Assembly: GCF_000018405.1 (NCBI RefSeq)
Contig: NC_009943.1
Location: forward strand, 2,297,001 to 2,361,000
Direction of reading: 5' to 3'
Length of the DNA stretch: 64,000 nt
DNA from: Desulfosudis oleivorans Hxd3
GTDB taxonomy: Bacteria > Desulfobacterota > Desulfobacteria > Desulfobacterales > Desulfosudaceae
Each line of letters starts with the position of its first letter. The stretch's first letter is position 1. The position numbers and the translations under genes were made by a program. Positions 1 through 64,000 of the stretch are shown here, in pieces. Below the pieces are notes generated by a model. It did not search any database, had not been told where the DNA came from, and was given only the letters and a program-made list of their open reading frames with translations.

Positions 1-596
1 TTTTCACGTAAATCCTTTGTGACAAGGGATTTACAGGCATCCCTGGCATGCCGGGGGCGCAGGCAGAGCAGCAGGTCCGTCAGGTTGCCGGAGACGCCGG
101 CCCGGTCAATGTGCTCGATATACTGGTGCATCACCGTTCCCACGGTCACGGTAAAAGAAGAGACCGCAGCCGAACCGGCGGCATCGCAGGCGGTCTGAGA
201 CACCATGCACCGGCAGGCAAAGGGCCGAACCTCGTAAACCGGGCAGGACCCGTCCGCCATCAGCAGCGGGCAGGGCCCCCATGCCGGGTCAGGCGTTTCT
301 TCTTCCGGCGGTTCCACCCCGTCGGCATAATACCGGGCGGTCTGGTTGAAGGTTGATTGGGGGCAAAACCGCCGGGACTCACTGGCCGCCACAACCCTGT
401 CCCACAGCCGGTCCCCCCGGGGCAGCGCGTCCAGTTGATCGGCAATGGCGCAGGCCTCCAGGGAGGTCAGGGTCACGTTGATGGTGCAGCAGGTGGCGCA
501 CCCCTTTTTGCAGGCCAGGTCAAGGGTCCGGACATACCGGTCGTAGACCTCGCGAATGTGGGCATAGGCGGCCCGCTGTTTTTCATACATGTTCAT
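1..596 (-). CDS. YkgJ-type Cys-cluster protein (3' end off window)
   Basis: The minus strand is open from an ATG at 596 to the left edge, so the gene is cut by the window. The visible ~198 residues start MNMYEKQRAAYAHIREVYDR. They carry a CKKGCATCC cluster near residues 29-37 and further cysteines in GPCPLL, GSCPVYEVRPFACRC and SQTAC, spaced as in the YkgJ/UPF0153 family, which is thought to bind zinc or an Fe-S cluster. The segment PVYEVRPFACR is close to the family signature. The biochemical role of the family is not well established. No clear Shine-Dalgarno precedes the ATG; the next Met is two codons in. The gene diverges from the aldolase operon across a repeat-containing gap. Confidence 0.75.
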   Translation of the reverse strand, partial: MNMYEKQRAAYAHIREVYDRYVRTLDLACKKGCATCCTINVTLTSLEACAIADQLDALPRGDRLWDRVVAASESRRFCPQSTFNQTARYYADGVEPPEEETPDPAWGPCPLLMADGSCPVYEVRPFACRCMVSQTACDAAGSAAVSSFTVTVGTVMHQYIEHIDRAGVSGNLTDLLLCLRPRHARDACKSLVTKDLRE

Positions 597-624
597 TTTT
601 CAGCCTGAAAGTAGGTATTTAACC

Positions 625-784
625 GTCATTGCGAGCGCAGCGAAGCAATCCTGGGCTCATCCGTGTCATTGCGAGCGCAGCGAAGCAATCCTGGGCTCAT
701 CCGTGTCATTGCGAGCGCAGCGAAGCAATCCTGTTCAGATGCGAATAAGATTGCGTCGTCACTGACGCTCCTCGCAATGACGCT
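625..784. repeat. 40-bp tandem repeat with inverted end
   Basis: Two perfect 40-bp units (625-664, 665-704) and most of a third (705-733) begin GTCATTGCGAGCGCAGCGAA. The segment 751-784 carries the reverse complement of the GTCATTGCGAG core, so the block can fold as a hairpin. This core is a common dispersed element in many bacterial genomes. The rest of the 597-963 gap (785-963) shows no gene or clear promoter. Confidence 0.85.
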
Positions 785-963
785 GTACGCGGCCGGGTCA
801 TTTTTTGCCATCATCAGTCACGGGCCGGTCTGGTGTCAACACAAATTCCACGGAAATCCGTGCGCCATATCAGGTCTTGACAGGTATCGGCCTTTTTTAG
901 CATACTGGCACATTGCACGGCGGCACGGAGACCCAGCGGGCCGCTTTTCCCTGAAACCAGCCG

Positions 964-3060
964 ATGAAAGACGGTAATATGCCGACCCAGTACGACAAAA
1001 AAGCGGTTCATGCCATTTTAAAGGCCCGGCCTGAATTGTCTCCAGACCTGGCCGCCTGCATTCATGTCTCCCGCCTGCTGGGCGGCGACCCGGCCATGGT
1101 GCTCCACGGCGGCGGCAACACCTCGGTCAAGCTGGTGGAAAAAGACCTTTTCGGCAAGGAGCTGCGGGTTCTTTGTATAAAAGGCAGCGGCGTGGACATG
1201 GCCCATATTGAGCCGGAGGGGTTTGCCGCCATGGACCTGGCGGCCCTTGAGCCAATACAGGGCATCAGGGCCTTAAGTGACGAAGAGATGGAAAACCAGC
1301 TCTCCCGTCACCGGCTGAATGTCAGGGCCCCTGCCCCTTCGGTGGAAACCTTTCTGCACGCCTTTCTGCCCCACCGGTTTGTCAATCACACCCATGCCGA
1401 TGCCGTGCTCGGCCTGACCAACCGCAGGCAGGCAAAAACCGTGGTCCGCCAGGTCCTCGGCCCGGACGTCTGCGTGGTGGCCTATGAGAAGTCAGGCCTG
1501 CCCCTGGCCCGGCACGTGGCCGCGGCATGGGAAAAGCAGCCGGCTGCCGACACCGTGGTGGTGCTGAATCACGGCATCTTCACCTTTTCCGATGACGCGA
1601 AAACCGCCTGCAACCGAATGTTGGAACATGTCCGCAAGGCCGAAGCATGGCTGGCGGCCCATCAGCCAACGGCCGTGCCCGAGACCATGGCGGCCCCGCC
1701 GGGCGCCGTTTGCGCCCGCGTGGTCCAGGTGATCCGCGGTGCCTGCGCCCATGTGGACAGGCAGGGGAAACCCACCCGGCTTCTGGCCGATCTTCGCACC
1801 GATACCGACCTGGTGGCCATCTCCCTGGACAGGTCGGCCCAAAAAATCTGCGCTTCCGGCGTGCTGACACCGGACCATGCCATTCGAACCAAAAACCGGA
1901 TCGCCTACCTGCCGTCAATTCCCGACAGCGACGAGGTTTTAAAGGCCCTGGTCGACAAAACCGTGGCCGCCTATGCCAAAGAGTACCGCCGCTACGTGGC
2001 GGCCCATGCCGACAAAGCGGAATGTCCTGAAACAGACCCCCTGCCCCGGGTGTTTCTGGTGGCCGGCCTGGGCCTGGTGGGGCTGGGCGTTACCCGAAAG
2101 GCGGCGACCGTGGCCGCGGACATCGCGGCCCACACCATCCGGATCAAGCACCGGTGCGGCATGGACGCCTACCGGGCCATTGCACCACAACACGTATTTG
2201 ACATGGAGTTCTGGCCCTTTCAGTTAAAGAAAGTGGCGCAACACCCGGCCCTTCCCCTTGAGGGCCAGGTGGCCCTGGTCACCGGCGCGGCCGGGGCCAT
2301 CGGGTTCGGCGTGGCCGACCGGCTTTTGGCTGCCGGCGCCGTGGTGGTGGCCGCTGACCTGGACGAAACCGGCCTTGCCAATGTGTGCGACCTGCTTTCA
2401 GAACGTCACGGCAAAGACCGCGTGGAGAGCGTCTCCTTTGACGTCACCGACTACGACCAGACCGAACGGGCCTTTATGAAGGCCTGCCTGAAGATGGGGG
2501 GTATCGATATCGTGGTGCCCAACGCGGGCATCGCCCATGTGGCCACCATTGAGGATCTTGCTCCCGCCGCCTTCAACCGGGTGGTGTCCGTCAACCTTAC
2601 CGGCACGTTCAACACCATCAAGGCCTCGGTCCCGATTTTCAAACGCCAGGGCACCGGCGGCAACATCATCGTGATCAGCACCAAGAACGTGTTTGATCCG
2701 GGCGCCGCTTTCGGGGCCTACAGCTCGGCCAAGGCCGGGGCCCACCAGATCGCCAAGATCGCGGCCATCGAGCTGGCACCCCTGGGGGTCCGCACCAACA
2801 TGGTCAACCCGGACGCGGTGTTCGGCGACGCGGCCGTGCCCTCCAAGCTGTGGGAGCTGATCGGGCCGGACCGGATGAAGGCCCGGGGCCTGGACCCGGA
2901 AGGATTAAAAGAATACTACCGCCAGCGCAACCTGCTCAAGGCAACAGTCACCGCTGAACACGTGGGCAACGTGGTGGTCTTTTTTGCCAGCGAGCTCTCC
3001 CCCACCACCGGCGCCAGCTTTCCGGTGGACGGGGGCAACGCCGCGGCATTCCCGAGATAG
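964..3060 (+). CDS. Bifunctional class II aldolase / short-chain dehydrogenase
   Basis: A 698-residue fusion. Residues about 20-420 are a class II (zinc) aldolase/adducin-like domain with the HTHADA metal-ligand motif near 140 and NHGIFTF near 200. Residues about 430-698 are a Rossmann SDR with TGAAGAIGFG near 440, NAG near 520 and the YSSAK catalytic motif near 585. The family includes RhaD/RhaE-like enzymes that oxidise a sugar or cleave a ketose phosphate; the true substrate cannot be read from sequence. Start is 964 (MKDGNMPTQ) or the ATG at 979 (MPTQYDKK); neither has a strong ribosome site. It is followed 8 bp later by a VOC protein and then LsrF, suggesting one operon for a sugar-phosphate or deoxy-sugar salvage route. 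Confidence 0.85.
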   Translation: MKDGNMPTQYDKKAVHAILKARPELSPDLAACIHVSRLLGGDPAMVLHGGGNTSVKLVEKDLFGKELRVLCIKGSGVDMAHIEPEGFAAMDLAALEPIQGIRALSDEEMENQLSRHRLNVRAPAPSVETFLHAFLPHRFVNHTHADAVLGLTNRRQAKTVVRQVLGPDVCVVAYEKSGLPLARHVAAAWEKQPAADTVVVLNHGIFTFSDDAKTACNRMLEHVRKAEAWLAAHQPTAVPETMAAPPGAVCARVVQVIRGACAHVDRQGKPTRLLADLRTDTDLVAISLDRSAQKICASGVLTPDHAIRTKNRIAYLPSIPDSDEVLKALVDKTVAAYAKEYRRYVAAHADKAECPETDPLPRVFLVAGLGLVGLGVTRKAATVAADIAAHTIRIKHRCGMDAYRAIAPQHVFDMEFWPFQLKKVAQHPALPLEGQVALVTGAAGAIGFGVADRLLAAGAVVVAADLDETGLANVCDLLSERHGKDRVESVSFDVTDYDQTERAFMKACLKMGGIDIVVPNAGIAHVATIEDLAPAAFNRVVSVNLTGTFNTIKASVPIFKRQGTGGNIIVISTKNVFDPGAAFGAYSSAKAGAHQIAKIAAIELAPLGVRTNMVNPDAVFGDAAVPSKLWELIGPDRMKARGLDPEGLKEYYRQRNLLKATVTAEHVGNVVVFFASELSPTTGASFPVDGGNAAAFPR

Positions 3061-3068
3061 GAACCCGA

Positions 3069-3452
3069 ATGAATCTGCACCACATCGGCATTGCCTGCCG
3101 GTCGTCATCCGCCGGCGACCGTTTCTACCGGGACCTGCTGGGTCTTGAAAAAAAGCGGGAGAGAACCGTGCCGGGAGAGATGATCAAAAAAATTTTCGAC
3201 ATCGACCAGGATGCCTTGATCATCGAATACGGCAATGAAACAATGCTTCTGGAGGTGTTTGTTATTCCGGAACTTGAGGAAGATCACCCGGTTTCCCATT
3301 TATGCCTGGAGGTGAACAACCGGGTCGCGTTTATGGAAAAATGCGCGGCCATGGGGTTTGGCGCACGGCAAATCCCGAAAACTGACGGCACCGCCATTGT
3401 CTTTGTCAAAGACGATGACGGCAATCAATACGAAATCAAAGAACAACCGTAA
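3069..3452 (+). CDS. VOC (glyoxalase/epimerase) family protein
   Basis: 127 residues with the betaalphabetabetabeta fold typical of vicinal-oxygen-chelate proteins. The N-terminus is [11 protein letters not shown], with the first metal-ligand His in [15 protein letters not shown] follows, then HLCLEVNN in the middle and an Asp/Gly-rich [14 protein letters not shown] near the end supplying the last acidic ligand. Length and pattern resemble glyoxalase I and methylmalonyl-CoA epimerase. It lies 8 bp after the aldolase/SDR fusion and 14 bp before lsrF, so it is probably co-transcribed and may act on a 2-oxoaldehyde or an alpha-carbonyl intermediate of that pathway. Substrate unknown. Confidence 0.8.
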
Positions 3453-3466
3453 CAAAGGAGCAGACC

Positions 3467-4351
3467 ATGCCAGACGTGGACGATCTCAAGGAAGGCAAGC
3501 AGTACCACACCGAAACCCCCCAGACAACGGAAGGCTTTTTCCTCAAGGGGTCCAACTCCCTGGACTGGGGAATGAAAAACCGGCTGGCCCGTATCTTTAA
3601 TCCCAAAACCGGGCGAACCGTGATGCTGGCCATTGACCACGGCTATTTCCAGGGGCCCACCACCGGCCTGGAGCGCATCGACATCAACATCATGCCCCTG
3701 GTGCCCTATGCCGACACCCTGATGCTCACACGGGGCATTCTTCGCAGCATCGTTCCCCCGTCCTTTACCACCCCCATCGTGCTGCGGGCCTCGGGCGGCA
3801 CCAGCATTCTCAAGGAGCTGTCCAACGAAGAGATCGCCGTGGACATCGAAGACTCCATTCGGCTCAATGTCTGCGCCATGGCCGTCCAGGTCTTTATCGG
3901 CGGAGAGTATGAACGCCAGTCCATCATCAACATGACCCGCCTGGTGGACATGGGCAACCGGTACGGCATTCCCACCCTGGCGGTGACTGCGGTGGGCAAG
4001 GACATGGCACGGGACGCCCGCTATTTCCGGCTGGCCACCCGTATCTGCGCCGAACTGGGGGCCCAGTACATCAAGTCCTATTATATCGATGAGGGCTTTG
4101 AAACAGTCACCGCCTCCTGCCCGGTGCCCATCGTGATGGCCGGCGGCAAGAAGCTTCCGGAACTCGACGCCCTGACCATGGCCTACAACGCGGTGCAGCA
4201 GGGCGCCGCCGGCGTGGACATGGGCCGGAACATCTTTCAGTCAGAAGCCCCGGTGGCCATGATCCAGGCGGTCAAAGCCGTGGTGCATGACAACGAGACC
4301 CCGCAAAAGGCCTTTGACCTTTACACCACCCTGAAAAACGAAGGCCGGTAA
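3467..4351 (+). CDS. lsrF: LsrF-family class I aldolase/thiolase
   Basis: 294 residues closely matching LsrF, the enzyme that transfers an acetyl group to CoA from 3-hydroxy-5-phosphonooxypentane-2,4-dione in autoinducer-2 breakdown. It has the DeoC/FbaB TIM-barrel layout: [11 protein letters not shown] near 55, LRASGGTS near 107, and [12 protein letters not shown] with Lys203, the Schiff-base lysine position of the family. MAGGKK and [13 protein letters not shown] form the phosphate site. The start has a good AAGGAG site 8 bp upstream. No lsrACDBK transport or kinase genes are nearby, so a role in AI-2 is doubtful. It may instead serve the sugar-phosphate route of its operon partners. A GC-rich hairpin follows. 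Confidence 0.85.
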
Positions 4352-4377
4352 CCCGGCAACCCCGCAAGTCCATTTTG

Positions 4378-4411
4378 CCCCGGCCCTGCCTGCAAAAAGG
4401 CATGGCCGGGG
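4378..4411 (+). terminator. GC-rich hairpin after lsrF
   Basis: Arms CCCCGGCC (4378-4385) and GGCCGGGG (4404-4411) pair, with an inner TGCCT/AGGCA stem around GCAAAA. It lies 27 bp after the lsrF stop. No T-tract follows, so it is either a weak terminator or an mRNA-stabilising hairpin. Confidence 0.45.
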
Positions 4412-4425
4412 CTCTCCCCTCCTCC

Positions 4426-4558
4426 AAATCGAAATCGGGATCGGGATCGAACTCCATCCGTGCGGCAAGTCCTTCTCCCCGGGAGCGCCGCACCCCAGTG
4501 CGGCAAAACCAATACGGTTCCCGGGAGCGCCGCACCCCAGTGCGGCAAAACCTGTTAA
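4426..4558. repeat. Composite repeat copy 1 (hexamers plus GC hairpins)
   Basis: Four ATCG-type hexamers (4426-4449) are followed by the shared sequence GAACTCCATCCRTGCGGCAA and then two copies of a GGGAGCGCCGCACCCCAGTG unit, which contains the CCGCACnnnAGTGCGG hairpin. The same composite occurs at 5099-5230 and 7201-7300. Together with the duplicated segment at 4560-4662 it fills most of the 400-bp gap before the antitoxin gene. Confidence 0.8.
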
Positions 4559-4559
4559 A

Positions 4560-4662
4560 CCGTATCTTTTGGCCAGCAAATCAAAAATATAGTAGTCCAC
4601 CAGCAGCGGAATCACCCGTGTCACCATCCTGGCGGCAATGGAGGCCGGTCACGTGCCGTTGA
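4560..4662 (-). pseudogene. Partial copy of the small membrane gene at 5253-5444
   Basis: About 103 bp matches 5257-5361 with about five mismatches. On the minus strand it encodes the C-terminal half (VTRVIPLLVDYYIFDLLAKR) preceded by the same in-frame TGA. The N-terminal part of the gene is absent here. It sits directly after composite repeat copy 1, as the longer copy sits after composite repeat copy 2, so repeat and gene fragment were probably duplicated together. Confidence 0.7.
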
Positions 4663-4751
4663 GGTTTATCCTGATTTTTTCTCCTGTCTGTGAAATTCTT
4701 TGACATATTTACCCCGATTCAGGATAATTGAAACATATATAGAGGTGTATT

Positions 4752-4937
4752 ATGCAGACAGACAACATAAAACAGAAAGCCCACCGTCTACTGGACCAAC
4801 TGCCGGACCAGGCCACTTGGGATGACCTGATGTACCAGATTTATGTAAGACAAGCCATTGAAGCGGGTATACAAGACAGTGATGAAGGCAGAACAGTGGA
4901 TGTCAAAGAAGTACGTCAGCGATTTGGCCTGGCATAA
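4752..4937 (+). CDS. Antitoxin of a ParE/RelE-type pair
   Basis: 61 residues, MQTDNIKQKAHRLLDQLPDQ, then WDDLMYQIYVRQAIEAGIQD and the closing TVDVKEVRQRFGLA. This pattern is typical of small antitoxins paired with ParE toxins: a helical protein with a C-terminal segment that wraps the toxin. An AGAGGTG ribosome site precedes the ATG. The last base of the stop codon overlaps the first base of the downstream toxin ATG, the usual translational coupling. The toxin next door is truncated, so this may now be an orphan antitoxin. Assignment rests on size, pattern and context. Confidence 0.75.
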   Translation: MQTDNIKQKAHRLLDQLPDQATWDDLMYQIYVRQAIEAGIQDSDEGRTVDVKEVRQRFGLA

Positions 4938-5230
4938 TGAAAGTCCACTGGACCGAAAATGCCATCGGCCATCTTGTAAACATCTATGAGTACATTGGCG
5001 CCAACTCCCCTACCTATGCCAAACAGACCGTCGATAAAATCACCAGACGTTCTATCCAGATAGCCGATCACCCTCACTCAGGCCGAAAGGTTCCGGAATC
5101 CAAATCGGGATCGGGATCGAACTCCATCCATGCGACAAAAGCCAATGCTGGTTCCCGGGGACGCCGCACCCCAGCGCGGCTAGTCCTTCTCCCCGGGAGC
5201 GCCGCACCCCAGTGCGGCAACACCTCTTGA
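4937..5230 (+). pseudogene. ParE-type toxin, C-terminus replaced by repeat
   Basis: The first ~54 residues (MKVHWTENAIGHLVNIYEYI ... HPHSGRKVPE) match the N-terminal half of ParE/RelE toxins, including the helical hairpin and the HPHSGRKVP turn. From about base 5099 the frame runs into composite repeat copy 2 and encodes low-complexity SKSGSGSNS followed by Arg/Pro-rich sequence to residue 97. The usual C-terminal strands (after GRKVPE, normally an IRE...YRI(I/V)Y stretch) are missing. Known ParE toxins need that C-terminus for activity, so this copy is probably inactive. No remnant of the lost end was seen downstream. Confidence 0.75.
5099..5230. repeat. Composite repeat copy 2, inside the toxin gene
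   Basis: It begins TCC then AAATCGGGATCGGGATCG (5102-5119), followed by GAACTCCATCCATGCG and two GC-rich units ending CCGCACCCCAGTGCGGCAAC. It shares both edges with copies 1 and 3. The left edge coincides with the point where ParE homology stops. Confidence 0.85.
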
Positions 5231-5252
5231 ATCGCGCCGAGTCGCAAGCAGC

Positions 5253-5444
5253 CTATCCGTATCTCTTGGCCAGCGAATCAAAAATATAGTAGCCCACCAG
5301 CAGCGGAATCACCCGTGTCACCATACTGGCGGCAATGGAGGCCGGTCACGTGCCGTTAAGGCAGAAAAGCGTGTAAAAAATCCCGCCGACACAGATAAAG
5401 GCCAGCCCCTTGAGAAGATAGTATATGAGTCTGTTCTTATCCAT
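5253..5444 (-). pseudogene. Small membrane protein gene with in-frame TGA
   Basis: From the ATG at 5444 the minus strand reads MDKNRLIYYLLKGLAFICVG and on to CLNGT. It then meets TGA as codon 33 (5348-5346) and continues in the same frame through PASIAASMVTRVIPLLVGYY and IFDSLAKRYG to TAG at 5253. The 64-codon product would be a two-helix membrane protein. The same TGA is present in the partial copy at 4560-4662, so it predates the duplication. The simplest reading is an old nonsense mutation. Selenocysteine is possible in this lineage, but I see no convincing SECIS hairpin just after the TGA. Confidence 0.5.
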
Positions 5445-5536
5445 GCGCTACGCTCCCGGCAGGGTGCCGCCCTGAGTTCTCCCAAAAGGGGCTTCAAAAA
5501 AACCGTCCCCCACTCACAAAACCTTGCTAATCTTGG

Positions 5537-5830
5537 CTATTCAGTATCGTGGTTTCGGAAATTCTTCCTCTTATTACCCAACAACAGTAAAGTATTTATG
5601 AGAATAAGCGAAAGAAGCGCTCCCCCAAATATATCTATCAGTAAGGCCATAGCTACTCCATCAATAAAAAACATTATCAATGGACTGTAGATAAGCAACC
5701 AAAACACAAAAGCAATTATTAACGCAGTATAATAATATTTTGTTGAGATTTCGACTTGACAATGTGGGCATAAAAATTCTTTGCGAATCTTGCTTAGTGA
5801 TATTTTCTTATTACATCTATGGCAATTCAT
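5537..5830 (-). CDS. Zinc-ribbon two-helix membrane protein
   Basis: 97 residues. The N-terminus has a zinc ribbon, MNCHRCNKKISL ... FLCPHCQVEIS (CxxC...CxxC). Two hydrophobic segments follow, about residues 33-57 and 60-85, and a short charged tail. Base composition is clearly more AT-rich than the neighbours, a sign of acquisition. It lies 49 bp downstream of the RHS gene on the same strand, the position usually taken by immunity genes of RHS polymorphic toxins, so an immunity or accessory role is possible. No family was recognised beyond the zinc ribbon. Confidence 0.6.
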   Translation of the reverse strand: MNCHRCNKKISLSKIRKEFLCPHCQVEISTKYYYTALIIAFVFWLLIYSPLIMFFIDGVAMALLIDIFGGALLSLILINTLLLLGNKRKNFRNHDTE

Positions 5831-5879
5831 ATGTTATTCCCCTATACATCTTCATCCCTTTTAAAAATAATTTAGTATA

Positions 5880-7193
5880 TTAGGCATAAGAAAAAGAATA
5901 GTCTCCCGGTGGAAAGTCTGAGCAATCATCTGGTGCCCCTGAACAAGTTGCATAGCATATACCAAATGAAACTACCCTGCATACAACCCCAACACCAATT
6001 CCAACTAATGGCCCGGAGACTATGCCTGATCCAATACCTAAAACAGTACAAGTATAGCCTAATGCCACATTACAAGCTATCTGGCATTTAGTCTTTTTTG
6101 AAAACAATCCGTAAGGATCAGTATTATTACTCACATTGTTATCTGCATAAATATATTGATTAATCCCACCCCGAAGTCCGATTGGATCATCTTTCAAGAA
6201 CCGTCCTAGCTCAGGAGCATAATAACGATGCAGGTTATAATGCAGCCCACTCTCCCCATCAAAGTATTGGCCCGGGAACCTGAGGTTATTCTCAACCGTC
6301 TCGATCTCAACAGTCGCATCCCCAAAGCTCTCGTACTTAGCACTCCAAACCACCGCCCCGTTACTGGCCGTCAGCTTCTGAGGGGTACCGAGGTGGTCAT
6401 TGTGGTAGAAGTAATAATTCCCACTAACCTTCATGAACAGCGGATCGGTGCCCCAGGTGCCGCCGGGCTGCCAGCCGTAGGACTTGACCACGGTTCCGGA
6501 GGCATTGATTTCCGCGACGAGGCCCTCATCACTGTAATGGAAGTACGTCCGTGTTCCCCCGACCCCCTTCCACAGCCTGCGGCCAAACGGGTCATAATAG
6601 TACGTGGCTGTCAAAGAACCGGAACCGGGCAGGCCGCTCCAGACCTGGGTCAGCCGGTCTTCCGTGTTGTATACATAACTGGTGACAACGCCGCCCACTG
6701 TCTTTTTAATGGTATTGCCGTTGGCGTCGTACTCGTATGTGGATCCCCCGGTCACTCCAACGGATGACAACAATTCGTTGTTGTCATTGTATGTCCAGTC
6801 TCCTGCCGCCTGGGCCGAGGTCAGGCGGTTGCCCACGCTGTCATAGGTAAAGGCCTCGTCGGCCAGGCCCGCGGCCGGGTTGTCAACCGTAGCCAGCCGG
6901 TGCAGATCGTCATATCCATACCCATAATCCCCGTGCTCGGTCTGCTTGGCCGTGATGTTGTCCATGGCGTCATGGGCGTAGGTGTAATTTAACAGGGCAT
7001 TGCCGCCCGGGTCAAGAGAGGTGATCTCTTTTACCCGCATCAGGGGATCGTATTCAAACTCACGGGTGGCCCCGCCTGGCAGGGTAATGGCAGCCGGCCG
7101 GTTCCATGTGTAGTCGCTGATGGTGACAAAGCCCAGGTTGGGGATCAGCACCCCGGCCAGGCGGTTGCTGTCATACAGGTAACCGTGCTCTCT
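5880..7193 (-). pseudogene. RHS/YD-repeat protein, C-terminal fragment
   Basis: About 437 codons of YD-repeat sequence (EYDPLMRVKEI, YGYGYDDLHRL, YEYDANGN, YYYDPFGRRLWK) end in the conserved RHS core (GLHYNLHRYYAPELGRFL, DPIGLRGGINQYIYADNN). A short Cys- and Gly-rich hydrophobic tip of ~70 residues follows. RHS proteins normally run past 1,000 residues with a secretion or export N-terminus; here the frame is open only to ~7193, where composite repeat copy 3 begins and soon supplies a stop. A GTG at 7151 could start a product, but no ribosome site is evident. This is best read as an orphan 3' module left by recombination. Confidence 0.75.
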
Positions 7194-7200
7194 CCCCCAT

Positions 7201-7300
7201 CCAAATCGAAATCGAAATCGCTATCGGAATCGGGATCGAACTCCATCCATGCGGCAAGTCCTTCTCTCCGGGAGCGCCGCACCCCAGTGCGGCAACACCT
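7201..7300. repeat. Composite repeat copy 3, at the RHS break
   Basis: Six hexamers AAATCG/AAATCG/AAATCG/CTATCG/GAATCG/GGATCG (7203-7238) are followed by GAACTCCATCCATGCGGCAA and one GGGAGCGCCGCACCCCAGTG unit. The left edge TCCAAATCG is the same as in copies 1 and 2 and marks the loss of RHS homology. Confidence 0.85.
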
Positions 7301-7330
7301 CTTAAACCCATGACTTTTAAATCCCCGACA

Positions 7331-9100
7331 CTATGCGGTCGGCGCCGGCTGGCTGTTTTTCCTTAACATCATTCCGGAAAGCGTCTGGCGTATCCGGGTA
7401 CCGTTTTCAACCACCTGGCAGCCGTTAATAAAGACCATGTCCAGCCCTTCGGCCGCATGCCGGGGATCGGCAAAACTCGCCCGCGTGCGGAAGTTCTCCG
7501 CGTCAATAACCAGCAGGTCGGCGTAGTTCCCTTCTTTCACCACGCCCCGGTACCGAATGCCGAAATGTTCGGCCGGAATGGACGTGCATTTGGCAACGGC
7601 GGTGGGCAGGTCGAGCAGGTTCAACTGGTAGACATAACGGTTGATGAATTTCGGGTAACAGCCGTAAAACAGGTATGACGGCCGGCCCATGCCCAGCAGA
7701 ATGGTGTCGGTGGAGATCATGGTGTCCGGGTCCTTGAGACCCGGGAAGGTGTACCGTTCCGTGAAAAGGTCATCCGGGTCGCTCATGGTTTCAAAGGCCA
7801 GGACCTGCCCGTCCTCTTCCAGCAGCAGGTCACACATGACATCAAACGGATGTTTGCCCTGCTCGGCGGCAATTTCCGTAAACCGCCGCCCTTCCAGCGG
7901 CTTGTTCTTTTCGCTGTTGACGGCCATGACAATCAGCGCGTCCCAGCCCATCTGACGGATAAGGTTCAGTGACCAGGTATTCTTTCCCCGGTGGGGCCAG
8001 ATGGGCCGGCCCTGCTCGATGTCCTTTCTTATTTCCTGCCGGGTGTCCCTGTTCCGCAGGCGTTCCAGCACCGCCTGCCGGTCGCCGCTCAGCGCCCAGG
8101 GCGGGAAAAAGGCCAGCAGATGCGTAAACCCGGTAGTGGTCGGCATCATGTCCATGCCCATGCCGATACCGGCCTGCCGGACGGTTTTCACCTTTTTTAA
8201 AATACGGTTCATCTCGGCGTCCAGCAGCGCGTCGGGTATCCATTGAACGGCTGCCCTGTCACGCCGGGCCAGCCACTTGATCACCTTCAGCGCCAGGGGA
8301 TGAAACACCGGGCCGGTCCAGGGCACCGAAAAAATGTGGGATATCTGGCCCCGGATGTTGTTGTCACCGGCCACCCGGGCAACCTCATCAATGGCCTTGT
8401 TCAGGCAGTTGCTGGTATAGGATCGCAGGTGACTGGTAAAAACAGCGTCATAGGCGGACAACGGTTTGGAGACCAGGGAGAGTTCCCGGGTGTCCGAATG
8501 CAGTCCCGGCGCGTACTGCAGGCCGGTTGACAGGCCAAAGGCCCCGGCTTCCAGGCTTTCTTCCAGCAGTTTCCGCATAAAGGCGATTGCTTTATCGTCG
8601 GCCGGTTTATCGGACAACCCCAGGGCGGAGATGCGCATGACCCCATGGGGGGCGAGCTGGGCGGAATTTAACAGCACGCCCGTCTTATCCATATGGTCCA
8701 TATAGGACCCCATTGTGTCCCACTGAACATCCCGCTCAAAATCCATTTGCGTGAACACTTCCAGGTAGGTTTTAATCCCCTCCCGGTTTGCTTCTGTTAT
8801 CGGGGCCAACGCCATGCCGCAATTGCCGCCGACAAAGGTGGTGATGCCCTGTTCCACCAGGGGGGTCAGCATGACGTCATGGTCGCTTCTGAAAAAGGCC
8901 AGGTCAGCGTGGGAATGAACGTCAATAAATCCCGGGCACACCACCCGGCCGCTCACGTCCTTGCGCCGGCCGGCCTCACAGCCGCTCAGGTCACCGATGG
9001 CGGCGATGGCGCTTCCCTGAATGCCGACATCGGCCGGGTAGGGTTTTTCACCGGAGCCGTCCACAACAAGCGCGTTTTCCAGAACAGTGTCCAGCCTCAT
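7331..9100 (-). CDS. N-acyl-D-amino-acid deacylase-type amidohydrolase
   Basis: About 589 residues of the D-aminoacylase branch of the amidohydrolase superfamily, which hydrolyses N-acyl-D-amino acids or related amides with a metal in a TIM barrel. From the chosen start, the HSHAD metal motif is at about residues 62-66, after VVCPGFIDV. GITTFVGGNCG, FGLSTGLQYAPG and SHLRSY follow, and GNYADLLVIDAENF lies near the end in the composite beta domain. The frame is open to an ATG at 9133, but ATG 9100 (MRLDTVLENALVVDG) has a strong GGGGGTAAAGAG site just upstream and fits the family N-terminus. It stands alone, divergent from the toxin-antitoxin pair. Confidence 0.85.
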   Translation of the reverse strand: MRLDTVLENALVVDGSGEKPYPADVGIQGSAIAAIGDLSGCEAGRRKDVSGRVVCPGFIDVHSHADLAFFRSDHDVMLTPLVEQGITTFVGGNCGMALAPITEANREGIKTYLEVFTQMDFERDVQWDTMGSYMDHMDKTGVLLNSAQLAPHGVMRISALGLSDKPADDKAIAFMRKLLEESLEAGAFGLSTGLQYAPGLHSDTRELSLVSKPLSAYDAVFTSHLRSYTSNCLNKAIDEVARVAGDNNIRGQISHIFSVPWTGPVFHPLALKVIKWLARRDRAAVQWIPDALLDAEMNRILKKVKTVRQAGIGMGMDMMPTTTGFTHLLAFFPPWALSGDRQAVLERLRNRDTRQEIRKDIEQGRPIWPHRGKNTWSLNLIRQMGWDALIVMAVNSEKNKPLEGRRFTEIAAEQGKHPFDVMCDLLLEEDGQVLAFETMSDPDDLFTERYTFPGLKDPDTMISTDTILLGMGRPSYLFYGCYPKFINRYVYQLNLLDLPTAVAKCTSIPAEHFGIRYRGVVKEGNYADLLVIDAENFRTRASFADPRHAAEGLDMVFINGCQVVENGTRIRQTLSGMMLRKNSQPAPTA

Positions 9101-9325
9101 CTCTTTACCCCCAATCATTTTGTGGTTTACCAATGCCGCGTCATCACTATGCTTTCAGAAACACATGGTATGTCAATCGATGAGGCCGGGTCAAGACGGT
9201 GTAATCGTCCTTAAATTACGGCTCGGGATGCATTTTCCCGCGGCGGATCGTTTTGTGAAATCAAGTTTCAAGGGTCTTTGCTGAAAAGAATGCTTCCGGT
9301 GGAACATAACCAGGCCATAAAACGC

Positions 9326-9364
9326 TTGACAATATGTACATTATTATGCACACTAATGTACATA
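9326..9364 (+). promoter_or_regulatory. Palindromic operator/promoter of the phd-vapC pair
   Basis: Inverted repeat TATGTACATTA (9333-9343) / TAATGTACATA (9354-9364), perfect 11-bp arms with a 10-bp spacer, immediately after a TTGACA -35-like hexamer (9326-9331). The position ~17 bp before the antitoxin ATG fits autoregulation by the antitoxin/toxin complex. A -10 at ideal spacing is not clear. Confidence 0.7.
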
Positions 9365-9381
9365 AATCAAAGGGGTGACAG

Positions 9382-9618
9382 ATGAAAACAGTAACATTCA
9401 CTGAATTTCGTAAACATGCGTCTATGCTTTTTTCTGCAGTTGAAGACGGAGAAACTATAACCGTTTTGCGCCATGGGAAACCTGTTGCTGAAATATCTCC
9501 CCCCTCTCAACCTGACGGACTACCTTCATGGAAAAAACCCGGTTTGAGACTCTCCATAAAAGGAACAGAATTGTCGTCAGCTATTTTAGAGGAGCGTGAA
9601 CGTGAAAACGTTCTTTGA
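9382..9618 (+). CDS. Phd/YefM-type antitoxin
   Basis: 78 residues: MKTVTFTEFRKHASMLFSAV, then EDGETITVLRHGKPVAEISP, the classic Phd/YefM DNA-binding fold with the conserved V-x-H/G-K-P-V-A turn. The remaining ~35 residues form the toxin-neutralising tail. The ATG follows AGGGGTGACAG. It overlaps the toxin start by several codons, and the palindrome at 9333-9364 is its likely operator. Lower GC than the surroundings suggests acquisition. Pairing of a Phd-type antitoxin with a PIN toxin is common. Confidence 0.85.
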   Translation: MKTVTFTEFRKHASMLFSAVEDGETITVLRHGKPVAEISPPSQPDGLPSWKKPGLRLSIKGTELSSAILEERERENVL

Positions 9619-10015
9619 TTCTTCAGCATTTGCGAAAAGATATATTGAGGAAAAAGGAAGTCAACTTGTTGACGACATTTGTTATAAAGCGACAGAGATA
9701 TGCCTCAGTGTTATCTGTGTCCCTGAGATAATATCCGCTCTGAATCGTCGACTTCGGGAAAAATGTCTTTCTCACCAGGATTACATTACTATTAAACAGC
9801 ACTTATCAGGTGATGTTCGGGATGCTGTAATAATTAATCTGACACCAGAAGTAATAAGAATGTCGACTGAACTTCTTGAATCCTCACCGCTTCGGGCAAT
9901 GGATGCCATTCACGTAGCGTGTGCTTTAGCTTGGAAAGCTGAGTTGTTTGTATCATCAGACAACCGACAGCTTTCGGCGGCGAAGAAGGCCGGATTGAAG
10001 ATAAAACCTGTTTAG
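9602..10015 (+). CDS. PIN-domain (VapC-type) toxin
   Basis: About 137 residues of a PIN ribonuclease: MKTFFDSSAFAKRYIEEKGS supplies the first Asp and the conserved S/T, VPEIISALNRR the Glu, RAMDAIHVACAL the third acidic residue and FVSSDNRQL the fourth, giving the quartet that binds magnesium. Two GTG codons are possible, 9596 and 9602. 9602 is preferred because GGAG at 9591-9594 then lies at a proper 7-bp distance. The gene overlaps the antitoxin by 17 bp. Known VapC toxins cleave tRNA or rRNA; the target here is unknown. All four acidic positions look intact. Confidence 0.85.
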   Translation: MKTFFDSSAFAKRYIEEKGSQLVDDICYKATEICLSVICVPEIISALNRRLREKCLSHQDYITIKQHLSGDVRDAVIINLTPEVIRMSTELLESSPLRAMDAIHVACALAWKAELFVSSDNRQLSAAKKAGLKIKPV

Positions 10016-10034
10016 AATGGCCAACAATTCACCG

Positions 10035-10060
10035 CACCAGACCGCTTACAGCGTCTGGTG
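10035..10060 (+). terminator. Hairpin after the toxin gene
   Basis: CACCAGA (10035-10041) pairs with TCTGGTG (10054-10060), with an inner CGC/GCG stem and one bulged C. It lies 20 bp after the vapC stop and has no T-tract, so termination is uncertain. Confidence 0.4.
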
Positions 10061-10143
10061 GGTGAAGGTGTTAAGCCGCGGATAAAGCCGTTTACCATAA
10101 TATTTTTCAGTCTTAAACACCGATAAACAGGAAGACCGCACCA

Positions 10144-10992
10144 TTGAACATCCTTCTTGAAAAGGCCCTGGATTTTTTGTCCTGCCCTGCCTGCTCGGCC
10201 AATGCGGAGGCATCCCTCTCTTTTGTCCGCGCCCCGGCCCCGGCCCTTCAGTGCACCGGGTGCCGGGCCAGTTATCCGGTTGTCAACGGCGTGCTCGACT
10301 TTCTGCCGGACTATCATGAGCATCGGCAGCAGGGCCTGGCCCAGTGGCTCATGGAAAACAGGGCAGTTGTTTCGGTATATGAAACGTATTTCAGGCCGGC
10401 CTTTACACGGATGGGGTCCCCCATTACCTATGAAGAGGAGATGGTATGGCTGAAAAGCGTTCAAACCGGGCGGCCGGTTAAAACCGTGCTGGACCTGGCC
10501 TGCGGCACCGGCAAATACGCAAGGATGCTGAACGATTTTTACGCGCCGGACCTTGTTTTTGCCGCAGACATCTCCCTGCCCATGCTTGAACAGGCCGTTA
10601 CTTACGCAAACGCCGCGGGCATTAAAAACATCCTTCACATTCGGGCCGACGCCGGTGCCCTGCCCTTTAGGAACAACTCGATTGACCGGGCAAACTGTTT
10701 CGGGGCGCTGCACCTGTTTCCGGACGCGCCGCGCACCATTCGGGAGCTTGGCCGAACGGTTTCTAAAGACGCGGTTTTTACCTGCCTGACCAGCAGAAAG
10801 GTTCGGCTTCTGTCCCCTGTGCAGAAAATATTTTCCCTGCTGATGACCTTTCAGTTCTTTGACGAGGACAAGCTCCAGCAGGCCTTAATCGAAGCGGGGT
10901 TCGGAAAGATGGATGGCGTGGTTCACAGGCAGATGGTGCTGATGTTTGGGGCCGTAAAAAAACAGGCCGGACAGCGGCATGGACGACCGTGA
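10144..10992 (+). CDS. SAM-dependent methyltransferase with zinc ribbon
   Basis: 282 residues with a TTG start preceded by GGAAG about 10 bp upstream. Residues 10-60 hold a Trm112-like zinc ribbon (LSCPACS ... LQCTGCRASYPVVNGVLDFL). Residues ~115-230 hold a class I methyltransferase core with motif I VLDLACGTGKYARML, motif II FAADIS, IRADAGALPF and FGALHLFPD. This domain pair resembles RlmA-type and UbiE-like enzymes, but the substrate cannot be named. It stands alone between the toxin pair and a small membrane protein. Confidence 0.8.
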   Translation: MNILLEKALDFLSCPACSANAEASLSFVRAPAPALQCTGCRASYPVVNGVLDFLPDYHEHRQQGLAQWLMENRAVVSVYETYFRPAFTRMGSPITYEEEMVWLKSVQTGRPVKTVLDLACGTGKYARMLNDFYAPDLVFAADISLPMLEQAVTYANAAGIKNILHIRADAGALPFRNNSIDRANCFGALHLFPDAPRTIRELGRTVSKDAVFTCLTSRKVRLLSPVQKIFSLLMTFQFFDEDKLQQALIEAGFGKMDGVVHRQMVLMFGAVKKQAGQRHGRP

Positions 10993-11146
10993 ATCAACCC
11001 GGTGCCGTGCAGTCAATTGTTGTCTCTGCATGGAAGAATTGATATAGTCGGTCGCAGCCTGTATATTTCATGAATTGATGAGGAAGCAAAGAAAGTGCTT
11101 GAGGTGGGGCTTTTGTGCGTCACCCGGAGAAAAACAAGGAGGCGGT

Positions 11147-11452
11147 ATGATAATGCTCGGCAGGAAATGGATCACACTGGTGGTTGTTCTGGCCATGATC
11201 ATGGTGCCCCTCGGTGCCAGTAGTGCTGAATTGATGGAAACCGAGGACCTCCAGATCAATGCGGGCAGCATGGTCGTCGACGCCCTGGTGGCCCGGCCCG
11301 TGGGCATGGTAATGACCGTGGCCGGCCTGGGCATGTTTATCGTTTCCTCCCCTTTTTCCGCGCTGGGGGGCAATTTCTGCCAGGCATGGAACACCCTCGT
11401 GATCTATCCGGGCAAGTTCACCTTTGCGCGGCCATTGGGGGATTTTGAGTAA
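11147..11452 (+). CDS. Small exported/membrane hypothetical protein
   Basis: 101 residues from the ATG at 11147, chosen because AAGGAGG lies 5-6 bp upstream; the frame is open further (11075) but that region is not protein-like. A signal peptide (KWITLVVVLAMIMVPLGASSA) is followed by a second hydrophobic stretch, PVGMVMTVAGLGMFIVSSPF. The end is GNFCQAWNTLVIYPGKFTFA, then RPLGDFE. I recognise the pattern as a conserved small envelope protein of sulfate reducers and relatives, but know of no assigned function. Confidence 0.65.
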   Translation: MIMLGRKWITLVVVLAMIMVPLGASSAELMETEDLQINAGSMVVDALVARPVGMVMTVAGLGMFIVSSPFSALGGNFCQAWNTLVIYPGKFTFARPLGDFE

Positions 11453-11490
11453 AACGGTGTCCCCTGCCCTGCGGCACACCGGCTTTTTTC

Positions 11491-12030
11491 TTACCGTCCG
11501 GAAAGACGGCGTTTTGCGAAAAACAGGGCCGCAATGGTCTTGGCATCCACAATCTCACCGTTTCCAGCCATCTTCATCGCCTCATCAAACGGTTTTGCAT
11601 GAACATGGAGTACCTCGTCTTTGTCCAGGTTCTGCCGCTCAAGGGTCAGGCCGGATGCCAGGAAGATGTGAATCCGTTCATCAGAATACCCCGGTGACGG
11701 AGCGATAACGCCCAGGTTTTCGAAATGACCGCCCCGGTAGCCGGTCTCCTCGACCAGCTCCCGCTGTGCGCAGGCCAGGGGATCGGCATCGGCACCGTCC
11801 AGGGTGCCGGCCGGCACCTCCCACACAAACCCGCCCATGGCGTGCCGGTACTGGCGAATCAGCACCACGGTGCCGGCATCCAGCATGGGCACAATGGCCG
11901 CGGCCCCGGGGTGGCGAAGGATATGCACGTGGGTGTCCACCCCGTTTTCAAGGGTGATCTCTTCGGTTTCCAGCTTAAACACCCCGGCTTTAAAAACAGT
12001 CTGCCGGTTTCTGACAACCACCTGTTTCAT
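11491..12030 (-). CDS. Nudix hydrolase, ADP-ribose pyrophosphatase type
   Basis: 179 residues from ATG 12030 (MKQVVVRNRQ). The Nudix box lies at about residues 75-97 (PAGTLDGAD ... CAQRELVEETGY). The proline after the box (SPGYSDERIHIFLA) is the usual mark of ADP-ribose pyrophosphatases. The spacing between the first Gly and RE is one residue longer than consensus. The ATG overlaps the TGA of the upstream nitrilase gene as ATGA, so the two are translationally coupled. The open frame extends to 12084 within the nitrilase gene, but a start there is unlikely. Likely role: house-cleaning of ADP-ribose or similar nucleotides. Confidence 0.85.
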   Translation of the reverse strand: MKQVVVRNRQTVFKAGVFKLETEEITLENGVDTHVHILRHPGAAAIVPMLDAGTVVLIRQYRHAMGGFVWEVPAGTLDGADADPLACAQRELVEETGYRGGHFENLGVIAPSPGYSDERIHIFLASGLTLERQNLDKDEVLHVHAKPFDEAMKMAGNGEIVDAKTIAALFFAKRRLSGR

Positions 12031-12839
12031 GATTTTCCCTTTGGCCCGGTTTGATAGCTTTCCGGCGCCCGCTCCTGAAGACACGGTATGTGCTTTCTGA
12101 AATTTTCCATCACGGCCCGGTCCAGGTTCGCCAGAATAACCTGCGGCGCGTCCGCCCGAGCAAGGGCCAGCACCTCTCCTGTCGGAGAGACCACCTGGGA
12201 GCCGCCGCCATAGGCCAGGGATGGATCATGGCCGCACCGGTTGGCCCCCACCACAAACAACTGGTTTTCAATGGCCCTGGCTTTCAGCAACGCGTTCCAG
12301 TGGTCAATCCGGGCTTCTGGCCACTGGGCCGGTACGATGACGCACGCGGCGCCGTCTAAGGCCAGGACCCGGCACAGTTCGGGAAACCGAAGATCGTAAC
12401 AGATCATCAGGCCCAGTTTTCCCGCGGCGGTATCGCACACGGCCCAGGCCTTGCCTTTTGCAAAAAAGCGCTCTTCACCGCCAGCGGAAAAAAGATGGAT
12501 TTTCCGGTACCGGCCGGCTTCCCGGCCGTCCCTGTCCATCACCACCAGGGTGTTGCAGATGCCGTCAGGCCCGGCCTCCGGCACGGAACCGGCGATCACC
12601 ATGCTATGTTCCGCGGCCTGAGCCGAAACAATCTCCAGAATCCGGGGGGTTTGGGCGGCATGGGCCGCCAGGTGGCGGTTGTCAAACCCGCAGGGCCACA
12701 GTTCCGGCAGCACGGCAAGGTCGGCCCCTTGCGCGGCCAGGCCGGCAATGCCGTCAAGCGCGCTTTTCAGGTTGACCTCAATATCGCCGAGGCGGGTGTC
12801 AAACTGCACCACCCCGGCCCGTATGGTTTTTGGAGTCAT
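12027..12839 (-). CDS. Carbon-nitrogen hydrolase (nitrilase/omega-amidase type)
   Basis: 270 residues of the nitrilase superfamily with the Glu-Lys-Cys triad: E46 in LAVLPELWP, K113 in YRKIHLF and C147 in LMICYDLRFPE. The CYDLRFPEL context is typical of omega-amidase/NIT2-like and deaminated-glutathione amidase members. The last residues overlap the Nudix start. Upstream (12840-12942) lies a hexamer array and no obvious promoter. The pairing with a Nudix enzyme fits a metabolite-repair operon, an inference from context. Confidence 0.85.
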   Translation of the reverse strand: MTPKTIRAGVVQFDTRLGDIEVNLKSALDGIAGLAAQGADLAVLPELWPCGFDNRHLAAHAAQTPRILEIVSAQAAEHSMVIAGSVPEAGPDGICNTLVVMDRDGREAGRYRKIHLFSAGGEERFFAKGKAWAVCDTAAGKLGLMICYDLRFPELCRVLALDGAACVIVPAQWPEARIDHWNALLKARAIENQLFVVGANRCGHDPSLAYGGGSQVVSPTGEVLALARADAPQVILANLDRAVMENFRKHIPCLQERAPESYQTGPKGKS

Positions 12840-12857
12840 CTGTCGCTCCTGTTTTTT

Positions 12858-12881
12858 CGATTTCGATCCCGATAGCGATTT
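12858..12881. repeat. Hexamer array (inverted orientation)
   Basis: CGATTTCGATCCCGATAGCG followed by ATTT: four CGATNN-type hexamers, the reverse complement of the ATCGNN arrays. Read on the minus strand it begins ATCCAAATCG, the shared left edge of the family. Confidence 0.8.
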
Positions 12882-12942
12882 GGATAAACAAACGAATTCG
12901 GCTCTGCCATGTTTAAAGCCGTTTTGAACAATGATGGTCGGG

Positions 12943-13782
12943 CTAACTGTTTACCCGGGCCAGGGTCAGGACATCCACCTGTTTTGCGCCCCCGGCCAGC
13001 AAAACCCGGGCGCATTCGTTGACCGTGGCGCCGGTGGTAAATACGTCATCCACCACCAGCACCCGTTTGCCGGCCACGGCCGATGGGTCGGTCAGGGCAA
13101 AGGCCCCCTTTACATTCAACATCCGTTCCTTTCTGGAAAGCTCGGTCTGGGACCGGGTTTTAACGGTCCGCACCAGAAGGTCCCGCTTGATCTTCTCCCC
13201 GGGGAACACCGTTCCCACGGCAGTTGCCTGCCTGTGCCACTTCCGGATCATGAGAAAGGACTGGTTGAACCCCCGTTTTCTGAGTTTCCCCCGGTGCAGG
13301 GGCACCGGCGTCACCAGGTCCACCTGCTCCGGATCATACCACCGCAAAAAAGACAGGAACAGCAGCATGCCCAGGGGACCGGCCAGGCCGGTGCGGCCGG
13401 CGTATTTGAACTTGTGGACCGCGGCCATCAGGGATGCCTCGTAGGCGCCCACGGCGCGGGCGCGGCCGAACCGCCTGGGAAAATCCGCGCAGGCCCCGCA
13501 CACGTGGTCCTCGGCATCCCGGCTGACAAACATGTTGCCGCAGACCGGGCAAAAGGGCGGCGTGATCGGCGTAAAGGCCTTGACGCAGACATCGCACAGC
13601 ACCGGCCCCATCACATGCGAAAAAGGATTTTCGGTGTCGTCAATAAAACCGGGCGGCGGCGTTTCTGAAAGGACGGCGCCGCTGGTTTCCCGGCAGACAG
13701 GGCCGCCGCAGGCGCAGCAGGCCGGCGGATAGACGGCATCCACAATCGACCGAAAAGCCGCGGCAAGAAACGGCGCTGTCAT
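12943..13782 (-). CDS. comF: ComF-family phosphoribosyltransferase-like protein
   Basis: 279 residues from ATG 13782 (MTAPFLAAAFR), 4 bp after the icd stop. An N-terminal double zinc ribbon (CCACGGPVC, LCDVC, FCPVCGN, VCGACADF) precedes a phosphoribosyltransferase domain with VTPVPLHRGKLRKRGFNQS and the PRPP-loop motif RVLVVDDVFTTGATVNEC. ComF proteins take part in DNA uptake and recombination in competent bacteria; elsewhere the role is unclear. The frame is open to 13887 inside icd, but that part is not conserved-looking. It shares a transcript with icd by spacing. Confidence 0.85.
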   Translation of the reverse strand: MTAPFLAAAFRSIVDAVYPPACCACGGPVCRETSGAVLSETPPPGFIDDTENPFSHVMGPVLCDVCVKAFTPITPPFCPVCGNMFVSRDAEDHVCGACADFPRRFGRARAVGAYEASLMAAVHKFKYAGRTGLAGPLGMLLFLSFLRWYDPEQVDLVTPVPLHRGKLRKRGFNQSFLMIRKWHRQATAVGTVFPGEKIKRDLLVRTVKTRSQTELSRKERMLNVKGAFALTDPSAVAGKRVLVVDDVFTTGATVNECARVLLAGGAKQVDVLTLARVNS

Positions 13783-13786
13783 GGTG

Positions 13787-15028
<1,242 letters not shown>

Positions 15029-15165
15029 TCTGTTTTTCTCCATTGTCTTGCGATTGGTATTTTTGTGTTCAACAACTGCATGAAGTGTCCGGGTATCTTA
15101 CAAAACAGAGGAATGAATGGCAAACAAAAACCGGGAGACCGGCCGACATCAGGTTCTGCATATTC

Positions 15166-15208
15166 AATCGCTATCGAAATCGGGATCGGGATCGGGATCG
15201 GGATCGGA
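15166..15208. repeat. Hexamer array, seven units
   Basis: Consecutive ATCGCT, ATCGAA and four ATCGGG hexamers followed by ATCGGA. It is the longest uniform ATCGGG run in the window. It sits in the 15029-15342 gap between icd and rlmB, where I see no gene. Confidence 0.85.
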
Positions 15209-15280
15209 ACACGCAGAGCAAGCATTGGCCATCAGTCGGGCGAACACAGGGTTCACCCCTACCGTATTTGAGAATGTCGG

Positions 15281-15343
15281 AGCAGCACAGTCCCGCCGAT
15301 GGCGGGATCAAGGTGACTCGCCCGAAGGGTGAAATATTCGGAT
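15281..15343. repeat. Paired dispersed repeat (with 61105-61165)
   Basis: It contains TCCCGCCGATGGCGGGA (a hairpin) and AAGGTGACTCGCCCGAAGGG. The reverse complement recurs at 61105-61165 with few changes. It lies just after the rlmB stop, so it may act as its transcript end. Confidence 0.75.
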
Positions 15344-16113
15344 TAACGACCGATGACGGCCTTTGCCCGCCGCTGGCGGAATGCCTCGTACATGGCAACG
15401 GCCCCTGCCACCGAGGCGTTGAGGGAATGAACCATATCGGTCTGGGGAATGGAAAGAATAAAATCGCACTTCTGACCCACCAGGCGGCGAATGCCCCTGC
15501 CTTCGTCACCCACCACCAGGGCCAGGGGGCCGGTCAGGTCGCTGTCGTAGATGGTCTGTTCGCCCCTGCCGTCCAGCCCCGCGATCCAGAGGCCGGCATC
15601 CTTCAGGGCATCCAGGACCCGGGCGATGTTGGTTTCCCGCGCAACGGGCAGGAACTCCAGGGCTCCGGCCGAGGCCTTGACCGCCGCGGGTGTGGGAGAA
15701 GCGGCATTGTCCTTTGGAATGATCAGGCCGTGAACGCCGGCGCACAGGGCGGTACGGGCCAATGCCCCCAGGTTGTGGGGGTCGGTGAGACCGTCGGCAA
15801 CAAGAATAAAAGGCGTGTCTGTTGACGGCACGGCAGCCAGCAGGTCCGCAAGCGGCACAAAGGGATAGACCGAAACACGGGCCGCGATTCCCTGGTGGAC
15901 CTTTCCCCCGGTCATCTGCTCCAGGTCCCGGGCCGGAATTTCGTTGACCGGAATGTTGTGCTGCTCCGCGGCCTGAAGGGCCTGTTGATGGGGCTGCCGA
16001 GTTTCCCGGCCGGATGCGATGAAAAGCGTGTCCACCTTTCGCCGGCCGGCGGTGATGGCCGCCATTACCGGGTGAATGCCGTAAAGGGTCTCCGAACGGT
16101 CCGGCCGTTTCAA
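15343..16113 (-). CDS. rlmB: 23S rRNA guanosine-2'-O-methyltransferase RlmB-type
   Basis: 256 residues of the SpoU/TrmH (SPOUT) family. An N-terminal substrate-binding domain (YGIHPVMAAI) is followed by the knotted methyltransferase domain with motif 1 PHNLGALARTALCAGV, motif 2 ALVVGDEGRGIRRLV and motif 3 SIPQTDMVHSLNASVAGAVA. The family methylates the 2'-O of a 23S rRNA guanosine (G2251 in E. coli) using SAM; TrmH-like specificity cannot be fully excluded. The TTG start overlaps the gmk stop as TTGA, so it is coupled to gmk. Confidence 0.88.
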   Translation of the reverse strand: MKRPDRSETLYGIHPVMAAITAGRRKVDTLFIASGRETRQPHQQALQAAEQHNIPVNEIPARDLEQMTGGKVHQGIAARVSVYPFVPLADLLAAVPSTDTPFILVADGLTDPHNLGALARTALCAGVHGLIIPKDNAASPTPAAVKASAGALEFLPVARETNIARVLDALKDAGLWIAGLDGRGEQTIYDSDLTGPLALVVGDEGRGIRRLVGQKCDFILSIPQTDMVHSLNASVAGAVAMYEAFRQRRAKAVIGR

Positions 16114-16742
16114 TCAGGCCTCCCTGGTGCCTGTCGATAGCGCTGAGCAATGGCCACCAGTTCCTCGGTGGCCCTGGAAAGATCATCGTTAAGCACCACA
16201 TGGTGGTACAGGTCCTTGCGGGCCATCTCCTGTTCGGCGGCGGCCATGCGGCGTTCAATGGCGTCCGGCGCGTCGCCGCCGCGCTTTTCCAGGCGCCGGC
16301 GCAGCTCTTCGATGGAGGGCGGCAGAATAAAAATACCGACGCTGTCCGGGTACCGGGCAAAGAGCTGCTCCGCGCCCTGGACATCGATATTGAGGACCAC
16401 GTCAATGCCCATTCTCAGGCGGGACCGGATAAAGTCGGCGGAGGTGCCGTAAAAGTTGCCATGGACCTCGGCCCACTCGGCCCACCGGCCCTGTTCAATC
16501 CCTTCTCGGAACTCCGCGTCGGAAATAAAATGGTAGTCCTCCCCGTTCTGCTCGTTTTTCCGGGGTGTGCGGGTGGTGTAGGAAATCGAACGGACCATGC
16601 GGGGCATCCGCTTGAGCAGGGCCGCGCACAGGGTGGTTTTACCGGCGCCGGAGGGCGCGGAAACAATAAACAGCCGTCCCGGCGCCCTGCTCAGGAGCTT
16701 GGATTTTACGGAAGCTTTTGTGGCTTGTTGTGTCTTACGCAT
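16110..16742 (-). CDS. gmk: Guanylate kinase
   Basis: 210 residues; phosphorylates GMP to GDP. The P-loop FIVSAPSGAGKTTL is at about residues 26-38, the GMP-binding SYTTRTPRKNE near 55, and GEDYHFIS and NFYGTS follow. DVQGAEQLF and FILPPSIEELRRRL are typical. About 20 extra residues precede the usual start; SAPSGAGK placement suggests translation could begin later, but no better internal start is evident. It is part of the yicC-remA-gmk-rlmB cluster. Confidence 0.93.
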   Translation of the reverse strand: MRKTQQATKASVKSKLLSRAPGRLFIVSAPSGAGKTTLCAALLKRMPRMVRSISYTTRTPRKNEQNGEDYHFISDAEFREGIEQGRWAEWAEVHGNFYGTSADFIRSRLRMGIDVVLNIDVQGAEQLFARYPDSVGIFILPPSIEELRRRLEKRGGDAPDAIERRMAAAEQEMARKDLYHHVVLNDDLSRATEELVAIAQRYRQAPGRPD

Positions 16743-16754
16743 ATCGGGGCAGGA

Positions 16755-17048
16755 CTATTCGGGCATCAGGTCCGGATCATCATCCGGTCCGAGCCGGTTG
16801 CCGTTGATGGCGGCAAACCGTTGAGAAATGGTCTCCGTATGAATGGCGGAGAGAATAACGTGATTACTGGCCATCACGATCACAGACCGGGTTTTCCGGC
16901 CCTGGGTGGCGTCCACCAGCCGGCCGGCCTTTTTGGCCTCGTCCTTCATCCGTTTGACCGGCGCCGATGCCGGTGAAACAACGGCAATGATGTCTTCGGC
17001 TACAATACGATTGCCAAACCCTATATTTAATAGGTTTTTTCGGTGCAT
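16755..17048 (-). CDS. remA: RemA/DUF370 family regulator
   Basis: 97 residues. [20 protein letters not shown], then [20 protein letters not shown] and [20 protein letters not shown], is the diagnostic RemA (YlzA/DUF370) pattern. In Bacillus subtilis RemA is a DNA-binding activator of biofilm matrix genes. In many other bacteria it sits, as here, between yicC and gmk. The C-terminal acidic tail [11 protein letters not shown] is extra. The gene ends 12 bp before gmk. The target genes here are unknown. Confidence 0.88.
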
Positions 17049-17222
17049 GAACCTGATTGCCTTTCCGGATAAACAGGGCAGACGACAGTTTTAAAAATCT
17101 TTCTTTAACACCGAAACGGGGCGGAAGCAAGCATGTTTGAATCCATCAATGTCCTTTTTTTGGGATTGGAAACCTTTTTCGTGTCCGCATAAAAGATGAA
17201 TGAACACAGGAAAAGATTCGGA

Positions 17223-18107
17223 TTATGCCACGTTCTGCACCTGCTCCCGCAGTTTTTCCAGTTCGGTTTTCATGGCCACCACGGTGGCGGATACCCCGGA
17301 GTTGACCGTTTTGGCCCCCATGGTATTGACTTCCCGGTTGAACTCCTGAAGCAAAAAATTGAGCTTTCTGCCGCACGATTCGCCATCGGCCATGGCGGCC
17401 CGGAACTGGGCGATGTGGCTTTTTATCCTTACGATCTCTTCAGAGATATCGCACCGGTCCGCGTGCAGGGCCGCTTCCTGAAGAATCCGGGATTCATCGA
17501 TCTCCACCGTGCCGTTCAGGAGAGAGGCCATCCGTTCTTCAAGCTGACGGGCGCAGGCGTCCACCAGCCCGTCCGAAGCCTTTTCAACAGTGCCCACGGC
17601 GGTTTCAATGGCCCCGACGCGTTGCGTCAGGTCTGCCTCAAGAAAGGCTCCCTCCTTTTCCCGCATGACATTAATATCGGCGAGGGCCGACAGCACCGCT
17701 TCCTGAATCACCGCCAGCTCGGTTTCGCATGGCCTGTCCGGCTCCGTTGGGGTGATCACCCCTTCAAACCGGGCCACCATCTCCAGGGGCACCGGTCCGG
17801 GAATTCCCAGTGCTTCCTGGAGTGAGACAAGGGCCGCGTGATAGCCGGCGGCACGGGCCGTGTCAACGGTAAACCGGGGAACCGCCTCACCACGGCTCTC
17901 TTTGACCGTAAGCGCGCACTCCACCCTGCCCCGGTCGATGCTCTCGGTAATCCATTGTTTAATGGCGGCCTCAAACTGCCGGCAGTTGGCCGGCAGGCGA
18001 AGCACCAGATCCAGAAACCGGCTGTTGTAGGTCCGTATCTCCACTGACGCGGACAACCCATCGTGTTCCACGGTTTTTTCCGCATACGCGGTCATGCTTT
18101 TGACCAT
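17223..18107 (-). CDS. yicC: YicC-family endoribonuclease
   Basis: 294 residues with the family N-terminus MVKSMTAYAEKTVEHDGLSA, RTYNSRFLDLVLRLP and the C-terminal HIAQFRAAMADGESCGRKLN / FLLQEFNREVNTMGAKTVNS motif that is nearly invariant. E. coli YicC is a metal-dependent RNase active on small RNA. The gene heads the yicC-remA-gmk-rlmB cluster; 174 bp separate it from remA. The upstream gap 18108-18262 has a two-unit degenerate hexamer remnant near 18161-18174 and no clear promoter. Confidence 0.9.
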   Translation of the reverse strand: MVKSMTAYAEKTVEHDGLSASVEIRTYNSRFLDLVLRLPANCRQFEAAIKQWITESIDRGRVECALTVKESRGEAVPRFTVDTARAAGYHAALVSLQEALGIPGPVPLEMVARFEGVITPTEPDRPCETELAVIQEAVLSALADINVMREKEGAFLEADLTQRVGAIETAVGTVEKASDGLVDACARQLEERMASLLNGTVEIDESRILQEAALHADRCDISEEIVRIKSHIAQFRAAMADGESCGRKLNFLLQEFNREVNTMGAKTVNSGVSATVVAMKTELEKLREQVQNVA

Positions 18108-18262
18108 TTGTGCTCCTGTGATTTTATTTTTCGGTTCATCGCCCGATCAGTTGTTTATCCATATCGAAATCGAATTGTAGTTTCGGCGATGCTCTCAAAG
18201 ATTATTTCCCTCTGGCCCCTGGCTTCCCTCGCGCAAACGCCTTTTTCGGCGCGAGTGGGAAT

Positions 18263-18802
18263 TTAATCCCGCGCGTCCGGAAATTCCAGCGCCCGTACAT
18301 AGCGTTCCCGGACCATCAAAAGAAAATGTCGCATCTCGCTGCCGGCGTAATCCGGGTAGGTCCACGGCAGGGGCGTAAAATCGTTGTGCTGGTACAAAAG
18401 GGTTAAATCCGCATAGATGCCCTGTTCCAGGTAAACCCGGTGGGTAAAATTCTTGCCTGTGGCCAGCACAAACCGCTCCATGGTCAGATAGCCGGGATCA
18501 ATGTTGACCCGGCGGCGCCCGTTTGCCGCAAACCGCGCCTCAATGGCGTTGGTGGTGTGCTTGATATCGGCCAGACGGTCCTGGTCCACGGGCCGGGAAA
18601 AGGAAAATACCCGCCGGAACAGGGGGGCGCCGAATTCGGCGGCGTAATAGTCGGTATAATCAAAATCGAGCCACGCGCTGACCAGGTCCATGGGGCCGAA
18701 GGCGTGGGCCAGTTTTTCGGCAACCGTTTCGATCAAAAGTTTTTCATTTAAAAAAACACTGATGACCAGGCGGGCCGGTATGGGGGCGGCAGGAGTGCTC
18801 AT
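18263..18802 (-). CDS. DUF4416 family protein
   Basis: 179 residues. The sequence contains RLVISVFLNEKLLIETVAEK, FDYTDYYAAEFG, NIDPGYLTMERFVLATGKNF, and HRVYLEQGIYADLTL followed by PWTYPDYAG. All are hallmarks of DUF4416, found mainly in sulfate reducers and related anaerobes. The function is not known; the conserved Tyr/Asp/His residues suggest an enzyme. It lies 8 bp after the Trm112-like gene and likely shares its transcript. Confidence 0.85.
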   Translation of the reverse strand: MSTPAAPIPARLVISVFLNEKLLIETVAEKLAHAFGPMDLVSAWLDFDYTDYYAAEFGAPLFRRVFSFSRPVDQDRLADIKHTTNAIEARFAANGRRRVNIDPGYLTMERFVLATGKNFTHRVYLEQGIYADLTLLYQHNDFTPLPWTYPDYAGSEMRHFLLMVRERYVRALEFPDARD

Positions 18803-18810
18803 GAAAAGAA

Positions 18811-18993
18811 TTAGGTTTGGTCCACGGAAACGGCTTCTTCAATCAGCATGATGGGAATGCCGTCCCGAATCTCATACTTCAGTCGGCATGCGTCACAGAT
18901 CAGCCAGTTTTCGGCATCATCCGTATGAATATCCCCCTTGCATTTGGGACAGGCCAGAATTTCGAGAAGTTCTTTTTTGATGGACATGCTCAC
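18811..18993 (-). CDS. Trm112-family small zinc protein
   Basis: 60 residues: LLEILACPKCKGDIHTD, LICDACRLKYEIRDGIPIML. The paired CxxC knuckles and the DGIPIML end are diagnostic for Trm112/YcaR. Eukaryotic Trm112 activates several methyltransferases; the bacterial role is less clear. Start is ATG 18993 or the Met two codons in; GGAGCAGTGAGC precedes it. Confidence 0.88.
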   Translation of the reverse strand: MSMSIKKELLEILACPKCKGDIHTDDAENWLICDACRLKYEIRDGIPIMLIEEAVSVDQT

Positions 18994-19056
18994 TGCTCCT
19001 TTTTACCGGATTTTATCGGAATATAGCAAACCGGACCGAACCTGTAAAATGAAACC

Positions 19057-19180
19057 TTGACGACTTCGTAAAAAGCCCAATTTCTGTGTTGCGCCGCATT
19101 CACTCGTCACTGCGGCGTACGACCAGTACGCCTCATTCCTCGGGATTTGCGCGCCTTGAACTTGAACTTTTTACAAAGCC
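19057..19180. repeat. MITE-like palindromic element copy 1
   Basis: Begins TTGACGACTTCGTAAAAAGC, has GCGGCGTACGACCAGTACGC in the centre and ends CTTGAACTTTTTACAAAGCC. It is nearly the same sequence as 23048-23176 and the reverse complement of 20168-20320 and 27094-27248. No ORF of significance. Confidence 0.85.
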
Positions 19181-19228
19181 GAGAGAACCGTGCCCTACCC
19201 TGCTTAAAAATTTTATGAAACATACCAA

Positions 19229-20041
19229 TCAGGCGCCGGGCACGCCGTGGCGCAGGGAAATCTTTTCAAACATCTGTACGATGCCGGCAATGATGCTGTA
19301 CAGGGGGTCGACACCCAGGTTTTTTTCAACGGTCCTGTCAAAAAAGATGTTGAGGCTGGATTCGAGCCCCTCGTCCGGCTTCCAGTAACAGATCAGAATG
19401 GGCACCAGCGGCAGAGGGTAAAGCACGATGGAGATGTCGGCCTCGTAAAGGTTTTCCACCCGCTGGCCGTTAAACAGGTGCACCATGTCTTCAAACAGGT
19501 TGGTGTAGGTATCCGCCACCTTTTTGAGGGGCTGTTCACACCGCTGCACAAACAGGCCGTTTCGTTCGGCCCCGTTTTTCAGTTCACGAAAGGGGACCCA
19601 CTCCCCGGACACGGGCAGGCCGGCGGATTCCATCACATAGATCAGCAGGGGGATGGCCACCCATGGGTTGACATGAATCTCGGACGCCATTTTTCCGTCC
19701 GAATAGATATGAAAATCCTTGCCCATCACCTTCAGGGTCAGCCGCCCGTTGGCAAAGACACCGCCGACGCGCCTGGCCGCCTCGGCCAGGTCGATCTGCC
19801 GGATCTGTTTTTTGAGTTGGGCCACGAAGTCGTCCATGCCGTCGCTGATGGTCGGTTTTTTTTCCACAAAGCCGTCGTACTGCCGAAGGGTTTCCGCATC
19901 CAGCCGGGGGCAGTCTGAAAGCGGGCGCTTGCCCTGGAAAACAGCGGCGGCAAAGGCCAGGCAGGTCTTCTCGTTGCAGGCCCGGCAGTTGGACTTGTCC
20001 AGCAGCTTGAACACATCCATCACGGTTTTAAACGAAGACAC
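19229..20041 (-). CDS. DUF3786 protein with N-terminal Fe-S motif
   Basis: 270 residues. Residues ~18-45 carry C-x2-C-x4-C-x16-C (SNCRACNEKTC ... LSDC), the four-cysteine 4Fe-4S motif also seen in corrinoid Fe-S proteins. The rest is a DUF3786-type domain with DFHIYSDGKMASEIHVNPWV, RCEQPLKKVADTY and ILICYWKPDEGLESSLNIFF. Such proteins are confined largely to strict anaerobes; the role may involve corrinoid or redox handling, but this is not established. It is a single gene, flanked on both sides by repeat elements. Confidence 0.8.
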   Translation of the reverse strand: MSSFKTVMDVFKLLDKSNCRACNEKTCLAFAAAVFQGKRPLSDCPRLDAETLRQYDGFVEKKPTISDGMDDFVAQLKKQIRQIDLAEAARRVGGVFANGRLTLKVMGKDFHIYSDGKMASEIHVNPWVAIPLLIYVMESAGLPVSGEWVPFRELKNGAERNGLFVQRCEQPLKKVADTYTNLFEDMVHLFNGQRVENLYEADISIVLYPLPLVPILICYWKPDEGLESSLNIFFDRTVEKNLGVDPLYSIIAGIVQMFEKISLRHGVPGA

Positions 20042-20110
20042 GCGTTACTCCTTTACACACTCAAATAATTTTTATCAGAAAAAACCTGCAAACAAAAATA
20101 CATCTTATCC

Positions 20111-20141
20111 AAATCGGGATCGCTATCGGGATCGGGATCGG
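20111..20141. repeat. Hexamer array, five units
   Basis: ATCC then AAATCG, GGATCG, CTATCG, GGATCG, GGATCG. It is located between the DUF3786 start and the MITE-like copy 2. Confidence 0.85.
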
Positions 20142-20167
20142 ACTCAACGTGATGGCCCATTGAATTT

Positions 20168-20320
20168 TGATGCTCTCGTAAAAAGTCTATTTGGGATGGC
20201 AAAGTAAAAAGTTCAAGATCAAGGCGTCGCAAATCCCGAGGAATGAGGCGTACTTGTCGTACGCCGCAGTGACGAGGGGTGCAGCGCAACGCAGATATTG
20301 GGCTTTTTACGAAGCCATCA
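20168..20320. repeat. MITE-like palindromic element copy 2
   Basis: From TGATGCTCTCGTAAAAAGTC to GGGCTTTTTACGAAGCCATC. The ends are imperfect terminal inverted repeats, and the centre GGCGTACTTGTCGTACGCC is a hairpin. It is 97% or so identical by eye to 27094-27248. Confidence 0.88.
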
Positions 20321-20323
20321 ATT

Positions 20324-21394
20324 TTAAAAGGCGGTCACATCGCTACGTATACGGCCGGACGCCACTGATTCAAAAAAGGCATCGGCCAGCTCGCGACTTC
20401 TGTCCGCTGTCACGCGCCAGCAGGCCATGCGTTCGGTGTCCCGGCCCCGAAAGGCCATAAAATCCTTTCTATCCGGGATTTTTCCCATGGGCAAGGATTT
20501 TATGAAAGCCGGTGACGGGGCCACCATCAATGTGTTTTCCATGTGTGCGGCAACCGGCCTGCGCCAGGCAAGGGGTTTGTCGAACCAGCCGGGAATCACC
20601 CGGTTCACGTAGTGGGGAAACAGGACAATCCGGCCATCATGATTGCCCAGCGGCATGTTCATGTGGTAATCGATCAGGCCCCCGTCCCGGTAGGTGCCGG
20701 CCGGAGACCCGGCAATATTTTTAACACCGGACATCACCATGGGAATGGAGCCCGAAGCCAGCACCGCCTGGCGAAGATTGTCCCGGCGCAAAACCACGGT
20801 CCGGGTGGGAAAGTCGTTAAAGCCCGAAAACCGGTCACCGCCTTTGGGATGGCAAAACAGGGTCCGTTCAAAAAAAAGCCGCAGGGTCCGGCGGCCGGCC
20901 GCGTTAAACAGGGCGGCCAGCCCCATGGCCGGTGCCTGCAACAGCTTTTGCTCTCCGGCCAGGGCGCCCCGGCATCTCACCGACAGGCAGTTGAGCCGGA
21001 ATACCGGGTGAGAAAGAATATGGTCGACCTGGTCGTCATCCACAAACCGGTCCAGGATTCTCAGGCTTTCGGTTGTGACCTCTTCCGGCGAGGGACGGGC
21101 CGAGTACTGCTGGTTGATATACGCCTCGACAAACCGGTCAAAGGCGGCTTCAGGATCAACGGTGGATGCCGCGGTAAAACGCCATGAACCGATGGATGAC
21201 CCGATCAGGTGCAACGGTGCTGACCGTCCGGAAAACCAGCGGCCAAAGAGCAGCCGGTCCAGGCCGTAAAGCACCAGCCACTTGGGACCGCCGGCAGCTC
21301 CGGCCACCACGGACACGGCATCGGGATGAAGCCCTTCGTCCCGAATCCGGGCCAGGGCTTTTTTGCCGGCCATCAGTACAAACGGTCTGTTCAT
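20324..21394 (-). CDS. Patatin-like phospholipase
   Basis: 356 residues. Patatin features: an oxyanion-type Gly-rich GAAGGPKWL near residues 33-40, the nucleophile elbow HLIGSSIGSWRF with Ser67 in GxSxG, and TYRDGGLIDYH giving the catalytic Asp of the DG(G/A) motif. Expected to be a Ser-Asp dyad acyl hydrolase of membrane lipids. The start ATG lies 26 bp upstream of the SDR stop and on the same strand. The neighbouring SDRs, acyl-CoA dehydrogenase and ETF suggest lipid turnover, by context only. Confidence 0.82.
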   Translation of the reverse strand: MNRPFVLMAGKKALARIRDEGLHPDAVSVVAGAAGGPKWLVLYGLDRLLFGRWFSGRSAPLHLIGSSIGSWRFTAASTVDPEAAFDRFVEAYINQQYSARPSPEEVTTESLRILDRFVDDDQVDHILSHPVFRLNCLSVRCRGALAGEQKLLQAPAMGLAALFNAAGRRTLRLFFERTLFCHPKGGDRFSGFNDFPTRTVVLRRDNLRQAVLASGSIPMVMSGVKNIAGSPAGTYRDGGLIDYHMNMPLGNHDGRIVLFPHYVNRVIPGWFDKPLAWRRPVAAHMENTLMVAPSPAFIKSLPMGKIPDRKDFMAFRGRDTERMACWRVTADRSRELADAFFESVASGRIRSDVTAF

Positions 21395-21420
21395 CGGTTA
21401 CCCGTCTTTTTTGAAATATC

Positions 21421-22248
21421 TCACGATGTTTTGTTCCCGGCCGGCCGGGGCGCAAGAAAGCGCTTCTTCTCTTTTGCAACAATTTTTGAAAACAGTTTAA
21501 AAGGGGCGAACCGTTTTACCCGCCAGGCGGTCCTTGCCTTGTCCTGGGGAATCACCAGAAAATCACCCCGGTCAATGCCCCGGCAGATCGCCCCGGCAAT
21601 CTGGTCGGCGTCAAACTTTGATTTATTGATCAACCCCTGGGTCAGGCGGGTCAGGTGATCGCTGGTGGAACGCAGTGAACTGGCCAGGTTGGTCTTGAAA
21701 AAAGACGGGCACACCACGGTGACGGCAATATTGTCGTCGGCCAGCTCAAAACTGAGGGTCTCGGAAAGGGAAATCACACCGGCCTTGCTCACGTTGTAAG
21801 AGACCGAAGACGGGGGATTCAACAGGCCCGCCATGGAGGCGATGTTGACAAACCGGCCGTGTCCCTGCTTGCGAAACAGGGGGGTAAATACCTTGCAGCC
21901 CCGCACCACGCCCAGCAGGTTGATCTCCAGAATCCACTGCCAGTCGGAAAGCGGGACCTCGGCAATGCCGCCGGCGGCGGCCACGCCGGCGTTGTTCACG
22001 ACAATGTCCACGCCGCCCCAGTTTTTCTCCAGCCAATCGGCTGCCGCTTGCAGGTCACTTTCCCGGGTCACATCGCAGGGGACAAAGGCGGCCCGGGCGA
22101 TGTCCTCGGACAGGGTCTGCGCAAACGCCTCGCCTGCCTCCTGGTTGACGTCACCGATACAGACCCGCCAGCCCCTGGCGGCATATTGCCGGGCCAGGGC
22201 CTGGCCCAGGCCGGAGGCCCCGCCGGTGATAAAAATACGTTGGTTCAC
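21421..22248 (-). CDS. Short-chain dehydrogenase/reductase
   Basis: 275 residues of a classical SDR. The Rossmann TGGASGLGQALARQYAARG is at ~8-26, the NNAGVAAAGG motif near 88, catalytic Ser in NIASMAGLLN and Tyr/Lys in YNVSKAG near 157. The Arg of ARGWRVCIGD and the following Asp suggest either NAD(H) or NADP(H). The GTG start overlaps the TGA of the upstream SDR (GTGA), so the pair is coupled. The extended C-terminus (~220-275, basic) is longer than usual. Confidence 0.85.
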   Translation of the reverse strand: MNQRIFITGGASGLGQALARQYAARGWRVCIGDVNQEAGEAFAQTLSEDIARAAFVPCDVTRESDLQAAADWLEKNWGGVDIVVNNAGVAAAGGIAEVPLSDWQWILEINLLGVVRGCKVFTPLFRKQGHGRFVNIASMAGLLNPPSSVSYNVSKAGVISLSETLSFELADDNIAVTVVCPSFFKTNLASSLRSTSDHLTRLTQGLINKSKFDADQIAGAICRGIDRGDFLVIPQDKARTAWRVKRFAPFKLFSKIVAKEKKRFLAPRPAGNKTS

Positions 22249-23003
22249 GAGAGCATGCCCCCGTCACAGGTAATACAGCTTCCCGTGGTAAAGGAAGAGG
22301 CATCGGAAGCCAGGTAGAGCACCGCGCCCACCATCTCTTCAGGGGTGGCGTGACGGTTCATGGGAATCCGGCTCACCGCGTAATCGTAAATACCCTTGTT
22401 GGCGATGATGGCTTCGCTGAACTTGGTCTCGGTAAGGCCGGGCAGCAGGGCATTGACGCGGATCTTATCCGCGGCCAACTCCTTGGCAAACGCCTTGGTC
22501 ATGGCCACCACCCCGGCCTTGGTGATAGAATAAATACCCTGGAACGGGGCCGGACTCACGGCGTTGACCGAAGCCACGTTAACAATCGAACCGCCGCCAC
22601 CGGCCTTCATCATTTTGGCCGCGTACTGGGACATGAAAAACGGCCCCTTCAGGTTGACGGCGTTGGTCTTGTCCCAGGCCCACTCCTCGGCACCCAGCAG
22701 GTCCCCGAAGTAGGGATTGGTGGCCGCGTTGTTCACCAGTATGTCCAGCCTGCCGTAATCGGCCTGGATCTTGGCAAAAAGGGCTTTGAGCTGGTCCATA
22801 TCGCCCACGTTGCAGGCCACGGCATCGGCCTTGCCGCCCGCTTGCGCGATTTTTTCCACCACGGCCTGAAGGGGTTCGATCTTCCGGCTGACCAGAATGC
22901 ACCGGGCCCCGCTCTCCGCCACCGCCAGGGCAATAGCCTCGCCGATGCCCCTGCTGGCGCCGGTAATCAGGGCCACCTTGCCTTCCAAAGAAAAATTAAC
23001 CAT
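22245..23003 (-). CDS. Short-chain dehydrogenase (FabG/DHRS4-like)
   Basis: 252 residues. TGASRGIGEAIALAVAESG at ~14-32, NNAATNPYFGDLL near 90, catalytic Ser in NVASVNAVSP and the YSITKAG catalytic pair near 156-160, and the C-terminal FTTGSCITCDGGML. The pattern is close to DHRS4/beta-ketoacyl reductase-like SDRs that act on lipid or carbonyl substrates. A strong AAGGAGG site precedes the ATG, and a perfect 7+7 bp palindrome lies just upstream (23020-23035). First gene of the SDR pair. Confidence 0.87.
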   Translation of the reverse strand: MVNFSLEGKVALITGASRGIGEAIALAVAESGARCILVSRKIEPLQAVVEKIAQAGGKADAVACNVGDMDQLKALFAKIQADYGRLDILVNNAATNPYFGDLLGAEEWAWDKTNAVNLKGPFFMSQYAAKMMKAGGGGSIVNVASVNAVSPAPFQGIYSITKAGVVAMTKAFAKELAADKIRVNALLPGLTETKFSEAIIANKGIYDYAVSRIPMNRHATPEEMVGAVLYLASDASSFTTGSCITCDGGMLS

Positions 23004-23019
23004 GGCTTATGCCTCCTTA

Positions 23020-23035
23020 TAATCAAGTTTGATTA
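23020..23035 (-). promoter_or_regulatory. Palindrome before the SDR pair
   Basis: TAATCAA-GT-TTGATTA, perfect 7-bp arms with a 2-bp centre, directly upstream of the AAGGAGG ribosome site. Its size and symmetry fit a repressor operator, possibly for the TetR regulator encoded at 24203-24883. Confidence 0.5.
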
Positions 23036-23047
23036 AACACTCACTTT

Positions 23048-23176
23048 TGACGGCTTCGTAAAAAGCCCAATTTCTGTGTTGCGCTGCATTCACTCGTCAC
23101 TGCGGCGTACGACGAGTACGCCTCGTTCCTCGGGATTTGCGGCGCCTTGAACTTGAACTTTTTACTTTGCCGTCCC
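23048..23176. repeat. MITE-like palindromic element copy 3
   Basis: Same orientation as copy 1; TTGACGGCTTCGTAAAAAGC to the TTTTTACTTTGCCGTC end. The ends GACGGC/GCCGTC are terminal inverted repeats. It contains the GCGGCGTACGACGAGTACGC hairpin. Confidence 0.88.
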
Positions 23177-23188
23177 GGTTTTGACTCT

Positions 23189-24067
23189 TTACGAATTTAT
23201 CACTTTTGCCACTCGGATAAAATTTTCTCCCAGCAGCTTTTTTTGAACAGCGCTGTCGGGAAATATTTTTTCAATGCGGGCCTTGATCAGGCCCATGTCA
23301 AACGTGTGGTCCCGGTCATGAAAGCCGAACGGCCCGTCCGTTCCGAAAATACAACGGTCCGGGCCAAGGGCCGCCACCGCCCTGGCCAGAATCCGCTCGC
23401 TCACATAACTGGTCTGGGAAAGGTCCACCAGCACGTTGGGTATGTGATGTATCGCCTCCCAGGTATCGGCATACAGCGGAAACCCGGCATGGGCCAGCAC
23501 CAGCTTGAGGTCCGGCACCGCGTGCAGCAGGGGCATAAAATCGCCGTGGGTCCCGAACCCGGCATGGTTTAACAGGGGCCGGCCGTCGGCCGCCCCTTTT
23601 TTTGCCACGGGTATCAATTCGGCGGGCGCGTAGCGGTGCCAGAAGGAGTGGGCTTTTATCCCCACGCAGCCGGGGTGGTCCCGCCACTTATCGTATTCAG
23701 CCACCGGGTCCTGTTGGCCGGCCGGATTGACAAACACCCACCCGTAAAACCGGTCGGGATGGGCATCCACGGTTTTAAACACCGAGGCATTGTCCAGTTC
23801 GGCATAAATCGGACAGGGCCGCCCCAGGATCTTGATGTCACCAGTTTTCGTAAAATTGGACACCGCCGCCCTGCCGGCCCATCGCAGGGGCCGGTGAAAC
23901 AGCAGAAACTGCAACGCGGAGATCAGAAATGGCGGGGGCTCGGTAAACGCATCCACCAGGGGCGCCATCAGGGCCACCCGGTCAATCCCGGCGTCGTCCA
24001 TCTTGCGCAGGATCGTATCCACGGGCATCAGCCGTTCGTCTAAATGAAAATGGCAATCGATGATCAT
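23189..24067 (-). CDS. Amidohydrolase family 2 metal-dependent hydrolase
   Basis: 292 residues. The N-terminal MIIDCHFHLDERLMPVD provides the HxH metal motif. VFVNPAGQ, GVGIKAHSFWHRYAP and LNHAGFGTHGD follow, with KLVLAHAGFPL and the late RCIFGTDGPFG giving the last Asp. This is the PF04909 pattern of predicted metal-dependent hydrolases or decarboxylases (ACMSD-like). The substrate is not evident. It lies between the SDR pair and the TetR gene, separated by repeats on both sides. Confidence 0.82.
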   Translation of the reverse strand: MIIDCHFHLDERLMPVDTILRKMDDAGIDRVALMAPLVDAFTEPPPFLISALQFLLFHRPLRWAGRAAVSNFTKTGDIKILGRPCPIYAELDNASVFKTVDAHPDRFYGWVFVNPAGQQDPVAEYDKWRDHPGCVGIKAHSFWHRYAPAELIPVAKKGAADGRPLLNHAGFGTHGDFMPLLHAVPDLKLVLAHAGFPLYADTWEAIHHIPNVLVDLSQTSYVSERILARAVAALGPDRCIFGTDGPFGFHDRDHTFDMGLIKARIEKIFPDSAVQKKLLGENFIRVAKVINS

Positions 24068-24164
24068 GGCGCCCTCCTTTCAATGAGTAAAGGCAGCGAT
24101 TTTTGCGCTACTCTGCTCCACTGCTCCTGCATTCCGAATCTTACTCGTGATCGTCTGTTTTTTT

Positions 24165-24200
24165 CGATCCCGATACCGATACCGATCCCGATTTCGATAG
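24165..24200. repeat. Hexamer array (inverted orientation), six units
   Basis: CGATCCCGATACCGATACCG then ATCCCGATTTCGATAG. It ends at the TetR stop region (24203). Confidence 0.85.
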
Positions 24201-24202
24201 TG

Positions 24203-24883
24203 TTAGGGCCGGACATAGGTATTCACCATATCACACACAAAATCGGCATAGACATCCACCCCCACCTTGCGGCGGGAGTATTTCCATCGTTTCAGGTACC
24301 AGTCCTGAAGCATGGCCTTGATCACCGAGGCTGTCAACAGGGTGTTGTGGCTGCGAAACGCGCCGGTTTTAACCCCCTGCTCCAGAATACCGGTGTAGAG
24401 CTGCTCGGTATAGAGTTCACTGGTAATGGCTTTTTTCTGGTCTTCTTTGCCCAGGTGCTTGGCCTCCATGTAAAAAAAATAGAACCACGGCTGCATGGTT
24501 TCGCTGAGATAGAGATGCGTACGAATGGCGGTGGAAAGCCGCTTTTCAGGCGTGGTCACCCCTTCCAGCGCGCCGGTCAGAATCCGGCTGGTGAGCTGGT
24601 AGCCCTGTTCCTGAATGATGCCCAGCAGCTGTTCTTTACTGGAAAAATAGGAGTACAGGGCGCCCAGGCTCAGGCCGGTCTCTTTTGCCAGGTCCCGCAG
24701 GGTCATGGCGTGAAACCCCTTGGTGTTGCTCAGCTTCAGGGTGGCATTATAAATATTGATCAGGTTTTTGATCCCCACGGCCTCCTTTTTCACCTTGATG
24801 GTGTCCTGGTGGGCCTGAAAGATATCCCGGCAGATATCCTCCATGGAGATCATGACCTGGTTTGAAAATAATTCAAATGTCAT
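24203..24883 (-). CDS. TetR/AcrR family regulator
   Basis: 226 residues. A ~35-residue extension precedes the helix-turn-helix, KGFHAMTLRDLAKETGLSLG then ALYSYFSSKEQLLGII at about 55-90. The remaining helical region is the ligand-binding domain. Relatives control fatty-acid or aromatic acyl-CoA genes. It lies between the amidohydrolase and acyl-CoA dehydrogenase genes, and the palindromes before etfBA (27281-27314) and the SDR pair (23020-23035) are candidate targets. The first Met could be one of several (24883, 24853, 24844). Confidence 0.85.
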   Translation of the reverse strand: MTFELFSNQVMISMEDICRDIFQAHQDTIKVKKEAVGIKNLINIYNATLKLSNTKGFHAMTLRDLAKETGLSLGALYSYFSSKEQLLGIIQEQGYQLTSRILTGALEGVTTPEKRLSTAIRTHLYLSETMQPWFYFFYMEAKHLGKEDQKKAITSELYTEQLYTGILEQGVKTGAFRSHNTLLTASVIKAMLQDWYLKRWKYSRRKVGVDVYADFVCDMVNTYVRP

Positions 24884-24907
24884 TGACTGGATAACGCCTT
24901 CTCTCTT

Positions 24908-24946
24908 ATATCGCTATCGAAATCGGGATCGGTATCGGGATCGATA
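24908..24946. repeat. Hexamer array, six units
   Basis: ATATCGCTATCGAAATCGGG then ATCGGTATCGGGATCGAT, between the TetR start and the acyl-CoA dehydrogenase stop. Confidence 0.85.
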
Positions 24947-24972
24947 TCCCTCGGCCCCTTGAACCCTCTCCC

Positions 24973-26175
24973 CTACTTCTTTCCTTCGTAGTCCCTGAGA
25001 ATGCGCTTGGCAACGTACATCTTGTGCACCTCGTCGGCCCCGTCGTAAATCCGGGCGGCCCGCTCGTGGCGGTAGTAAAAGGCCAGGATCGTGTCATCGG
25101 TCATGCCCAGGCCGCCGTGGACCTGTAATGCCCGATCAATCACCCGCAGCATGGTGTTGGCCACCATGAACTTGATAAAGGAGATGTCGTACCGGGCCTC
25201 GCGAGCGCCGTATTTATCGATCTTCCAGGCCGCATGCAGGGTCATCAGCCGGGCCGCCTGCATCTCGGCCGCGGAATCGGCCACCCATTCGCGAATAATC
25301 TGGCGGGTGGCCAGAGTGCTGCCGTCCGGCAGAATCATGCGCTGGTTGGCCCGCCGGCACATCAGGTCAAAGCACCGCTTGCAGATGCCCAGCCACCGCA
25401 TGCAGTGATGAATCCGTCCCGGGCCCAGCCGCTCCTGGGCAATCACAAAGCCATGGCCTTCAGGCCCGAGCAGGTTCTTTTGCGGCACCCGGCAGGACTG
25501 AAACAGAATCTCGGCGTGGCTGGCATAGTCGCTGCCCTTTTCCCCCATCACCGGCAGGTTGCGCACCAGGTTGAAGCCCGGGGTGTCGGTGGGCACAATG
25601 ATCATGCTGGCCTGAAGATAGGAAGGCGCGTCCGGGTTGGTTACGGCCATGACAATGGTGAATTTGGCGCCTTCCGCCGCCGTGGTGTACCATTTATGAC
25701 CGTTGATCACGTAGTCGTCTCCGTCCTTGACCGCCGTGGTCTCCAGCATCACAGGGTTGGAACCGGCCATGTCCACTTCGGTCATGGAAAAGGCGCTGCG
25801 GATGTCGCCCGCGGCCAGGGGTTTGAGATACATCTCCTTCTGTTCTTCGGTGCCGTGTAAATGGAGAATCTCGATGTTGCCGGCATCCGGTGCCTGGCAC
25901 CCGAACACGTAATGGCCCAGGGGGCTGCGGCCCAGGGATTCGGACACCAGGCCATGCTCCACCAGGGAGAGCCCCATGCCGCCCAGCTCTTTTGGAATCT
26001 GGGGACCCCACAGCTCCATCTTCTTTACCATGTTGCGCTTTTCCTTCAGTGCGGGCACCATGTCGGCAAAGGAACGGGTCAGAAACTCAGGCTCCATGGG
26101 AATCAGTTCCTTTTCCACGAACTCGTCGATCATCTCCAGAATCGTCTGCATTTTATCGGAAATTGCAAAATCCAT
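24973..26175 (-). CDS. Acyl-CoA dehydrogenase
   Basis: 400 residues of the FAD-dependent acyl-CoA dehydrogenase family, oxidising acyl-CoA to the 2-enoyl-CoA and passing electrons to ETF. Visible: AFSMTEVDMAGSNP (flavin and substrate contact), VINGHKWYTTAAEGAKFTIV, QERLGPGRIHHCMRWLG, QVHGGLGMTDD and the C-terminal ARIYDGADEVHKM typical of the ACAD10/11-like branch. AAGGAGAAGATC precedes the ATG. The etfBA genes ~1.2 kb away on the opposite strand are its probable partner. Confidence 0.9.
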   Translation of the reverse strand: MDFAISDKMQTILEMIDEFVEKELIPMEPEFLTRSFADMVPALKEKRNMVKKMELWGPQIPKELGGMGLSLVEHGLVSESLGRSPLGHYVFGCQAPDAGNIEILHLHGTEEQKEMYLKPLAAGDIRSAFSMTEVDMAGSNPVMLETTAVKDGDDYVINGHKWYTTAAEGAKFTIVMAVTNPDAPSYLQASMIIVPTDTPGFNLVRNLPVMGEKGSDYASHAEILFQSCRVPQKNLLGPEGHGFVIAQERLGPGRIHHCMRWLGICKRCFDLMCRRANQRMILPDGSTLATRQIIREWVADSAAEMQAARLMTLHAAWKIDKYGAREARYDISFIKFMVANTMLRVIDRALQVHGGLGMTDDTILAFYYRHERAARIYDGADEVHKMYVAKRILRDYEGKK

Positions 26176-26224
26176 GATCTTCTCCTTACTTTATGGGGTG
26201 TTAATATCTGTTTTACCTCTTATC

Positions 26225-26333
26225 AAAATCGGTATCGGGATCGCTATCGGGATCGATTGGTGTCTGCTCCTTTGACAAAAGGTTGGGGTGGAACTCTCGA
26301 CCCCGATACCGATACCGATAGCGATAGCGATTT
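26225..26333. repeat. Two hexamer arrays facing each other
   Basis: 26225-26257 (ATCGGTATCGGGATCGCTAT type) and 26298-26333 (CCCGATACCGATACCGATAG type) are in opposite orientation, separated by ~40 bp, so they can pair as a long imperfect hairpin. They fill the 205-bp gap between the histidine phosphatase and acyl-CoA dehydrogenase genes. Confidence 0.85.
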
Positions 26334-26380
26334 ATTAAAAAGGTATTTCTCTTCTACCCGCCACCTCCGACGACCATACT

Positions 26381-27091
26381 TCACCGGTAAGTGATGATCT
26401 CCCTGTCGGCGTGCATCTCCAGCCAGGGATATTCATTAAAGGACGCCATCATGATTTTTTCATGGGTACACTTGAACCGGGTCATTGATCCGTTGACCAC
26501 CTGCCAGTTGACCTGCATGGCCATGGCATCGGAAAGCCGCAGTACCTCTTGAATAGTCGCCGATATGGGGCCGCCGGAGGTAAAGACAGCCACGTTTTTT
26601 CCACGGCCGTAACGGGCCATGAGCGTTTCAACGCCCCGGATGACACGCGCCTTGAAGGCGGTCCAGGTCAACTCTGCGGGCAGATGGTGATCGCCCCCGA
26701 CCCACCGCAGCATGACCGCCTCAAAAAGTCGCTGAAACGCCTTTCGGTCGGTAAACATCAGGCCGGCATCCCGGTTGAATGCCTCGCTTTCCGCCGTCAT
26801 CACCGGAATCAGCTCCCTTAACACCGTGGTAAAATCGTATTCCGCCATTTCCGGGATTTCGACAATTTCAGGACCGGTGCCGCCTTTTTCCTGACAGGCG
26901 TCGATAAGGGGCCGGGCCGTTTGTCGGTGACGCTGCTGGGGCCCCACCAGGATCGCGTCAAAAGTCATGTGGGACGACAGCAGGTAATCGGCCAGCAGCC
27001 GGGATTGAAGCTCCCCCACCGGTGAAAGGGAGTCGTAGTCGCTTTTGCCGAAGGATGCCTGACCGTGCCTTATAAAATAGAGGATACTCAT
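26381..27091 (-). CDS. Histidine phosphatase family protein
   Basis: 236 residues of the phosphoglycerate-mutase-like branch 1. ILYFIRHGQASFG supplies the phospho-accepting His9. LVGPQQRHRQTARPL is the second conserved region, EIPEMAEYDF the acid and VAVFTSGGPISATIQ the C-terminal motif, where the usual His of (S)HG is replaced by Gly (TSGG). That substitution is odd and may mean altered activity. Members dephosphorylate small metabolites or proteins. It sits with acyl-CoA genes, and a MITE-like element follows its start. Confidence 0.8.
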   Translation of the reverse strand: MSILYFIRHGQASFGKSDYDSLSPVGELQSRLLADYLLSSHMTFDAILVGPQQRHRQTARPLIDACQEKGGTGPEIVEIPEMAEYDFTTVLRELIPVMTAESEAFNRDAGLMFTDRKAFQRLFEAVMLRWVGGDHHLPAELTWTAFKARVIRGVETLMARYGRGKNVAVFTSGGPISATIQEVLRLSDAMAMQVNWQVVNGSMTRFKCTHEKIMMASFNEYPWLEMHADREIITYR

Positions 27092-27093
27092 GC

Positions 27094-27248
27094 CTGATGC
27101 TCTCGTAAAAAGTTTATTTGGGATGGCAAAGTAAAAAGTTCAAGATCAAGGCGTCGCAAATCCCGAGAAATGAGGCGTACTTGTCGTACGCCGCAGTGAC
27201 GAGGGGTGCAGCGCAACGCAGATATTGGGCTTTTTACGAAGCCATCAT
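27094..27248. repeat. MITE-like palindromic element copy 4
   Basis: From TGATGCTCTCGTAAAAAGTT to TTTTTACGAAGCCATCAT, same orientation as copy 2 and almost identical to it. It lies directly upstream of the etfBA operator region. Confidence 0.88.
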
Positions 27249-27280
27249 TCCTGCCATCTTAGAGGAATCAAAGCGGCTGT

Positions 27281-27338
27281 CAAGAAAAAACGAACGAACG
27301 TTCGTTTTTTCTTGTAACCTGTTTTCCGCTGATATACT
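27281..27338 (+). promoter_or_regulatory. Operator palindrome and promoter of etfBA
   Basis: 15-bp inverted arms CAAGAAAAAACGAAC / GTTCGTTTTTTCTTG (27281-27295 and 27300-27314) around GAAC, with a perfect inner CGAACGTTCG. The -10 TATACT is at 27333-27338, and a CTTGTA -35-like hexamer overlaps the right arm, so a bound repressor would block the promoter. AACGAACGTTCGTT resembles operators of TetR-type acyl-CoA regulators. Confidence 0.65.
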
Positions 27339-27371
27339 ATCAAAACAAATCTACCGCAGAGGAAAGTACCC

Positions 27372-28148
27372 ATGAGAATTCTCGTATGCGTCAAGCAGGC
27401 GGCCCAGCTGACCGATCCGGAGCTGCCCGCGGAAGGCGGCACCATCCGGCTTGCCGACCTGGAACCGGAATACGATATCAACTATTACGACACCTTTGCC
27501 GTTGAAGAAGCGGTACGGCTCAAGGAGACACTGCCGGATGTGACCATTGACGCGGTCAGCGTGGGACCGGACCGGGTGGAGACCACCCTGCGCCGAGCCC
27601 TGGCACTGGGGGCCGACAACGCCATTCATGTTCATACACCGGACATGTCAATGATGCCGGCGGCAACGGTGGCACACCTGATTGACCGGTCCACGGCGGA
27701 CAGAGACTACGACCTTATCCTGGCCGGTGTGATGTCCGAAGATGCCATGCAGCGCATGACAGGCCCCATGGTGGCGGCCCTGCGCGGTCTTCCCTGCGCC
27801 ACGTCGGTGATCAAGACCCGGCTGGACATGGAAAAAAAAGCGGTCACTGTTGTGTGCGAGCTGGAAGGCGGGCTCCACGAAACCGTGGAACTGGCCCTGC
27901 CGGCCCTGGTCACGGTCCAGTCCGGCATCAACCTGCCCCGTTACGCCTCTCTGTCCAACCGGCTGCGGGCCCGGTCCCAGGCCATTGAAGTGGTCCGGGT
28001 TGATCCAGCGGACATTCCCGATACCGGGGTGGCCTTCGGTCCGCTCTTTGTTCCCGCAAAAACAGGCGGCGGCGAAATCCTGACCGGCACACCCCGGGAA
28101 AAGGCCGAAAGCCTGATTTCCCGGCTGCATGAAAAATCGATTTTGTGA
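27372..28148 (+). CDS. etfB: Electron transfer flavoprotein beta subunit
   Basis: 258 residues beginning MRILVCVKQAAQLTDPELPA. Typical features: AVEEAVRLKE, the ALALGADNAIHV loop, DLILAGVMSEDAMQRMTGPM and AATSVI-type binding near residue 145, and the C-terminal REKAESLISRLHEK. ETF accepts electrons from acyl-CoA dehydrogenases and passes them to the quinone pool. AGAGGAAAG lies 6 bp before the ATG. etfA follows with a slight overlap of open frames. In strict anaerobes ETF may also bifurcate electrons, but the neighbours here point to beta-oxidation. Confidence 0.92.
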   Translation: MRILVCVKQAAQLTDPELPAEGGTIRLADLEPEYDINYYDTFAVEEAVRLKETLPDVTIDAVSVGPDRVETTLRRALALGADNAIHVHTPDMSMMPAATVAHLIDRSTADRDYDLILAGVMSEDAMQRMTGPMVAALRGLPCATSVIKTRLDMEKKAVTVVCELEGGLHETVELALPALVTVQSGINLPRYASLSNRLRARSQAIEVVRVDPADIPDTGVAFGPLFVPAKTGGGEILTGTPREKAESLISRLHEKSIL

Positions 28149-28156
28149 GGCAGACC

Positions 28157-29140
28157 ATGAACGCCACCCTTCTGCTGATTGCCGAGACTATTGACAACCG
28201 CGTAACCGGCACAAGCCTGGAAATGACCGGCCTTGCGCAACGCCTGGCCCCAAACATGACGGCGATGTTTGCCCTTGCCGGAAGCGACATCAAAACATCA
28301 GCCGAAAAACTGGCAGCAGGCACCGGCATACCGGTAACCGCCTTTGAAGGCCCGGACCTTGCTTTTCCCAACCCGGAAATTCTGGCCGATCTTATCGGTT
28401 CACTGGTGGAGCAGACCGATGCGGAGATTGTCTGCTATCCCCACACCACCTGCGGCTGTCATGCCGCGGCCCGCACCGCCGCCCTGATGGACGCGCCCTG
28501 CGTTCCAGCGGTGGAAAGTGTCGAAAAAGAGGGAGACGCGCTTGTCTTTCGCCGTTCCGTGCACAATGGCCGGTTGAAAACCACGGCAATACCCCGGCGC
28601 CGGCCCGTTGTACTGACCCTTCTGCCCGGGGCCTTCAAGCCCGCCGGGCCACCGGCCCCATCCGACTCCCCGCCCGCCATGACCCTGCAAAAAGTTGAAA
28701 AAAAAGCGACGGGGTTTTCTCCCGTCGAATTGACACGGGAAGCCTCGGGCGATGCGGCCCTGGAGCATGCGGACATCATCGTGGCCGTGGGCCGGGGCAT
28801 TGGAGACCCGGAAAACCTCGGAATCGTCAACGACCTGGCCCGGCGCCTGCCCAACGCCGCCGTGGCCGCCTCCCGCCCCCTGTGCGACCTTCAGTGGCTC
28901 CCCTACTCCCGCCAGGTGGGCGCCACCGGCAGAACCGTCACCCCCCGGCTCTACATCGCCTGCGGCATCTCCGGTGCCCAGCAGCATGTTTACGGCATGA
29001 AGGATTCCCAGTGGATCGTGGCCGTGAACACCGATCCCCATGCCACGATCTTTTCCGTGGCCCATATCGGCGTGGTGGAGGACCTGTTGACCTTTCTTCC
29101 CCTGCTGGCCGAGGCCTATGACGAGATGAAAAAGGCCTGA
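28157..29140 (+). CDS. etfA: Electron transfer flavoprotein alpha subunit
   Basis: 327 residues from ATG 28157 (MNATLLLIAETIDNR), which has GTGAGG 7 bp upstream; the frame also offers a GTG at 28145. The C-terminal FAD-binding domain is clear: IVAVGRGIGDPENLG, VAASRPLCDLQWLPYSRQVG, TGRTVTPRLYIACGISGAQQ, and HVYGMKDSQWIVAVNTDPHA then TIFSVAHIGVVEDLL. It pairs with EtfB. Followed by a hexamer array; the gap to pstS is ~380 bp. Confidence 0.92.
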   Translation: MNATLLLIAETIDNRVTGTSLEMTGLAQRLAPNMTAMFALAGSDIKTSAEKLAAGTGIPVTAFEGPDLAFPNPEILADLIGSLVEQTDAEIVCYPHTTCGCHAAARTAALMDAPCVPAVESVEKEGDALVFRRSVHNGRLKTTAIPRRRPVVLTLLPGAFKPAGPPAPSDSPPAMTLQKVEKKATGFSPVELTREASGDAALEHADIIVAVGRGIGDPENLGIVNDLARRLPNAAVAASRPLCDLQWLPYSRQVGATGRTVTPRLYIACGISGAQQHVYGMKDSQWIVAVNTDPHATIFSVAHIGVVEDLLTFLPLLAEAYDEMKKA

Positions 29141-29160
29141 AGCCTTCATTCCTTATTTAT

Positions 29161-29196
29161 AATCGAAATCGGGATCGGGATCGGGATCGGGATCGA
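29161..29196. repeat. Hexamer array, six units
   Basis: ATCGAA, four ATCGGG, ATCGAA, with a small inverted remnant CGATACCGATTTTGAT at 29220-29235. It lies in the 29141-29521 gap, which otherwise holds only the pstS promoter. Confidence 0.85.
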
Positions 29197-29428
29197 AGTG
29201 GCGCCCGAACAAAAACGTATCGATACCGATTTTGATATGAAAGATGCTGTCGAAGTATTCAGGCTTCCATAAAAAGATCGCGGCCCGGCCTCTTGCGCCC
29301 GGCGTTCCTGTTCGTGTTTTTTAGACCCTGCTTTTTATTCAAATGTTTACTTTTATTGGGATTAAGCGTAAAAGTAAGTTTAAGATACGCACAGTCATCC
29401 GGTATTTTTCACGAAAAATTAACCTCGT

Positions 29429-29461
29429 CCTAATAATTTCCTAACATCTTCTTTTTATAAC
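29429..29461 (+). promoter_or_regulatory. Pho box and promoter of pstS
   Basis: Direct repeats CCTAATA (29429-29435) and CCTAACA (29440-29446) are separated by 4 bp, the 7+4 geometry bound by PhoB dimers. A -10-like TATAAC follows at 29456-29461, nine bases on, as in Pho promoters where the box replaces the -35. The transcript would start ~55 bp before the pstS ATG. Confidence 0.6.
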
Positions 29462-29521
29462 TTCACACAAGCGACATGTTGCACACACAACAAAACCAAA
29501 ACCATAAAAAGGAGATACACC

Positions 29522-30358
29522 ATGAAAACCGTTTTCAAGTTCTTCGCTTTGACCGCGTGCCTGCTGCTGTCGGTCAGCCTGGTCGCACCCCAGGCCATGG
29601 CCGGGCAGCTCGTCATCAAGGGTTCCACCACCGTTCTGCCCTATGCCCAGAAAGCGGCCGAGGCCTACATGAAAGCCAGGCCTGACGTAGCCGTTTCCCT
29701 GTCCGGTGGCGGTTCCGGTAACGGGATCAAGGCCATTGTGGATGGCACCACCGACATTGCCAATGCTTCGCGCTTCATCAAAGACAGCGAGGTCCAGATG
29801 GCCATGAACAAAAAACGTTACCCGGTCCCCTTCCGGGTGGCCCTGGACTGCATTGTTCCGGTGGTCCACAAGGACAACTCCGTCAAGGATCTTTCCATGG
29901 ACGATCTGAAAAACATCTATACCGGAAAAGCCAAAAACTGGAAAGAATTCGGCGGCCCCGACCTGGGTATCGTGGTGGTGTCCCGTGACACCTCCTCCGG
30001 CACCTACGAAGTCTGGGAAGAGCTGGTGCTGAGAAAAGAGATGGTCACTCCCAGGGCACTGACCGTTGCCTCCAATGGGGCCATGGTCCAGACCGTGGCC
30101 GGCACCAAGGGCGCCATCGGCTATATCGGCATGGGCTACCTCAACGATGCGATCAAGCAGTTAACGGTAAACAGTGTGCTGGGCACGGAAGAGACCACCC
30201 GCAGCGGCCAGTACGCCATCAGCCGGCCCCTTTTCATGTTCACCAACGGCTGGCCCACTGGCGTGCCCCTGGACTTTATCAACTTTATATTCTCCCCAAC
30301 CGGCCAGAAACTGGCACGGGAAGTGGGCAATGTGCCGGTGTTTAACCCGGGCAATTAA
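29522..30358 (+). CDS. pstS: Phosphate ABC transporter, substrate-binding protein
   Basis: 278 residues: a signal peptide (FFALTACLLLSVSLVAPQAMA, cut after AMA), then QLVIKGSTTVLPYAQKAAEA with the phosphate-contacting STT. LSGGGSGNGIKAIVDGTTDI and VVSRDTSSGTYEVW supply the other phosphate-binding loops. It acts in the periplasm, delivering phosphate to PstCA. AAAAGGAGATACACC precedes the ATG. It heads the pst-pho operon behind a likely Pho box; a strong hairpin separates it from pstC. Confidence 0.93.
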   Translation: MKTVFKFFALTACLLLSVSLVAPQAMAGQLVIKGSTTVLPYAQKAAEAYMKARPDVAVSLSGGGSGNGIKAIVDGTTDIANASRFIKDSEVQMAMNKKRYPVPFRVALDCIVPVVHKDNSVKDLSMDDLKNIYTGKAKNWKEFGGPDLGIVVVSRDTSSGTYEVWEELVLRKEMVTPRALTVASNGAMVQTVAGTKGAIGYIGMGYLNDAIKQLTVNSVLGTEETTRSGQYAISRPLFMFTNGWPTGVPLDFINFIFSPTGQKLAREVGNVPVFNPGN

Positions 30359-30387
30359 ATGGAAACCAATTAACCGAACCAGCCCAA

Positions 30388-30482
30388 CCGGATATGTCAT
30401 GGGGCGCGCAAACAGAAAACTGTAAAAGGCGCTCTCCCCGCGGAATACAACCGATTTGCCGCGCCTTTCATGACATATCCGG
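30388..30482 (+). promoter_or_regulatory. Long hairpin between pstS and pstC
   Basis: Perfect 14-bp arms CCGGATATGTCATG (30388-30401) and CATGACATATCCGG (30469-30482), with an inner GGCGCG/CGCGCC stem. It has no T-tract. It likely protects the pstS message or reduces read-through, so that the binding protein is made in excess over the transporter. Confidence 0.75.
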
Positions 30483-30502
30483 CTTTTCGGAAAGAAAGAA
30501 AC

Positions 30503-31399
30503 ATGACATCCGCCGGCAGACGCAGCCTGAAAGAAAAAATCATCAAGTCCATTTTCCTGGGCATTGCCCTGGCGTCGATCACGACCCTGGGCCTGATCAC
30601 TGTTTTTCTTTTTTTAGAGGGGCTGCCCGTGCTGCAATATGTGTCGGTAAAAGAGCTGATCACCGGCACCCTGTGGTATCCCACCCGGGAGCCGCCCCTG
30701 TTCGGCATCCTGCCGCTGATCGTGGCATCCGGTTGTGTTACCCTTCTTTCAGCGATTTTTTCCGTCCCCCTGGGCATCATGACCGCCATCTATATCGCCG
30801 AAATCGCCGGGCCGAGAACCGCGGAAATCGTCAAGCCTACCGTGGAAATTCTTGCCTCCCTGCCCTCGGTGGTGATCGGCCTTTTCGGCCTGGTGGTGGT
30901 GGCCCCCCTGCTTCAGAGAATGTTCGGCATTCCCGTGGGGGTCAACCTGTTCAATGCCTCCCTTATGCTGGGATTCATGGCCGTGCCCACCATCTGCAGC
31001 ATCTCCGAAGATGCCATCCGCAGCGTGCCCGGCTCACTGCGGGAAGCGTCGCTGGCCCTGGGCGCCACCCACCTTGAAACCATCATCAAAATCGTGCTGC
31101 CCGCCGGGGCTTCGGGTATTGCCACAGCGGTGATTCTCGGGATGTCCCGGGCCATCGGCGAGACCATGGTGGTACTGATGGTGGCCGGTGGTGCCGCCAT
31201 GATTCCCGAATCCCTGTTTGACCCGGTGCGGCCCATGCCGGCCAGCATTGCCGCGGAAATGGCCGAGGCCCCCTTTCGGGGCAGCCATTATCATGCCCTG
31301 TTTGCCATCGGCGCGGTGCTGTTCTTTTTTACCCTGGTATTCAACCTGACCGCCGACTACCTGTCCAGCCGGTATAAACGCAAGCAATTAAGTGGATAG
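30503..31399 (+). CDS. pstC: Phosphate ABC transporter permease PstC
   Basis: 298 residues from ATG 30503 (MTSAGRRSLKEKIIK), after GAAAGAAAG. About six membrane helices are visible, beginning IFLGIALASITTLGLITVFL. The permease EAA-type loop [20 protein letters not shown] couples to the ATPase, and SRAIGETMVVLMVAGG is the conserved PstC segment. The frame is open to 30470, but that ATG lies in the hairpin arm. It pairs with PstA to form the inner-membrane phosphate channel. Confidence 0.92.
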   Translation: MTSAGRRSLKEKIIKSIFLGIALASITTLGLITVFLFLEGLPVLQYVSVKELITGTLWYPTREPPLFGILPLIVASGCVTLLSAIFSVPLGIMTAIYIAEIAGPRTAEIVKPTVEILASLPSVVIGLFGLVVVAPLLQRMFGIPVGVNLFNASLMLGFMAVPTICSISEDAIRSVPGSLREASLALGATHLETIIKIVLPAGASGIATAVILGMSRAIGETMVVLMVAGGAAMIPESLFDPVRPMPASIAAEMAEAPFRGSHYHALFAIGAVLFFFTLVFNLTADYLSSRYKRKQLSG

Positions 31400-31408
31400 C
31401 GCAAGACC

Positions 31409-32293
31409 ATGAACACCATCCATCAAAAACCTGCCGGACTTCAAAAACGGCGCCTGCTTGAGGGCCTGTTTTTCTGGCTGTTCCGGGGCGCCGCCGTGGT
31501 CAACGGCCTTGCCCTCTTTGTTGTCGGTTATTTTGTCATCTCCAACGGGGCGGAAGCCATCAGCTGGGAGTTTCTCACTCAGCCGCCTACCGACTCCATG
31601 ACAAAAGGCGGCATCTTCCCCTGCATCCTGGGCACATTCTACCTGGCCGCCGGCGCCATTTGCTTTGCCCTGCCTATTGGTGTGGCATCGGCCGTTTATA
31701 TGAATGAATACGCCGCAAAGGGCCGGGTGCTGCGCATCATCCGGTTCGGCATCAACAACCTGGCCGGGGTTCCCTCCATCGTGTTCGGCCTGTTCGGCCT
31801 GGCTTTTTTCTGTATCGTGCTCGGTTTGGGTGTCAGCCTTCTGGCCGGCATCCTGACCCTGGGTGTGCTCACCCTGCCCGTAATCATCGGCGCCACCGAA
31901 GAGGCGTTAAAAGCCGTGCCGGACGACTATCGCAAGGCATCCCTGGCCCTGGGCGCCACCCAGTGGCAGACCATCTACCGGGTGGTGCTGCCGGCGGCCA
32001 TACCTGAAATTCTTACCGGCGCCATTCTCGGCCTGAGCCGGGCCGCCGGAGAGACCGCGCCCATCATGTTTACGGCAGCGGTTTTCTTCACCCCGGTTCT
32101 TCCGTCTTCGCTGTTTGACGAAGTCATGGCCCTGCCCTATCATATCTATGTACTGGCCACGGCGGGAACGGATATCGCCCTGACCCGGCCCTTACAATAT
32201 GGTACCGCTCTTGTACTGATTGTCCTGGTATGCGGCATGAACCTGTTTGCCATCATCACCCGGTCTAAAATGCGAAAAAAGCTGAAAGGATAA
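31409..32293 (+). CDS. pstA: Phosphate ABC transporter permease PstA
   Basis: 294 residues; six predicted helices. The EAA loop is [20 protein letters not shown], and [19 protein letters not shown] is the conserved PstA motif. [20 protein letters not shown] lies near residue 68. The gene starts 9 bp after pstC and ends 13 bp before pstB. It forms the second half of the phosphate channel. Confidence 0.92.
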
Positions 32294-32306
32294 CACAGGA
32301 GTTCCC

Positions 32307-33062
32307 ATGCCGATCAAAATGTCCGCAAATCATTTGTCTTTTTTTTACGGCGACTTTGAAGCCCTTTCCGATATCACGCTGGATTTCGAACAAAACCAGG
32401 TTACGGCCCTGATCGGGCCGTCGGGTTGCGGCAAGAGTACCTTTCTGCGCTGCCTGAACCGCATGAACGATCTGATTCCCGGCACCCGGGTGGAGGGCGA
32501 GATCACCCTGGACGGCCAGCCGGTCTACGGCTCCCGGGTGGACGTGGTCAACCTGCGCCGCATGGTGGGCATGGTGTTTCAGAAACCCAACCCCTTTCCC
32601 AAGACCATATTTGAAAATATCGCCTACGGCCTGCGCATCAACGGTGTAAAGGATAAATCCCTGATTGCCAACAAGGTGGAAGAGAGCCTGAAGCAGGCGG
32701 CGCTGTGGGAGGAGGTCAAGGACCGGTTGTCGGCATCAGCTTTAGGCCTTTCCGGAGGCCAGCAGCAACGGCTCTGCATTGCACGGGCACTGGCTGTTGA
32801 GCCGGAAGTCCTGCTGATGGATGAACCGGCCTCGGCCCTGGATCCCATTGCCACTCAGAAAATCGAGGAACTGATCCACCTGCTCAAGGCGTCATACACC
32901 ATCATCATCGTGACCCATAATATGCAGCAGGCGGCCCGGGTGTCGGACACCACGGCTTTCTTCTATATAGGTAAATTGATCGAGACCGGTGAAACCGACG
33001 TGATCTTCACGCGGCCGGAGAAAAAACAGACGGAAGATTATATTACCGGGCGGTTTGGATAG
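32307..33062 (+). CDS. pstB: Phosphate ABC transporter ATPase
   Basis: 251 residues with Walker [10 protein letters not shown] (37-45), Q-loop in [20 protein letters not shown], signature [15 protein letters not shown] near 148 and Walker [14 protein letters not shown]. The pattern KPNPFP is particular to PstB. It drives phosphate import and, in Pho signalling, relays transporter state to PhoU and PhoR. CACAGGAG lies before the ATG. A hexamer hairpin region and phoU follow. Confidence 0.94.
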
Positions 33063-33084
33063 ATAGAAAACATATAATACACTA

Positions 33085-33167
33085 TATCGAAATCGGGATC
33101 GCTATCGGGATCGAATATTGTTGCTTTTTCGATACCGATCCCGATTTCGATAACGATTTCGATCGGC
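33085..33167. repeat. Hexamer arrays forming an inverted repeat
   Basis: 33085-33116 (ATATCGAAATCGGGATCG and on) faces 33131-33167 (CGATACCGATCCCGATTTCG and on). TATCGAAATCGGGATCG and CGATCCCGATTTCGATA are exact reverse complements, so a 17-bp stem can form between pstB and phoU. Confidence 0.85.
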
Positions 33168-33248
33168 AGAGGCTGCAACAGAAGATTGATTATCTAAATT
33201 CTTAATAGCAATTGCTTGACACAAAGCATAAACTTCTAAGGATACCCC

Positions 33249-33929
33249 ATGACCAAACATTTTGAAACCGAACTGGCCGCCATCAAACGGCAAATTCTTG
33301 ATCTGGGCGCCATGACCGAGGACCGCCTCAACAAGGCCGTCACCGCCGTGTGCGAAAGCCGGCGGGACCTGGCCGAACAGATCATCGCCACCGACTATGA
33401 AATCGATGACCTGGAGGTTGAAATCGAGGAGGATTGCCTCAAGATCATTGCCCTGCACCAGCCCGTGGCCATTGACCTGCGGTTTTTGGTGGTGACCATC
33501 AAGATCAACAACGACCTGGAACGTATCGCCGATGAGGCGGTCAATATCGCCCAGCGGGTCCAGGCCATTGCCGGCAAGCAGGCTACCGGGTTCTATTACG
33601 ACTACGCGCCCATGGGGAAAAAGGTGAAAAGCATGGTTCAGAAAAGCCTCAACGCCTTTGTGCAGAAAGATGCCGAGGCGGCCAAGGCGGTGCTGTTTGC
33701 CGATGATGAAATCGATATGCTGCGGGGCGAAATTTACGATATTTTAAAAGGCACCGGTGACACGGGCAATATCATGGATACCGAATACCTGCTCAACATG
33801 TTCCTGATATCCCGTCACCTGGAGCGGATTGCCGATCACGCCACCAATATCGCCGAAGAGGTGATTTACATGGTGGAGGGAGAAATCGTCCGGCATGCCC
33901 ATGGAAACATACTGTCAAAAAAAGAGTGA
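33249..33929 (+). CDS. phoU: Phosphate signalling protein PhoU
   Basis: 226 residues, two PhoU three-helix repeats. The metal-binding acidic patches are seen in DLRFLVVTIKINNDLERIAD (first repeat) and YLLNMFLISRHLERIADHAT then NIAEEVIYMVEGE (second). PhoU links PstB and PhoR and keeps PhoR inactive when phosphate is ample. It is 186 bp after pstB across a repeat hairpin and 12 bp before phoB. Confidence 0.93.
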   Translation: MTKHFETELAAIKRQILDLGAMTEDRLNKAVTAVCESRRDLAEQIIATDYEIDDLEVEIEEDCLKIIALHQPVAIDLRFLVVTIKINNDLERIADEAVNIAQRVQAIAGKQATGFYYDYAPMGKKVKSMVQKSLNAFVQKDAEAAKAVLFADDEIDMLRGEIYDILKGTGDTGNIMDTEYLLNMFLISRHLERIADHATNIAEEVIYMVEGEIVRHAHGNILSKKE

Positions 33930-33941
33930 CCGGGGACAACC

Positions 33942-34643
33942 ATGGCAAAAGAAAAAATCCTGATCGTGGATGATGAAAAAGACATCCTCGAGCTGCTTCG
34001 GCTCAGCCTGGAACGGGACGGCTACCAGGTGGCGTGCGCGGAATCCGGGGAAAAGGCCCTGGAAATTGTTTTATCCGGCCGGCCGGACCTGGTGGTGCTG
34101 GACCTGATGCTGCCGGGCATCGACGGTCTTGAAGTGGCCAGGGCGATTCGAAACGACGACCGGATACAGGGGACCCCGATTTTGATGCTGTCGGCAAAAG
34201 GGGAAGAGTCGGACATTATCACCGGCCTTGAACTGGGGGCTGACGACTACATCACCAAGCCCTTTTCCCCGAAAATACTGATTGCCCGCATTCGCTCTGT
34301 TTTACGAAGGCAGCAGGCAAAAGCCGCGCCACCGGACCCCGGCCGGACCATCGCCGTTTCCGGCATCACCATCCATCCCCGGAAACACACCGTGGAAGTG
34401 AATGGGAAAAAAATTGACCTGACCCCGTCGGAATTTGATATCCTGTCTTTTCTTGCTTCCCGGCCCGGGCTGGTGTTCACCCGATGGCAGATCGTGGACA
34501 AGATCCGTGGAGAGCACTACGCCGTCACCGACAGAAGCGTGGATGTACTGATCTCCGGGCTTCGAAAGAAACTGGAGGATTACGGCGAATATATCGAAAC
34601 AGTCCGCGGCGTGGGGTACCGGTTCAGGGAAATCGAGGAATGA
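33942..34643 (+). CDS. phoB: Phosphate regulon response regulator PhoB
   Basis: 233 residues. Receiver domain with D10/D11, phospho-acceptor D54 in VVLDLMLPGIDG, T/S in LMLSAKGE and K106 in DDYITKPFSP. The C-terminal winged helix is of the OmpR type (DRSVDVLISGLRKKLEDYG, ETVRGVGYRF). It activates pho genes through 7+4 bp direct repeats. The gene is part of the pst-pho cluster; phoR follows after a CACGAAG hairpin. Confidence 0.92.
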   Translation: MAKEKILIVDDEKDILELLRLSLERDGYQVACAESGEKALEIVLSGRPDLVVLDLMLPGIDGLEVARAIRNDDRIQGTPILMLSAKGEESDIITGLELGADDYITKPFSPKILIARIRSVLRRQQAKAAPPDPGRTIAVSGITIHPRKHTVEVNGKKIDLTPSEFDILSFLASRPGLVFTRWQIVDKIRGEHYAVTDRSVDVLISGLRKKLEDYGEYIETVRGVGYRFREIEE

Positions 34644-34695
34644 CGAGCGGATCCAAGTTTTTCGATTACGGCCGTCTGAATCGGGCATGTGTTTC

Positions 34696-34767
34696 AACAC
34701 GAAGAACACGAAGCACACGAAGATACTTGCTCTTCGTGAACTTCGTGTGCTTCGTGCCCTTCGTGTT
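34696..34767. repeat. CACGAAG hairpin between phoB and phoR
   Basis: Three 9-mers of the form NNCACGAAG (AACACGAAG, AACACGAAG, CACACGAAG) are followed by four reverse-complement units ending CTTCGTGTT, forming a long stem. The same unit family occurs at 45319-45425. It may partly terminate transcription before phoR. Confidence 0.8.
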
Positions 34768-34843
34768 AAAAAAGGTCAGACGGGTGCTGACACAATAATC
34801 ACGACTATTTTAAAAACTACGGAGTAAGGTTTCGGAGTTTCTA

Positions 34844-36619
34844 TTGAAGAAACGAAAAAAAATACTGCACCAGATCTACCCCACCTATCTGGTGGTTACC
34901 TTCGGCTCCCTTTTTGTTGTCATATGGTTTGTTTTCCATACACTCAATGGATTATTTCTTGATGAAACCCGCCGGGACCTTACCGCCAGGGCTGAACTGA
35001 TCAAACATCACATTAAAGCCACCGGGCTGACAGAGCCGGCCCTTGACGCCTGGTGCAAGACGGCGGGCAGTGCCGCCAAAACCCGCATCACCCTTGTGTT
35101 ACCCTCAGGCCGGGTGGTGGCCGACTCCGAAGAGGATCCGGCCCGGATGGAAAACCACACCGACCGGACGGAAATTTTACAGGCATTGCAAACCGGGTCC
35201 GGAAGTTCCCTGCGATACAGCGCCACCCTGAAAACACAGATGATGTACGTGGCGTTGCCGATGACCGGAGAAAACAGTGCCCGGCTGGTGGTTCGCACCG
35301 CTCTGCCGGTGACCTCAATTTACAGTGCCCTGGGCGGCATCAAATTCAACATATTTGCCGTGGCCCTGGTGCTGGCCCTGCTGGTGGCCCTGGTAAGCCT
35401 GGTCATTTCCCGGAACATCGCCCTGCCGATCCGGGAGATGGAACAGGGCGCCAGGCGGTTTGCCGGCGGGGATCTTTCTTCAAAACTGGTTCTGCCCGCA
35501 TCGGCTGAACTGGCAAGCCTTGCCGAAGCAATGAACGACATGGCCGGCCGCCTGGATGATCGCATCAAAACCGCCATTCGGCAAAAAAACGAGCTTAACG
35601 CGGTTTTTTCCAGCATGACCGAGGCGGTAATCGCCATCGGGAGTAATGAAAAAATTCTGCGGGTGAATCACGCGGCCGAGACGTTTCTGCGCAAATCCAG
35701 GCAGGCCCTGAATGGGACATTTCTTTACGAAGTAATCCGAAACCACGATTTTAAAAAATTTGTCGAATCAGCGGTAAAAACCGACCGGTCGGAGGCCGAC
35801 CTGCCCTTTGAATTGGACGGGAAGACCCATATTATCAACATTCATGCCAGCGCCCTGGTGGATGAAACCGGGGAGCGCATGGGCGCACTGCTGATCCTCA
35901 ACGACGTAACCCGAATGCGCCAGCTGGAAACCATGCGCAAAGACTTTGCCGCCAATGTTTCCCATGAACTCAAAACCCCGCTGACCTCCATCCAGGGCTT
36001 TACCGAGACCCTGCTGGCCGAGCCATCCCTTCTGGACAACGCCCATGTGGTCCGCTGCCTTGAAATTATCGCCAACAACACAAAGCGTCTGACAACCATT
36101 ATCGACGACCTGCTCAAGCTGTCGGAAATTGAGCACGCGGACCGGCAGAAGGACTTTAACTTTCAGGAAGCGCCCCTGGCTGATGTGATAAATTCAGCGG
36201 CGGCCATCTGCAGGCCGGACCTGGACTCAAAACAGATAAAACTGGAAAGCGACTGCCCCGCCGACCTGGCACTGCCCATTGACCCGTTTCTCCTGGAGCT
36301 GGCCCTGGTCAACCTGGTGGAAAACGCCGTCAAATACAGTCCAAACAACAGCGAAGTGGGGATTTCAGCCGAGGACAAGGGCAGGGAGGTTCATGTCTCT
36401 GTGATCGATCACGGCACAGGCATTGCCGAAGCCCACATCCCCCGGATATTTGAACGGTTCTACCGGGTAGACAAAGCCCGAAGCCGCGAACTGGGCGGCA
36501 CCGGCCTGGGGCTTGCCATTGTCAAGCACGTGGCCCAGATTCACGGCGGCAGAATTGAGGTTCAAAGCACACCGGGTAAGGGTTCTGCCTTTACCCTGAT
36601 TTTCCCCCGGCCGATGTAA
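34844..36619 (+). CDS. phoR: Phosphate regulon sensor kinase PhoR
   Basis: 591 residues with a TTG start and GGAG 7 bp upstream. An N-terminal helix (TYLVVTFGSLFVVIWFVF), a ~120-residue periplasmic domain and a second helix (FAVALVLALLVALVSLVI) are followed by HAMP (NIALPIREMEQGARRFAGG). A PAS domain (~250-360) leads to the kinase core with phospho-acceptor His374 in NVSHELKTPLTSIQGF and the ATP domain ENAVKYSPNN, DHGTGIAE, GGTGLGLAIVKH. The periplasmic domain makes it longer than E. coli PhoR and more like the Bacillus type. Confidence 0.9.
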   Translation: MKKRKKILHQIYPTYLVVTFGSLFVVIWFVFHTLNGLFLDETRRDLTARAELIKHHIKATGLTEPALDAWCKTAGSAAKTRITLVLPSGRVVADSEEDPARMENHTDRTEILQALQTGSGSSLRYSATLKTQMMYVALPMTGENSARLVVRTALPVTSIYSALGGIKFNIFAVALVLALLVALVSLVISRNIALPIREMEQGARRFAGGDLSSKLVLPASAELASLAEAMNDMAGRLDDRIKTAIRQKNELNAVFSSMTEAVIAIGSNEKILRVNHAAETFLRKSRQALNGTFLYEVIRNHDFKKFVESAVKTDRSEADLPFELDGKTHIINIHASALVDETGERMGALLILNDVTRMRQLETMRKDFAANVSHELKTPLTSIQGFTETLLAEPSLLDNAHVVRCLEIIANNTKRLTTIIDDLLKLSEIEHADRQKDFNFQEAPLADVINSAAAICRPDLDSKQIKLESDCPADLALPIDPFLLELALVNLVENAVKYSPNNSEVGISAEDKGREVHVSVIDHGTGIAEAHIPRIFERFYRVDKARSRELGGTGLGLAIVKHVAQIHGGRIEVQSTPGKGSAFTLIFPRPM

Positions 36620-36834
36620 TGGCCGTCCCGGCATAACGGGAATCATCCGCCCTGCCCGCACGATTTTCATGCGTTTGGTCTTCGAACCGAGGCATTTCAA
36701 ACCCGTCCGGACCGTTGGCCCTGTCAGCAAAAACCTATTGCCATACGGGCGGTTATGCACTATAGTATTTTGACCTGAAGCGGTTATCATCCATTGTGCT
36801 TCCGGCGGCCGCTGCTCATCTTCAGGAATAAAGG

Positions 36835-39036
36835 ATGAACCGATACGCATACCGCACCACTGCCCTTGCCATTCGCGCACTGTCCGGTTTTGTCCGCCCG
36901 AACATCAATATTCACGACGCGAAAAAAATTCCACGGCATAATCCCACCGTTTTTGTCATCAACCATTTTACCCGGGCCGAAACCCTTCTTGTCCCTTATT
37001 ACCTGCACAAGCTGACCGGTAAAACCATCTGGGCCCTTGCCAGCAAGGACCTGTTTGCCGGGGGTTTCGGCGCCTTTCTTGAAAAGCTGGGCGCCCTTTC
37101 CACCGCGGCCCCGGACCGGGACCTGCTGATGGTCAAGACCCTGCTCACCAACGAGGCGGCCTGGGTCATTTTTCCAGAAGGCCGTATGGTGAAAAACAAA
37201 AAAATTTTTGACATGGTTGATGAAAAGGGTGAATTTGTCATCTCTTCTTCGGTGGGAAAGCATCCGCCCCATACCGGCGCCGCCACCCTGGCCCTGCGAA
37301 CCGAATTCTACAGGCAGCGCATTCTCAAAATGGCCGAGATATATCCGGACGAGGCCCGTCGCCTGCTCTCCCTCTACCGGGTCGACACCATGGACCAGGT
37401 GGTTTCACTGCCCACCTGCCTGGTTCCGGTAAATGTCACCTACTACCCCATCCGGGCAAAAGAAAACATTTTAAGCAACCTGGCCAAAAGCGTGTTTGAC
37501 AACATTCCGGCCCGGACCCTGGAAGAGTTGATGGCCGAAGGCACCATGCTGCTGTCCGGCGCTGACATCGATATCCGGTTCGGCGACCCCATTGCCGTGG
37601 ACACCTACCTCAAGGCCGATGTAATTACGGAAAACATCGAGCTGGCGGCCCGCATCGACTTTAACGATTCCATTGCCGCCAAGCAGATGATGCGATCCAC
37701 GGCGGTTCACATCATGAAGCGATACATGGCGGCCATCTATGCCATGACCACGGTCAATCACGACCACATTCTCACTTCGTTGCTGAAACACTGCCCGGAA
37801 GAACGGATCGATGAAGCCGACCTGAGGGCACGGGCCTATCTTGTCGCCACCCGCCTGAACGCCCTTTCAGAGCCTGTTTCCCGGCACACCAGCCTGGAAA
37901 AAAGCCAGACCCATCTGCTTACCGACGACCGCCACGCCAAAATCGGCAACTTTCTTGCCGTTGCCCGGCAGACCGGTGTCCTTCGGCAGGAGAACGGCGT
38001 CCTGGTCAAAAACAGCGCTCTGTTCTCGGCTCCCGTCGATTTCCACGCGGTGCGCACCGAAAACCCGCTGGTGGTCATTGCCAACGAGGTGGAACCGCTT
38101 ATCGAGTTTCAGCGGGTGGTTCGTGAAACCGCCGCGGAATCGCCGGACGCGGTTTGCGCCGACGTGGCGACCCATCTGATCAAAAATGCGGATTTTGCCT
38201 TTGAAAAGGATTACGCCCGTTTTTTTATCAACGGCGAATCAAAGAAAAAAAATGTCGGCCGCCCGTTTCTGCTTCGAAACGGAAACGCGGAAACGGGCGT
38301 GCTGCTGATTCATGGTTATATGGCGGCCCCCATGGAGGTCAGGGCGCTGGCCCGCCACCTGCACGAAACCCTGGGGTGTCGTGTCTATGCGCCGCGGCTT
38401 CGCGGCCACGGCACCTCCCCTGAAGACCTGGCCGGCCGGCACTTTTTGGAATGGATCGATTCGGTGGATGAAGGATATGCCCTTTTAAAATATACATGCA
38501 AAACCGTGATTGCGGGCGGATTCTCCATGGGTGCGGGCCTGGCCCTGGAACTGGCCTCCCGGGTGGACGGGCTGGACGGTGTCTTTGCGATTTCACCGCC
38601 CATGCGGCTTCAGGACTTTTCCACACGGCTGGTGCCGATGATCAACGTGTGGAACCGGGTGATGCACCGAATGAACCGGGATAAAAACAGGAAAGCGTTC
38701 GCGAACAACCATCCGGAAAATCCCCACATCAACTACCTGCGCAATCCCCTGTCCGCTGTGGCGGAAATGGGCAAACTGATGGACCGGACCGCGGCCCGGC
38801 TCTCCCGAATAGAGATCCCCACGCTGCTGCTTCAGTCCATGGCCGACCCCGTGGTCAGCTCCAAGGGCTCCTTGTCTATTTTCGAACGGATTGCCGCAAA
38901 AGAAAAAGAGTACCTGCTGGTCAACATTCCCCGGCACGGCATCATCAACGGCGAAGACACAAGACGCGTCTACCAGGCGATCACGGATTTTATTGAGCGC
39001 GTCCTTGGGAACGAATCGCAGTCCCCCTCCGCCTGA
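36835..39036 (+). CDS. Acyltransferase / alpha-beta hydrolase fusion
   Basis: 733 residues. The N-terminal part resembles glycerolipid acyltransferases, with VINHFTRAET near residue 41 (the NHx4D box, Asp replaced by Glu) and FPEGRMVKNKKIF near 120. A middle region of ~200 residues has no recognised domain. From about 480 an alpha/beta hydrolase begins, GVLLIHGYMAAPMEVRALAR, with nucleophile Ser in GGFSMGAGLALEL (~561), Asp in LLQSMADPVVS and His in NIPRHGIING. The fusion suggests transfer and removal, or channelling, of acyl groups. It is a single gene; 215 bp upstream holds no clear promoter. Confidence 0.8.
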   Translation: MNRYAYRTTALAIRALSGFVRPNINIHDAKKIPRHNPTVFVINHFTRAETLLVPYYLHKLTGKTIWALASKDLFAGGFGAFLEKLGALSTAAPDRDLLMVKTLLTNEAAWVIFPEGRMVKNKKIFDMVDEKGEFVISSSVGKHPPHTGAATLALRTEFYRQRILKMAEIYPDEARRLLSLYRVDTMDQVVSLPTCLVPVNVTYYPIRAKENILSNLAKSVFDNIPARTLEELMAEGTMLLSGADIDIRFGDPIAVDTYLKADVITENIELAARIDFNDSIAAKQMMRSTAVHIMKRYMAAIYAMTTVNHDHILTSLLKHCPEERIDEADLRARAYLVATRLNALSEPVSRHTSLEKSQTHLLTDDRHAKIGNFLAVARQTGVLRQENGVLVKNSALFSAPVDFHAVRTENPLVVIANEVEPLIEFQRVVRETAAESPDAVCADVATHLIKNADFAFEKDYARFFINGESKKKNVGRPFLLRNGNAETGVLLIHGYMAAPMEVRALARHLHETLGCRVYAPRLRGHGTSPEDLAGRHFLEWIDSVDEGYALLKYTCKTVIAGGFSMGAGLALELASRVDGLDGVFAISPPMRLQDFSTRLVPMINVWNRVMHRMNRDKNRKAFANNHPENPHINYLRNPLSAVAEMGKLMDRTAARLSRIEIPTLLLQSMADPVVSSKGSLSIFERIAAKEKEYLLVNIPRHGIINGEDTRRVYQAITDFIERVLGNESQSPSA

Positions 39037-39051
39037 GAAGATGATCCAAAG

Positions 39052-39762
39052 CTATGCGGTGCGGACGTCCAGCAGCATGGAGGCGGGATCCAGAGAAAGG
39101 GCCGGAGCGCCTGCTGTTGTGTCCGCCCCTTCCGGAACCAGCTGTTTCAGACGAATCTCCTGTCCCTCCGGCACAAACTCCCATACCAGGGCAAAGTGGT
39201 CTTTTATGTCTCCGATCCGGGCCGGCATGTCGGCATCGTCCCTGGGTTCTTCCCGGTGGGCCGGCACCGACACCCATATACCCATGGAAAACTCCCGGCT
39301 GATGCGACCAAACCCGTCCACGGTTTCCTGGCGGGAGGCATCAAAGGAAAGTCCGTCGATGATCAGAATGTCTGGTGTAAAAATGTTCTGTTCCAGAAGG
39401 TCGGCCAGCCGTTCTCCAATGGCGTCGGTGGAAAACCCCTGGACCTGCATGGTCATGATAAAGCGACGGGCCAGAAGCGAATCAAGAGCTACACCCTCTT
39501 CCAGCCCCTGATACTTTTTGCACAGAAGTGAAAAAATTTCACCATACCACAGGGTGACCTTTTTGATGGAATCCTTGAGATTGACGTGCATCACCTTTTT
39601 CCCGCTCATCATGGCGTGCAGGGCCACCTGCACCAGGAACGAGGTTTTGCCTACACCGGGCCGGGCCACCACAGCCCCGATCTCTCCGGCTTTCAATGCA
39701 TGGGTCGTGACATGAATCACGGGCGATAACGCGTCGGGGATGCTTTTATATTCTGCGCACAT
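39052..39762 (-). CDS. RecA/DnaB-like ATPase
   Basis: 236 residues from ATG 39762 (MCAEYKSIPD), with GGAGAAGTAGC upstream, immediately after the EF-G stop. P-loop VVARPGVGKTSFLVQVALHA at ~31-50; Walker B DILIIDGLSF near 140. The layout resembles the C-terminal ATPase domain of replicative helicase DnaB or KaiC-like proteins, without a helicase N-domain. The frame is open to 39966 inside fusA, but that part is shadow. It is probably translated with EF-G; the role is unknown. Confidence 0.7.
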   Translation of the reverse strand: MCAEYKSIPDALSPVIHVTTHALKAGEIGAVVARPGVGKTSFLVQVALHAMMSGKKVMHVNLKDSIKKVTLWYGEIFSLLCKKYQGLEEGVALDSLLARRFIMTMQVQGFSTDAIGERLADLLEQNIFTPDILIIDGLSFDASRQETVDGFGRISREFSMGIWVSVPAHREEPRDDADMPARIGDIKDHFALVWEFVPEGQEIRLKQLVPEGADTTAGAPALSLDPASMLLDVRTA

Positions 39763-39763
39763 G

Positions 39764-41845
39764 CTACTTCTCCTGCTTTCTTGTTTTCTGTTTTTCCAGC
39801 TCTTCGGCCACAGACCGGGGGACCTCCCGGTAGGTAAGAAACTCCATGGTGAACTGGGCCTGGCCCTGGGTGGCCGATCGAAGTACATTGGAAAACCCGA
39901 ACATTTCAGCCAGGGGCACCTGGGCCTCAACGGTACAGTTGATGTCCTCTTCCTGGGTACCCACAATCATGCCGCGCCGCTGGTTCAGCAGTTTGAGCGC
40001 CCCGCCCTGAAATCCGGTGGGGGTCTCCACGGAGACCCGCATGATCGGCTCGTGAATAACGGGACCGGCCTTGCGATAGGCCTCCTGAAAAGCACCCCGG
40101 GCAGCGGCGTCAAAGGCCATTTCAGAAGAGTCAACCGCGTGGGAGGCGCCGTCGTTGATGCAGACGCGCACATCCACCACCGGGAACTCCATGAACGGTC
40201 CCTTGGCGATGCACTTGCGAAACCCTTTTTCACAGGCCGGGATAAACTGGGTGGGAATGGCGCCGCCGGTGATCTTGTTGAGAAAGTCAAACCCTTCTCC
40301 CGGCGCCGGTTCAAGGTATCCGGCAATGCGGCCGTACTGGCCGGCGCCGCCGGTCTGCTTCTTATGGGTATAATTGAATTCCACTTTCCGGGTGATGGTC
40401 TCCCGGTAGGCCACCTGGGGGGATCCGGCCGTAACCGTGGCACCGTATTCCCGTTTCATGCGTTCGATGTAAACATCCAGGTGCAGCTCCCCCATGCCCT
40501 GAATAATGGTTTCCGAGGTCTCTTCGTCAACGTACACGCGAAAGGTGGGGTCTTCCTTTGAAAACCGGTTCAATGCCTTGGTCATGGCGGTTTCCGACTG
40601 TGTACCGTCGGGATGAATGGCCAGGGAGATCACCGGGTCAGGGACAAAAATGGAGGTCATGGCCAGACGCACCCCCTCGGCGGTAAACGTGTCACCGGAG
40701 GCGCAGTCAATACCAAACAGGGCGCCGATGCCGCCGGCCAATATGGCATCCACATCCTCCATCTGATCGGCGTGCATGCGCACCACCCGGCCGATTCTCA
40801 CCTTTTTGCCGGTCCTGGAGTTGATCACCGTGGCGCCCTTGGCCAGTGTGCCCTGATAAACCCGGACATAGGTCAACTGGCCGTATCGGCCGTCTTCCAG
40901 CTTGAAGGCCAGGGCCACCACCGGTTTTGCCGGGTCGCTTTCCAGGGGCACCAGCGCGTTGTCGCCGTCCACGTCCAGGGCCGTCACCGCCACCTCCTCG
41001 GGAGCCGGCAGATAGGCATTGACTGCATCCAGCAGGGGTTGGACCCCCTTGTTCTTATAAGCCGATCCCACAAATACCGGGGTCATCCCCCGGGACAGGG
41101 TACCGGTCCGTATCGCTGAAACAAGCAGGGCTTCGGGGATCTCTTTGCCTTCAAGAATGGCGTCGGTCAGTTCATCGGAAAAAGCAGAGGCCGCATCCAC
41201 CAGGTCTTCCCGCATACCAGCCGCTTTTTCCGCCAGCGATGCCGGCACCGGTCCGGACTCAACGGTTTCGCCGTGTTCGCCTTTAAAATAGAGGGCCTGC
41301 ATGGAAACCAGGTCGACAACCCCCTTCAGATCCGCCTCCAGGCCGATGGGCATCTGCAGCATCACGGCATTGTGGGCCAGTTTTTCCCGTAACTGCCGGG
41401 TGACGCGGAACGGGTCGGCGCCGCTTCTGTCGCACTTGTTGACAAAGGCCACGCACGGCACGTTGTACCGTTTCATCTGCCGGTCCACGGTAATGGACTG
41501 GGACTGGACCCCGCCCACCGCGCACAGTACCAGGATGGCGCCGTCCAGCACCCGCAGGGAGCGTTCCACCTCAATGGTGAAATCCACATGGCCCGGCGTG
41601 TCGATGATGTTGACATTAAACCCCTTCCACTGGCAGAAGGTGGCGGCGGACGCAATGGTGATGCCCCGCTCCCGCTCCAGCTCCATGGAGTCCATGGTGG
41701 CGCCCACGCCGTCTTTGCCCTTGACATCATGAATGGCATGAATGCGCTGGGTAAAAAAGAGGATCCGCTCGGTCAGCGTGGTCTTGCCCGAATCGATATG
41801 GGCGCTGATGCCGATGTTCCTTAATTTTCGAACTTCCTTTTCCAT
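39764..41845 (-). CDS. fusA: Elongation factor G (spirochaete/delta type)
   Basis: 693 residues with complete G motifs: [15 protein letters not shown] (G1), [12 protein letters not shown] (G2), [11 protein letters not shown] (G3) and [11 protein letters not shown] (G4). Domains II-V follow with [19 protein letters not shown] and [18 protein letters not shown]. The Ser in IDSGKTT (usually Ala) and the [16 protein letters not shown] region resemble the mitochondrial EF-G1/spdEFG1 branch, known from spirochaetes and some deltaproteobacteria, whose members carry out translocation. It is not in a str operon. Which EF-G activity it performs (translocation, recycling) is inferred from those motifs only. 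Confidence 0.88.
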
Positions 41846-42033
41846 TTCCTGCCTTTAACCTCTCTTTAAAATACAGGCGGCCCAAAATAAACGTACCCCT
41901 GACACATGCGCGGTAAATCGGAGAATCGAATGCAAGGGATGGGGAAAACCTGTGCAAAGCCGCCAAAACCCGCTGTATATAACAGCTTCTTTTCCAGACT
42001 GCAAGATAAAAGCAAAAAAAATGCAATTGCTTT

Positions 42034-42468
42034 TCAAAAGCGAAATATTTGGTTGCGGGGCTCTCCGGCCCGGTACCGAAAATAGTCGTCCAGAATGCGG
42101 CTGTGGTCAAAGGCCAGAACCGGCGGCAGAGCGTTCCGGGTGAACAGGCCCAGGCTTCCGGCATCGTCGCCTGCCGCCGGTGTTCCGTCGGCGGTTCCAA
42201 GAAACACCACACTGGCCGTGTGTTGGCGGGGGTCGCGACCGGGGTCGGAATAGGCGTGAAACTGTTCCGTCAGGGTCACGTCAAGTCCGGTCTCCTCCTT
42301 TGCCTCCCGCCGGGCCGCATCCTCCAGGGATTCGCCGTAATCCACGAATCCGCCGGGCAGGGCCCAGCCAGGAGGCGGATTGCGCCGTTCGATCAGCACG
42401 ATACTGCCATGAACCTCTATAATAATGTCAACGGTAAGGGCCGGGTTTCTCGGTGTTGTCATGATCAT
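42034..42468 (-). CDS. Nudix hydrolase
   Basis: 144 residues with a textbook Nudix box at 40-62: [20 protein letters not shown] then ETGL. The N-terminus [20 protein letters not shown] and [10 protein letters not shown] is typical of MutT-like or ADP-ribose-type housekeeping enzymes. Its ATG overlaps the stop of the upstream SPL-like gene as ATGA, so they are coupled. A third-codon Met is an alternative start. The substrate is unknown; the DNA-repair-like neighbour hints at nucleotide sanitation. Confidence 0.87.
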
Positions 42469-43580
42469 CCCAAAAGCTTTTTGTCCAGGTCGCAGTGGGC
42501 CACCGCGCTTTTATCCAGCATACGGGCAAGCCCGCCCTTCTGCTTCGGCACAAACCCCATGCACCGCTGCCACACCTCGTCGTCCTCCATACAGAAATAG
42601 ACCGTCACGTCAGGGTCATGCTGCCGGATCCGTTGTGCTATTTTTCGGCACAAGGCAATACGCAGGGGTTTAAAGTAACGCATCTTGCGGTCCATACCGG
42701 TAATAAACTCGCCATAGACGATCCGCGAATCCGGAAACCGCTCCTGAATCACGGGCTTCAACTGGGGCATAAACCGGAAGGTGCCCAGGCTGATCCAGAC
42801 GATATGTTCCGGCGCCACGGCTTCAAACATCCGGTCCACCACCGCCAGATATTCTTCTTCGCACCCCTCATAAAGGACAATAGGATCAAAATGAAAGGCA
42901 ACCGGGTAGCCCAGTTCCCGGCAGGCTCTGGCTGTGGCCAGCCGCTGGGACAGGGTCGTGGTCTCTCGTTCGTCTGAGGCCATGATCCGTTCCGTGTTCA
43001 AGGACCAGGCGACAATGGTTTTCCGGTTATGAGCCAGGGGTTTCAATCCCTCCACATTTACTGTTTTTGTCTTTAACTCCAGGACCGCTTTCCGCTGGCC
43101 GGCAAATACATTGACCAGCCGCGTGTTCAGGTCGGTGCAGGTGTTCCAGATCAGGCTGTCGGTAAACTCGCCGGTGCCGATCCGCAGAGGGCGCCGGGCA
43201 CCGGCAAAGGCCCGATCAAGCTCCCTGCCCATTTTGTCCTGGTTTACGTAGTATTGCAGCACCGGTGGATGAAAGTAGGCCTGCAAAATACAGTAGGAAC
43301 AGTCCATGGTACAGAAGGCCCCGATGTGCAGAATTTTATAGCCGCAGCACCGGTAGTAACGGGTGCCGGGACATTTTCGAAGAAAGGGCCCCCGGTTGAG
43401 GGTCAGCAACAGCACCTGCTTGCCCCGGGCCACGCTGTCTTCGGCACCGGCAAGGTCCTGGTAGACCAGGCCTGGATCATCGATCACCGTGGCCGGCAGG
43501 TTCAGGGCCGCCCGCACCTTTTCGGTTTCAGAATAACGCAGGGCCCGCCTGTCTATGTAAAGGGTGGATATGGGTTGCAT
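42465..43580 (-). CDS. SPL-family radical SAM protein
   Basis: 371 residues. C90-x3-C94-x2-C97 in [20 protein letters not shown] binds the 4Fe-4S cluster. The preceding [14 protein letters not shown] and the later [12 protein letters not shown] and [11 protein letters not shown] resemble spore photoproduct lyase (SplB). In non-sporulating bacteria the SPL-like proteins have no agreed role and may repair DNA photoproducts or act on other substrates. It heads a two-gene unit with the Nudix hydrolase and diverges from the MBL-fold gene. Confidence 0.82.
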
Positions 43581-43665
43581 TTTACCATTCCCGCTGTTTC
43601 GGCTGCTTGACTTTGACCATGTCCCTATATACCATGGCCCTCATAAAACACAACGGGGGAACACC

Positions 43666-44304
43666 ATGAAACTCACCCTTCTTTATGACAACACGGCATG
43701 GGGCGAACGGCTGACACCGGACTGGGGGTTTGCCTGCCTGGTGGAAGCCCATGGCAGAAACATCCTGTTTGACACCGGCGCCAGGGGCGATATCCTTCAA
43801 AACAACATGGTTGTCCTTGGAATCGCGCCCGATACCATTAATGCCGTTGTTATATCGCACGATCACTGGGACCACACAGGCGGCCTTGCCGGCCTGCTCC
43901 GGGTGTGCCATCCGACGGCCATCCATGTGCCGTCCGCCTTTCAGAATGTCCCGAACGTGCAGGTCTCTGTCGTGGAACAGCCCACCGAACTTTTTCCCGG
44001 CATCTGGTCCACCGGCACCCTTGCCGGCATGGAACAGTCCCTGGTGGTGGTCCGGCCGGACGGCAGCACGGTTGTGGTGGCCGGGTGTTCCCACCCCGGC
44101 GTGAACGCGATTCTGGAAGCGGCCCGCCGTGTCGGGCCGGTCCACGCGCTGGTGGGCGGCCTGCATGGGTTTGAAGATTTTGATGCCGTCAAGGATATTC
44201 ACGTTCTCTGCCCCACTCACTGCACTCAATTTATCTCCACCATCAAAAGCCGTTACCCCCACGCATACGTGGAAGGCGGCGCCGGCCGGGTGCTGGACAT
44301 ATAA
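43666..44304 (+). CDS. MBL-fold metallohydrolase
   Basis: 212 residues from ATG 43666 (MKLTLLYDNTAWG), chosen because GGGGGAACACC lies just upstream. Metallo-beta-lactamase motif HDHWDHTGG near residues 66-74, FDTGARGD before it, AGCSHPGVNAIL (third His) and LVGGLHGFEDFD. The arrangement matches the RFAP-synthase-like/MJ0936-type branch (7,8-dihydropterin-6-methyl-4-aminobenzene phosphate synthase-like). In bacteria these are poorly characterised. It diverges from the SPL-like gene. Confidence 0.82.
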   Translation: MKLTLLYDNTAWGERLTPDWGFACLVEAHGRNILFDTGARGDILQNNMVVLGIAPDTINAVVISHDHWDHTGGLAGLLRVCHPTAIHVPSAFQNVPNVQVSVVEQPTELFPGIWSTGTLAGMEQSLVVVRPDGSTVVVAGCSHPGVNAILEAARRVGPVHALVGGLHGFEDFDAVKDIHVLCPTHCTQFISTIKSRYPHAYVEGGAGRVLDI

Positions 44305-44364
44305 ACGGTGGTGGCCTGCTGGTCGAGTTGTGTTAAAATGCCTTGTATTATGCAGACTTACCAC

Positions 44365-44393
44365 TTGACACCGTTCGCCATATTCACTATATA
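44365..44393 (+). promoter_or_regulatory. Sigma-70-type promoter of the response regulator
   Basis: TTGACA (44365-44370), a 17-bp spacer and TATATA (44388-44393), within an AT-rich stretch, ~70 bp before the start codon. This is close to consensus and the clearest housekeeping promoter in the window. Confidence 0.75.
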
Positions 44394-44461
44394 ATTATTG
44401 TTATTCACATTATACGCAACCGGGCAAGAACTGTACGGAAAATAAAAAGGTCGAAAATCCG

Positions 44462-45196
44462 TTGAAAAAAGTACTGATCGTAGACGATGACGCGGTATCC
44501 CGGGGATTGCTGTCGCGGGTGATGAAGCCCTATGCCGCGGATTTTGAAATCCTCACTGCCAAAGATGGGGCCGAGGCGGCGGACATGATGACCCGGCAGA
44601 CCATTGACCTTATCATCAGCGACCTTCAGATGCCGGTGATGGACGGCTTTCAGCTTCTCGAATATATCGATCAGAATTTTCCCGGCACACCGGTCTTCAT
44701 GATGACCGCCTTCAGTTCCAAAGAGACCGAAGAAAAGGCTTACGCCCTGGGAGCCTTCAAATTTTTCGAAAAACCCCTGAACATGGATGTGCTCACTGAC
44801 GCCATTTTTGAACAGCTCAACTCCGGCGCTGAAGGCGTCATGACCGGTATCAGCCTTGCCTCTTTTCTTCAACTCCTGGAGATGGAGCGCAAAACCTGCA
44901 CCCTGAAAATCAGCACGCCAAACAAATCCGGAACCATCTATTTCCGCGAAGGGGCCATGATCAACGCGGCCACTGACCAGGTCAAGGGACTGCAGGCCGC
45001 CTTTGAGATGCTCTCATGGGACCAGATCAAAATAGAGGTCTCCGGTGTTTGTCGCAAGAAGGACCGGGTGATCCGCCAGGCACTGATGAATATCCTGATG
45101 GAAGGCCTGAAAATAAAAGACGAAAAAGATCAGAAGTCACGGCTGCGGCCCCTCACCGATTTTTCTTCCCGGAAAAACGTCAGGACACTCAGGTAG
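44462..45196 (+). CDS. Response regulator with DUF4388 domain
   Basis: 244 residues with a TTG start and a weak AAAGG site. Receiver domain: VLIVDDDAVSRG, phospho-acceptor D54 in LIISDLQMPVMDG, TA in MMTAFSSK, K104 in FFEKPLN. Residues ~125-215 match a DUF4388 (PATAN-type) region, GISLASFLQLLEMERKTCTL then GTIYFREGAMINAATDQVKG. These domains occur in signalling proteins of deltaproteobacteria and cyanobacteria. There is no DNA-binding output; it probably acts by protein contacts. No kinase is adjacent. Confidence 0.85.
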   Translation: MKKVLIVDDDAVSRGLLSRVMKPYAADFEILTAKDGAEAADMMTRQTIDLIISDLQMPVMDGFQLLEYIDQNFPGTPVFMMTAFSSKETEEKAYALGAFKFFEKPLNMDVLTDAIFEQLNSGAEGVMTGISLASFLQLLEMERKTCTLKISTPNKSGTIYFREGAMINAATDQVKGLQAAFEMLSWDQIKIEVSGVCRKKDRVIRQALMNILMEGLKIKDEKDQKSRLRPLTDFSSRKNVRTLR

Positions 45197-45318
45197 CCGT
45201 CAGCCGTTCAAGCCCCCTCCCCTCATGCCCCCCCCCCCTCATTGCGGAAGAAGAAAAAATTACGGTCAGGCGGCACGCGCCATGGCCGGGTATAACAAAA
45301 AAAGGTGAGCCCGGTTCT

Positions 45319-45476
45319 TCGTGCGCTTCGTTTCTTCGCGTCCTTCGTGTTGAAGCCCCCGGTGGTTCCGGCACGGCCGGCCGCTTTTTAACACAAAGAG
45401 CACGAAGAACCCGAAGGACACGAAGGCGATGGTGCCCTTTTGCGAGGGCTTCATCCAAATCGGAATCGGCATCGAA
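45319..45476. repeat. CACGAAG repeats and hexamer remnant
   Basis: CTTCGTGCGCTTCGTTTCTT ... CCTTCGTGTTGAAG faces AACACAAAGAGCACGAAGAA ... GGACACGAAGG at 45391-45425 around a ~40-bp spacer, a long imperfect stem related to 34696-34767. A three-unit hexamer remnant (AAATCGGAATCGGCATCG) follows at 45457. This fills the 350-bp gap between two convergent genes, where it may act as a two-way terminator. Confidence 0.75.
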
Positions 45477-45547
45477 AAGCTCAGAGAAGATGCAATCCTG
45501 ATAACCCTATCCAGATCTTCAGGTGTTGGCACTAGCTTGCCGGCATT

Positions 45548-46321
45548 TTAAGCGTTGGTCCTTTTCAATTCGCCGGACATGTCTCCTTTTGCAGACACTT
45601 TTAAGACGACAAACGAAATATTAAATTTCCAGGTACCTGAAGCCAAACCGTCCGAGGCAAAGACCCCTGATATTGCAAAATCAACGCGGGGGATAGAAAA
45701 GGAGAAGTTGCCTCCATCAAACCAGCCGGTTCCCGGCAGCTTCCCCATGATTGGTGCCTGAAAAACCATTTTCATAAAACCGGTGGGGGGGTCCAGGGTT
45801 CCTGTACCGGCGATTCGCTCAATAACCGGAAGGTTCTCGAGGACAAGTTTTACGCTTTCCTCATCCAGATCAAACCGCCACGTGCTTCGAAATTTAAACC
45901 GATGTTTAATATTAAAAATCGCCCCCTCGATAGTTCCTGCCAACACACCGGTATAGGTACCAATATATACACCGGCGATACGCTTCAAGCCATTTTCGTC
46001 GGCGACACTTCCATCCTGTTCCGGGACTTTTTCCTCTTCTGTAATTTCGGATCCATGAAGAGAATGGGTGGTATCTCCGATAACGACAGCATCAAACACC
46101 TGGTCCCACAGACCGACCAGGATCGATTCCTTGTTGGGAAAGTATTGATAAAGTGTACCGATGGAAACCCCGGCCCGTTCGGCTATCTTGTCGGTTGTCA
46201 CGGCGCTGTAGTTATCTATTACAAACAGTTGTAACGCGGCCTCGTAAATAGCATCCACCGTAACTTTTGCTCTTTCCTGCCTCGGTTTTTTGCGGGGTCT
46301 GCGGTGGTTGTTTTCCGACAT
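45548..46321 (-). CDS. TetR-type regulator with beta-rich C-domain (paralogue 1)
   Basis: 257 residues. A basic N-terminus (RRPRKKPRQERAKVT) leads into a TetR helix-turn-helix, VTTDKIAERAGVSIGTLYQY then FPNKESILVGLWDQV (~40-75). Beyond ~110 the sequence is not the usual helical ligand domain: IAGVYIGTYTGVLAGTIEGA, WRFDLDEESVKLVLENLPVI, GTGWFDGGNFSFSIPRVDFA and GLASGTWKFNISFVVLKVSA alternate short strands with Gly-rich turns. The protein is about half identical to 50844-51605 across its whole length. It is divergent from the HEAT/SH3 lipoprotein gene, its likely target. Confidence 0.8.
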   Translation of the reverse strand: MSENNHRRPRKKPRQERAKVTVDAIYEAALQLFVIDNYSAVTTDKIAERAGVSIGTLYQYFPNKESILVGLWDQVFDAVVIGDTTHSLHGSEITEEEKVPEQDGSVADENGLKRIAGVYIGTYTGVLAGTIEGAIFNIKHRFKFRSTWRFDLDEESVKLVLENLPVIERIAGTGTLDPPTGFMKMVFQAPIMGKLPGTGWFDGGNFSFSIPRVDFAISGVFASDGLASGTWKFNISFVVLKVSAKGDMSGELKRTNA

Positions 46322-46549
46322 GGATTTTCCCCGAATTTTACTTGATCCGAATGTTTATCATCCCCTGGCAGCAAATTTCATAATATTGAAAGCTGATTGT
46401 CAACTTAAATCACGATCGAAAAATTTATAAAACATCCGGGGCAAAACCTGAGGGTTAACGGCCCAAAATGTTTCCCAAAAGTGCTTTCAGTAAATAATAT
46501 TTTGATTTTATTTGATTTAATTAACGACTCCCAACGACCGGTAATTTGA

Positions 46550-46586
46550 GAATGCGAGGTGACAACGGTTGAACCTGTCAGATATA
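46550..46586. promoter_or_regulatory. Conserved dyad block, copy 1
   Basis: GAATGCGAGGTGACAACGGT TGAACCTGTCAGATATA recurs as 51857-51893. It holds a dyad AGGT-ga-CAAC-G-GTTG-a-ACCT. The whole 46322-46734 gap is AT-rich and homologous to 51606-52074; the block is the best-preserved part and a candidate operator for the divergent TetR protein. No gene is seen in the gap. Confidence 0.6.
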
Positions 46587-46734
46587 GTTTCTGTAATTTT
46601 ACACAAAAGGATGCCGCAAAAAGGCCGGCATGGCGCCGTATTCCTGAAGCAAAGAACGGAGCCATAAAATAGTTCTAGGGTACCCCTAAAAACCTGGACC
46701 GCTGAAAGGTGCCCTTCAAACAAAAGGAGAGAGT

Positions 46735-48303
46735 ATGCCCTGGAAAACTCACACCATTGTCAGAGGCACAATCGTTATATTCGGTATTGTCCTGGCGGCA
46801 TGGATGCTGGCTGCGTGTGCCCCGTGGTACCGGTCTTATGACATCACGTCGGGCGAGGATTTGACAAAAATTTCCGCCGTTCCCGAGTTACGAAAAGCTC
46901 TGAAGGACAGTAAGCCGGACGTTCGAATGGCGGCGGCCACGGCCCTTGGACGGATCGGGCCCGACGCAAGGGATGCGCTCTCCGATCTTGTGGATGTACT
47001 GGGCGACAACAGGCACGAGGTGCGCGAGGCATCGGCAAATGCGATTTCGTCTATTATCGGAACCGCACCGGTATCGGAAGCGGATAAGAACCTGATGGTG
47101 CAGGTGCAGGCCAACCGCCTTGCGTCCGAGGACTGGGCGGCTCGTGTGGACGCCGCCGACCAGTTGGCCCAAATGGGCCCGGCTGGCGCGGATGCGGTTC
47201 CCGTGTTGATTTCCACCCTGTCGGACGAAACAGAATGGAGTTATTACTGGACCCGGCAGTACGATAAAGTAAGACGCGCCGCCGCAAACGCCCTTGGGGA
47301 GATGCGTTCCGCGGCAACGGCCGCCAGTCCCGCGCTGATCAAGGCCTCAAAATATCAAGATCCCGGGGTTCGCCTGGAGGCGGTCAGGGCCCTGGGTAAA
47401 ATCGGCACTCCATCCGACAGCACTGTAGTTAAGGCATTAACGGCCGCGTTAAAGGACGATGACGCGGGTGTGCGTCGCGAGGCGGCCGACGCACTGGGGG
47501 CCTTTGAGGTGTATGCAAACAATACGGTTCCCAACCTGGTAGACGCTCTTTCCGATCAGGATGTTGATGCGCGAAGAAAGGCGGCTCAGGTACTGGGCCG
47601 CTTCGGTCCCAAGACAGACGCGGCGGCGGAAGCCCTTGTGGCCGCGCTGAAGGATACCGACAAAGCGGTCAGGCAGACGGCGGCCCGCGCAATTGCCGAA
47701 TTTGGCATCGACAACAAGACGGCGGCAGCCACCCCCCTGAGACCGCCGGTTGCCGCTATGGCCCCTGAAGAGACTGCAGCAGTGGAGACTACGGCACAAC
47801 CGGAGACAAAAATCCGTTCCACTGTGGATCTGCTTAACATTCGGGCCATGCCCAGTGTAAACAGCCGACGTGTAGGTAAACTGCTGCAAAACGAAATTGC
47901 AACAGTGGTTGAGACCCTGGTGGATTGGGTCAAAATCGAGAAACCCGACGGCACCACCGGCTATGTGTTTAAAGAGTACACAGCGATGGTGCATGAGACA
48001 GGGGATGCCTCCAGGGTGCTACAACCAGAGTCACAGAAGGCGCAAGCCACTGTCAACATGCCGATGGTACCGGTTGTCACCGCACCGGTTGCCGTTGCTT
48101 CGGCTTCGACAGTTCCCAAAATACGGCCAATCGTGGATGCCCTTGAGATGCGATCAGAGCCTTTTGGGAGTGAACAGGTCGGCCAACTGCTGCGTAATGA
48201 AGCGGCGGAGGTTGTCGAGAGCCGGGCCGGATGGATCAAAATAAAAAAAGCCGACGGCACCACCGGCTATGTGTTTAAAGAATATACAGAGAGTGCCCCC
48301 TGA
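46735..48303 (+). CDS. HEAT-repeat lipoprotein with two SH3 domains
   Basis: 522 residues. Signal with lipobox MLAACAPW (Cys28), so anchored to a membrane outside the cytoplasm. About eight to nine HEAT/PBS-lyase-like repeats follow (40-330), for example KDSKPDVRMAAATALGRIGP, DDDAGVRREAADALGAF and DTDKAVRQTAARAIAEFG. Two bacterial SH3 domains (~355-415 and ~455-520) each end in DGTTGYVFKEYT and carry the LLNIRAMPS- or ALEMRSEPF-type start. HEAT arrays bind proteins; SH3b domains often bind cell-wall peptides. AAAGGAGAGAGT precedes the ATG. Divergent from TetR paralogue 1; the FG-GAP gene follows after ~147 bp. Confidence 0.85.
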   Translation: MPWKTHTIVRGTIVIFGIVLAAWMLAACAPWYRSYDITSGEDLTKISAVPELRKALKDSKPDVRMAAATALGRIGPDARDALSDLVDVLGDNRHEVREASANAISSIIGTAPVSEADKNLMVQVQANRLASEDWAARVDAADQLAQMGPAGADAVPVLISTLSDETEWSYYWTRQYDKVRRAAANALGEMRSAATAASPALIKASKYQDPGVRLEAVRALGKIGTPSDSTVVKALTAALKDDDAGVRREAADALGAFEVYANNTVPNLVDALSDQDVDARRKAAQVLGRFGPKTDAAAEALVAALKDTDKAVRQTAARAIAEFGIDNKTAAATPLRPPVAAMAPEETAAVETTAQPETKIRSTVDLLNIRAMPSVNSRRVGKLLQNEIATVVETLVDWVKIEKPDGTTGYVFKEYTAMVHETGDASRVLQPESQKAQATVNMPMVPVVTAPVAVASASTVPKIRPIVDALEMRSEPFGSEQVGQLLRNEAAEVVESRAGWIKIKKADGTTGYVFKEYTESAP

Positions 48304-48449
48304 AACATGAAGCACGGTGCATTCATAAAACTGAAACCAATATACAAAAGGGCTATCGCAAATACGGCAGATGTTCCAGCGTCCGTCACTGTGGGCTGCC
48401 GACCGAATCAACCCGTAAAATATCAGGCTAAATTATAAGGAAGGTGTAT

Positions 48450-50726
48450 ATGGCAACACATTATTTAAAGAAAATGTCTGCGCAAAAAGACGGTATTGTC
48501 TCTGAACAGGTGGTTTCGCATGGCATGCTGAAAGCGAGTGCCGTGGCGGCTTCCGTGGCCGGATGCGTGTTTCTGGCCTCTCCTGCCCACCAGGCACTGG
48601 CCGCACCCGGCCCTTTTCTCCCCCACGGAATTGAGGGCAATCCCCTGCCCATGCCCGTGAGCGCTTCCTGGTGGAGCCGGCCGGCCCTTGCTGACATCGA
48701 CGCTGATGGTGACGTCGATATTTTCGTGGGCGACAAGACGGGCACCATTAACTATTTTGAAAATATCGGCACTGCCTCGGCTCCGGCCTTTGAAATGCGC
48801 ACCGGCGCGGACAGCCCCTTCTGGTATTACGACACCGGGTGTGGGACCTATTATCCATACATTGTGGATGCACTTGCGGCACCCACTTTTGCGGACCTTA
48901 ATGGCGACGGGGACCTGGACGCCGGCGTGGGCAACAGTTACGGATCGATTGACTACTTTGAAAACACCGGCACTGTCTCGACCCCGTGCTTTGTAATGCG
49001 CACCGGTGCGAAAAGCCCCTTCTGGTATTATAACAAAGGGGATAGAACCTATTATCCAACAAAATATACGGATACGGGTTCGACACCGGCTTTTGCAGAC
49101 CTTGATGGCGACGGCGACTTCGACCTCTTTGTGGGCTCCTTCATAAGCTTCCTCAGCACGCCGATGCGGTATTTTGAAAACACCGGCACAGTCACCGCAG
49201 CCAGGTTCGCGGAGACGGATGGCCCGCTTGACGCCCTGACCGATGCGTTATCGAGCCCTGCAGCCGCCTTTGCCGACATTGACGGTGATGGAGACCTGGA
49301 CGCTTTCATGGGCATCAAATACCAGTCCTACGAGACATTCGTTGGCGTACTCGGTACGGTTCTTTCCCCAATCAGCGGCATCACCTGTTTTGAAAACACC
49401 GGTGACGCCTCGGCCCCACACTTCACAGACAACAGTACGGGCAATCCTTTTACCGGGCTTGAAACCGACCCGTGGAGTGCTCCGGCCTTTGCCGACATTG
49501 ACAGTGATGGCGATCTGGACGCCTTTGTGGGCGGTATGTCCGGTGACCTGAAATTCTTTGAAAATACTGGAACTACAAGCGCCCCGGTCATGACAGAACG
49601 CCGGACCGTCAACAGCCCGGCATGGGGTGTGGATGTGGGTAAATACAGCCATCCCGTTTTTGTGGATATTGACGGGGACGGCGACCTGGACGCCTTTGTG
49701 GGTGAATTTGGTACTATAAAAGGTGCTTTTAAGTATGATGGTGACTCTTTCATGGGCCTGGGCCTGCGGCCTGCGGTCTATGGCAACGTTAACTTTTTTG
49801 AAAACACCGGAACCGCCCAGAGCCCTCATTTTGTGCAGCGCGCGGACGCGGACTACGGCCTGGGCGAAGGCGTGATGAGCCCACTTGTCGTTTTCACCAC
49901 CCCGGCTTTTGTGGATATTGATGGCGACGGTGACATGGACGCCTTTATGGGGGCCAGGTACGGCTTTGACCTGGACGTGGAGCTAGCAGAAGAAACGCCG
50001 GATGTTGTCTCGGTATCCGATATATCGGACCCGTCCGTGTTTATTCAGTATTTTCAAAACGTCGGTACGCCAACGGCTCCCTATTTTGCCCCTATGCCCT
50101 CTCAACAAAACCCGGCAGCCACTATCGGGGGAACGGCGTTCGATGATTACAAACCCGCCTTTATGGATGCTGACGGCGACGGCGATTTTGATCTGTTTAT
50201 CGGAGATAGAGACGGCGATATCTATTACTTTGAGAACACCGGGACCGCCAATGCGGCCGAGTTTAACGCCGCGCTTCCGGAGTACGAGGCCAACCCCTTT
50301 GGCCTGACCGCGGTAGATCACAACGCAACCCCCACCTTTGCCGACACTGATGGGGATGGCGACATGGACGCCGTTGTGGGCGAGTATCACAGCGCCATTC
50401 ACTACTTTGAGAACACCGCTGACGCCACCGCCACCGAACCGATCTTTGTGGAACGCACCGGCACGGACAACCCTTTTGGCATCTATGGCGACGAGGATGG
50501 CGCTTATCTTTTTACCTCGCCGGCCTTTGCCGACATCGACAGCGACGGAGACCAGGATCTGTTTGTGGGTGAATGGGGCGGCAGAATCCTCTTCCTGGAA
50601 AACCGGGAAATTGTTCCGGTGGTGCCGCCGGTGGAGGAGGATGATGATGACGATGATGGTAAAGGCAATAACACCTTTGTGATTCCATCCGCTGAGGGCT
50701 GTTTTATCAACAGTATTGGCGGCTGA
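48450..50726 (+). CDS. FG-GAP/VCBS repeat surface protein
   Basis: 758 residues from ATG 48450 (MATHYLKKMSA), which has AAGGAAGG 6 bp upstream; a GTG at 48444 is an alternative. A signal segment is visible near residues 25-55 (ASAVAASVAGCVFLASPAHQ, ALA). Ten repeats follow, each built as P-A-F-A-D-I-D-G-D-G-D-L-D-A-F-V-G, then YFENTGT, with calcium-binding DxDxDG loops as in integrin alpha-type propellers. The end is acidic (VEEDDDDDDGKG) and then a short SAEGCFINSIGG tail, perhaps a sorting or anchoring signal. Probably exported and calcium dependent. An intrinsic terminator follows. Confidence 0.88.
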   Translation: MATHYLKKMSAQKDGIVSEQVVSHGMLKASAVAASVAGCVFLASPAHQALAAPGPFLPHGIEGNPLPMPVSASWWSRPALADIDADGDVDIFVGDKTGTINYFENIGTASAPAFEMRTGADSPFWYYDTGCGTYYPYIVDALAAPTFADLNGDGDLDAGVGNSYGSIDYFENTGTVSTPCFVMRTGAKSPFWYYNKGDRTYYPTKYTDTGSTPAFADLDGDGDFDLFVGSFISFLSTPMRYFENTGTVTAARFAETDGPLDALTDALSSPAAAFADIDGDGDLDAFMGIKYQSYETFVGVLGTVLSPISGITCFENTGDASAPHFTDNSTGNPFTGLETDPWSAPAFADIDSDGDLDAFVGGMSGDLKFFENTGTTSAPVMTERRTVNSPAWGVDVGKYSHPVFVDIDGDGDLDAFVGEFGTIKGAFKYDGDSFMGLGLRPAVYGNVNFFENTGTAQSPHFVQRADADYGLGEGVMSPLVVFTTPAFVDIDGDGDMDAFMGARYGFDLDVELAEETPDVVSVSDISDPSVFIQYFQNVGTPTAPYFAPMPSQQNPAATIGGTAFDDYKPAFMDADGDGDFDLFIGDRDGDIYYFENTGTANAAEFNAALPEYEANPFGLTAVDHNATPTFADTDGDGDMDAVVGEYHSAIHYFENTADATATEPIFVERTGTDNPFGIYGDEDGAYLFTSPAFADIDSDGDQDLFVGEWGGRILFLENREIVPVVPPVEEDDDDDDGKGNNTFVIPSAEGCFINSIGG

Positions 50727-50780
50727 CGGTCACCGGCACACGATTCAGATAAAGATAAACAGACAAAGACAAATCCTTGA

Positions 50781-50819
50781 AAAAAGGGAGGGACACATTG
50801 CCCCTCCCTTTTTCTTTTT
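50781..50819. terminator. Intrinsic terminator, two-way
   Basis: AAAAAGGGAGGG (50781-50792) pairs with CCCTCCCTTTTT (50802-50813), followed by a T-rich run to 50819. With A-tract before and T-tract after, it can serve both the FG-GAP gene and the convergent TetR paralogue 2. Confidence 0.9.
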
Positions 50820-50843
50820 ACGCATCGGTGAAGTATGGTCGGG

Positions 50844-51605
50844 TTAAGCGGGGAACAGATCACCTTTCCCGGACAGTCTGAAAACGATAAACGAAATATT
50901 AAACTCCCAGTTGCCTGAAGCAGAGCCGTTCGCAGTCAAGGTCCCTGACATTGAATAATCAACGCGGGGAATATGAAAAGCGTAATTACCGCCGTCAAAC
51001 CTGCCTGTTCCTCGCAGCTTCCCCGTGACCGGGGTTTTTACGACCATTTCCATAAAACCGGTATGGGGGTCAACGGTTCCCGCACCGGTGATTCGATCAA
51101 CAACCGGAAGTCCCTTGATGACAATCTTCACCGATGTCTCACCGAGATCAAGCTTCCATGTGCCCTGGACCTTAAACCGGTGTTGAAGGTAAAAAATCGA
51201 GACCTCGCTGATTCCTGACAGCGCGCCGGTGTACACACCGGCGATATGCTTCATGACATACCCGGCGGCACCCTGATTCCCGCCGGCGACACGTTCATGT
51301 TGTTCCGGCGCTTTTACCTCGCCTGCAACTCCGGACTTGTGAAGAGAATAGGTGGCCCCCCCGATAATAACAGCATTGAACACCTGCTCCCACATACCGA
51401 CCAGAATCGACTCCTTGTTGGGAAAATACTGGTAAAGCGTGCCGATGGAAACCCCGGCCCGTTCGGCTATCTGGTCGGTTGTCACGGTGTCATAGTGATT
51501 CTTTAAAAGCAGTTGCAAAGCGGCCTCGTAAATAGCATCCACAGTCGCTTTGGCTCTTTCCTGTATCGGTTTTTTACGGGGCTTGAGGTCGTTTTTTTCC
51601 GGCAT
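50844..51605 (-). CDS. TetR-type regulator with beta-rich C-domain (paralogue 2)
   Basis: 253 residues, paralogous to 45548-46321 from end to end. HTH: VTTDQIAERAGVSIGTLYQY then FPNKESILVGMWEQVFNAVI. The C-terminal region (~115-253) has IAGVYTGALSGISEVSIFYL, TWKLDLGETSVKIVIKGLPV, RGTGRFDGGNYAFHIPRVDY and NGSASGNWEFNISFIVFRLS, strongly beta in character. This combination is not a typical TetR. It is divergent from the 1369-residue lipoprotein gene, mirroring paralogue 1 and its lipoprotein. The conserved dyad at 51857 lies between. Confidence 0.8.
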   Translation of the reverse strand: MPEKNDLKPRKKPIQERAKATVDAIYEAALQLLLKNHYDTVTTDQIAERAGVSIGTLYQYFPNKESILVGMWEQVFNAVIIGGATYSLHKSGVAGEVKAPEQHERVAGGNQGAAGYVMKHIAGVYTGALSGISEVSIFYLQHRFKVQGTWKLDLGETSVKIVIKGLPVVDRITGAGTVDPHTGFMEMVVKTPVTGKLRGTGRFDGGNYAFHIPRVDYSMSGTLTANGSASGNWEFNISFIVFRLSGKGDLFPA

Positions 51606-51856
51606 AGGCGTCCTTTGGGGCTCCCTTGATCCGAATGTTCATAATCCCTTAATAGCAAATTTTACAATGCGGGATCAATCTATTTATGTTGTTAGAAAAT
51701 CTACTGACGACTCAAATCCCCGTCGAAATTTTCATGAACCACTCAGCCAAAACCTGAGGTCTAATCGACCGAAATGCTTTTTTCTGGACGCTTGTTTAAA
51801 TTAATTATTTGATTTTATTTTACTTATTTAAAAAAACATGGGGCCCGGTATTTTAA

Positions 51857-51893
51857 GAATGCGAGGTGACAGCAGTTAAACCTGTCGTATATA
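51857..51893. promoter_or_regulatory. Conserved dyad block, copy 2
   Basis: GAATGCGAGGTGACAGCAGT TAAACCTGTCGTATATA, aligned with 46550-46586. Homology continues weakly on both sides through the 51606-52074 gap, including an ATGGYGCYGTATT segment near 51935 that matches 46630. No gene is seen in the gap. Confidence 0.6.
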
Positions 51894-52074
51894 TTCCTAA
51901 ATTAAGTGGCGCTGGGGAAAGATGAATATGGTGCTGTATTGGCAGAGCATCACTCGAACCTGATTCCTCCCTTCTCTGGTTTTGACTTGCATCTCCCCCG
52001 GCGGCCACTTTTATTTCAATAACACAGGGTGCCGATATGACGGGTTGTGACAATAAAAACCAAGGAGCTGCGTA

Positions 52075-55000
52075 ATGCTTAAAAAACTTTTGTTTTCGAT
52101 CGTAGTGTGCGGATGCCTGTTTTTTCTGGCCTGCGGCCTGGGGTCCGATGATGGGACGAATGGCGGCAAAACCGGAGCGGCCGGTTTTCAAGACAGTGGA
52201 TCGTTTGATGCCAACAGTTTGGGGCCGGATTTCAAGCTGCTGGAGATCTTCGATGGCCGCGGCAGCCTGCAAGACATCTGGGACAGCATTGACGGCACGA
52301 CCTTTAACGATCATTTTGAAGATACCGTGGATGCTTATCCAAACGCTTTTACCCGTTCAAGTACGGTATTCTCCGATGTACTGGACGATCCCGGGCAGCC
52401 TGTGGCCAGGCTTCTGGGCACGGACCTCTATAAAAATATCGACATACTGATGGACCCTTCCAAAGGCTTTCGCACCGGTCCCGCCGGTATCAACGCCGTT
52501 TATGACGACACGTATGCCGAAGGCCCGACCGATTATCTGGACGGGTTTTACAGCATGCTGGACGCCCTGTGGGAGGGGGATTACCGGCCCGGCGACCAGG
52601 AAATAAGAGACATGGGGGTCAAATACGTGGCCCGAACCCTGGACAGCAACACCCCGGAACAGATTCAAAATGACGTTCAGGACGTTATCGACATTCTTAC
52701 TGACGAGCGGTTTGATGAAAATTTTACGCTGACCGCCGAGGTCCTGGGAAAAGCACTGCTGCAGGCCGACTATCCCATCTGGGCTGATGACGACGGCAAT
52801 ACAGTGCCCCGGGAGAATATCAACCCGGCGGTTCATACCAATACCGGCATCGGCAATGCCGTAAAAGGCGTCAATGACCTGGCGGCCTGGGAGAACCGCA
52901 TGCTGATTGATCCCACGGCCCGGGACTATTTTTATACCGCCATTCGGGAAGCCGGAAAAATCTTTGATCCGGATCCCAACTCCACCAACAACCTGAAACT
53001 CCAGGCCCTGTTGACCAATCTCGAAGACTGTTTCACCGTGGGCGGGGCCGTGTACGAAAGCAACCCGATTTACAAAAGCGCGGATACAGACCCCACCTAT
53101 TCTGATACGGAGCTGGGAGAGACGATACGGGACCTCATGCCCCACACAGCCCAGTTGTTGATGCGCTCCGACCGGCCCACCTCCCTGATCAAGACGGATA
53201 CCAATGATACGCCGGTATATGTGCTGCGGGAGACAATCAATCTGCTTAAAAATATCGACTATGACCCTGATGATCCCGGCCTGGAGACATCGCTGTATAA
53301 TATGCTGCGGTATGACCAATGGGGCCGGGACCGCACAGATCCTTCCTCCGGGGCGTATGACGCCTCTCTGCTGGACAGCCTGATATTTATCACCAATGTG
53401 GCGGGAAATTTCGGGTGGCTTGATAGCAACTTCTGGGAGAGCGGCGTGTTGGCCGGAGAGAGCAACTTTTCCTGGGATCCCTCCTTTTCGCATGGTCACG
53501 GTGAATTTTGCGGTACATTGACCCTTAATGATTCTCTTATCAGCATGCGCACTGGAGTTTGGGGAAGTGTTAGTGCTTACGATTCCACCATGCATGATGG
53601 CGATGAAGAGCGTTTGTTCAGAAGCAATAAGGCGTTTAATAAAGAAGACAGGGACAATTACCAGTTCAGCTTCGGCCCCGACAGCCCTGTATTGCACAAC
53701 ATGCCCGGTGTATGTGCCGGTATTATGGGCACGCCCGACGGCGGCAACCGGGACGGGGTTCCTCCGGGCAAAAACAATTACGTCCCGTTTAATCCCACCG
53801 GCCTTGGCGAGGATCAGTTGGGTGCCTGGTCTGTGGCGTGGCCCGCGCAGGCCTGCTTTGGCGGCGAAGGGCCCTACTATTACGAAGACCCGAACGCGGA
53901 AATCGTCTATGTGGATGGCAAAAACTACTTCAAATATTTGCGGCCCGACGGCCGGGTCTATGCCCTGGTCAACAAGGACAACCCTGAGTGGGAATATATC
54001 TATCCCACGGAACAAGGAGACGGGGAAGACCCGGAAACCGAAGTAACCGGTTATAACGGCAAGCGCCAGCGCTTCAACCGGTTTCAGTCCACCTTCCATT
54101 CCGATTATATGATGGCTCGGTTTGAAACCTACGCGGGGTACGACCCAGTACCGGATACGGAAGAGTTTGTTACTGTTGAACATGATGTCGACGGCAATCT
54201 TGCCATCGTGGAGCTGAGTCCTAACGACATTGTCACCGAAGACGATGTTGCCGGCCGGCTCACCTTTAACGAGCTTATTCCCGAAGACACCCCCCTTCAC
54301 GAACGCGCCTGCCAAAGTCAGGAAGAGGCCCTTTATCGGAATTATCAATGGGTCTATACGGAAAAGAAGATGGTCATTATTTTGATGGAGCGTCTGTTTA
54401 TAGCTGAGGGCGCCCTTGGTGAAGGCGCTCTTTTTATAGTGATGGAAGCGAACGGCTTTTCCGGGCTGTCCAATTTAAGGCTGTTTGAGGACAATCATGT
54501 GTGGGCCAAAAAAGGCGCCTCCGGTACTTCCGACATCCCCGGCGACTACCGGTGCGAGCTGGTGTTAGAAGGTGGCGAAAATTATACACCCGTAGCGGGT
54601 GTTGACGACATCTATGAGCGAGTTCTCACCAGAGGTGGCCATTGTACTCCCTCAGTCGTGGGTCGCAGCCTGCCATCTGTCTATCGCCTGGCTTTCCCCT
54701 TAAGCCCCCAGATGGACCGGGGCAACGGGGTTCTGGATTACGAGCTGGGCTCCCGGGAGTTTACCGTGGGAGATGAAATATGGCAAAACCGCAATGCCGT
54801 CATGCCCCCTTTTGTGGCCCTGCTGGCCGCGCTTTTGAACAATACCCCGTCCTATAACGACGGCTATGACCGGGATTCTTTGAATTGCGGTATTAAGGGC
54901 TTTATCAACGGGGTGGCGCCGGCCCTGCAAAAGCCGCTTGTCTATTACCAGAGGGACGGCGACTACCCGGAATTCTCGTGGCCAGTTCCTCCTGACTTTG

Positions 55001-56184
55001 CTTGGACGGGTGTGCCCTTTAACACCTGGAAAGTACGGGTTCAGGGAACCGATCATTACGGTTACTGGATAGGCGACAATTACCTACAGCCGGCCAAGGG
55101 CTTTCCCGGGGACCCGGTCTGGAACGGAAGCGAAGCGGAAAATCTCTATTACCAGCCGGCAACCTGCAAGACCCTGCTCAACATTCTGACCGACAGCGAT
55201 ATCACCGCACCGGTAGCCGAGGGCAAGCGCATGGACGGCCTGCTACCGCTGGTGACCGAGACCAAGACCCTTTCCGCCCTGGTCAAGGCTCTGATGAGCG
55301 ATGCCAATGATTCGACACGCATCGACAGCGCGCTGGAACAGATCGTCGGGGCCGTCAAATACACGCAAGGCACCATGACCGCCATTGACGCCGACCCGGC
55401 GGCCAACAAGAATATCGTCTACCCGAACTGGATGTTTGCCACCGGCTATGGCAGCGGGGATTTTGGCGAATATATCGGGTTCTACAATGTGCGTGATGAA
55501 GACATTATTTTAGACAAGATACTGGACACGGTCATCGGTCACGACAGCCTGCCGGATAAGGAGGGATACGGTCTGGCCGATTATGTGGATACCCAGGAGA
55601 CCACGGACAACTGGAAAGACTTCAACCACTACCTGGACATCATGGAAGACTTTCTGTACCCGGAAAGCCCCTACAGCCTGCTGGAGTCTTTTATCGGGTC
55701 GACCGACGCGATCTTTGCAAGAGAAACCCCCTACACCGACGAACAGATCGCCGGTCTTATTTACGGCATGGGCAAGCTGTTCACCTACTACGACACCGAT
55801 ACGGGTCGCTGGGTGGTCCAGGGAGAACCCGGCTTTGACGGTCTTTATAAAACGTTGAATGCGCGGGTTCCCGCCATCCATGAGCTGATAAAGGATGATG
55901 ACGGCACAAACTACACCGCCATGCTCATCATCGGCGAGGATATGCTGAAAGACAACGGCCAGGCGGATTATCTACTGGACGCCATGAGCACGAACGTTAA
56001 TGCGCGGGGAATCCTGGAGGACCTTCACACCTTCCTGGCCGACGATATTGTGAGAGATTCTGAGCCGCTCTGGGAGACCCTTTCCCAACTCCTGGCTGAT
56101 TTGGCGGTAGCAGTGGATCAATCCAGTGGCGGAGCCGCTCTTGACGACGTTTATGACAGCTACGGGTTCCAGATCAATGACTGA
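52075..56184 (+). CDS. Very large lipoprotein, unknown function
   Basis: 1369 residues. Signal and lipobox MLKKLLFSIVVCGCLFFLAC put the lipid on Cys20, followed by GLGSDDGTNGG, a flexible linker. The rest is a soluble, acidic, Tyr/Asp-rich protein without any domain I can name and without obvious internal repeats. Segments such as LLRSDRPTSLIKTDTN-type and LYNMLRYDQWGRDRTDPSSG recur in character with helical regions. ACCAAGGAGCTGCGTA precedes the ATG. FadL-like and PilZ genes follow on the same strand, and TetR paralogue 2 is divergent. I infer an outer-membrane lipoprotein working with the FadL-type channel. Confidence 0.75.
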   Translation: MLKKLLFSIVVCGCLFFLACGLGSDDGTNGGKTGAAGFQDSGSFDANSLGPDFKLLEIFDGRGSLQDIWDSIDGTTFNDHFEDTVDAYPNAFTRSSTVFSDVLDDPGQPVARLLGTDLYKNIDILMDPSKGFRTGPAGINAVYDDTYAEGPTDYLDGFYSMLDALWEGDYRPGDQEIRDMGVKYVARTLDSNTPEQIQNDVQDVIDILTDERFDENFTLTAEVLGKALLQADYPIWADDDGNTVPRENINPAVHTNTGIGNAVKGVNDLAAWENRMLIDPTARDYFYTAIREAGKIFDPDPNSTNNLKLQALLTNLEDCFTVGGAVYESNPIYKSADTDPTYSDTELGETIRDLMPHTAQLLMRSDRPTSLIKTDTNDTPVYVLRETINLLKNIDYDPDDPGLETSLYNMLRYDQWGRDRTDPSSGAYDASLLDSLIFITNVAGNFGWLDSNFWESGVLAGESNFSWDPSFSHGHGEFCGTLTLNDSLISMRTGVWGSVSAYDSTMHDGDEERLFRSNKAFNKEDRDNYQFSFGPDSPVLHNMPGVCAGIMGTPDGGNRDGVPPGKNNYVPFNPTGLGEDQLGAWSVAWPAQACFGGEGPYYYEDPNAEIVYVDGKNYFKYLRPDGRVYALVNKDNPEWEYIYPTEQGDGEDPETEVTGYNGKRQRFNRFQSTFHSDYMMARFETYAGYDPVPDTEEFVTVEHDVDGNLAIVELSPNDIVTEDDVAGRLTFNELIPEDTPLHERACQSQEEALYRNYQWVYTEKKMVIILMERLFIAEGALGEGALFIVMEANGFSGLSNLRLFEDNHVWAKKGASGTSDIPGDYRCELVLEGGENYTPVAGVDDIYERVLTRGGHCTPSVVGRSLPSVYRLAFPLSPQMDRGNGVLDYELGSREFTVGDEIWQNRNAVMPPFVALLAALLNNTPSYNDGYDRDSLNCGIKGFINGVAPALQKPLVYYQRDGDYPEFSWPVPPDFAWTGVPFNTWKVRVQGTDHYGYWIGDNYLQPAKGFPGDPVWNGSEAENLYYQPATCKTLLNILTDSDITAPVAEGKRMDGLLPLVTETKTLSALVKALMSDANDSTRIDSALEQIVGAVKYTQGTMTAIDADPAANKNIVYPNWMFATGYGSGDFGEYIGFYNVRDEDIILDKILDTVIGHDSLPDKEGYGLADYVDTQETTDNWKDFNHYLDIMEDFLYPESPYSLLESFIGSTDAIFARETPYTDEQIAGLIYGMGKLFTYYDTDTGRWVVQGEPGFDGLYKTLNARVPAIHELIKDDDGTNYTAMLIIGEDMLKDNGQADYLLDAMSTNVNARGILEDLHTFLADDIVRDSEPLWETLSQLLADLAVAVDQSSGGAALDDVYDSYGFQIND

Positions 56185-56194
56185 TCACAACGCG

Positions 56195-56211
56195 CCCCGC
56201 CTATGGCGGGG
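56195..56211 (+). terminator. Small hairpin between lipoprotein and FadL genes
   Basis: CCCCGCC (56195-56201) and GGCGGGG (56205-56211) with a TAT loop. There is no T-tract; it is likely an mRNA processing or attenuation hairpin within the operon. Confidence 0.5.
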
Positions 56212-56269
56212 ATGATATAGCTCGGATATTTCATCATCAATGACACGAACATAACATGAGAGAGGCATT

Positions 56270-57613
56270 ATGAAAAAGACACTATGCGTTGCGGTATGTT
56301 TGGTTTTGGGAGTGATGTTGACGACGCCGGCCGGCGCCACCCACTTTGGCGACACCTTTGGTTTTTCGCCGGAGGGAATGGCACTGGGGAACGCCATGAC
56401 GGCAAAAGTCGATGACTGGTCGGCCGTGTACTACAATATTGCCGGGCTCGGCCGTTCCCAACACCTGGTTAACGGCAAAAGCCAGCTTTTTCTGGGTTAC
56501 ATAAACAATGCCCCGGATCTGGATATCGAGATTGTCAGGCGTGAAGCCGCCACCGGCGATCGCCTGGCCACCAACGGGGACAGGGACCTGGACACCGGGA
56601 CCATTGTTATTGGCGGCGTGCTGGATATCGGTACCCTTGTACATCTTCCCGAAATGGTATCCTCGACCCGCCTGGGGCTTGCCATCGGCCTTAACGATGA
56701 CCAGAGCGTGGTTAAAATAAACGACCTCGACCCCCGCACGCATAATTTCATGCGCTATGGCCGGGAATGCCAGCGCATGCTGATCACCACCGGCATGGGA
56801 TTCGGATTTTTACACGACACCTTCGGGGTCGGCCTGGGCGTTACCTCCTTTTTTACCGGAGAGGGGACCGCTCTCCTGGAACGTGTCGAGCTGCAGACGG
56901 AATCCCAAAGCCCGCCCGGGCAGGCCAAAATGGACCTCAAAATGGAACAGGCCCTGGTGATGGGCGCCTATTTCAGCCCCGGGAAACTGTGGCGGTCCCT
57001 GGATACATTAGAGCTGGGCGTCGCCTATCGGGCCGAATCTCAGCTGGATATCACGCCTTTCAGGGCGATTGCGTCCACCGACCTGGGGGGCATTCCCCTG
57101 AATATCAAGATGGCCCTGGTAGATTATTATCAGCCGGAAATGTATTCCGTTGGCCTGGCCTACTCACTGAACCGGTTGACCCTCTCCGCTGATCTGGAGT
57201 TCCAGCAGTGGTCCGGGTTCGAATTTTCCACCCCGATGCAAGAGAACTATGGCGGCGAACTAAAAGAATTTGACGATATCTTTGTTCCCAAACTGGGCCT
57301 GGCCTATGACTTCAACCCATCTTTAGACCTGCTTTTCGGGTACTATTATGAGCCCTCCTTTGTGCCCGATGAAGCGGTCAGCGGCCGCATGAATTTTCTG
57401 GATAACGATAAACATGTCGTATCACTCGGGTGTGTCTATCAACTGCCGAAACTGTCAATGGTGAAGGGCAACAGCGAATTCTCGATCGGCTATCAGTATC
57501 AGCACCTGATGGACCGGGACGTTATCAAAACAGCACCGACCCCTGAAAACCCGCACTATTCCTATGGGGGGAGCTGTCACTCGTTGATGCTGGGCGTCTC
57601 CATCAATATCTAG
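56270..57613 (+). CDS. FadL/OmpP1-type outer-membrane transport protein
   Basis: 447 residues. Signal peptide MKKTLCVAVCLVLGVMLTTP, AGA, then HFGDTFGFSPEGMALGNAMT, AKVDDWSAVYYNIAGLG, the FadL-family N-terminus (the usual NPAGL reads NIAGL here). The rest is a predicted beta-barrel with alternating strands (LGLAIGLNDDQ, GVGLGVTSFFTGEG, LGVAYRAESQLDI, PKLGLAYDFNPSLDLLFGYY) and a last strand ending LMLGVSINI. FadL proteins move long-chain fatty acids, alkanes or aromatics across the outer membrane. GAGAGGCATT precedes the ATG. It follows the large lipoprotein by 85 bp. Confidence 0.82.
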   Translation: MKKTLCVAVCLVLGVMLTTPAGATHFGDTFGFSPEGMALGNAMTAKVDDWSAVYYNIAGLGRSQHLVNGKSQLFLGYINNAPDLDIEIVRREAATGDRLATNGDRDLDTGTIVIGGVLDIGTLVHLPEMVSSTRLGLAIGLNDDQSVVKINDLDPRTHNFMRYGRECQRMLITTGMGFGFLHDTFGVGLGVTSFFTGEGTALLERVELQTESQSPPGQAKMDLKMEQALVMGAYFSPGKLWRSLDTLELGVAYRAESQLDITPFRAIASTDLGGIPLNIKMALVDYYQPEMYSVGLAYSLNRLTLSADLEFQQWSGFEFSTPMQENYGGELKEFDDIFVPKLGLAYDFNPSLDLLFGYYYEPSFVPDEAVSGRMNFLDNDKHVVSLGCVYQLPKLSMVKGNSEFSIGYQYQHLMDRDVIKTAPTPENPHYSYGGSCHSLMLGVSINI

Positions 57614-57652
57614 CCCGAATATTTTATGAAATGAGGGGCTAAAGAAACCGTC

Positions 57653-58018
57653 ATGTCGAAACAGAACAAATTGTCGCCGGCAACGGAGAAAAATCAGAAT
57701 TCTAAAAAGGACCGCCGGGCGCACCCCCGCTTCAGGTGTAGAATTCCTGTTCCGGTTCTGAAAGATAAACCCCTGGAGTTTTTTAACGTATCCATTCGCA
57801 ATTTCAGTGAATCGGGTTTCTATTTTGAGACGTCATATCCTGTCGTTTCCGGGACCTTTGTTCGGGTGGCAATGGATAATGACTCGGTTGGCTCAGGCGC
57901 CCTAATTTCGCGTCAGGCCAGAATAAAGTGGCGAATGGCACTCGGAAGGGAAAAAGCACATCAATACGGATGCGGCGCGCAGTATTTACCGGCCGGTTCA
58001 TCCGACATGGATTCATAG
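57653..58018 (+). CDS. PilZ domain protein
   Basis: 121 residues, single PilZ domain with the c-di-GMP signature DRRAHPRFRCRIPV (RxxxR) near 22-33 and NFSESGFYFE (the D/NxSxxG element) near 50. C-terminus basic with HQYGCGAQYLPA. It would bind c-di-GMP and control a partner. It lies 39 bp after the FadL-type gene on the same strand, suggesting that the envelope module responds to c-di-GMP, an inference from position. Confidence 0.85.
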   Translation: MSKQNKLSPATEKNQNSKKDRRAHPRFRCRIPVPVLKDKPLEFFNVSIRNFSESGFYFETSYPVVSGTFVRVAMDNDSVGSGALISRQARIKWRMALGREKAHQYGCGAQYLPAGSSDMDS

Positions 58019-58100
58019 ACAGCACCGACTTCCGGGAATCCGGGTTTGTTCCTATGGAGACACCTGCCACGCGTTGATAGTGGGTCTCTCAATTACTGCC
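58019..58100 (+). pseudogene. Decayed copy of the FadL gene 3' end
   Basis: CAGCACCGAC ... TTCCTATGG ... CGTTGAT ... TCTC at 58020-58096 aligns with 57530-57606 (the last ~26 codons of the FadL-type gene) at roughly 65-70% with small indels, and has lost the frame. It shows an old tandem duplication of the FadL-PilZ segment. Confidence 0.5.
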
Positions 58101-58143
58101 GGGCCCGGTGGAATCTATAATAGCAATATACATATGGTTGCCA

Positions 58144-58698
58144 ATGAAGAAACTCATGTGGCTTTTGGGGGCTTTGTCAGTACTGGTTTTAGGGGGTGTT
58201 ATTTTATCTCCTTTTTACTCCGTTTATCAGATTAGAAACAGCATTGCAGAAAATGATGCAAAAAAATTATCTCATTATGTTGAGTTTCCTCAATTGCGAA
58301 AAAATTTAAAAGACCAGTTAAATCAGACACTCGAAAGCAAATTTGCCAGGAAATCAGTAGAAACTGAAAGCCGTTTTAGTGATGTGACATATAAATTTGC
58401 GCAAAGATTTTCAAATCAACTGGTAGATGCTTATGTCACTCCCAAAGGACTTGGCAGGTTCATGGGCGTTGAGGGCGGTAAAGCCCCGAGGTATTCCGGG
58501 GATAAGGGAGAATCGCAGCCATCTGGAAATGAAAAAAGATTCAAACTCTTAAAAAACACAAGATTTTCATTTGCATCAACCCGGACCTTTATTCTTTCCA
58601 TGCCTGCCAAGAACGATAAAACTATCAAACTTGTTTTAAGCCGGGATCGGTTTTTATGGAAACTGAATAATATTGTTTTGCCAATCAGCAACAAATGA
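58144..58698 (+). CDS. DUF2939 family protein
   Basis: 184 residues from ATG 58144 (MKKLMWLLGALSVLVLGGVI), a membrane anchor. SPFYSVYQIRNSIAENDAKK then LSHYVEFPQLRKNLKDQLNQ and ATP-independent C-terminal PAKNDKTIKLVLSRDRFLWK LNNIVLP match DUF2939, found in proteobacteria with no known role. GC is visibly lower (~40%) than in the surroundings, which suggests acquisition. The frame is open to 58108, but that start lacks a ribosome site. Confidence 0.8.
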   Translation: MKKLMWLLGALSVLVLGGVILSPFYSVYQIRNSIAENDAKKLSHYVEFPQLRKNLKDQLNQTLESKFARKSVETESRFSDVTYKFAQRFSNQLVDAYVTPKGLGRFMGVEGGKAPRYSGDKGESQPSGNEKRFKLLKNTRFSFASTRTFILSMPAKNDKTIKLVLSRDRFLWKLNNIVLPISNK

Positions 58699-58738
58699 CT
58701 GACACGGCGCATTCGACACTTTAATGATCAGGTGACAT

Positions 58739-59047
58739 ATGAAAGTTTTACATACATTCGGGGGGAGCGAAGTAATTTTTGTCACAGACAGACACGGCAA
58801 TAAATGCACGCTTTTGCAAAGCAAGGTAGGCGATTATGAACCGCCAAAGTCATCGGCCATATGGTTAGGGGCCGGAGAAAATCTTATGTATATCAGTCAT
58901 GAACAGTTAAAAGCCTTAATGCCGCATTTGCAGCAATGGATAAAAACAGGCTCTTTTCACCTGACAGGGAGTGCGCAGTGTCCGGAAAAGTCAGAGCATT
59001 GCGACACACAGGACTCATTACCCGGCCTGACCGGTAATCCAGCGTAA
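58739..59047 (+). CDS. Hypothetical protein
   Basis: 102 residues with AGGTGAC 4-5 bp before the ATG. MKVLHTFGGSEVIFVTDRHG, then SKVGDYEPPKSSAIWLGAGE and MYISHEQLKALMPHLQQWIK; the rest is a polar, Cys-containing tail. No family recognised; the first 75 residues look like a compact alpha/beta fold. Lower GC as in its upstream neighbour, so the two may have arrived together. Convergent with tyrA 15 bp downstream. Confidence 0.6.
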   Translation: MKVLHTFGGSEVIFVTDRHGNKCTLLQSKVGDYEPPKSSAIWLGAGENLMYISHEQLKALMPHLQQWIKTGSFHLTGSAQCPEKSEHCDTQDSLPGLTGNPA

Positions 59048-59062
59048 ATCGACCGCTTTTTA

Positions 59063-59902
59063 TCACGAGCGGTACATGGCATCAATGACCCGGCTGGTCT
59101 CTTCCAGGGCCTCTTTGCAGAAGTCGTCACCAAAGAACTTTCGAATCTCCGTCAGGTAGTCGGCAGCCTTTTGCTCGTCCCCTGAAAAAAAGGCTCGGCG
59201 GCTCTCCTCCATGGCAGCAAGAAACCGGTCCACCACCACAGGCGCCTGGGGGTTGCCTGAAACAAGATCGGCATACAGGGACAGGTCCTGGGCCAAAAGG
59301 CGGCCGATCAGGTTGATGTTGAGCCGGAAAATCGGCGTGGCGTACAGGAACGCATCGTCAGGACGGATATCAAGTGTCTGAAGCATCCGAGCCAGAGAAA
59401 CAGTGAGAAAGTGTTTCAGGCTCTGGGCCAGGGCCATCTTGCGGTCGTGTTCTTCCGGTTCCATGCGGGTGACCACGGCGCCGCCGTCGGCAAATACCCT
59501 TTCCACCCAGGAGAGCCAGTTGTGGCTGTTCCGGGCCGGACACAGGATAATATTCTGACCGGCAAGAGACGCGGTGCTGGGGCCGAACATGGGATGGGTC
59601 CCGATCACGTCGGCCCGGGTGGCCCCTGCCATGGCCGCCACAATACCCGCCTTCTGGGAACAAAAGTCCATGAGCAACTGGTCTTCGCGCATGGCCGGGC
59701 CGATCCGGCCGGCCACCGCCATGGCCGCCTTCTGGGGCATGCTTAGAATTACAACGTCACAGTCGCGGACCAGATCCTCGTAGGTGACCTCCGTCTTTCT
59801 TCCGGCAATCCGCACCGCATGACCGGCCTGTGTAAAATAATTTTGAAACCACTGGCCCATGCCGCCTGTGCCGCCGGCGATGCCGATTGTTACCGGGTCC
59901 AT
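59063..59902 (-). CDS. tyrA: Prephenate dehydrogenase-type TyrA
   Basis: 279 residues. NAD-binding [18 protein letters not shown] is near 7-24, [10 protein letters not shown] near 51 and the catalytic-His region [18 protein letters not shown] near 100, then [17 protein letters not shown]. This is the monofunctional prephenate (or arogenate) dehydrogenase fold of the chorismate-to-tyrosine branch. The start overlaps the aroC end by 13 bp. Last gene of the operon in this window. Confidence 0.88.
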
Positions 59903-60954
59903 GAAATCGCTTTCTGTCTAAGAAGATGATCGGCCAGCACCAGGCACACCATGGCCTCACACACCACGTTGATCCGGGGAATGGCGGAAATATCGTGCCG
60001 GCCCTTGATGGAAATGGAGGCCGGTTTGCCGTTTGTATCCACGGTTTGCTGGGTAATGCCGATGGAGGGAATCGGCTTGACCGCGGCCCTGGCCACGATC
60101 CGGTCCCCGTTGGAAATGCCGGCCAGAATGCCGCCGGCATTATTGGTGGCAAACCCCTGGGGCGTGATTTCATCGTTGCTCCGGGAGCCGGTCATACCCG
60201 ATGCTTCAAACCCGGCGCCGATCTCAACTCCCTTTACCGCGCCGATACTCATCAGGGCTTTGGCAATGTCGGCATCCAGTTTGTCAAACACCGGCTCTCC
60301 CAGGCCGGCGGGCACGCCATCGGCACGGACCTCGACGATGCCGCCGACAGAGTCACCCCGCCGCTTTACCTGGGTCACACGGTCAGTCATGGCCGCCATA
60401 ACAGTGCTGTCCGGGCAGCCGAACATGTTCTGATCAACCTGCCCGACATCAATGGTTGTTGCGCGGATGCCGCCCAGTTCCAGGGTGTAGGCCGCAACTG
60501 AAATACCGGAAAGCCGAAGCAGTTCAGCGGCCACGGCCCCGGCCGCCACCCGGCCAAAGGTCTCCCGGGCCGAGGCCCGGCCCCCGCCCCGCCAGTCCCG
60601 AATGCCGTACTTGGCCGTGTAGGTGATGTCACCATGCCCGGGCCGGAACAGGCCGGCGATGTCGGTGTAGGCGGATGACCGGGCATCCCTGTTATGGGCC
60701 ATGATCAGGATCGGGGTGCCCGTGGTTTTGCCTTCAAACACGCCGGACAGGATAACGGCCCGGTCCGCCTCTTTTCTGGCGGTGCTGGCAATGGACCCGC
60801 CGCCGGGCTTGCGGCGGTCCAGCATTTTCTGCACCCCGGCTTCGTCCAGGGCAAGGCCGGGCGGGCACCCGTCGATGACCACACCGATGCCCGGCCCGTG
60901 GGACTCTCCCCATGTGGTAACGCGAAACAGCTCTCCAAAAGTATTACCAGCCAT
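59890..60954 (-). CDS. aroC: Chorismate synthase
   Basis: 354 residues with all signatures: [76 protein letters not shown] and GSRSNDEI. Catalyses the FMN-dependent conversion of EPSP to chorismate. AGGAGAATAA precedes the ATG. It lies downstream of the kinase-like gene across a 288-bp gap with a repeat, and overlaps tyrA. Confidence 0.94.
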
Positions 60955-61104
60955 TTATTCTCCTATCCCGGACATTTCATGAAATTTTTCGCCATTAGTT
61001 AATTTTTATATAAGATACAGTGTGTTGAAAATGATTTCAGGCGTTTTTTGAAAATACAAACTGTCGTGAACGATTTGAGGCATTTTATGTTAATTTTATG
61101 TCGA

Positions 61105-61165
61105 AAAATTTCACCCTTCGGGCGAGTCACCTTGATCCCGCCATCGGCGGGACTGTGTTGCGGGA
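61105..61165. repeat. Paired dispersed repeat (with 15281-15343)
   Basis: ATTTCACCCTTCGGGCGAGT CACCTTGATCCCGCCATCGG CGGGACTGTG is the reverse complement of the element after rlmB. It sits between the kinase-like gene and aroC. Confidence 0.75.
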
Positions 61166-61242
61166 CATTCGCGGTAGATTGACTACAGCTTCATGTCCCG
61201 CGCCTTGCATCTGCGGCCAAATCAACTCGTGAAATATCCGGG

Positions 61243-61671
61243 CTATCCCCACAAAAGATCCCAGACCGCGTCTACCTTCCGGTCCGGTGCCAGGTCGTCA
61301 ACCGCCAGCACATAATCCGCCGCCTGGTTGAAGACCGGAACCCGATCCGGATATGTCCGGGCATCACTGTTTTTCTTAAACCAGAGGATCAGGCCCCGTT
61401 CCTTCATGCGGGAAACATTGTCCGGGGTCGGTTCGATCTGCATTCCCAGGGCCACCACGCACCCGCTGCGCCGGGCCACTGATTGCAGCACATGAGACTC
61501 CATGTCCGCCAGGGCCTGGTCCCCCTCTTCAGCGGCAAAGGCAGCCGAAGTCCGGCCCATCTTTTCGACCAGCAGGGCCGCCATGTCTACCGGTGCGAAC
61601 CCCGCCCGCTCGGCCACGCGCCGGACCACCTCCGGTATGTCTGGATCGTTTCCCACGATAAACAGGTTCAT
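61243..61671 (-). CDS. Shikimate-kinase-like protein lacking the P-loop
   Basis: 142 residues. The fold pattern follows shikimate kinase: MNLFIVGNDPDIPEVVRRVA takes the place of the first strand and P-loop, then RAGFAPVDMAALLVEKMGRT, FAAEEGDQALADMESHVLQS, SGCVVALGMQIE and RGLILWFKK. However, GxxGxGK(S/T) is absent, the shikimate-binding GGG loop reads ALGMQ, and the catalytic Arg of the lid is not seen. It therefore cannot be an ordinary kinase. It stands in the usual aroK/aroL place between aroA and aroC and may be a regulatory or scaffold relic. Confidence 0.7.
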   Translation of the reverse strand: MNLFIVGNDPDIPEVVRRVAERAGFAPVDMAALLVEKMGRTSAAFAAEEGDQALADMESHVLQSVARRSGCVVALGMQIEPTPDNVSRMKERGLILWFKKNSDARTYPDRVPVFNQAADYVLAVDDLAPDRKVDAVWDLLWG

Positions 61672-61750
61672 CGGCTGTTGTCCCTCTGCTTATGGAGACT
61701 CTCAAAAAACGGTGAATTTTATTTTTGGGATTTGTTTTACGTCAAATATT

Positions 61751-63022
61751 TCATGAAATACCTGAACTGTAAAGACCTTCAAACACCTGCCAGAAGCCGG
61801 GAAAGGATTTGGCCACGCACCCCTCATTGGCGATGGTCACCCCAGGGGTCACCAGGCCAGCAACGGCAAAGCTCATGGCCATGCGATGATCGTTGTAGGT
61901 TTCAATGACCGCGCCATGGGGCCGTCCTCCGGTGATCTCAAGGCCGGTGTCGGTACGGACAACGGTAATCCCCATTTTTGAAAGTTCGGCGGCCACCGCC
62001 GCCAGCCGGTCGCTCTCTTTTTCCTTGAGGTGAGCCACGTTGCGAATGACGGTGATGCCTTGCGTGAATGCCGCTACCACCGACAGAGTGGGCACCAGGT
62101 CAGGCATGTCGCCCATGTCCACATCCACGGCCGAAAGCGGGCCTCCGGTCACGGCAATGCCGTCAATCTCCCTGTTAACCTTACATCCCATTGCCTCCAG
62201 CACTTCTACAAACCGAACGTCTCCCTGCCGGGATTCAGGAGTCATGCCCATCACCTTGACCGTGGCACCGGTCACGGCCGCCGCGGCCCAGAAATAACTG
62301 GCCTGGGAGGCGTCGGGCTCCACCGCGTAATCGCCTTTCCGGTAGCACTGTCCTCCGGCCACGCGGAAACGGGTATACCCGTCCCGCTCCACTGTCACGC
62401 CGAACCGGTCCATGATGTCCAGGGTCATGTCGATATACGGTTTTGAGACCGGCCCCTCCGTCACCTCGATATTCAGGCCGCCGTCGATATAGGGGGCCGC
62501 CAGAAGCAAGGAAGAGAGATACTGGCTGCTTATGCCGCACCGCAGGCGAACATGCCCGCCCTGGGCTTTTCCGGCGACAATCTCCAGGGGCGGGCACCCG
62601 TTGTTGTTCACCGAACGGGCCGGCACGCCGATCTGGTCCAGGCCTTCCAGCAGGTCGGCCACGGGCCGCTGGGCCATGCGATCCGTTCCGATCAGCAGGT
62701 ATGTCCCCTGGCCGATGGCGGCCACGCCGGTGAGCAGCCGCATGGAGGTGCCGGAGTTGCCCAGGAAGATGGGATCACCGCAGGGCAGCAGGCGGCCGCC
62801 GGTACCATGCACCACCAGGCGATCTTCCGCTTTTTCAATGCGAACTCCCATCTTTACCAGGGCCTCCCGGGTCAGGTGGGTGTCTTCACTCTCCAGGCAG
62901 TTTCCCAGCCGGCAGACGCCGTCGGACAGGGCCGCGGCAATCAGGACACGGTGGGTATAGCTCTTTGAACCGGGAACGCTTACCTCACAGGACTGGACCG
63001 GTTGCTGTTGTATTTCCTTCAT
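61751..63022 (-). CDS. aroA: EPSP synthase (3-phosphoshikimate 1-carboxyvinyltransferase)
   Basis: 423 residues. VPGSKSYTHRVLIAAAL near 17-33 holds the substrate Lys-Ser, FLGNSGTSMRLLTGVAA near 91, ISSQYLSSLLLAAPY, and the C-terminal YNDHRMAMSFAVAGL are all family signatures. NSGTS (Gly rather than Ala at the LGNAGT site varies in glyphosate-tolerance classes; here NSGT) and the overall pattern point to a class II-like or divergent type. AAGGAGACCC precedes the ATG. It lies 13 bp after pheA. Confidence 0.92.
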   Translation of the reverse strand: MKEIQQQPVQSCEVSVPGSKSYTHRVLIAAALSDGVCRLGNCLESEDTHLTREALVKMGVRIEKAEDRLVVHGTGGRLLPCGDPIFLGNSGTSMRLLTGVAAIGQGTYLLIGTDRMAQRPVADLLEGLDQIGVPARSVNNNGCPPLEIVAGKAQGGHVRLRCGISSQYLSSLLLAAPYIDGGLNIEVTEGPVSKPYIDMTLDIMDRFGVTVERDGYTRFRVAGGQCYRKGDYAVEPDASQASYFWAAAAVTGATVKVMGMTPESRQGDVRFVEVLEAMGCKVNREIDGIAVTGGPLSAVDVDMGDMPDLVPTLSVVAAFTQGITVIRNVAHLKEKESDRLAAVAAELSKMGITVVRTDTGLEITGGRPHGAVIETYNDHRMAMSFAVAGLVTPGVTIANEGCVAKSFPGFWQVFEGLYSSGIS

Positions 63023-63035
63023 GGGTCTCCTTTTT

Positions 63036-64000
63036 TCATGCGTCCGACAGGGCTACCGGGTAAGCGCCCAGGATTTTGATGAACTGGCAGAAGGCCTCCA
63101 TTTTTGCCAGGCACTGTTTCACCTTCTCGTTTTCGACATGGCCCTCCAGGTCCACGAAAAACACGTAGCTCCAGTTCTTGTGCCGGGCCGGCCGGGACTC
63201 CAGTTTAAGCATGTTGAGGCCGGACGCGGCAATGGGCTCCAGTGCCTTGAACAGCGCCCCGGGAATATGGGCCGTCACAAACAGGATGGATGTCTTGTCG
63301 TTGCCTGTGGGCCGGGGCGCGTCCCGGCCGATGACCAGAAACCGGGTGGTGTTGCGCACGGCATCCTGAATGGCCGGCGCCGCCACCTTCAGGTCATACA
63401 GCCGGGCCGCGGCGCTGCCGGCAATGGCCGCGGCATCGTCGGCCAGTAGGGCTTTCTGGGCCGCCTGGGAGGTGCTGCCGCACTCCACCAGTTCGGCATG
63501 GGGCAGATGGGTCTTGAGCCACGTCCGGCACTGGGCAAAGGGCTGGGGGTGGGAATAGATGGTATGAATCTTTTCCAGGTCACCGCTTTTTGAAAGCAGG
63601 TCATGGGAAATGGCCAGGTAGGACTCGGCGCAGATGTGAAGCTCGGATTCCAGGAAAAGATCAAGGGTGTGGTTGACCGCGCCCTCAATGGAATTTTCCA
63701 CCGGCACCACGCCGTACCGGCTGGTCCCCTTTTCCACGTCATCAAACACGTCCCGAATACTCGGGTGGGGGACAAAGGTATCCAGCTCATTAAAAAAAGC
63801 CAGGGCCGCGACATGGGTGAAGGTGGCCTCCGGCCCCAGAAAGGAGATCCGCTTGGGTTCCTGGGCCTGACGCGAGGCCGCAATGATGTCGACAAATATC
63901 CGCCGCAGCATCTCAGAGGACAAGGGGCCGGGGTTGAGCCCGGCCAGCCGCTGCAGGATCGATTCTTCCCTGGCCTTGTCCATGACCCGGTTGCCGGTCT
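63036..64000 (-). CDS. pheA: Chorismate mutase-prephenate dehydratase (5' end off window)
   Basis: The frame runs off the right edge. The first visible residues TGNRVMDKAREESILQRLAG and SSEMLRRIFVDIIAASRQAQ belong to the C-terminal part of an AroQ chorismate mutase. The prephenate dehydratase domain starts at KRISFLGPEATFTHVAALAF, with ENSIEGAVNHTLDLF and NTTRFLVIGRD (the TRF motif). A C-terminal ACT regulatory domain follows (SILFVTAHIPGALFKALEPI, ESRPARHKNWSYVFFVDLEG). An internal ATG at 63983 is probably not the start. Phenylalanine feedback through the ACT domain is expected. Confidence 0.92.
   Translation of the reverse strand, partial: TGNRVMDKAREESILQRLAGLNPGPLSSEMLRRIFVDIIAASRQAQEPKRISFLGPEATFTHVAALAFFNELDTFVPHPSIRDVFDDVEKGTSRYGVVPVENSIEGAVNHTLDLFLESELHICAESYLAISHDLLSKSGDLEKIHTIYSHPQPFAQCRTWLKTHLPHAELVECGSTSQAAQKALLADDAAAIAGSAAARLYDLKVAAPAIQDAVRNTTRFLVIGRDAPRPTGNDKTSILFVTAHIPGALFKALEPIAASGLNMLKLESRPARHKNWSYVFFVDLEGHVENEKVKQCLAKMEAFCQFIKILGAYPVALSDA

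Follow-up and report, generated by a model that had tools for sequence, protein, structure and literature searches.

Two paralogous TetR-type chimeras with a beta-patterned C-terminal domain in Desulfosudis oleivorans Hxd3

Introduction

In TetR regulators, a single helical domain normally holds the protein together and also acts as its switch. PMC4482099 describes a helical C-terminal ligand and dimerisation domain, made up of alpha4–alpha9, in most of the 52 M. tuberculosis TetR members. For TetR regulators of divergent genes, PMC3511530 gives a 200-bp rule and names exceptions. Here we describe two regulators, T1 and T2, encoded in a 64-kb stretch (64,000 nucleotides; ‘the window') of the D. 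oleivorans Hxd3 genome, in which the helical C-terminal domain was not recovered: Pfam finds no TetR_C family in them, identity to an ordinary TetR stops at residue 74, and the region behind has a beta-type alternation.

Results

The first-pass annotation, made by reading the window alone, had proposed that two genes are alike over their whole length and that each joins a TetR helix-turn-helix to a Gly-rich region of alternating strand pattern. Both observations were confirmed. T1 and T2, both on the minus strand (Table 1), align end to end with 153 of 254 columns identical (60%; E 1e-113), and TetR_N (PF00440) scored 56.1 and 53.1 bits, respectively, against a cut-off of 24. This is the sole Pfam family above cut-off in either protein, in agreement with the proposal of an unusual TetR architecture without a helical C-domain. 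Other Pfam helix-turn-helix models matched the heads below their cut-offs, as did DUF2905 at T1 residues 185–211 (E 0.26), and all NCBIfam matches were below cut-offs, with none beyond residue 91. The C-domain of ~135 residues has no family in Pfam or NCBIfam. A fusion of two genes by frameshift or assembly error has a negligible probability: we found nothing in its favour, and two paralogues, identical at this level across the join and with the same architecture, lie in a single-contig genome.

Table 1. Positions in the window of the regulator genes, their domains, the neighbouring genes and the upstream DNA features.
Feature	Position	Strand	Basis
T1, 257-aa chimeric regulator, TetR helix-turn-helix and beta-patterned domain	45548..46321	-	ORF list, Pfam, pairwise alignment
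T2, 253-aa chimeric regulator, T1 paralogue	50844..51605	-	ORF list, Pfam, pairwise alignment
T1 TetR_N helix-turn-helix, residues 25–68	46118..46249	-	Pfam
T2 TetR_N helix-turn-helix, residues 25–68	51402..51533	-	Pfam
T1 beta-patterned C-domain	45572..45982	-	Profile A1, E 7.6e-51; T1 itself a profile row
T2 beta-patterned C-domain	50853..51254	-	Profile A1, E 1.3e-52; T2 itself a profile row
Lipoprotein-like protein (by eye), HEAT and SH3 repeats; T1 divergent neighbour, inferred target	46735..48303	+	ORF list, Pfam
FG-GAP repeat protein behind HEAT/SH3 gene; inferred target	48444..50726	+	ORF list, Pfam
1369-aa lipoprotein-like protein (by eye), no Pfam family; T2 divergent neighbour, inferred target	52075..56184	+	
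FadL/TodX-type outer-membrane transporter behind 1369-aa gene; inferred target	56270..57613	+	PF03349, E 2.6e-11
AATGCGAGGTGACA, 14-bp candidate operator upstream of T1	46551..46564	+	Common to T2 and unfused G002 TetR
AATGCGAGGTGACA, 14-bp candidate operator upstream of T2	51858..51871	+	Exact match
23-bp block AGGTGACANCNGTTNAACCTGTC upstream of T1	46557..46579	+	Kept in both upstream regions
23-bp block AGGTGACANCNGTTNAACCTGTC upstream of T2	51864..51886	+	Kept in both upstream regions
Promoter-like site GTGACA-18-TATAGT toward 46735 operon	46559..46588	+	Consensus match only, 10/12
Promoter-like site GTGACA-18-TATATT toward 52075 operon	51866..51895	+	Consensus match only, 10/12

We analysed the strand pattern of the C-domain and the selection acting on it. 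The hydrophobic moment at 170 degrees, a measure of strand-like alternation, gave z values of 2.99 for T1 and 3.32 for T2, with only 3 of 1000 shuffles reaching the observed value in each case, and the heads had no such alternation in the same test. The string RGTGRFDGGNYAFHIPRVDY, which had been quoted as an example of the pattern, is present in T2. The dN/dS ratio was 0.42 for the C-domain (bootstrap 0.26–0.67), indicating purifying selection, and 1.03 for the linker between head and C-domain (0.38–4.19). Given the value for the C-domain, the fusion does not appear to be debris; chance or artefact as an explanation was discarded on the strength of the two paralogues and dN/dS.

It had also been proposed that the C-domain is lipocalin-like (lipocalins and calycins are up-and-down barrels of 8 or 10 strands), and a structure prediction of residues 110–257 had been suggested. 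Two AlphaFold models built from the T1 and T2 sequences alone were of low confidence (pLDDT 42 and 39); the first was all-beta and the second had no helix after residue 79. Foldseek with the first of them gave no match better than E 0.18, which carries no meaning; with these values, a lipocalin fold from structure prediction was dropped. A profile of ten domain copies (see below) had six matches among PDB sequences, three of them to small beta-barrels at weak E values (3.5e-4, 3.6e-3 and 6.2e-3), and these are the only structural lead. PDB 6czj, 6ohh and 6czg, which we take to be de novo designed beta-barrels, match profile positions 27–109, 14–96 and 14–109 of 138, respectively. It is possible, though somewhat unlikely, that the C-domain does belong to the lipocalin/calycin or FABP families and is merely too diverged for Pfam, as the barrel matches, the strand alternation and the all-beta model might suggest. 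However, no such family was among the six PDB matches or among the Pfam and NCBIfam matches, the backward-sequence control profile matched a beta-barrel as well (avidin at E 0.014), and a profile of T1 and T2 only matched no barrel among PDB sequences, superoxide reductase being its best match (E 0.34). An HMM search of the C-domain, which had likewise been suggested, thus bore out the absence of a known Pfam family and returned weak beta-barrel matches in place of a lipocalin.

Relatives of the C-domain were found in large proteins. T2 alone as a query matched an open frame of 1324 aa in the D. oleivorans genome (a 1321-aa protein; G000:C1, L021:6979-10944), with the best two stretches 37–40% identical at E ~2e-16, and a like frame in a genome of the same family, G002 (G002:C6, L029:141-4205), in four stretches of 33–40% identity with a best E of 2.6e-18; the best-copy E values of this single-sequence search were 2.6e-18 and 1.7e-16. 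Both proteins contain four copies of the beta domain, separated by other segments, as well as TSP3 repeats together with a choice-of-anchor U domain. They are apparently exported, as indicated by a signal peptide recognised by eye, and have a surface-type C-terminus. In the alignment of ten copies the exported ones are 30–36% identical to T2, and 16 columns are invariant in 10 of 10 copies, a count that is not independent as T1 and T2 are among the ten rows. Because T2 alone finds the copies in both genomes, the C-domain of T1 and T2 is, at the level of sequence, homologous to the beta domain of the four-copy protein.

The profile search found the domain in these two genomes only, that is, in 2 of 3 genomes of the family sample, 2 of 389 of the order sample and 2 of 389 of the class sample, and in 1 of 395 (the own genome) of the phylum sample; some genomes belong to more than one sample, and scoring in the three large samples covered no more than 9 or 10 first-look candidates per genome. 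Peptide-pattern scans with two alignments confirmed 0 of 200 and 0 of 121 stretches of genome contigs, and 0 of 27 stretches of viral contigs; they require near-exact patterns and possibly leave out the source or very near genomes, and distant fusions may exist. The T2 C-domain had no match in plasmids and phages, nor had one exported copy in plasmids. Within the samples searched, the beta domain was found in two genera only.

The head has relatives of its own. The best one outside the own genome is a TetR of G002 (L080; G002:C18:43377-44015), whose head is 65% identical over T2 residues 4–74 and 68% over T1 residues 9–74, with no meaningful identity beyond residue 74; the segment AERAGVSIGTLYQYFPNK is identical in all three proteins. 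In a 48-row head tree, based on few columns, T1 and T2 together are sister to the G002 TetR (97/83). The latter matches TetR_C_15 (PF17918) at E 1.3e-4, below the curated cut-off, and three further relatives, L101–L103, match above it (E 1.4e-8, 8e-10 and 9.1e-13). By these matches, the G002 protein is an ordinary TetR after residue 74, with a helical C-domain. Since head and tail have separate relatives, an unfused TetR on the one side and the four-copy protein on the other, T1 and T2 are, by sequence comparison, chimeras.

We compared the regions upstream of the three TetR genes. The element AATGCGAGGTGACA has three exact matches in five genomes, upstream of T1 (by 229 bp), of T2 (by 252 bp) and of the G002 TetR, and none elsewhere; there are three one-mismatch matches, one of them directly before the relative in genome G457, and the element read backwards has two matches in all. 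These counts apply to an element chosen after having been seen. In genome G440 the best match has 5 of 14 mismatches. In three unfused relatives the element lies within ~20 bp of likely ATGs. It has no clear palindrome of the kind bound by a TetR dimer, and its GAGGTGA also resembles a ribosome-binding site. The T1 and T2 regions each hold four promoter-like sites (0.8 and 1.2 expected, respectively); in both, AATGCGAGGTGACA overlaps the best-scored site, toward the divergent operon, and itself contains the -35 hexamer. With 3 or fewer mismatches allowed, the 23-bp block has no third match in the window (chance expectation 0.03), the pattern being derived from its own two sites, and was not found in an 18-kb stretch around the G002 TetR, which has only its first part in common. 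The 18-bp pattern ACARCNGTTNAACCTGTC, at up to 3 mismatches, occurred in 64 places versus 47 in the control, so only its two exact sites are meaningful; a match with 3 mismatches near the exported-protein gene was set aside as background.

At 413 and 469 bp, the intergenic distances to the divergent neighbours are longer than the 200-bp rule of PMC3511530 allows. T1 and T2 might thus bind DNA constitutively or regulate only themselves, with a beta domain that is a structural remnant and senses nothing: by that paper, regulators at long distances are more likely to control their own gene than the neighbour, and the linker shows no constraint. Nevertheless, the upper bound of dN/dS for the C-domain (0.67) indicates a domain kept by selection, and AATGCGAGGTGACA lies over the neighbour's promoter-like site, far from T1 and T2 themselves, which makes this explanation quite improbable.

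No AATGCGAGGTGACA at up to 1 mismatch was found near the gene for the exported protein in D. oleivorans, which places that gene outside the predicted regulon. This bears on the idea that the beta domain is a protein–protein or oligomerisation module rather than a small-molecule sensor, through which T1 and T2 dimerise or bind the four-copy protein before export, thereby reading the state of the envelope. Four copies with intervening segments in exported proteins are as expected of assembly modules, and T1 and T2, lacking a helical dimer domain, need another dimer interface; but given the missing element, and the divergence of the regulator domains from the exported copies, we consider this idea unlikely.

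The 1369-aa lipoprotein was followed into six stretches of four other genomes. FadL adjoins its homologue in four of the six; of the two remaining contigs, one breaks off directly after the lipoprotein. No TetR head was detected near these homologues at E≤10, in a search that recovered 7 of 7 positive-control loci. The beta domain of an apparently exported protein, together with lipoprotein-like and FadL-type neighbours, supports a link of T1 and T2 to the cell envelope. Of the earlier suggestion that a lipocalin-like domain senses a lipid-like or envelope-derived ligand, the link to the envelope is retained, while the lipocalin-like fold and the lipid ligand are conjectural.

Discussion

We think it probable, on balance, that T1 and T2 are duplicated one-component repressors that arose by domain replacement, keeping the ancestral operator and acquiring a new, probably hydrophobic, signal. 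The ancestor would have belonged to the TetR group whose head reads RKxPxQxRS...AGVSIGTLYQYFPNK. It would have retained the DNA-binding head (about residues 1–74) and lost a helical ligand and dimerisation domain of the TetR_C_15 type, in exchange for a linker of ~40 residues followed by a single copy of the beta domain. The head would still recognise AATGCGAGGTGACA, with binding predicted to depend on AATGCGAG. Since the recognition helices, which we presume to have located correctly from general TetR anatomy, are identical in the two proteins, T1 and T2 are predicted to cross-bind. As AATGCGAGGTGACA overlaps the -35 box of the divergent operon, the default action would be repression, by T1 of the HEAT/SH3 lipoprotein and FG-GAP operon and by T2 of the 1369-aa lipoprotein and FadL operon. 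The proteins would dimerise via the beta domain, possibly a barrel, and a ligand or protein partner bound there may alter oligomerisation and release the DNA. A ligand would most likely be hydrophobic, a long-chain alkane or fatty acid, of the same class as met outside by the exported protein. More tentatively, and with clearly less confidence, the same module may read inside the cell the ligand captured outside, possibly a long-chain hydrocarbon, and so drive the lipoprotein–FadL uptake operon, the helical core having been exchanged and the operator kept.

If true, a natural chimera working without the helical core would mean that an unrelated beta module is able to drive a TetR head, and would reveal its dimer interface. 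A sensor swap with the operator kept is what biosensor builders attempt by hand, and this one can be retraced, as we have identified the unfused relative, a donor-type domain and the DNA element that was conserved. It also offers a starting point for work on a domain so far uncharacterised. Among the open-licence papers found by literature search, no title or beginning of an abstract mentions a TetR head joined to a beta-barrel.

The closest known systems include TetR regulators with a TetR_C_15-type C-domain (PF00440 + PF17918), such as that of G002, which shares with T1 and T2 a head of 65–68% identity, the upstream AATGCGAGGTGACA and a divergent neighbour; it has a helical ligand and dimerisation domain, whereas T1 and T2 have an unrelated beta domain instead. 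The TSP3/choice-of-anchor U protein shares the homologous beta domain of ~135 residues, but it has four such domains and is apparently exported, while T1 and T2 have one and no signal peptide by eye. The barrels 6czj, 6ohh and 6czg resemble the C-domain in strand and glycine pattern over much of its length, yet would have no common descent with it if designed, and are unmatched by T1 and T2 alone. With lipocalins and FABPs (calycins), the likeness of the C-domain is confined to a Gly-rich, alternating-strand look.

Architecture of T1 and T2

Two similar open reading frames, each with an unusual TetR architecture, had been claimed in the first-pass annotation. The two frames (T1 and T2) are real, though on the minus strand, and are 60% identical over their full length. 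In both, the Pfam TetR_N helix-turn-helix occupies residues 25–68; beyond it no Pfam or NCBIfam model scored above cut-off, and no NCBIfam match extends past residue 91. After residue ~115 a strand-like alternation is seen (z 2.99 in T1 and 3.32 in T2, equalled in 3 of 1000 shuffles each), and the same test on the heads showed none.

Positions of the two fusion regulators in the window
Feature	Coordinates	Strand	Length
T1	46321-45548	minus	257 aa
T2	51605-50844	minus	253 aa

Between T1 and T2, dN/dS was 0.27 for the head (bootstrap 0.13–0.53), 0.42 for the C-domain (0.26–0.67) and 1.03 for the short linker (0.38–4.19). The values for head and C-domain indicate that both parts are maintained by selection, and the identity of 58 of 81 four-fold sites argues that the duplication is not very old.

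Relatives of the beta domain

Searched with T2, its own genome (one contig, 3,944,167 bases) yielded 30 matches at E≤1. Besides T2 and T1 themselves, these comprise four stretches of a single 1324-aa open frame (2.413–2.415 Mb) and 24 matches restricted to the head (query residues 8–94). The 1324-aa frame (1321 aa from the first ATG) encodes a protein with a start that looks by eye like a signal peptide, four beta-domain copies, TSP3 repeats, a choice-of-anchor U domain and GGGGGCFIETM in its end. A counterpart, also with four copies, is present in G002, which belongs to the same family but a different genus. In both proteins (locus L021, 6979–10944, and its G002 counterpart L029, 141–4205), which are apparently exported, the copies alternate with another repeat, and TSP3, choice-of-anchor U and a terminal glycine run with CFI follow.

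Sixteen columns are invariant across all ten copies (T1, T2 and four from each exported protein). In the tree of these copies T1 and T2 form a separate branch (100/98), copies 1, 3 and 4 each pair with the same-numbered copy of the other exported protein (98/97, 98/97 and 100/100), and the fork that joins both copies 2 to the copy-1 pair is unresolved. This copy-by-copy pairing implies that most of the four-copy layout is older than the split of the two genera; the tree picks out no individual exported copy as donor for T1 and T2.

Pfam scans of the ten copies singly returned nothing but one stray match, in one copy (E 0.12). A beta-domain profile matched two of three genomes from the family, 2/389 from the order, 2/389 from the class and 1/395 from the phylum (overlapping samples), never other than the window's own genome and G002. 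Pattern scans of 84,980 species (one genome each), viral contigs, plasmids and phages, which need near-exact peptide patterns and perhaps left out the window's own or very near genomes, gave no confirmed beta domain. Within the genomes searched, the fusion of TetR head and beta domain was seen only in the window's genome.

AlphaFold, given two input sequences, returned an all-beta C-domain in poor models (pLDDT 42 when the C-domain was modelled by itself and 39 at full length); the whole-protein model has helices at 14–35, 43–50, 54–60 and 64–79 and none afterwards. Six PDB entries matched the ten-copy profile at E≤10, led by three small beta-barrels (E 3.5e-4, 3.6e-3 and 6.2e-3) that we take to be de novo designs; the profile's backward control found avidin at E 0.014, and a profile of T1 and T2 only had superoxide reductase as its best match (E 0.34). 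These results hint at an up-and-down barrel; the lipocalin-like domain of the first-pass annotation is a candidate reading.

Origin of the head

The head alone (92 residues) matched 14 of 56 genomes, own included, at E≤1e-8. The top match outside the own genome was an ordinary, unfused TetR of G002 (G002:C18; 62%, E 4.8e-28), with the second-best far behind (43%, E 6.6e-11). Pairwise BLAST aligned this protein to T2 residues 4–74 (65%) and T1 residues 9–74 (68%), where identity ends. Its match to the helical TetR_C_15 is weak (E 1.3e-4, under cut-off); relatives from three other genomes are over cut-off (G440, 1.4e-8; G093, 8e-10; G457, 9.1e-13). In a head tree of 48 rows (T1, T2 and 46 fetched loci), for which the program warned of few columns, T1 and T2 adjoin the G002 protein (97/83) inside a nine-row set (98/90) with the G440, G093 and G457 relatives and three others; TetR_C_15 status is known for the G002, G440, G093 and G457 members.

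The claim of an unusual architecture is supported and can be stated more precisely, as a documented domain replacement. The ~40 intermediate residues of T1 and T2 (about 75–115) matched neither the G002-type TetR nor the beta-domain proteins. In the simplest order of events, the helical domain would have been lost after about residue 74, the beta domain gained, and duplication would have followed.

Elsewhere in the own genome, a 507-aa open frame (G000:C1:1082695-1083606) is matched weakly by the TetR head at two separate places (E 0.2 and 0.37) and is perhaps of the Mce3R kind, that is, a double-TetR protein.

A shared element upstream

Over about 250 bp, interrupted by a gapped stretch, the regions upstream of T1 and T2 are similar, and their best-conserved part carries AGGTGACANCNGTTNAACCTGTC (46557–46579 and 51864–51886). 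The 14-mer AATGCGAGGTGACA, which overlaps this block, also occurs in the region read before the G002 TetR, where the remainder of the AGGTGACANCNGTTNAACCTGTC block was not found. Among five genomes (G000, the window's own, with G002, G440, G093 and G457), this element, chosen after being seen, had three exact matches, upstream of T1, T2 and the G002 TetR; one mismatch added three, of which one sits immediately before the G457 relative and two lie at other places. The reversed pattern matched twice in the same genomes. In G440 the closest match has five mismatches.

In both T regions the element includes GTGACA. This hexamer is the -35 box of the highest-scoring promoter-like site among four, and that site is directed at the divergent operon. 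Since the element is common to T1, T2 and the G002 TetR and lies over this site, we predict from sequence that an operator survived the domain swap. AATGCGAG is the informative part, because the last six bases are the -35 box and would be alike in any case. GAGGTGA of the element resembles a ribosome-binding site too, and no clear palindrome was seen in the element.

Start codons being uncertain, the likely ATG follows the element at 15 bp in G002, at 1 or 13 bp in G457 and at 19 bp in G093, where the element has 2 mismatches; in the longest ORF reading the G002 and G093 elements fall inside the ORF. The unfused relatives thus have about 20 bp or less between element and start, whereas the spacing is 229 bp for T1 and 252 bp for T2. 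This longer stretch may be a leader or hold a second operator. Further blocks CTTGATCCGAATGTT, AAAACCTGAGG and TTTGATTTTATTT are conserved in both stretches (46322–46550 and 51606–51857).

Predicted targets and mechanism

The gene divergent to T1 encodes a lipoprotein-like HEAT/SH3 protein, and the next one an FG-GAP protein. The gene divergent to T2 encodes a 1369-aa lipoprotein-like protein, its lipobox recognised by eye, and a FadL/TodX porin gene comes next. The FG-GAP protein (48444–50726, between T1 and T2) has the C-terminal AEGCFINSIGG, which closely resembles the CFI ends of the four-copy proteins; a 1276-aa protein beside the unfused G002 TetR (L099, 4435–8262) has a CFI end much like that of the FG-GAP protein.

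Relatives of the 1369-aa protein were found in five of 56 genomes searched, own included; the others are G015 (three places), G019, G049 and G050. A FadL gene adjoins the relative in four of six loci fetched from these four genomes, and a fifth contig stops just behind it; lipoprotein and FadL therefore form a pair. At 52075–57613 this is an uncharacterised conserved pair, a ~1370-aa lipoprotein-like protein without Pfam family and a FadL-type porin. One G015 copy of the lipoprotein (L056, 7416–11470) is in two ORFs (7416–9134 and 9140–11470). A TetR head was absent from all six stretches at E≤10 (positive controls, 7/7), so any control that T2 exerts on the 52075 operon would be a local feature.

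Without inducer, the head would sit on the element and so keep the -35 box blocked. Binding of a ligand or partner at the beta domain would alter the oligomer and release the promoter. As the usual TetR dimer interface is absent, the beta domain (or linker) would have to provide one, and as T1 and T2 carry identical putative recognition helices, cross-control would be expected. An excerpt of PMC5109826 gives aliphatic hydrocarbons of C12–C20 as substrates of Hxd3, and a hydrophobic ligand would be compatible with a hydrocarbon-using organism and the FadL operon.

T1 and T2 probably control their divergent operons. A passage of PMC3511530 gives a 200-bp rule for TetR regulators of divergent genes; the distances here, 413 bp for T1 and 469 bp for T2, are above it, yet the element overlaps the promoter-like site of the neighbour.
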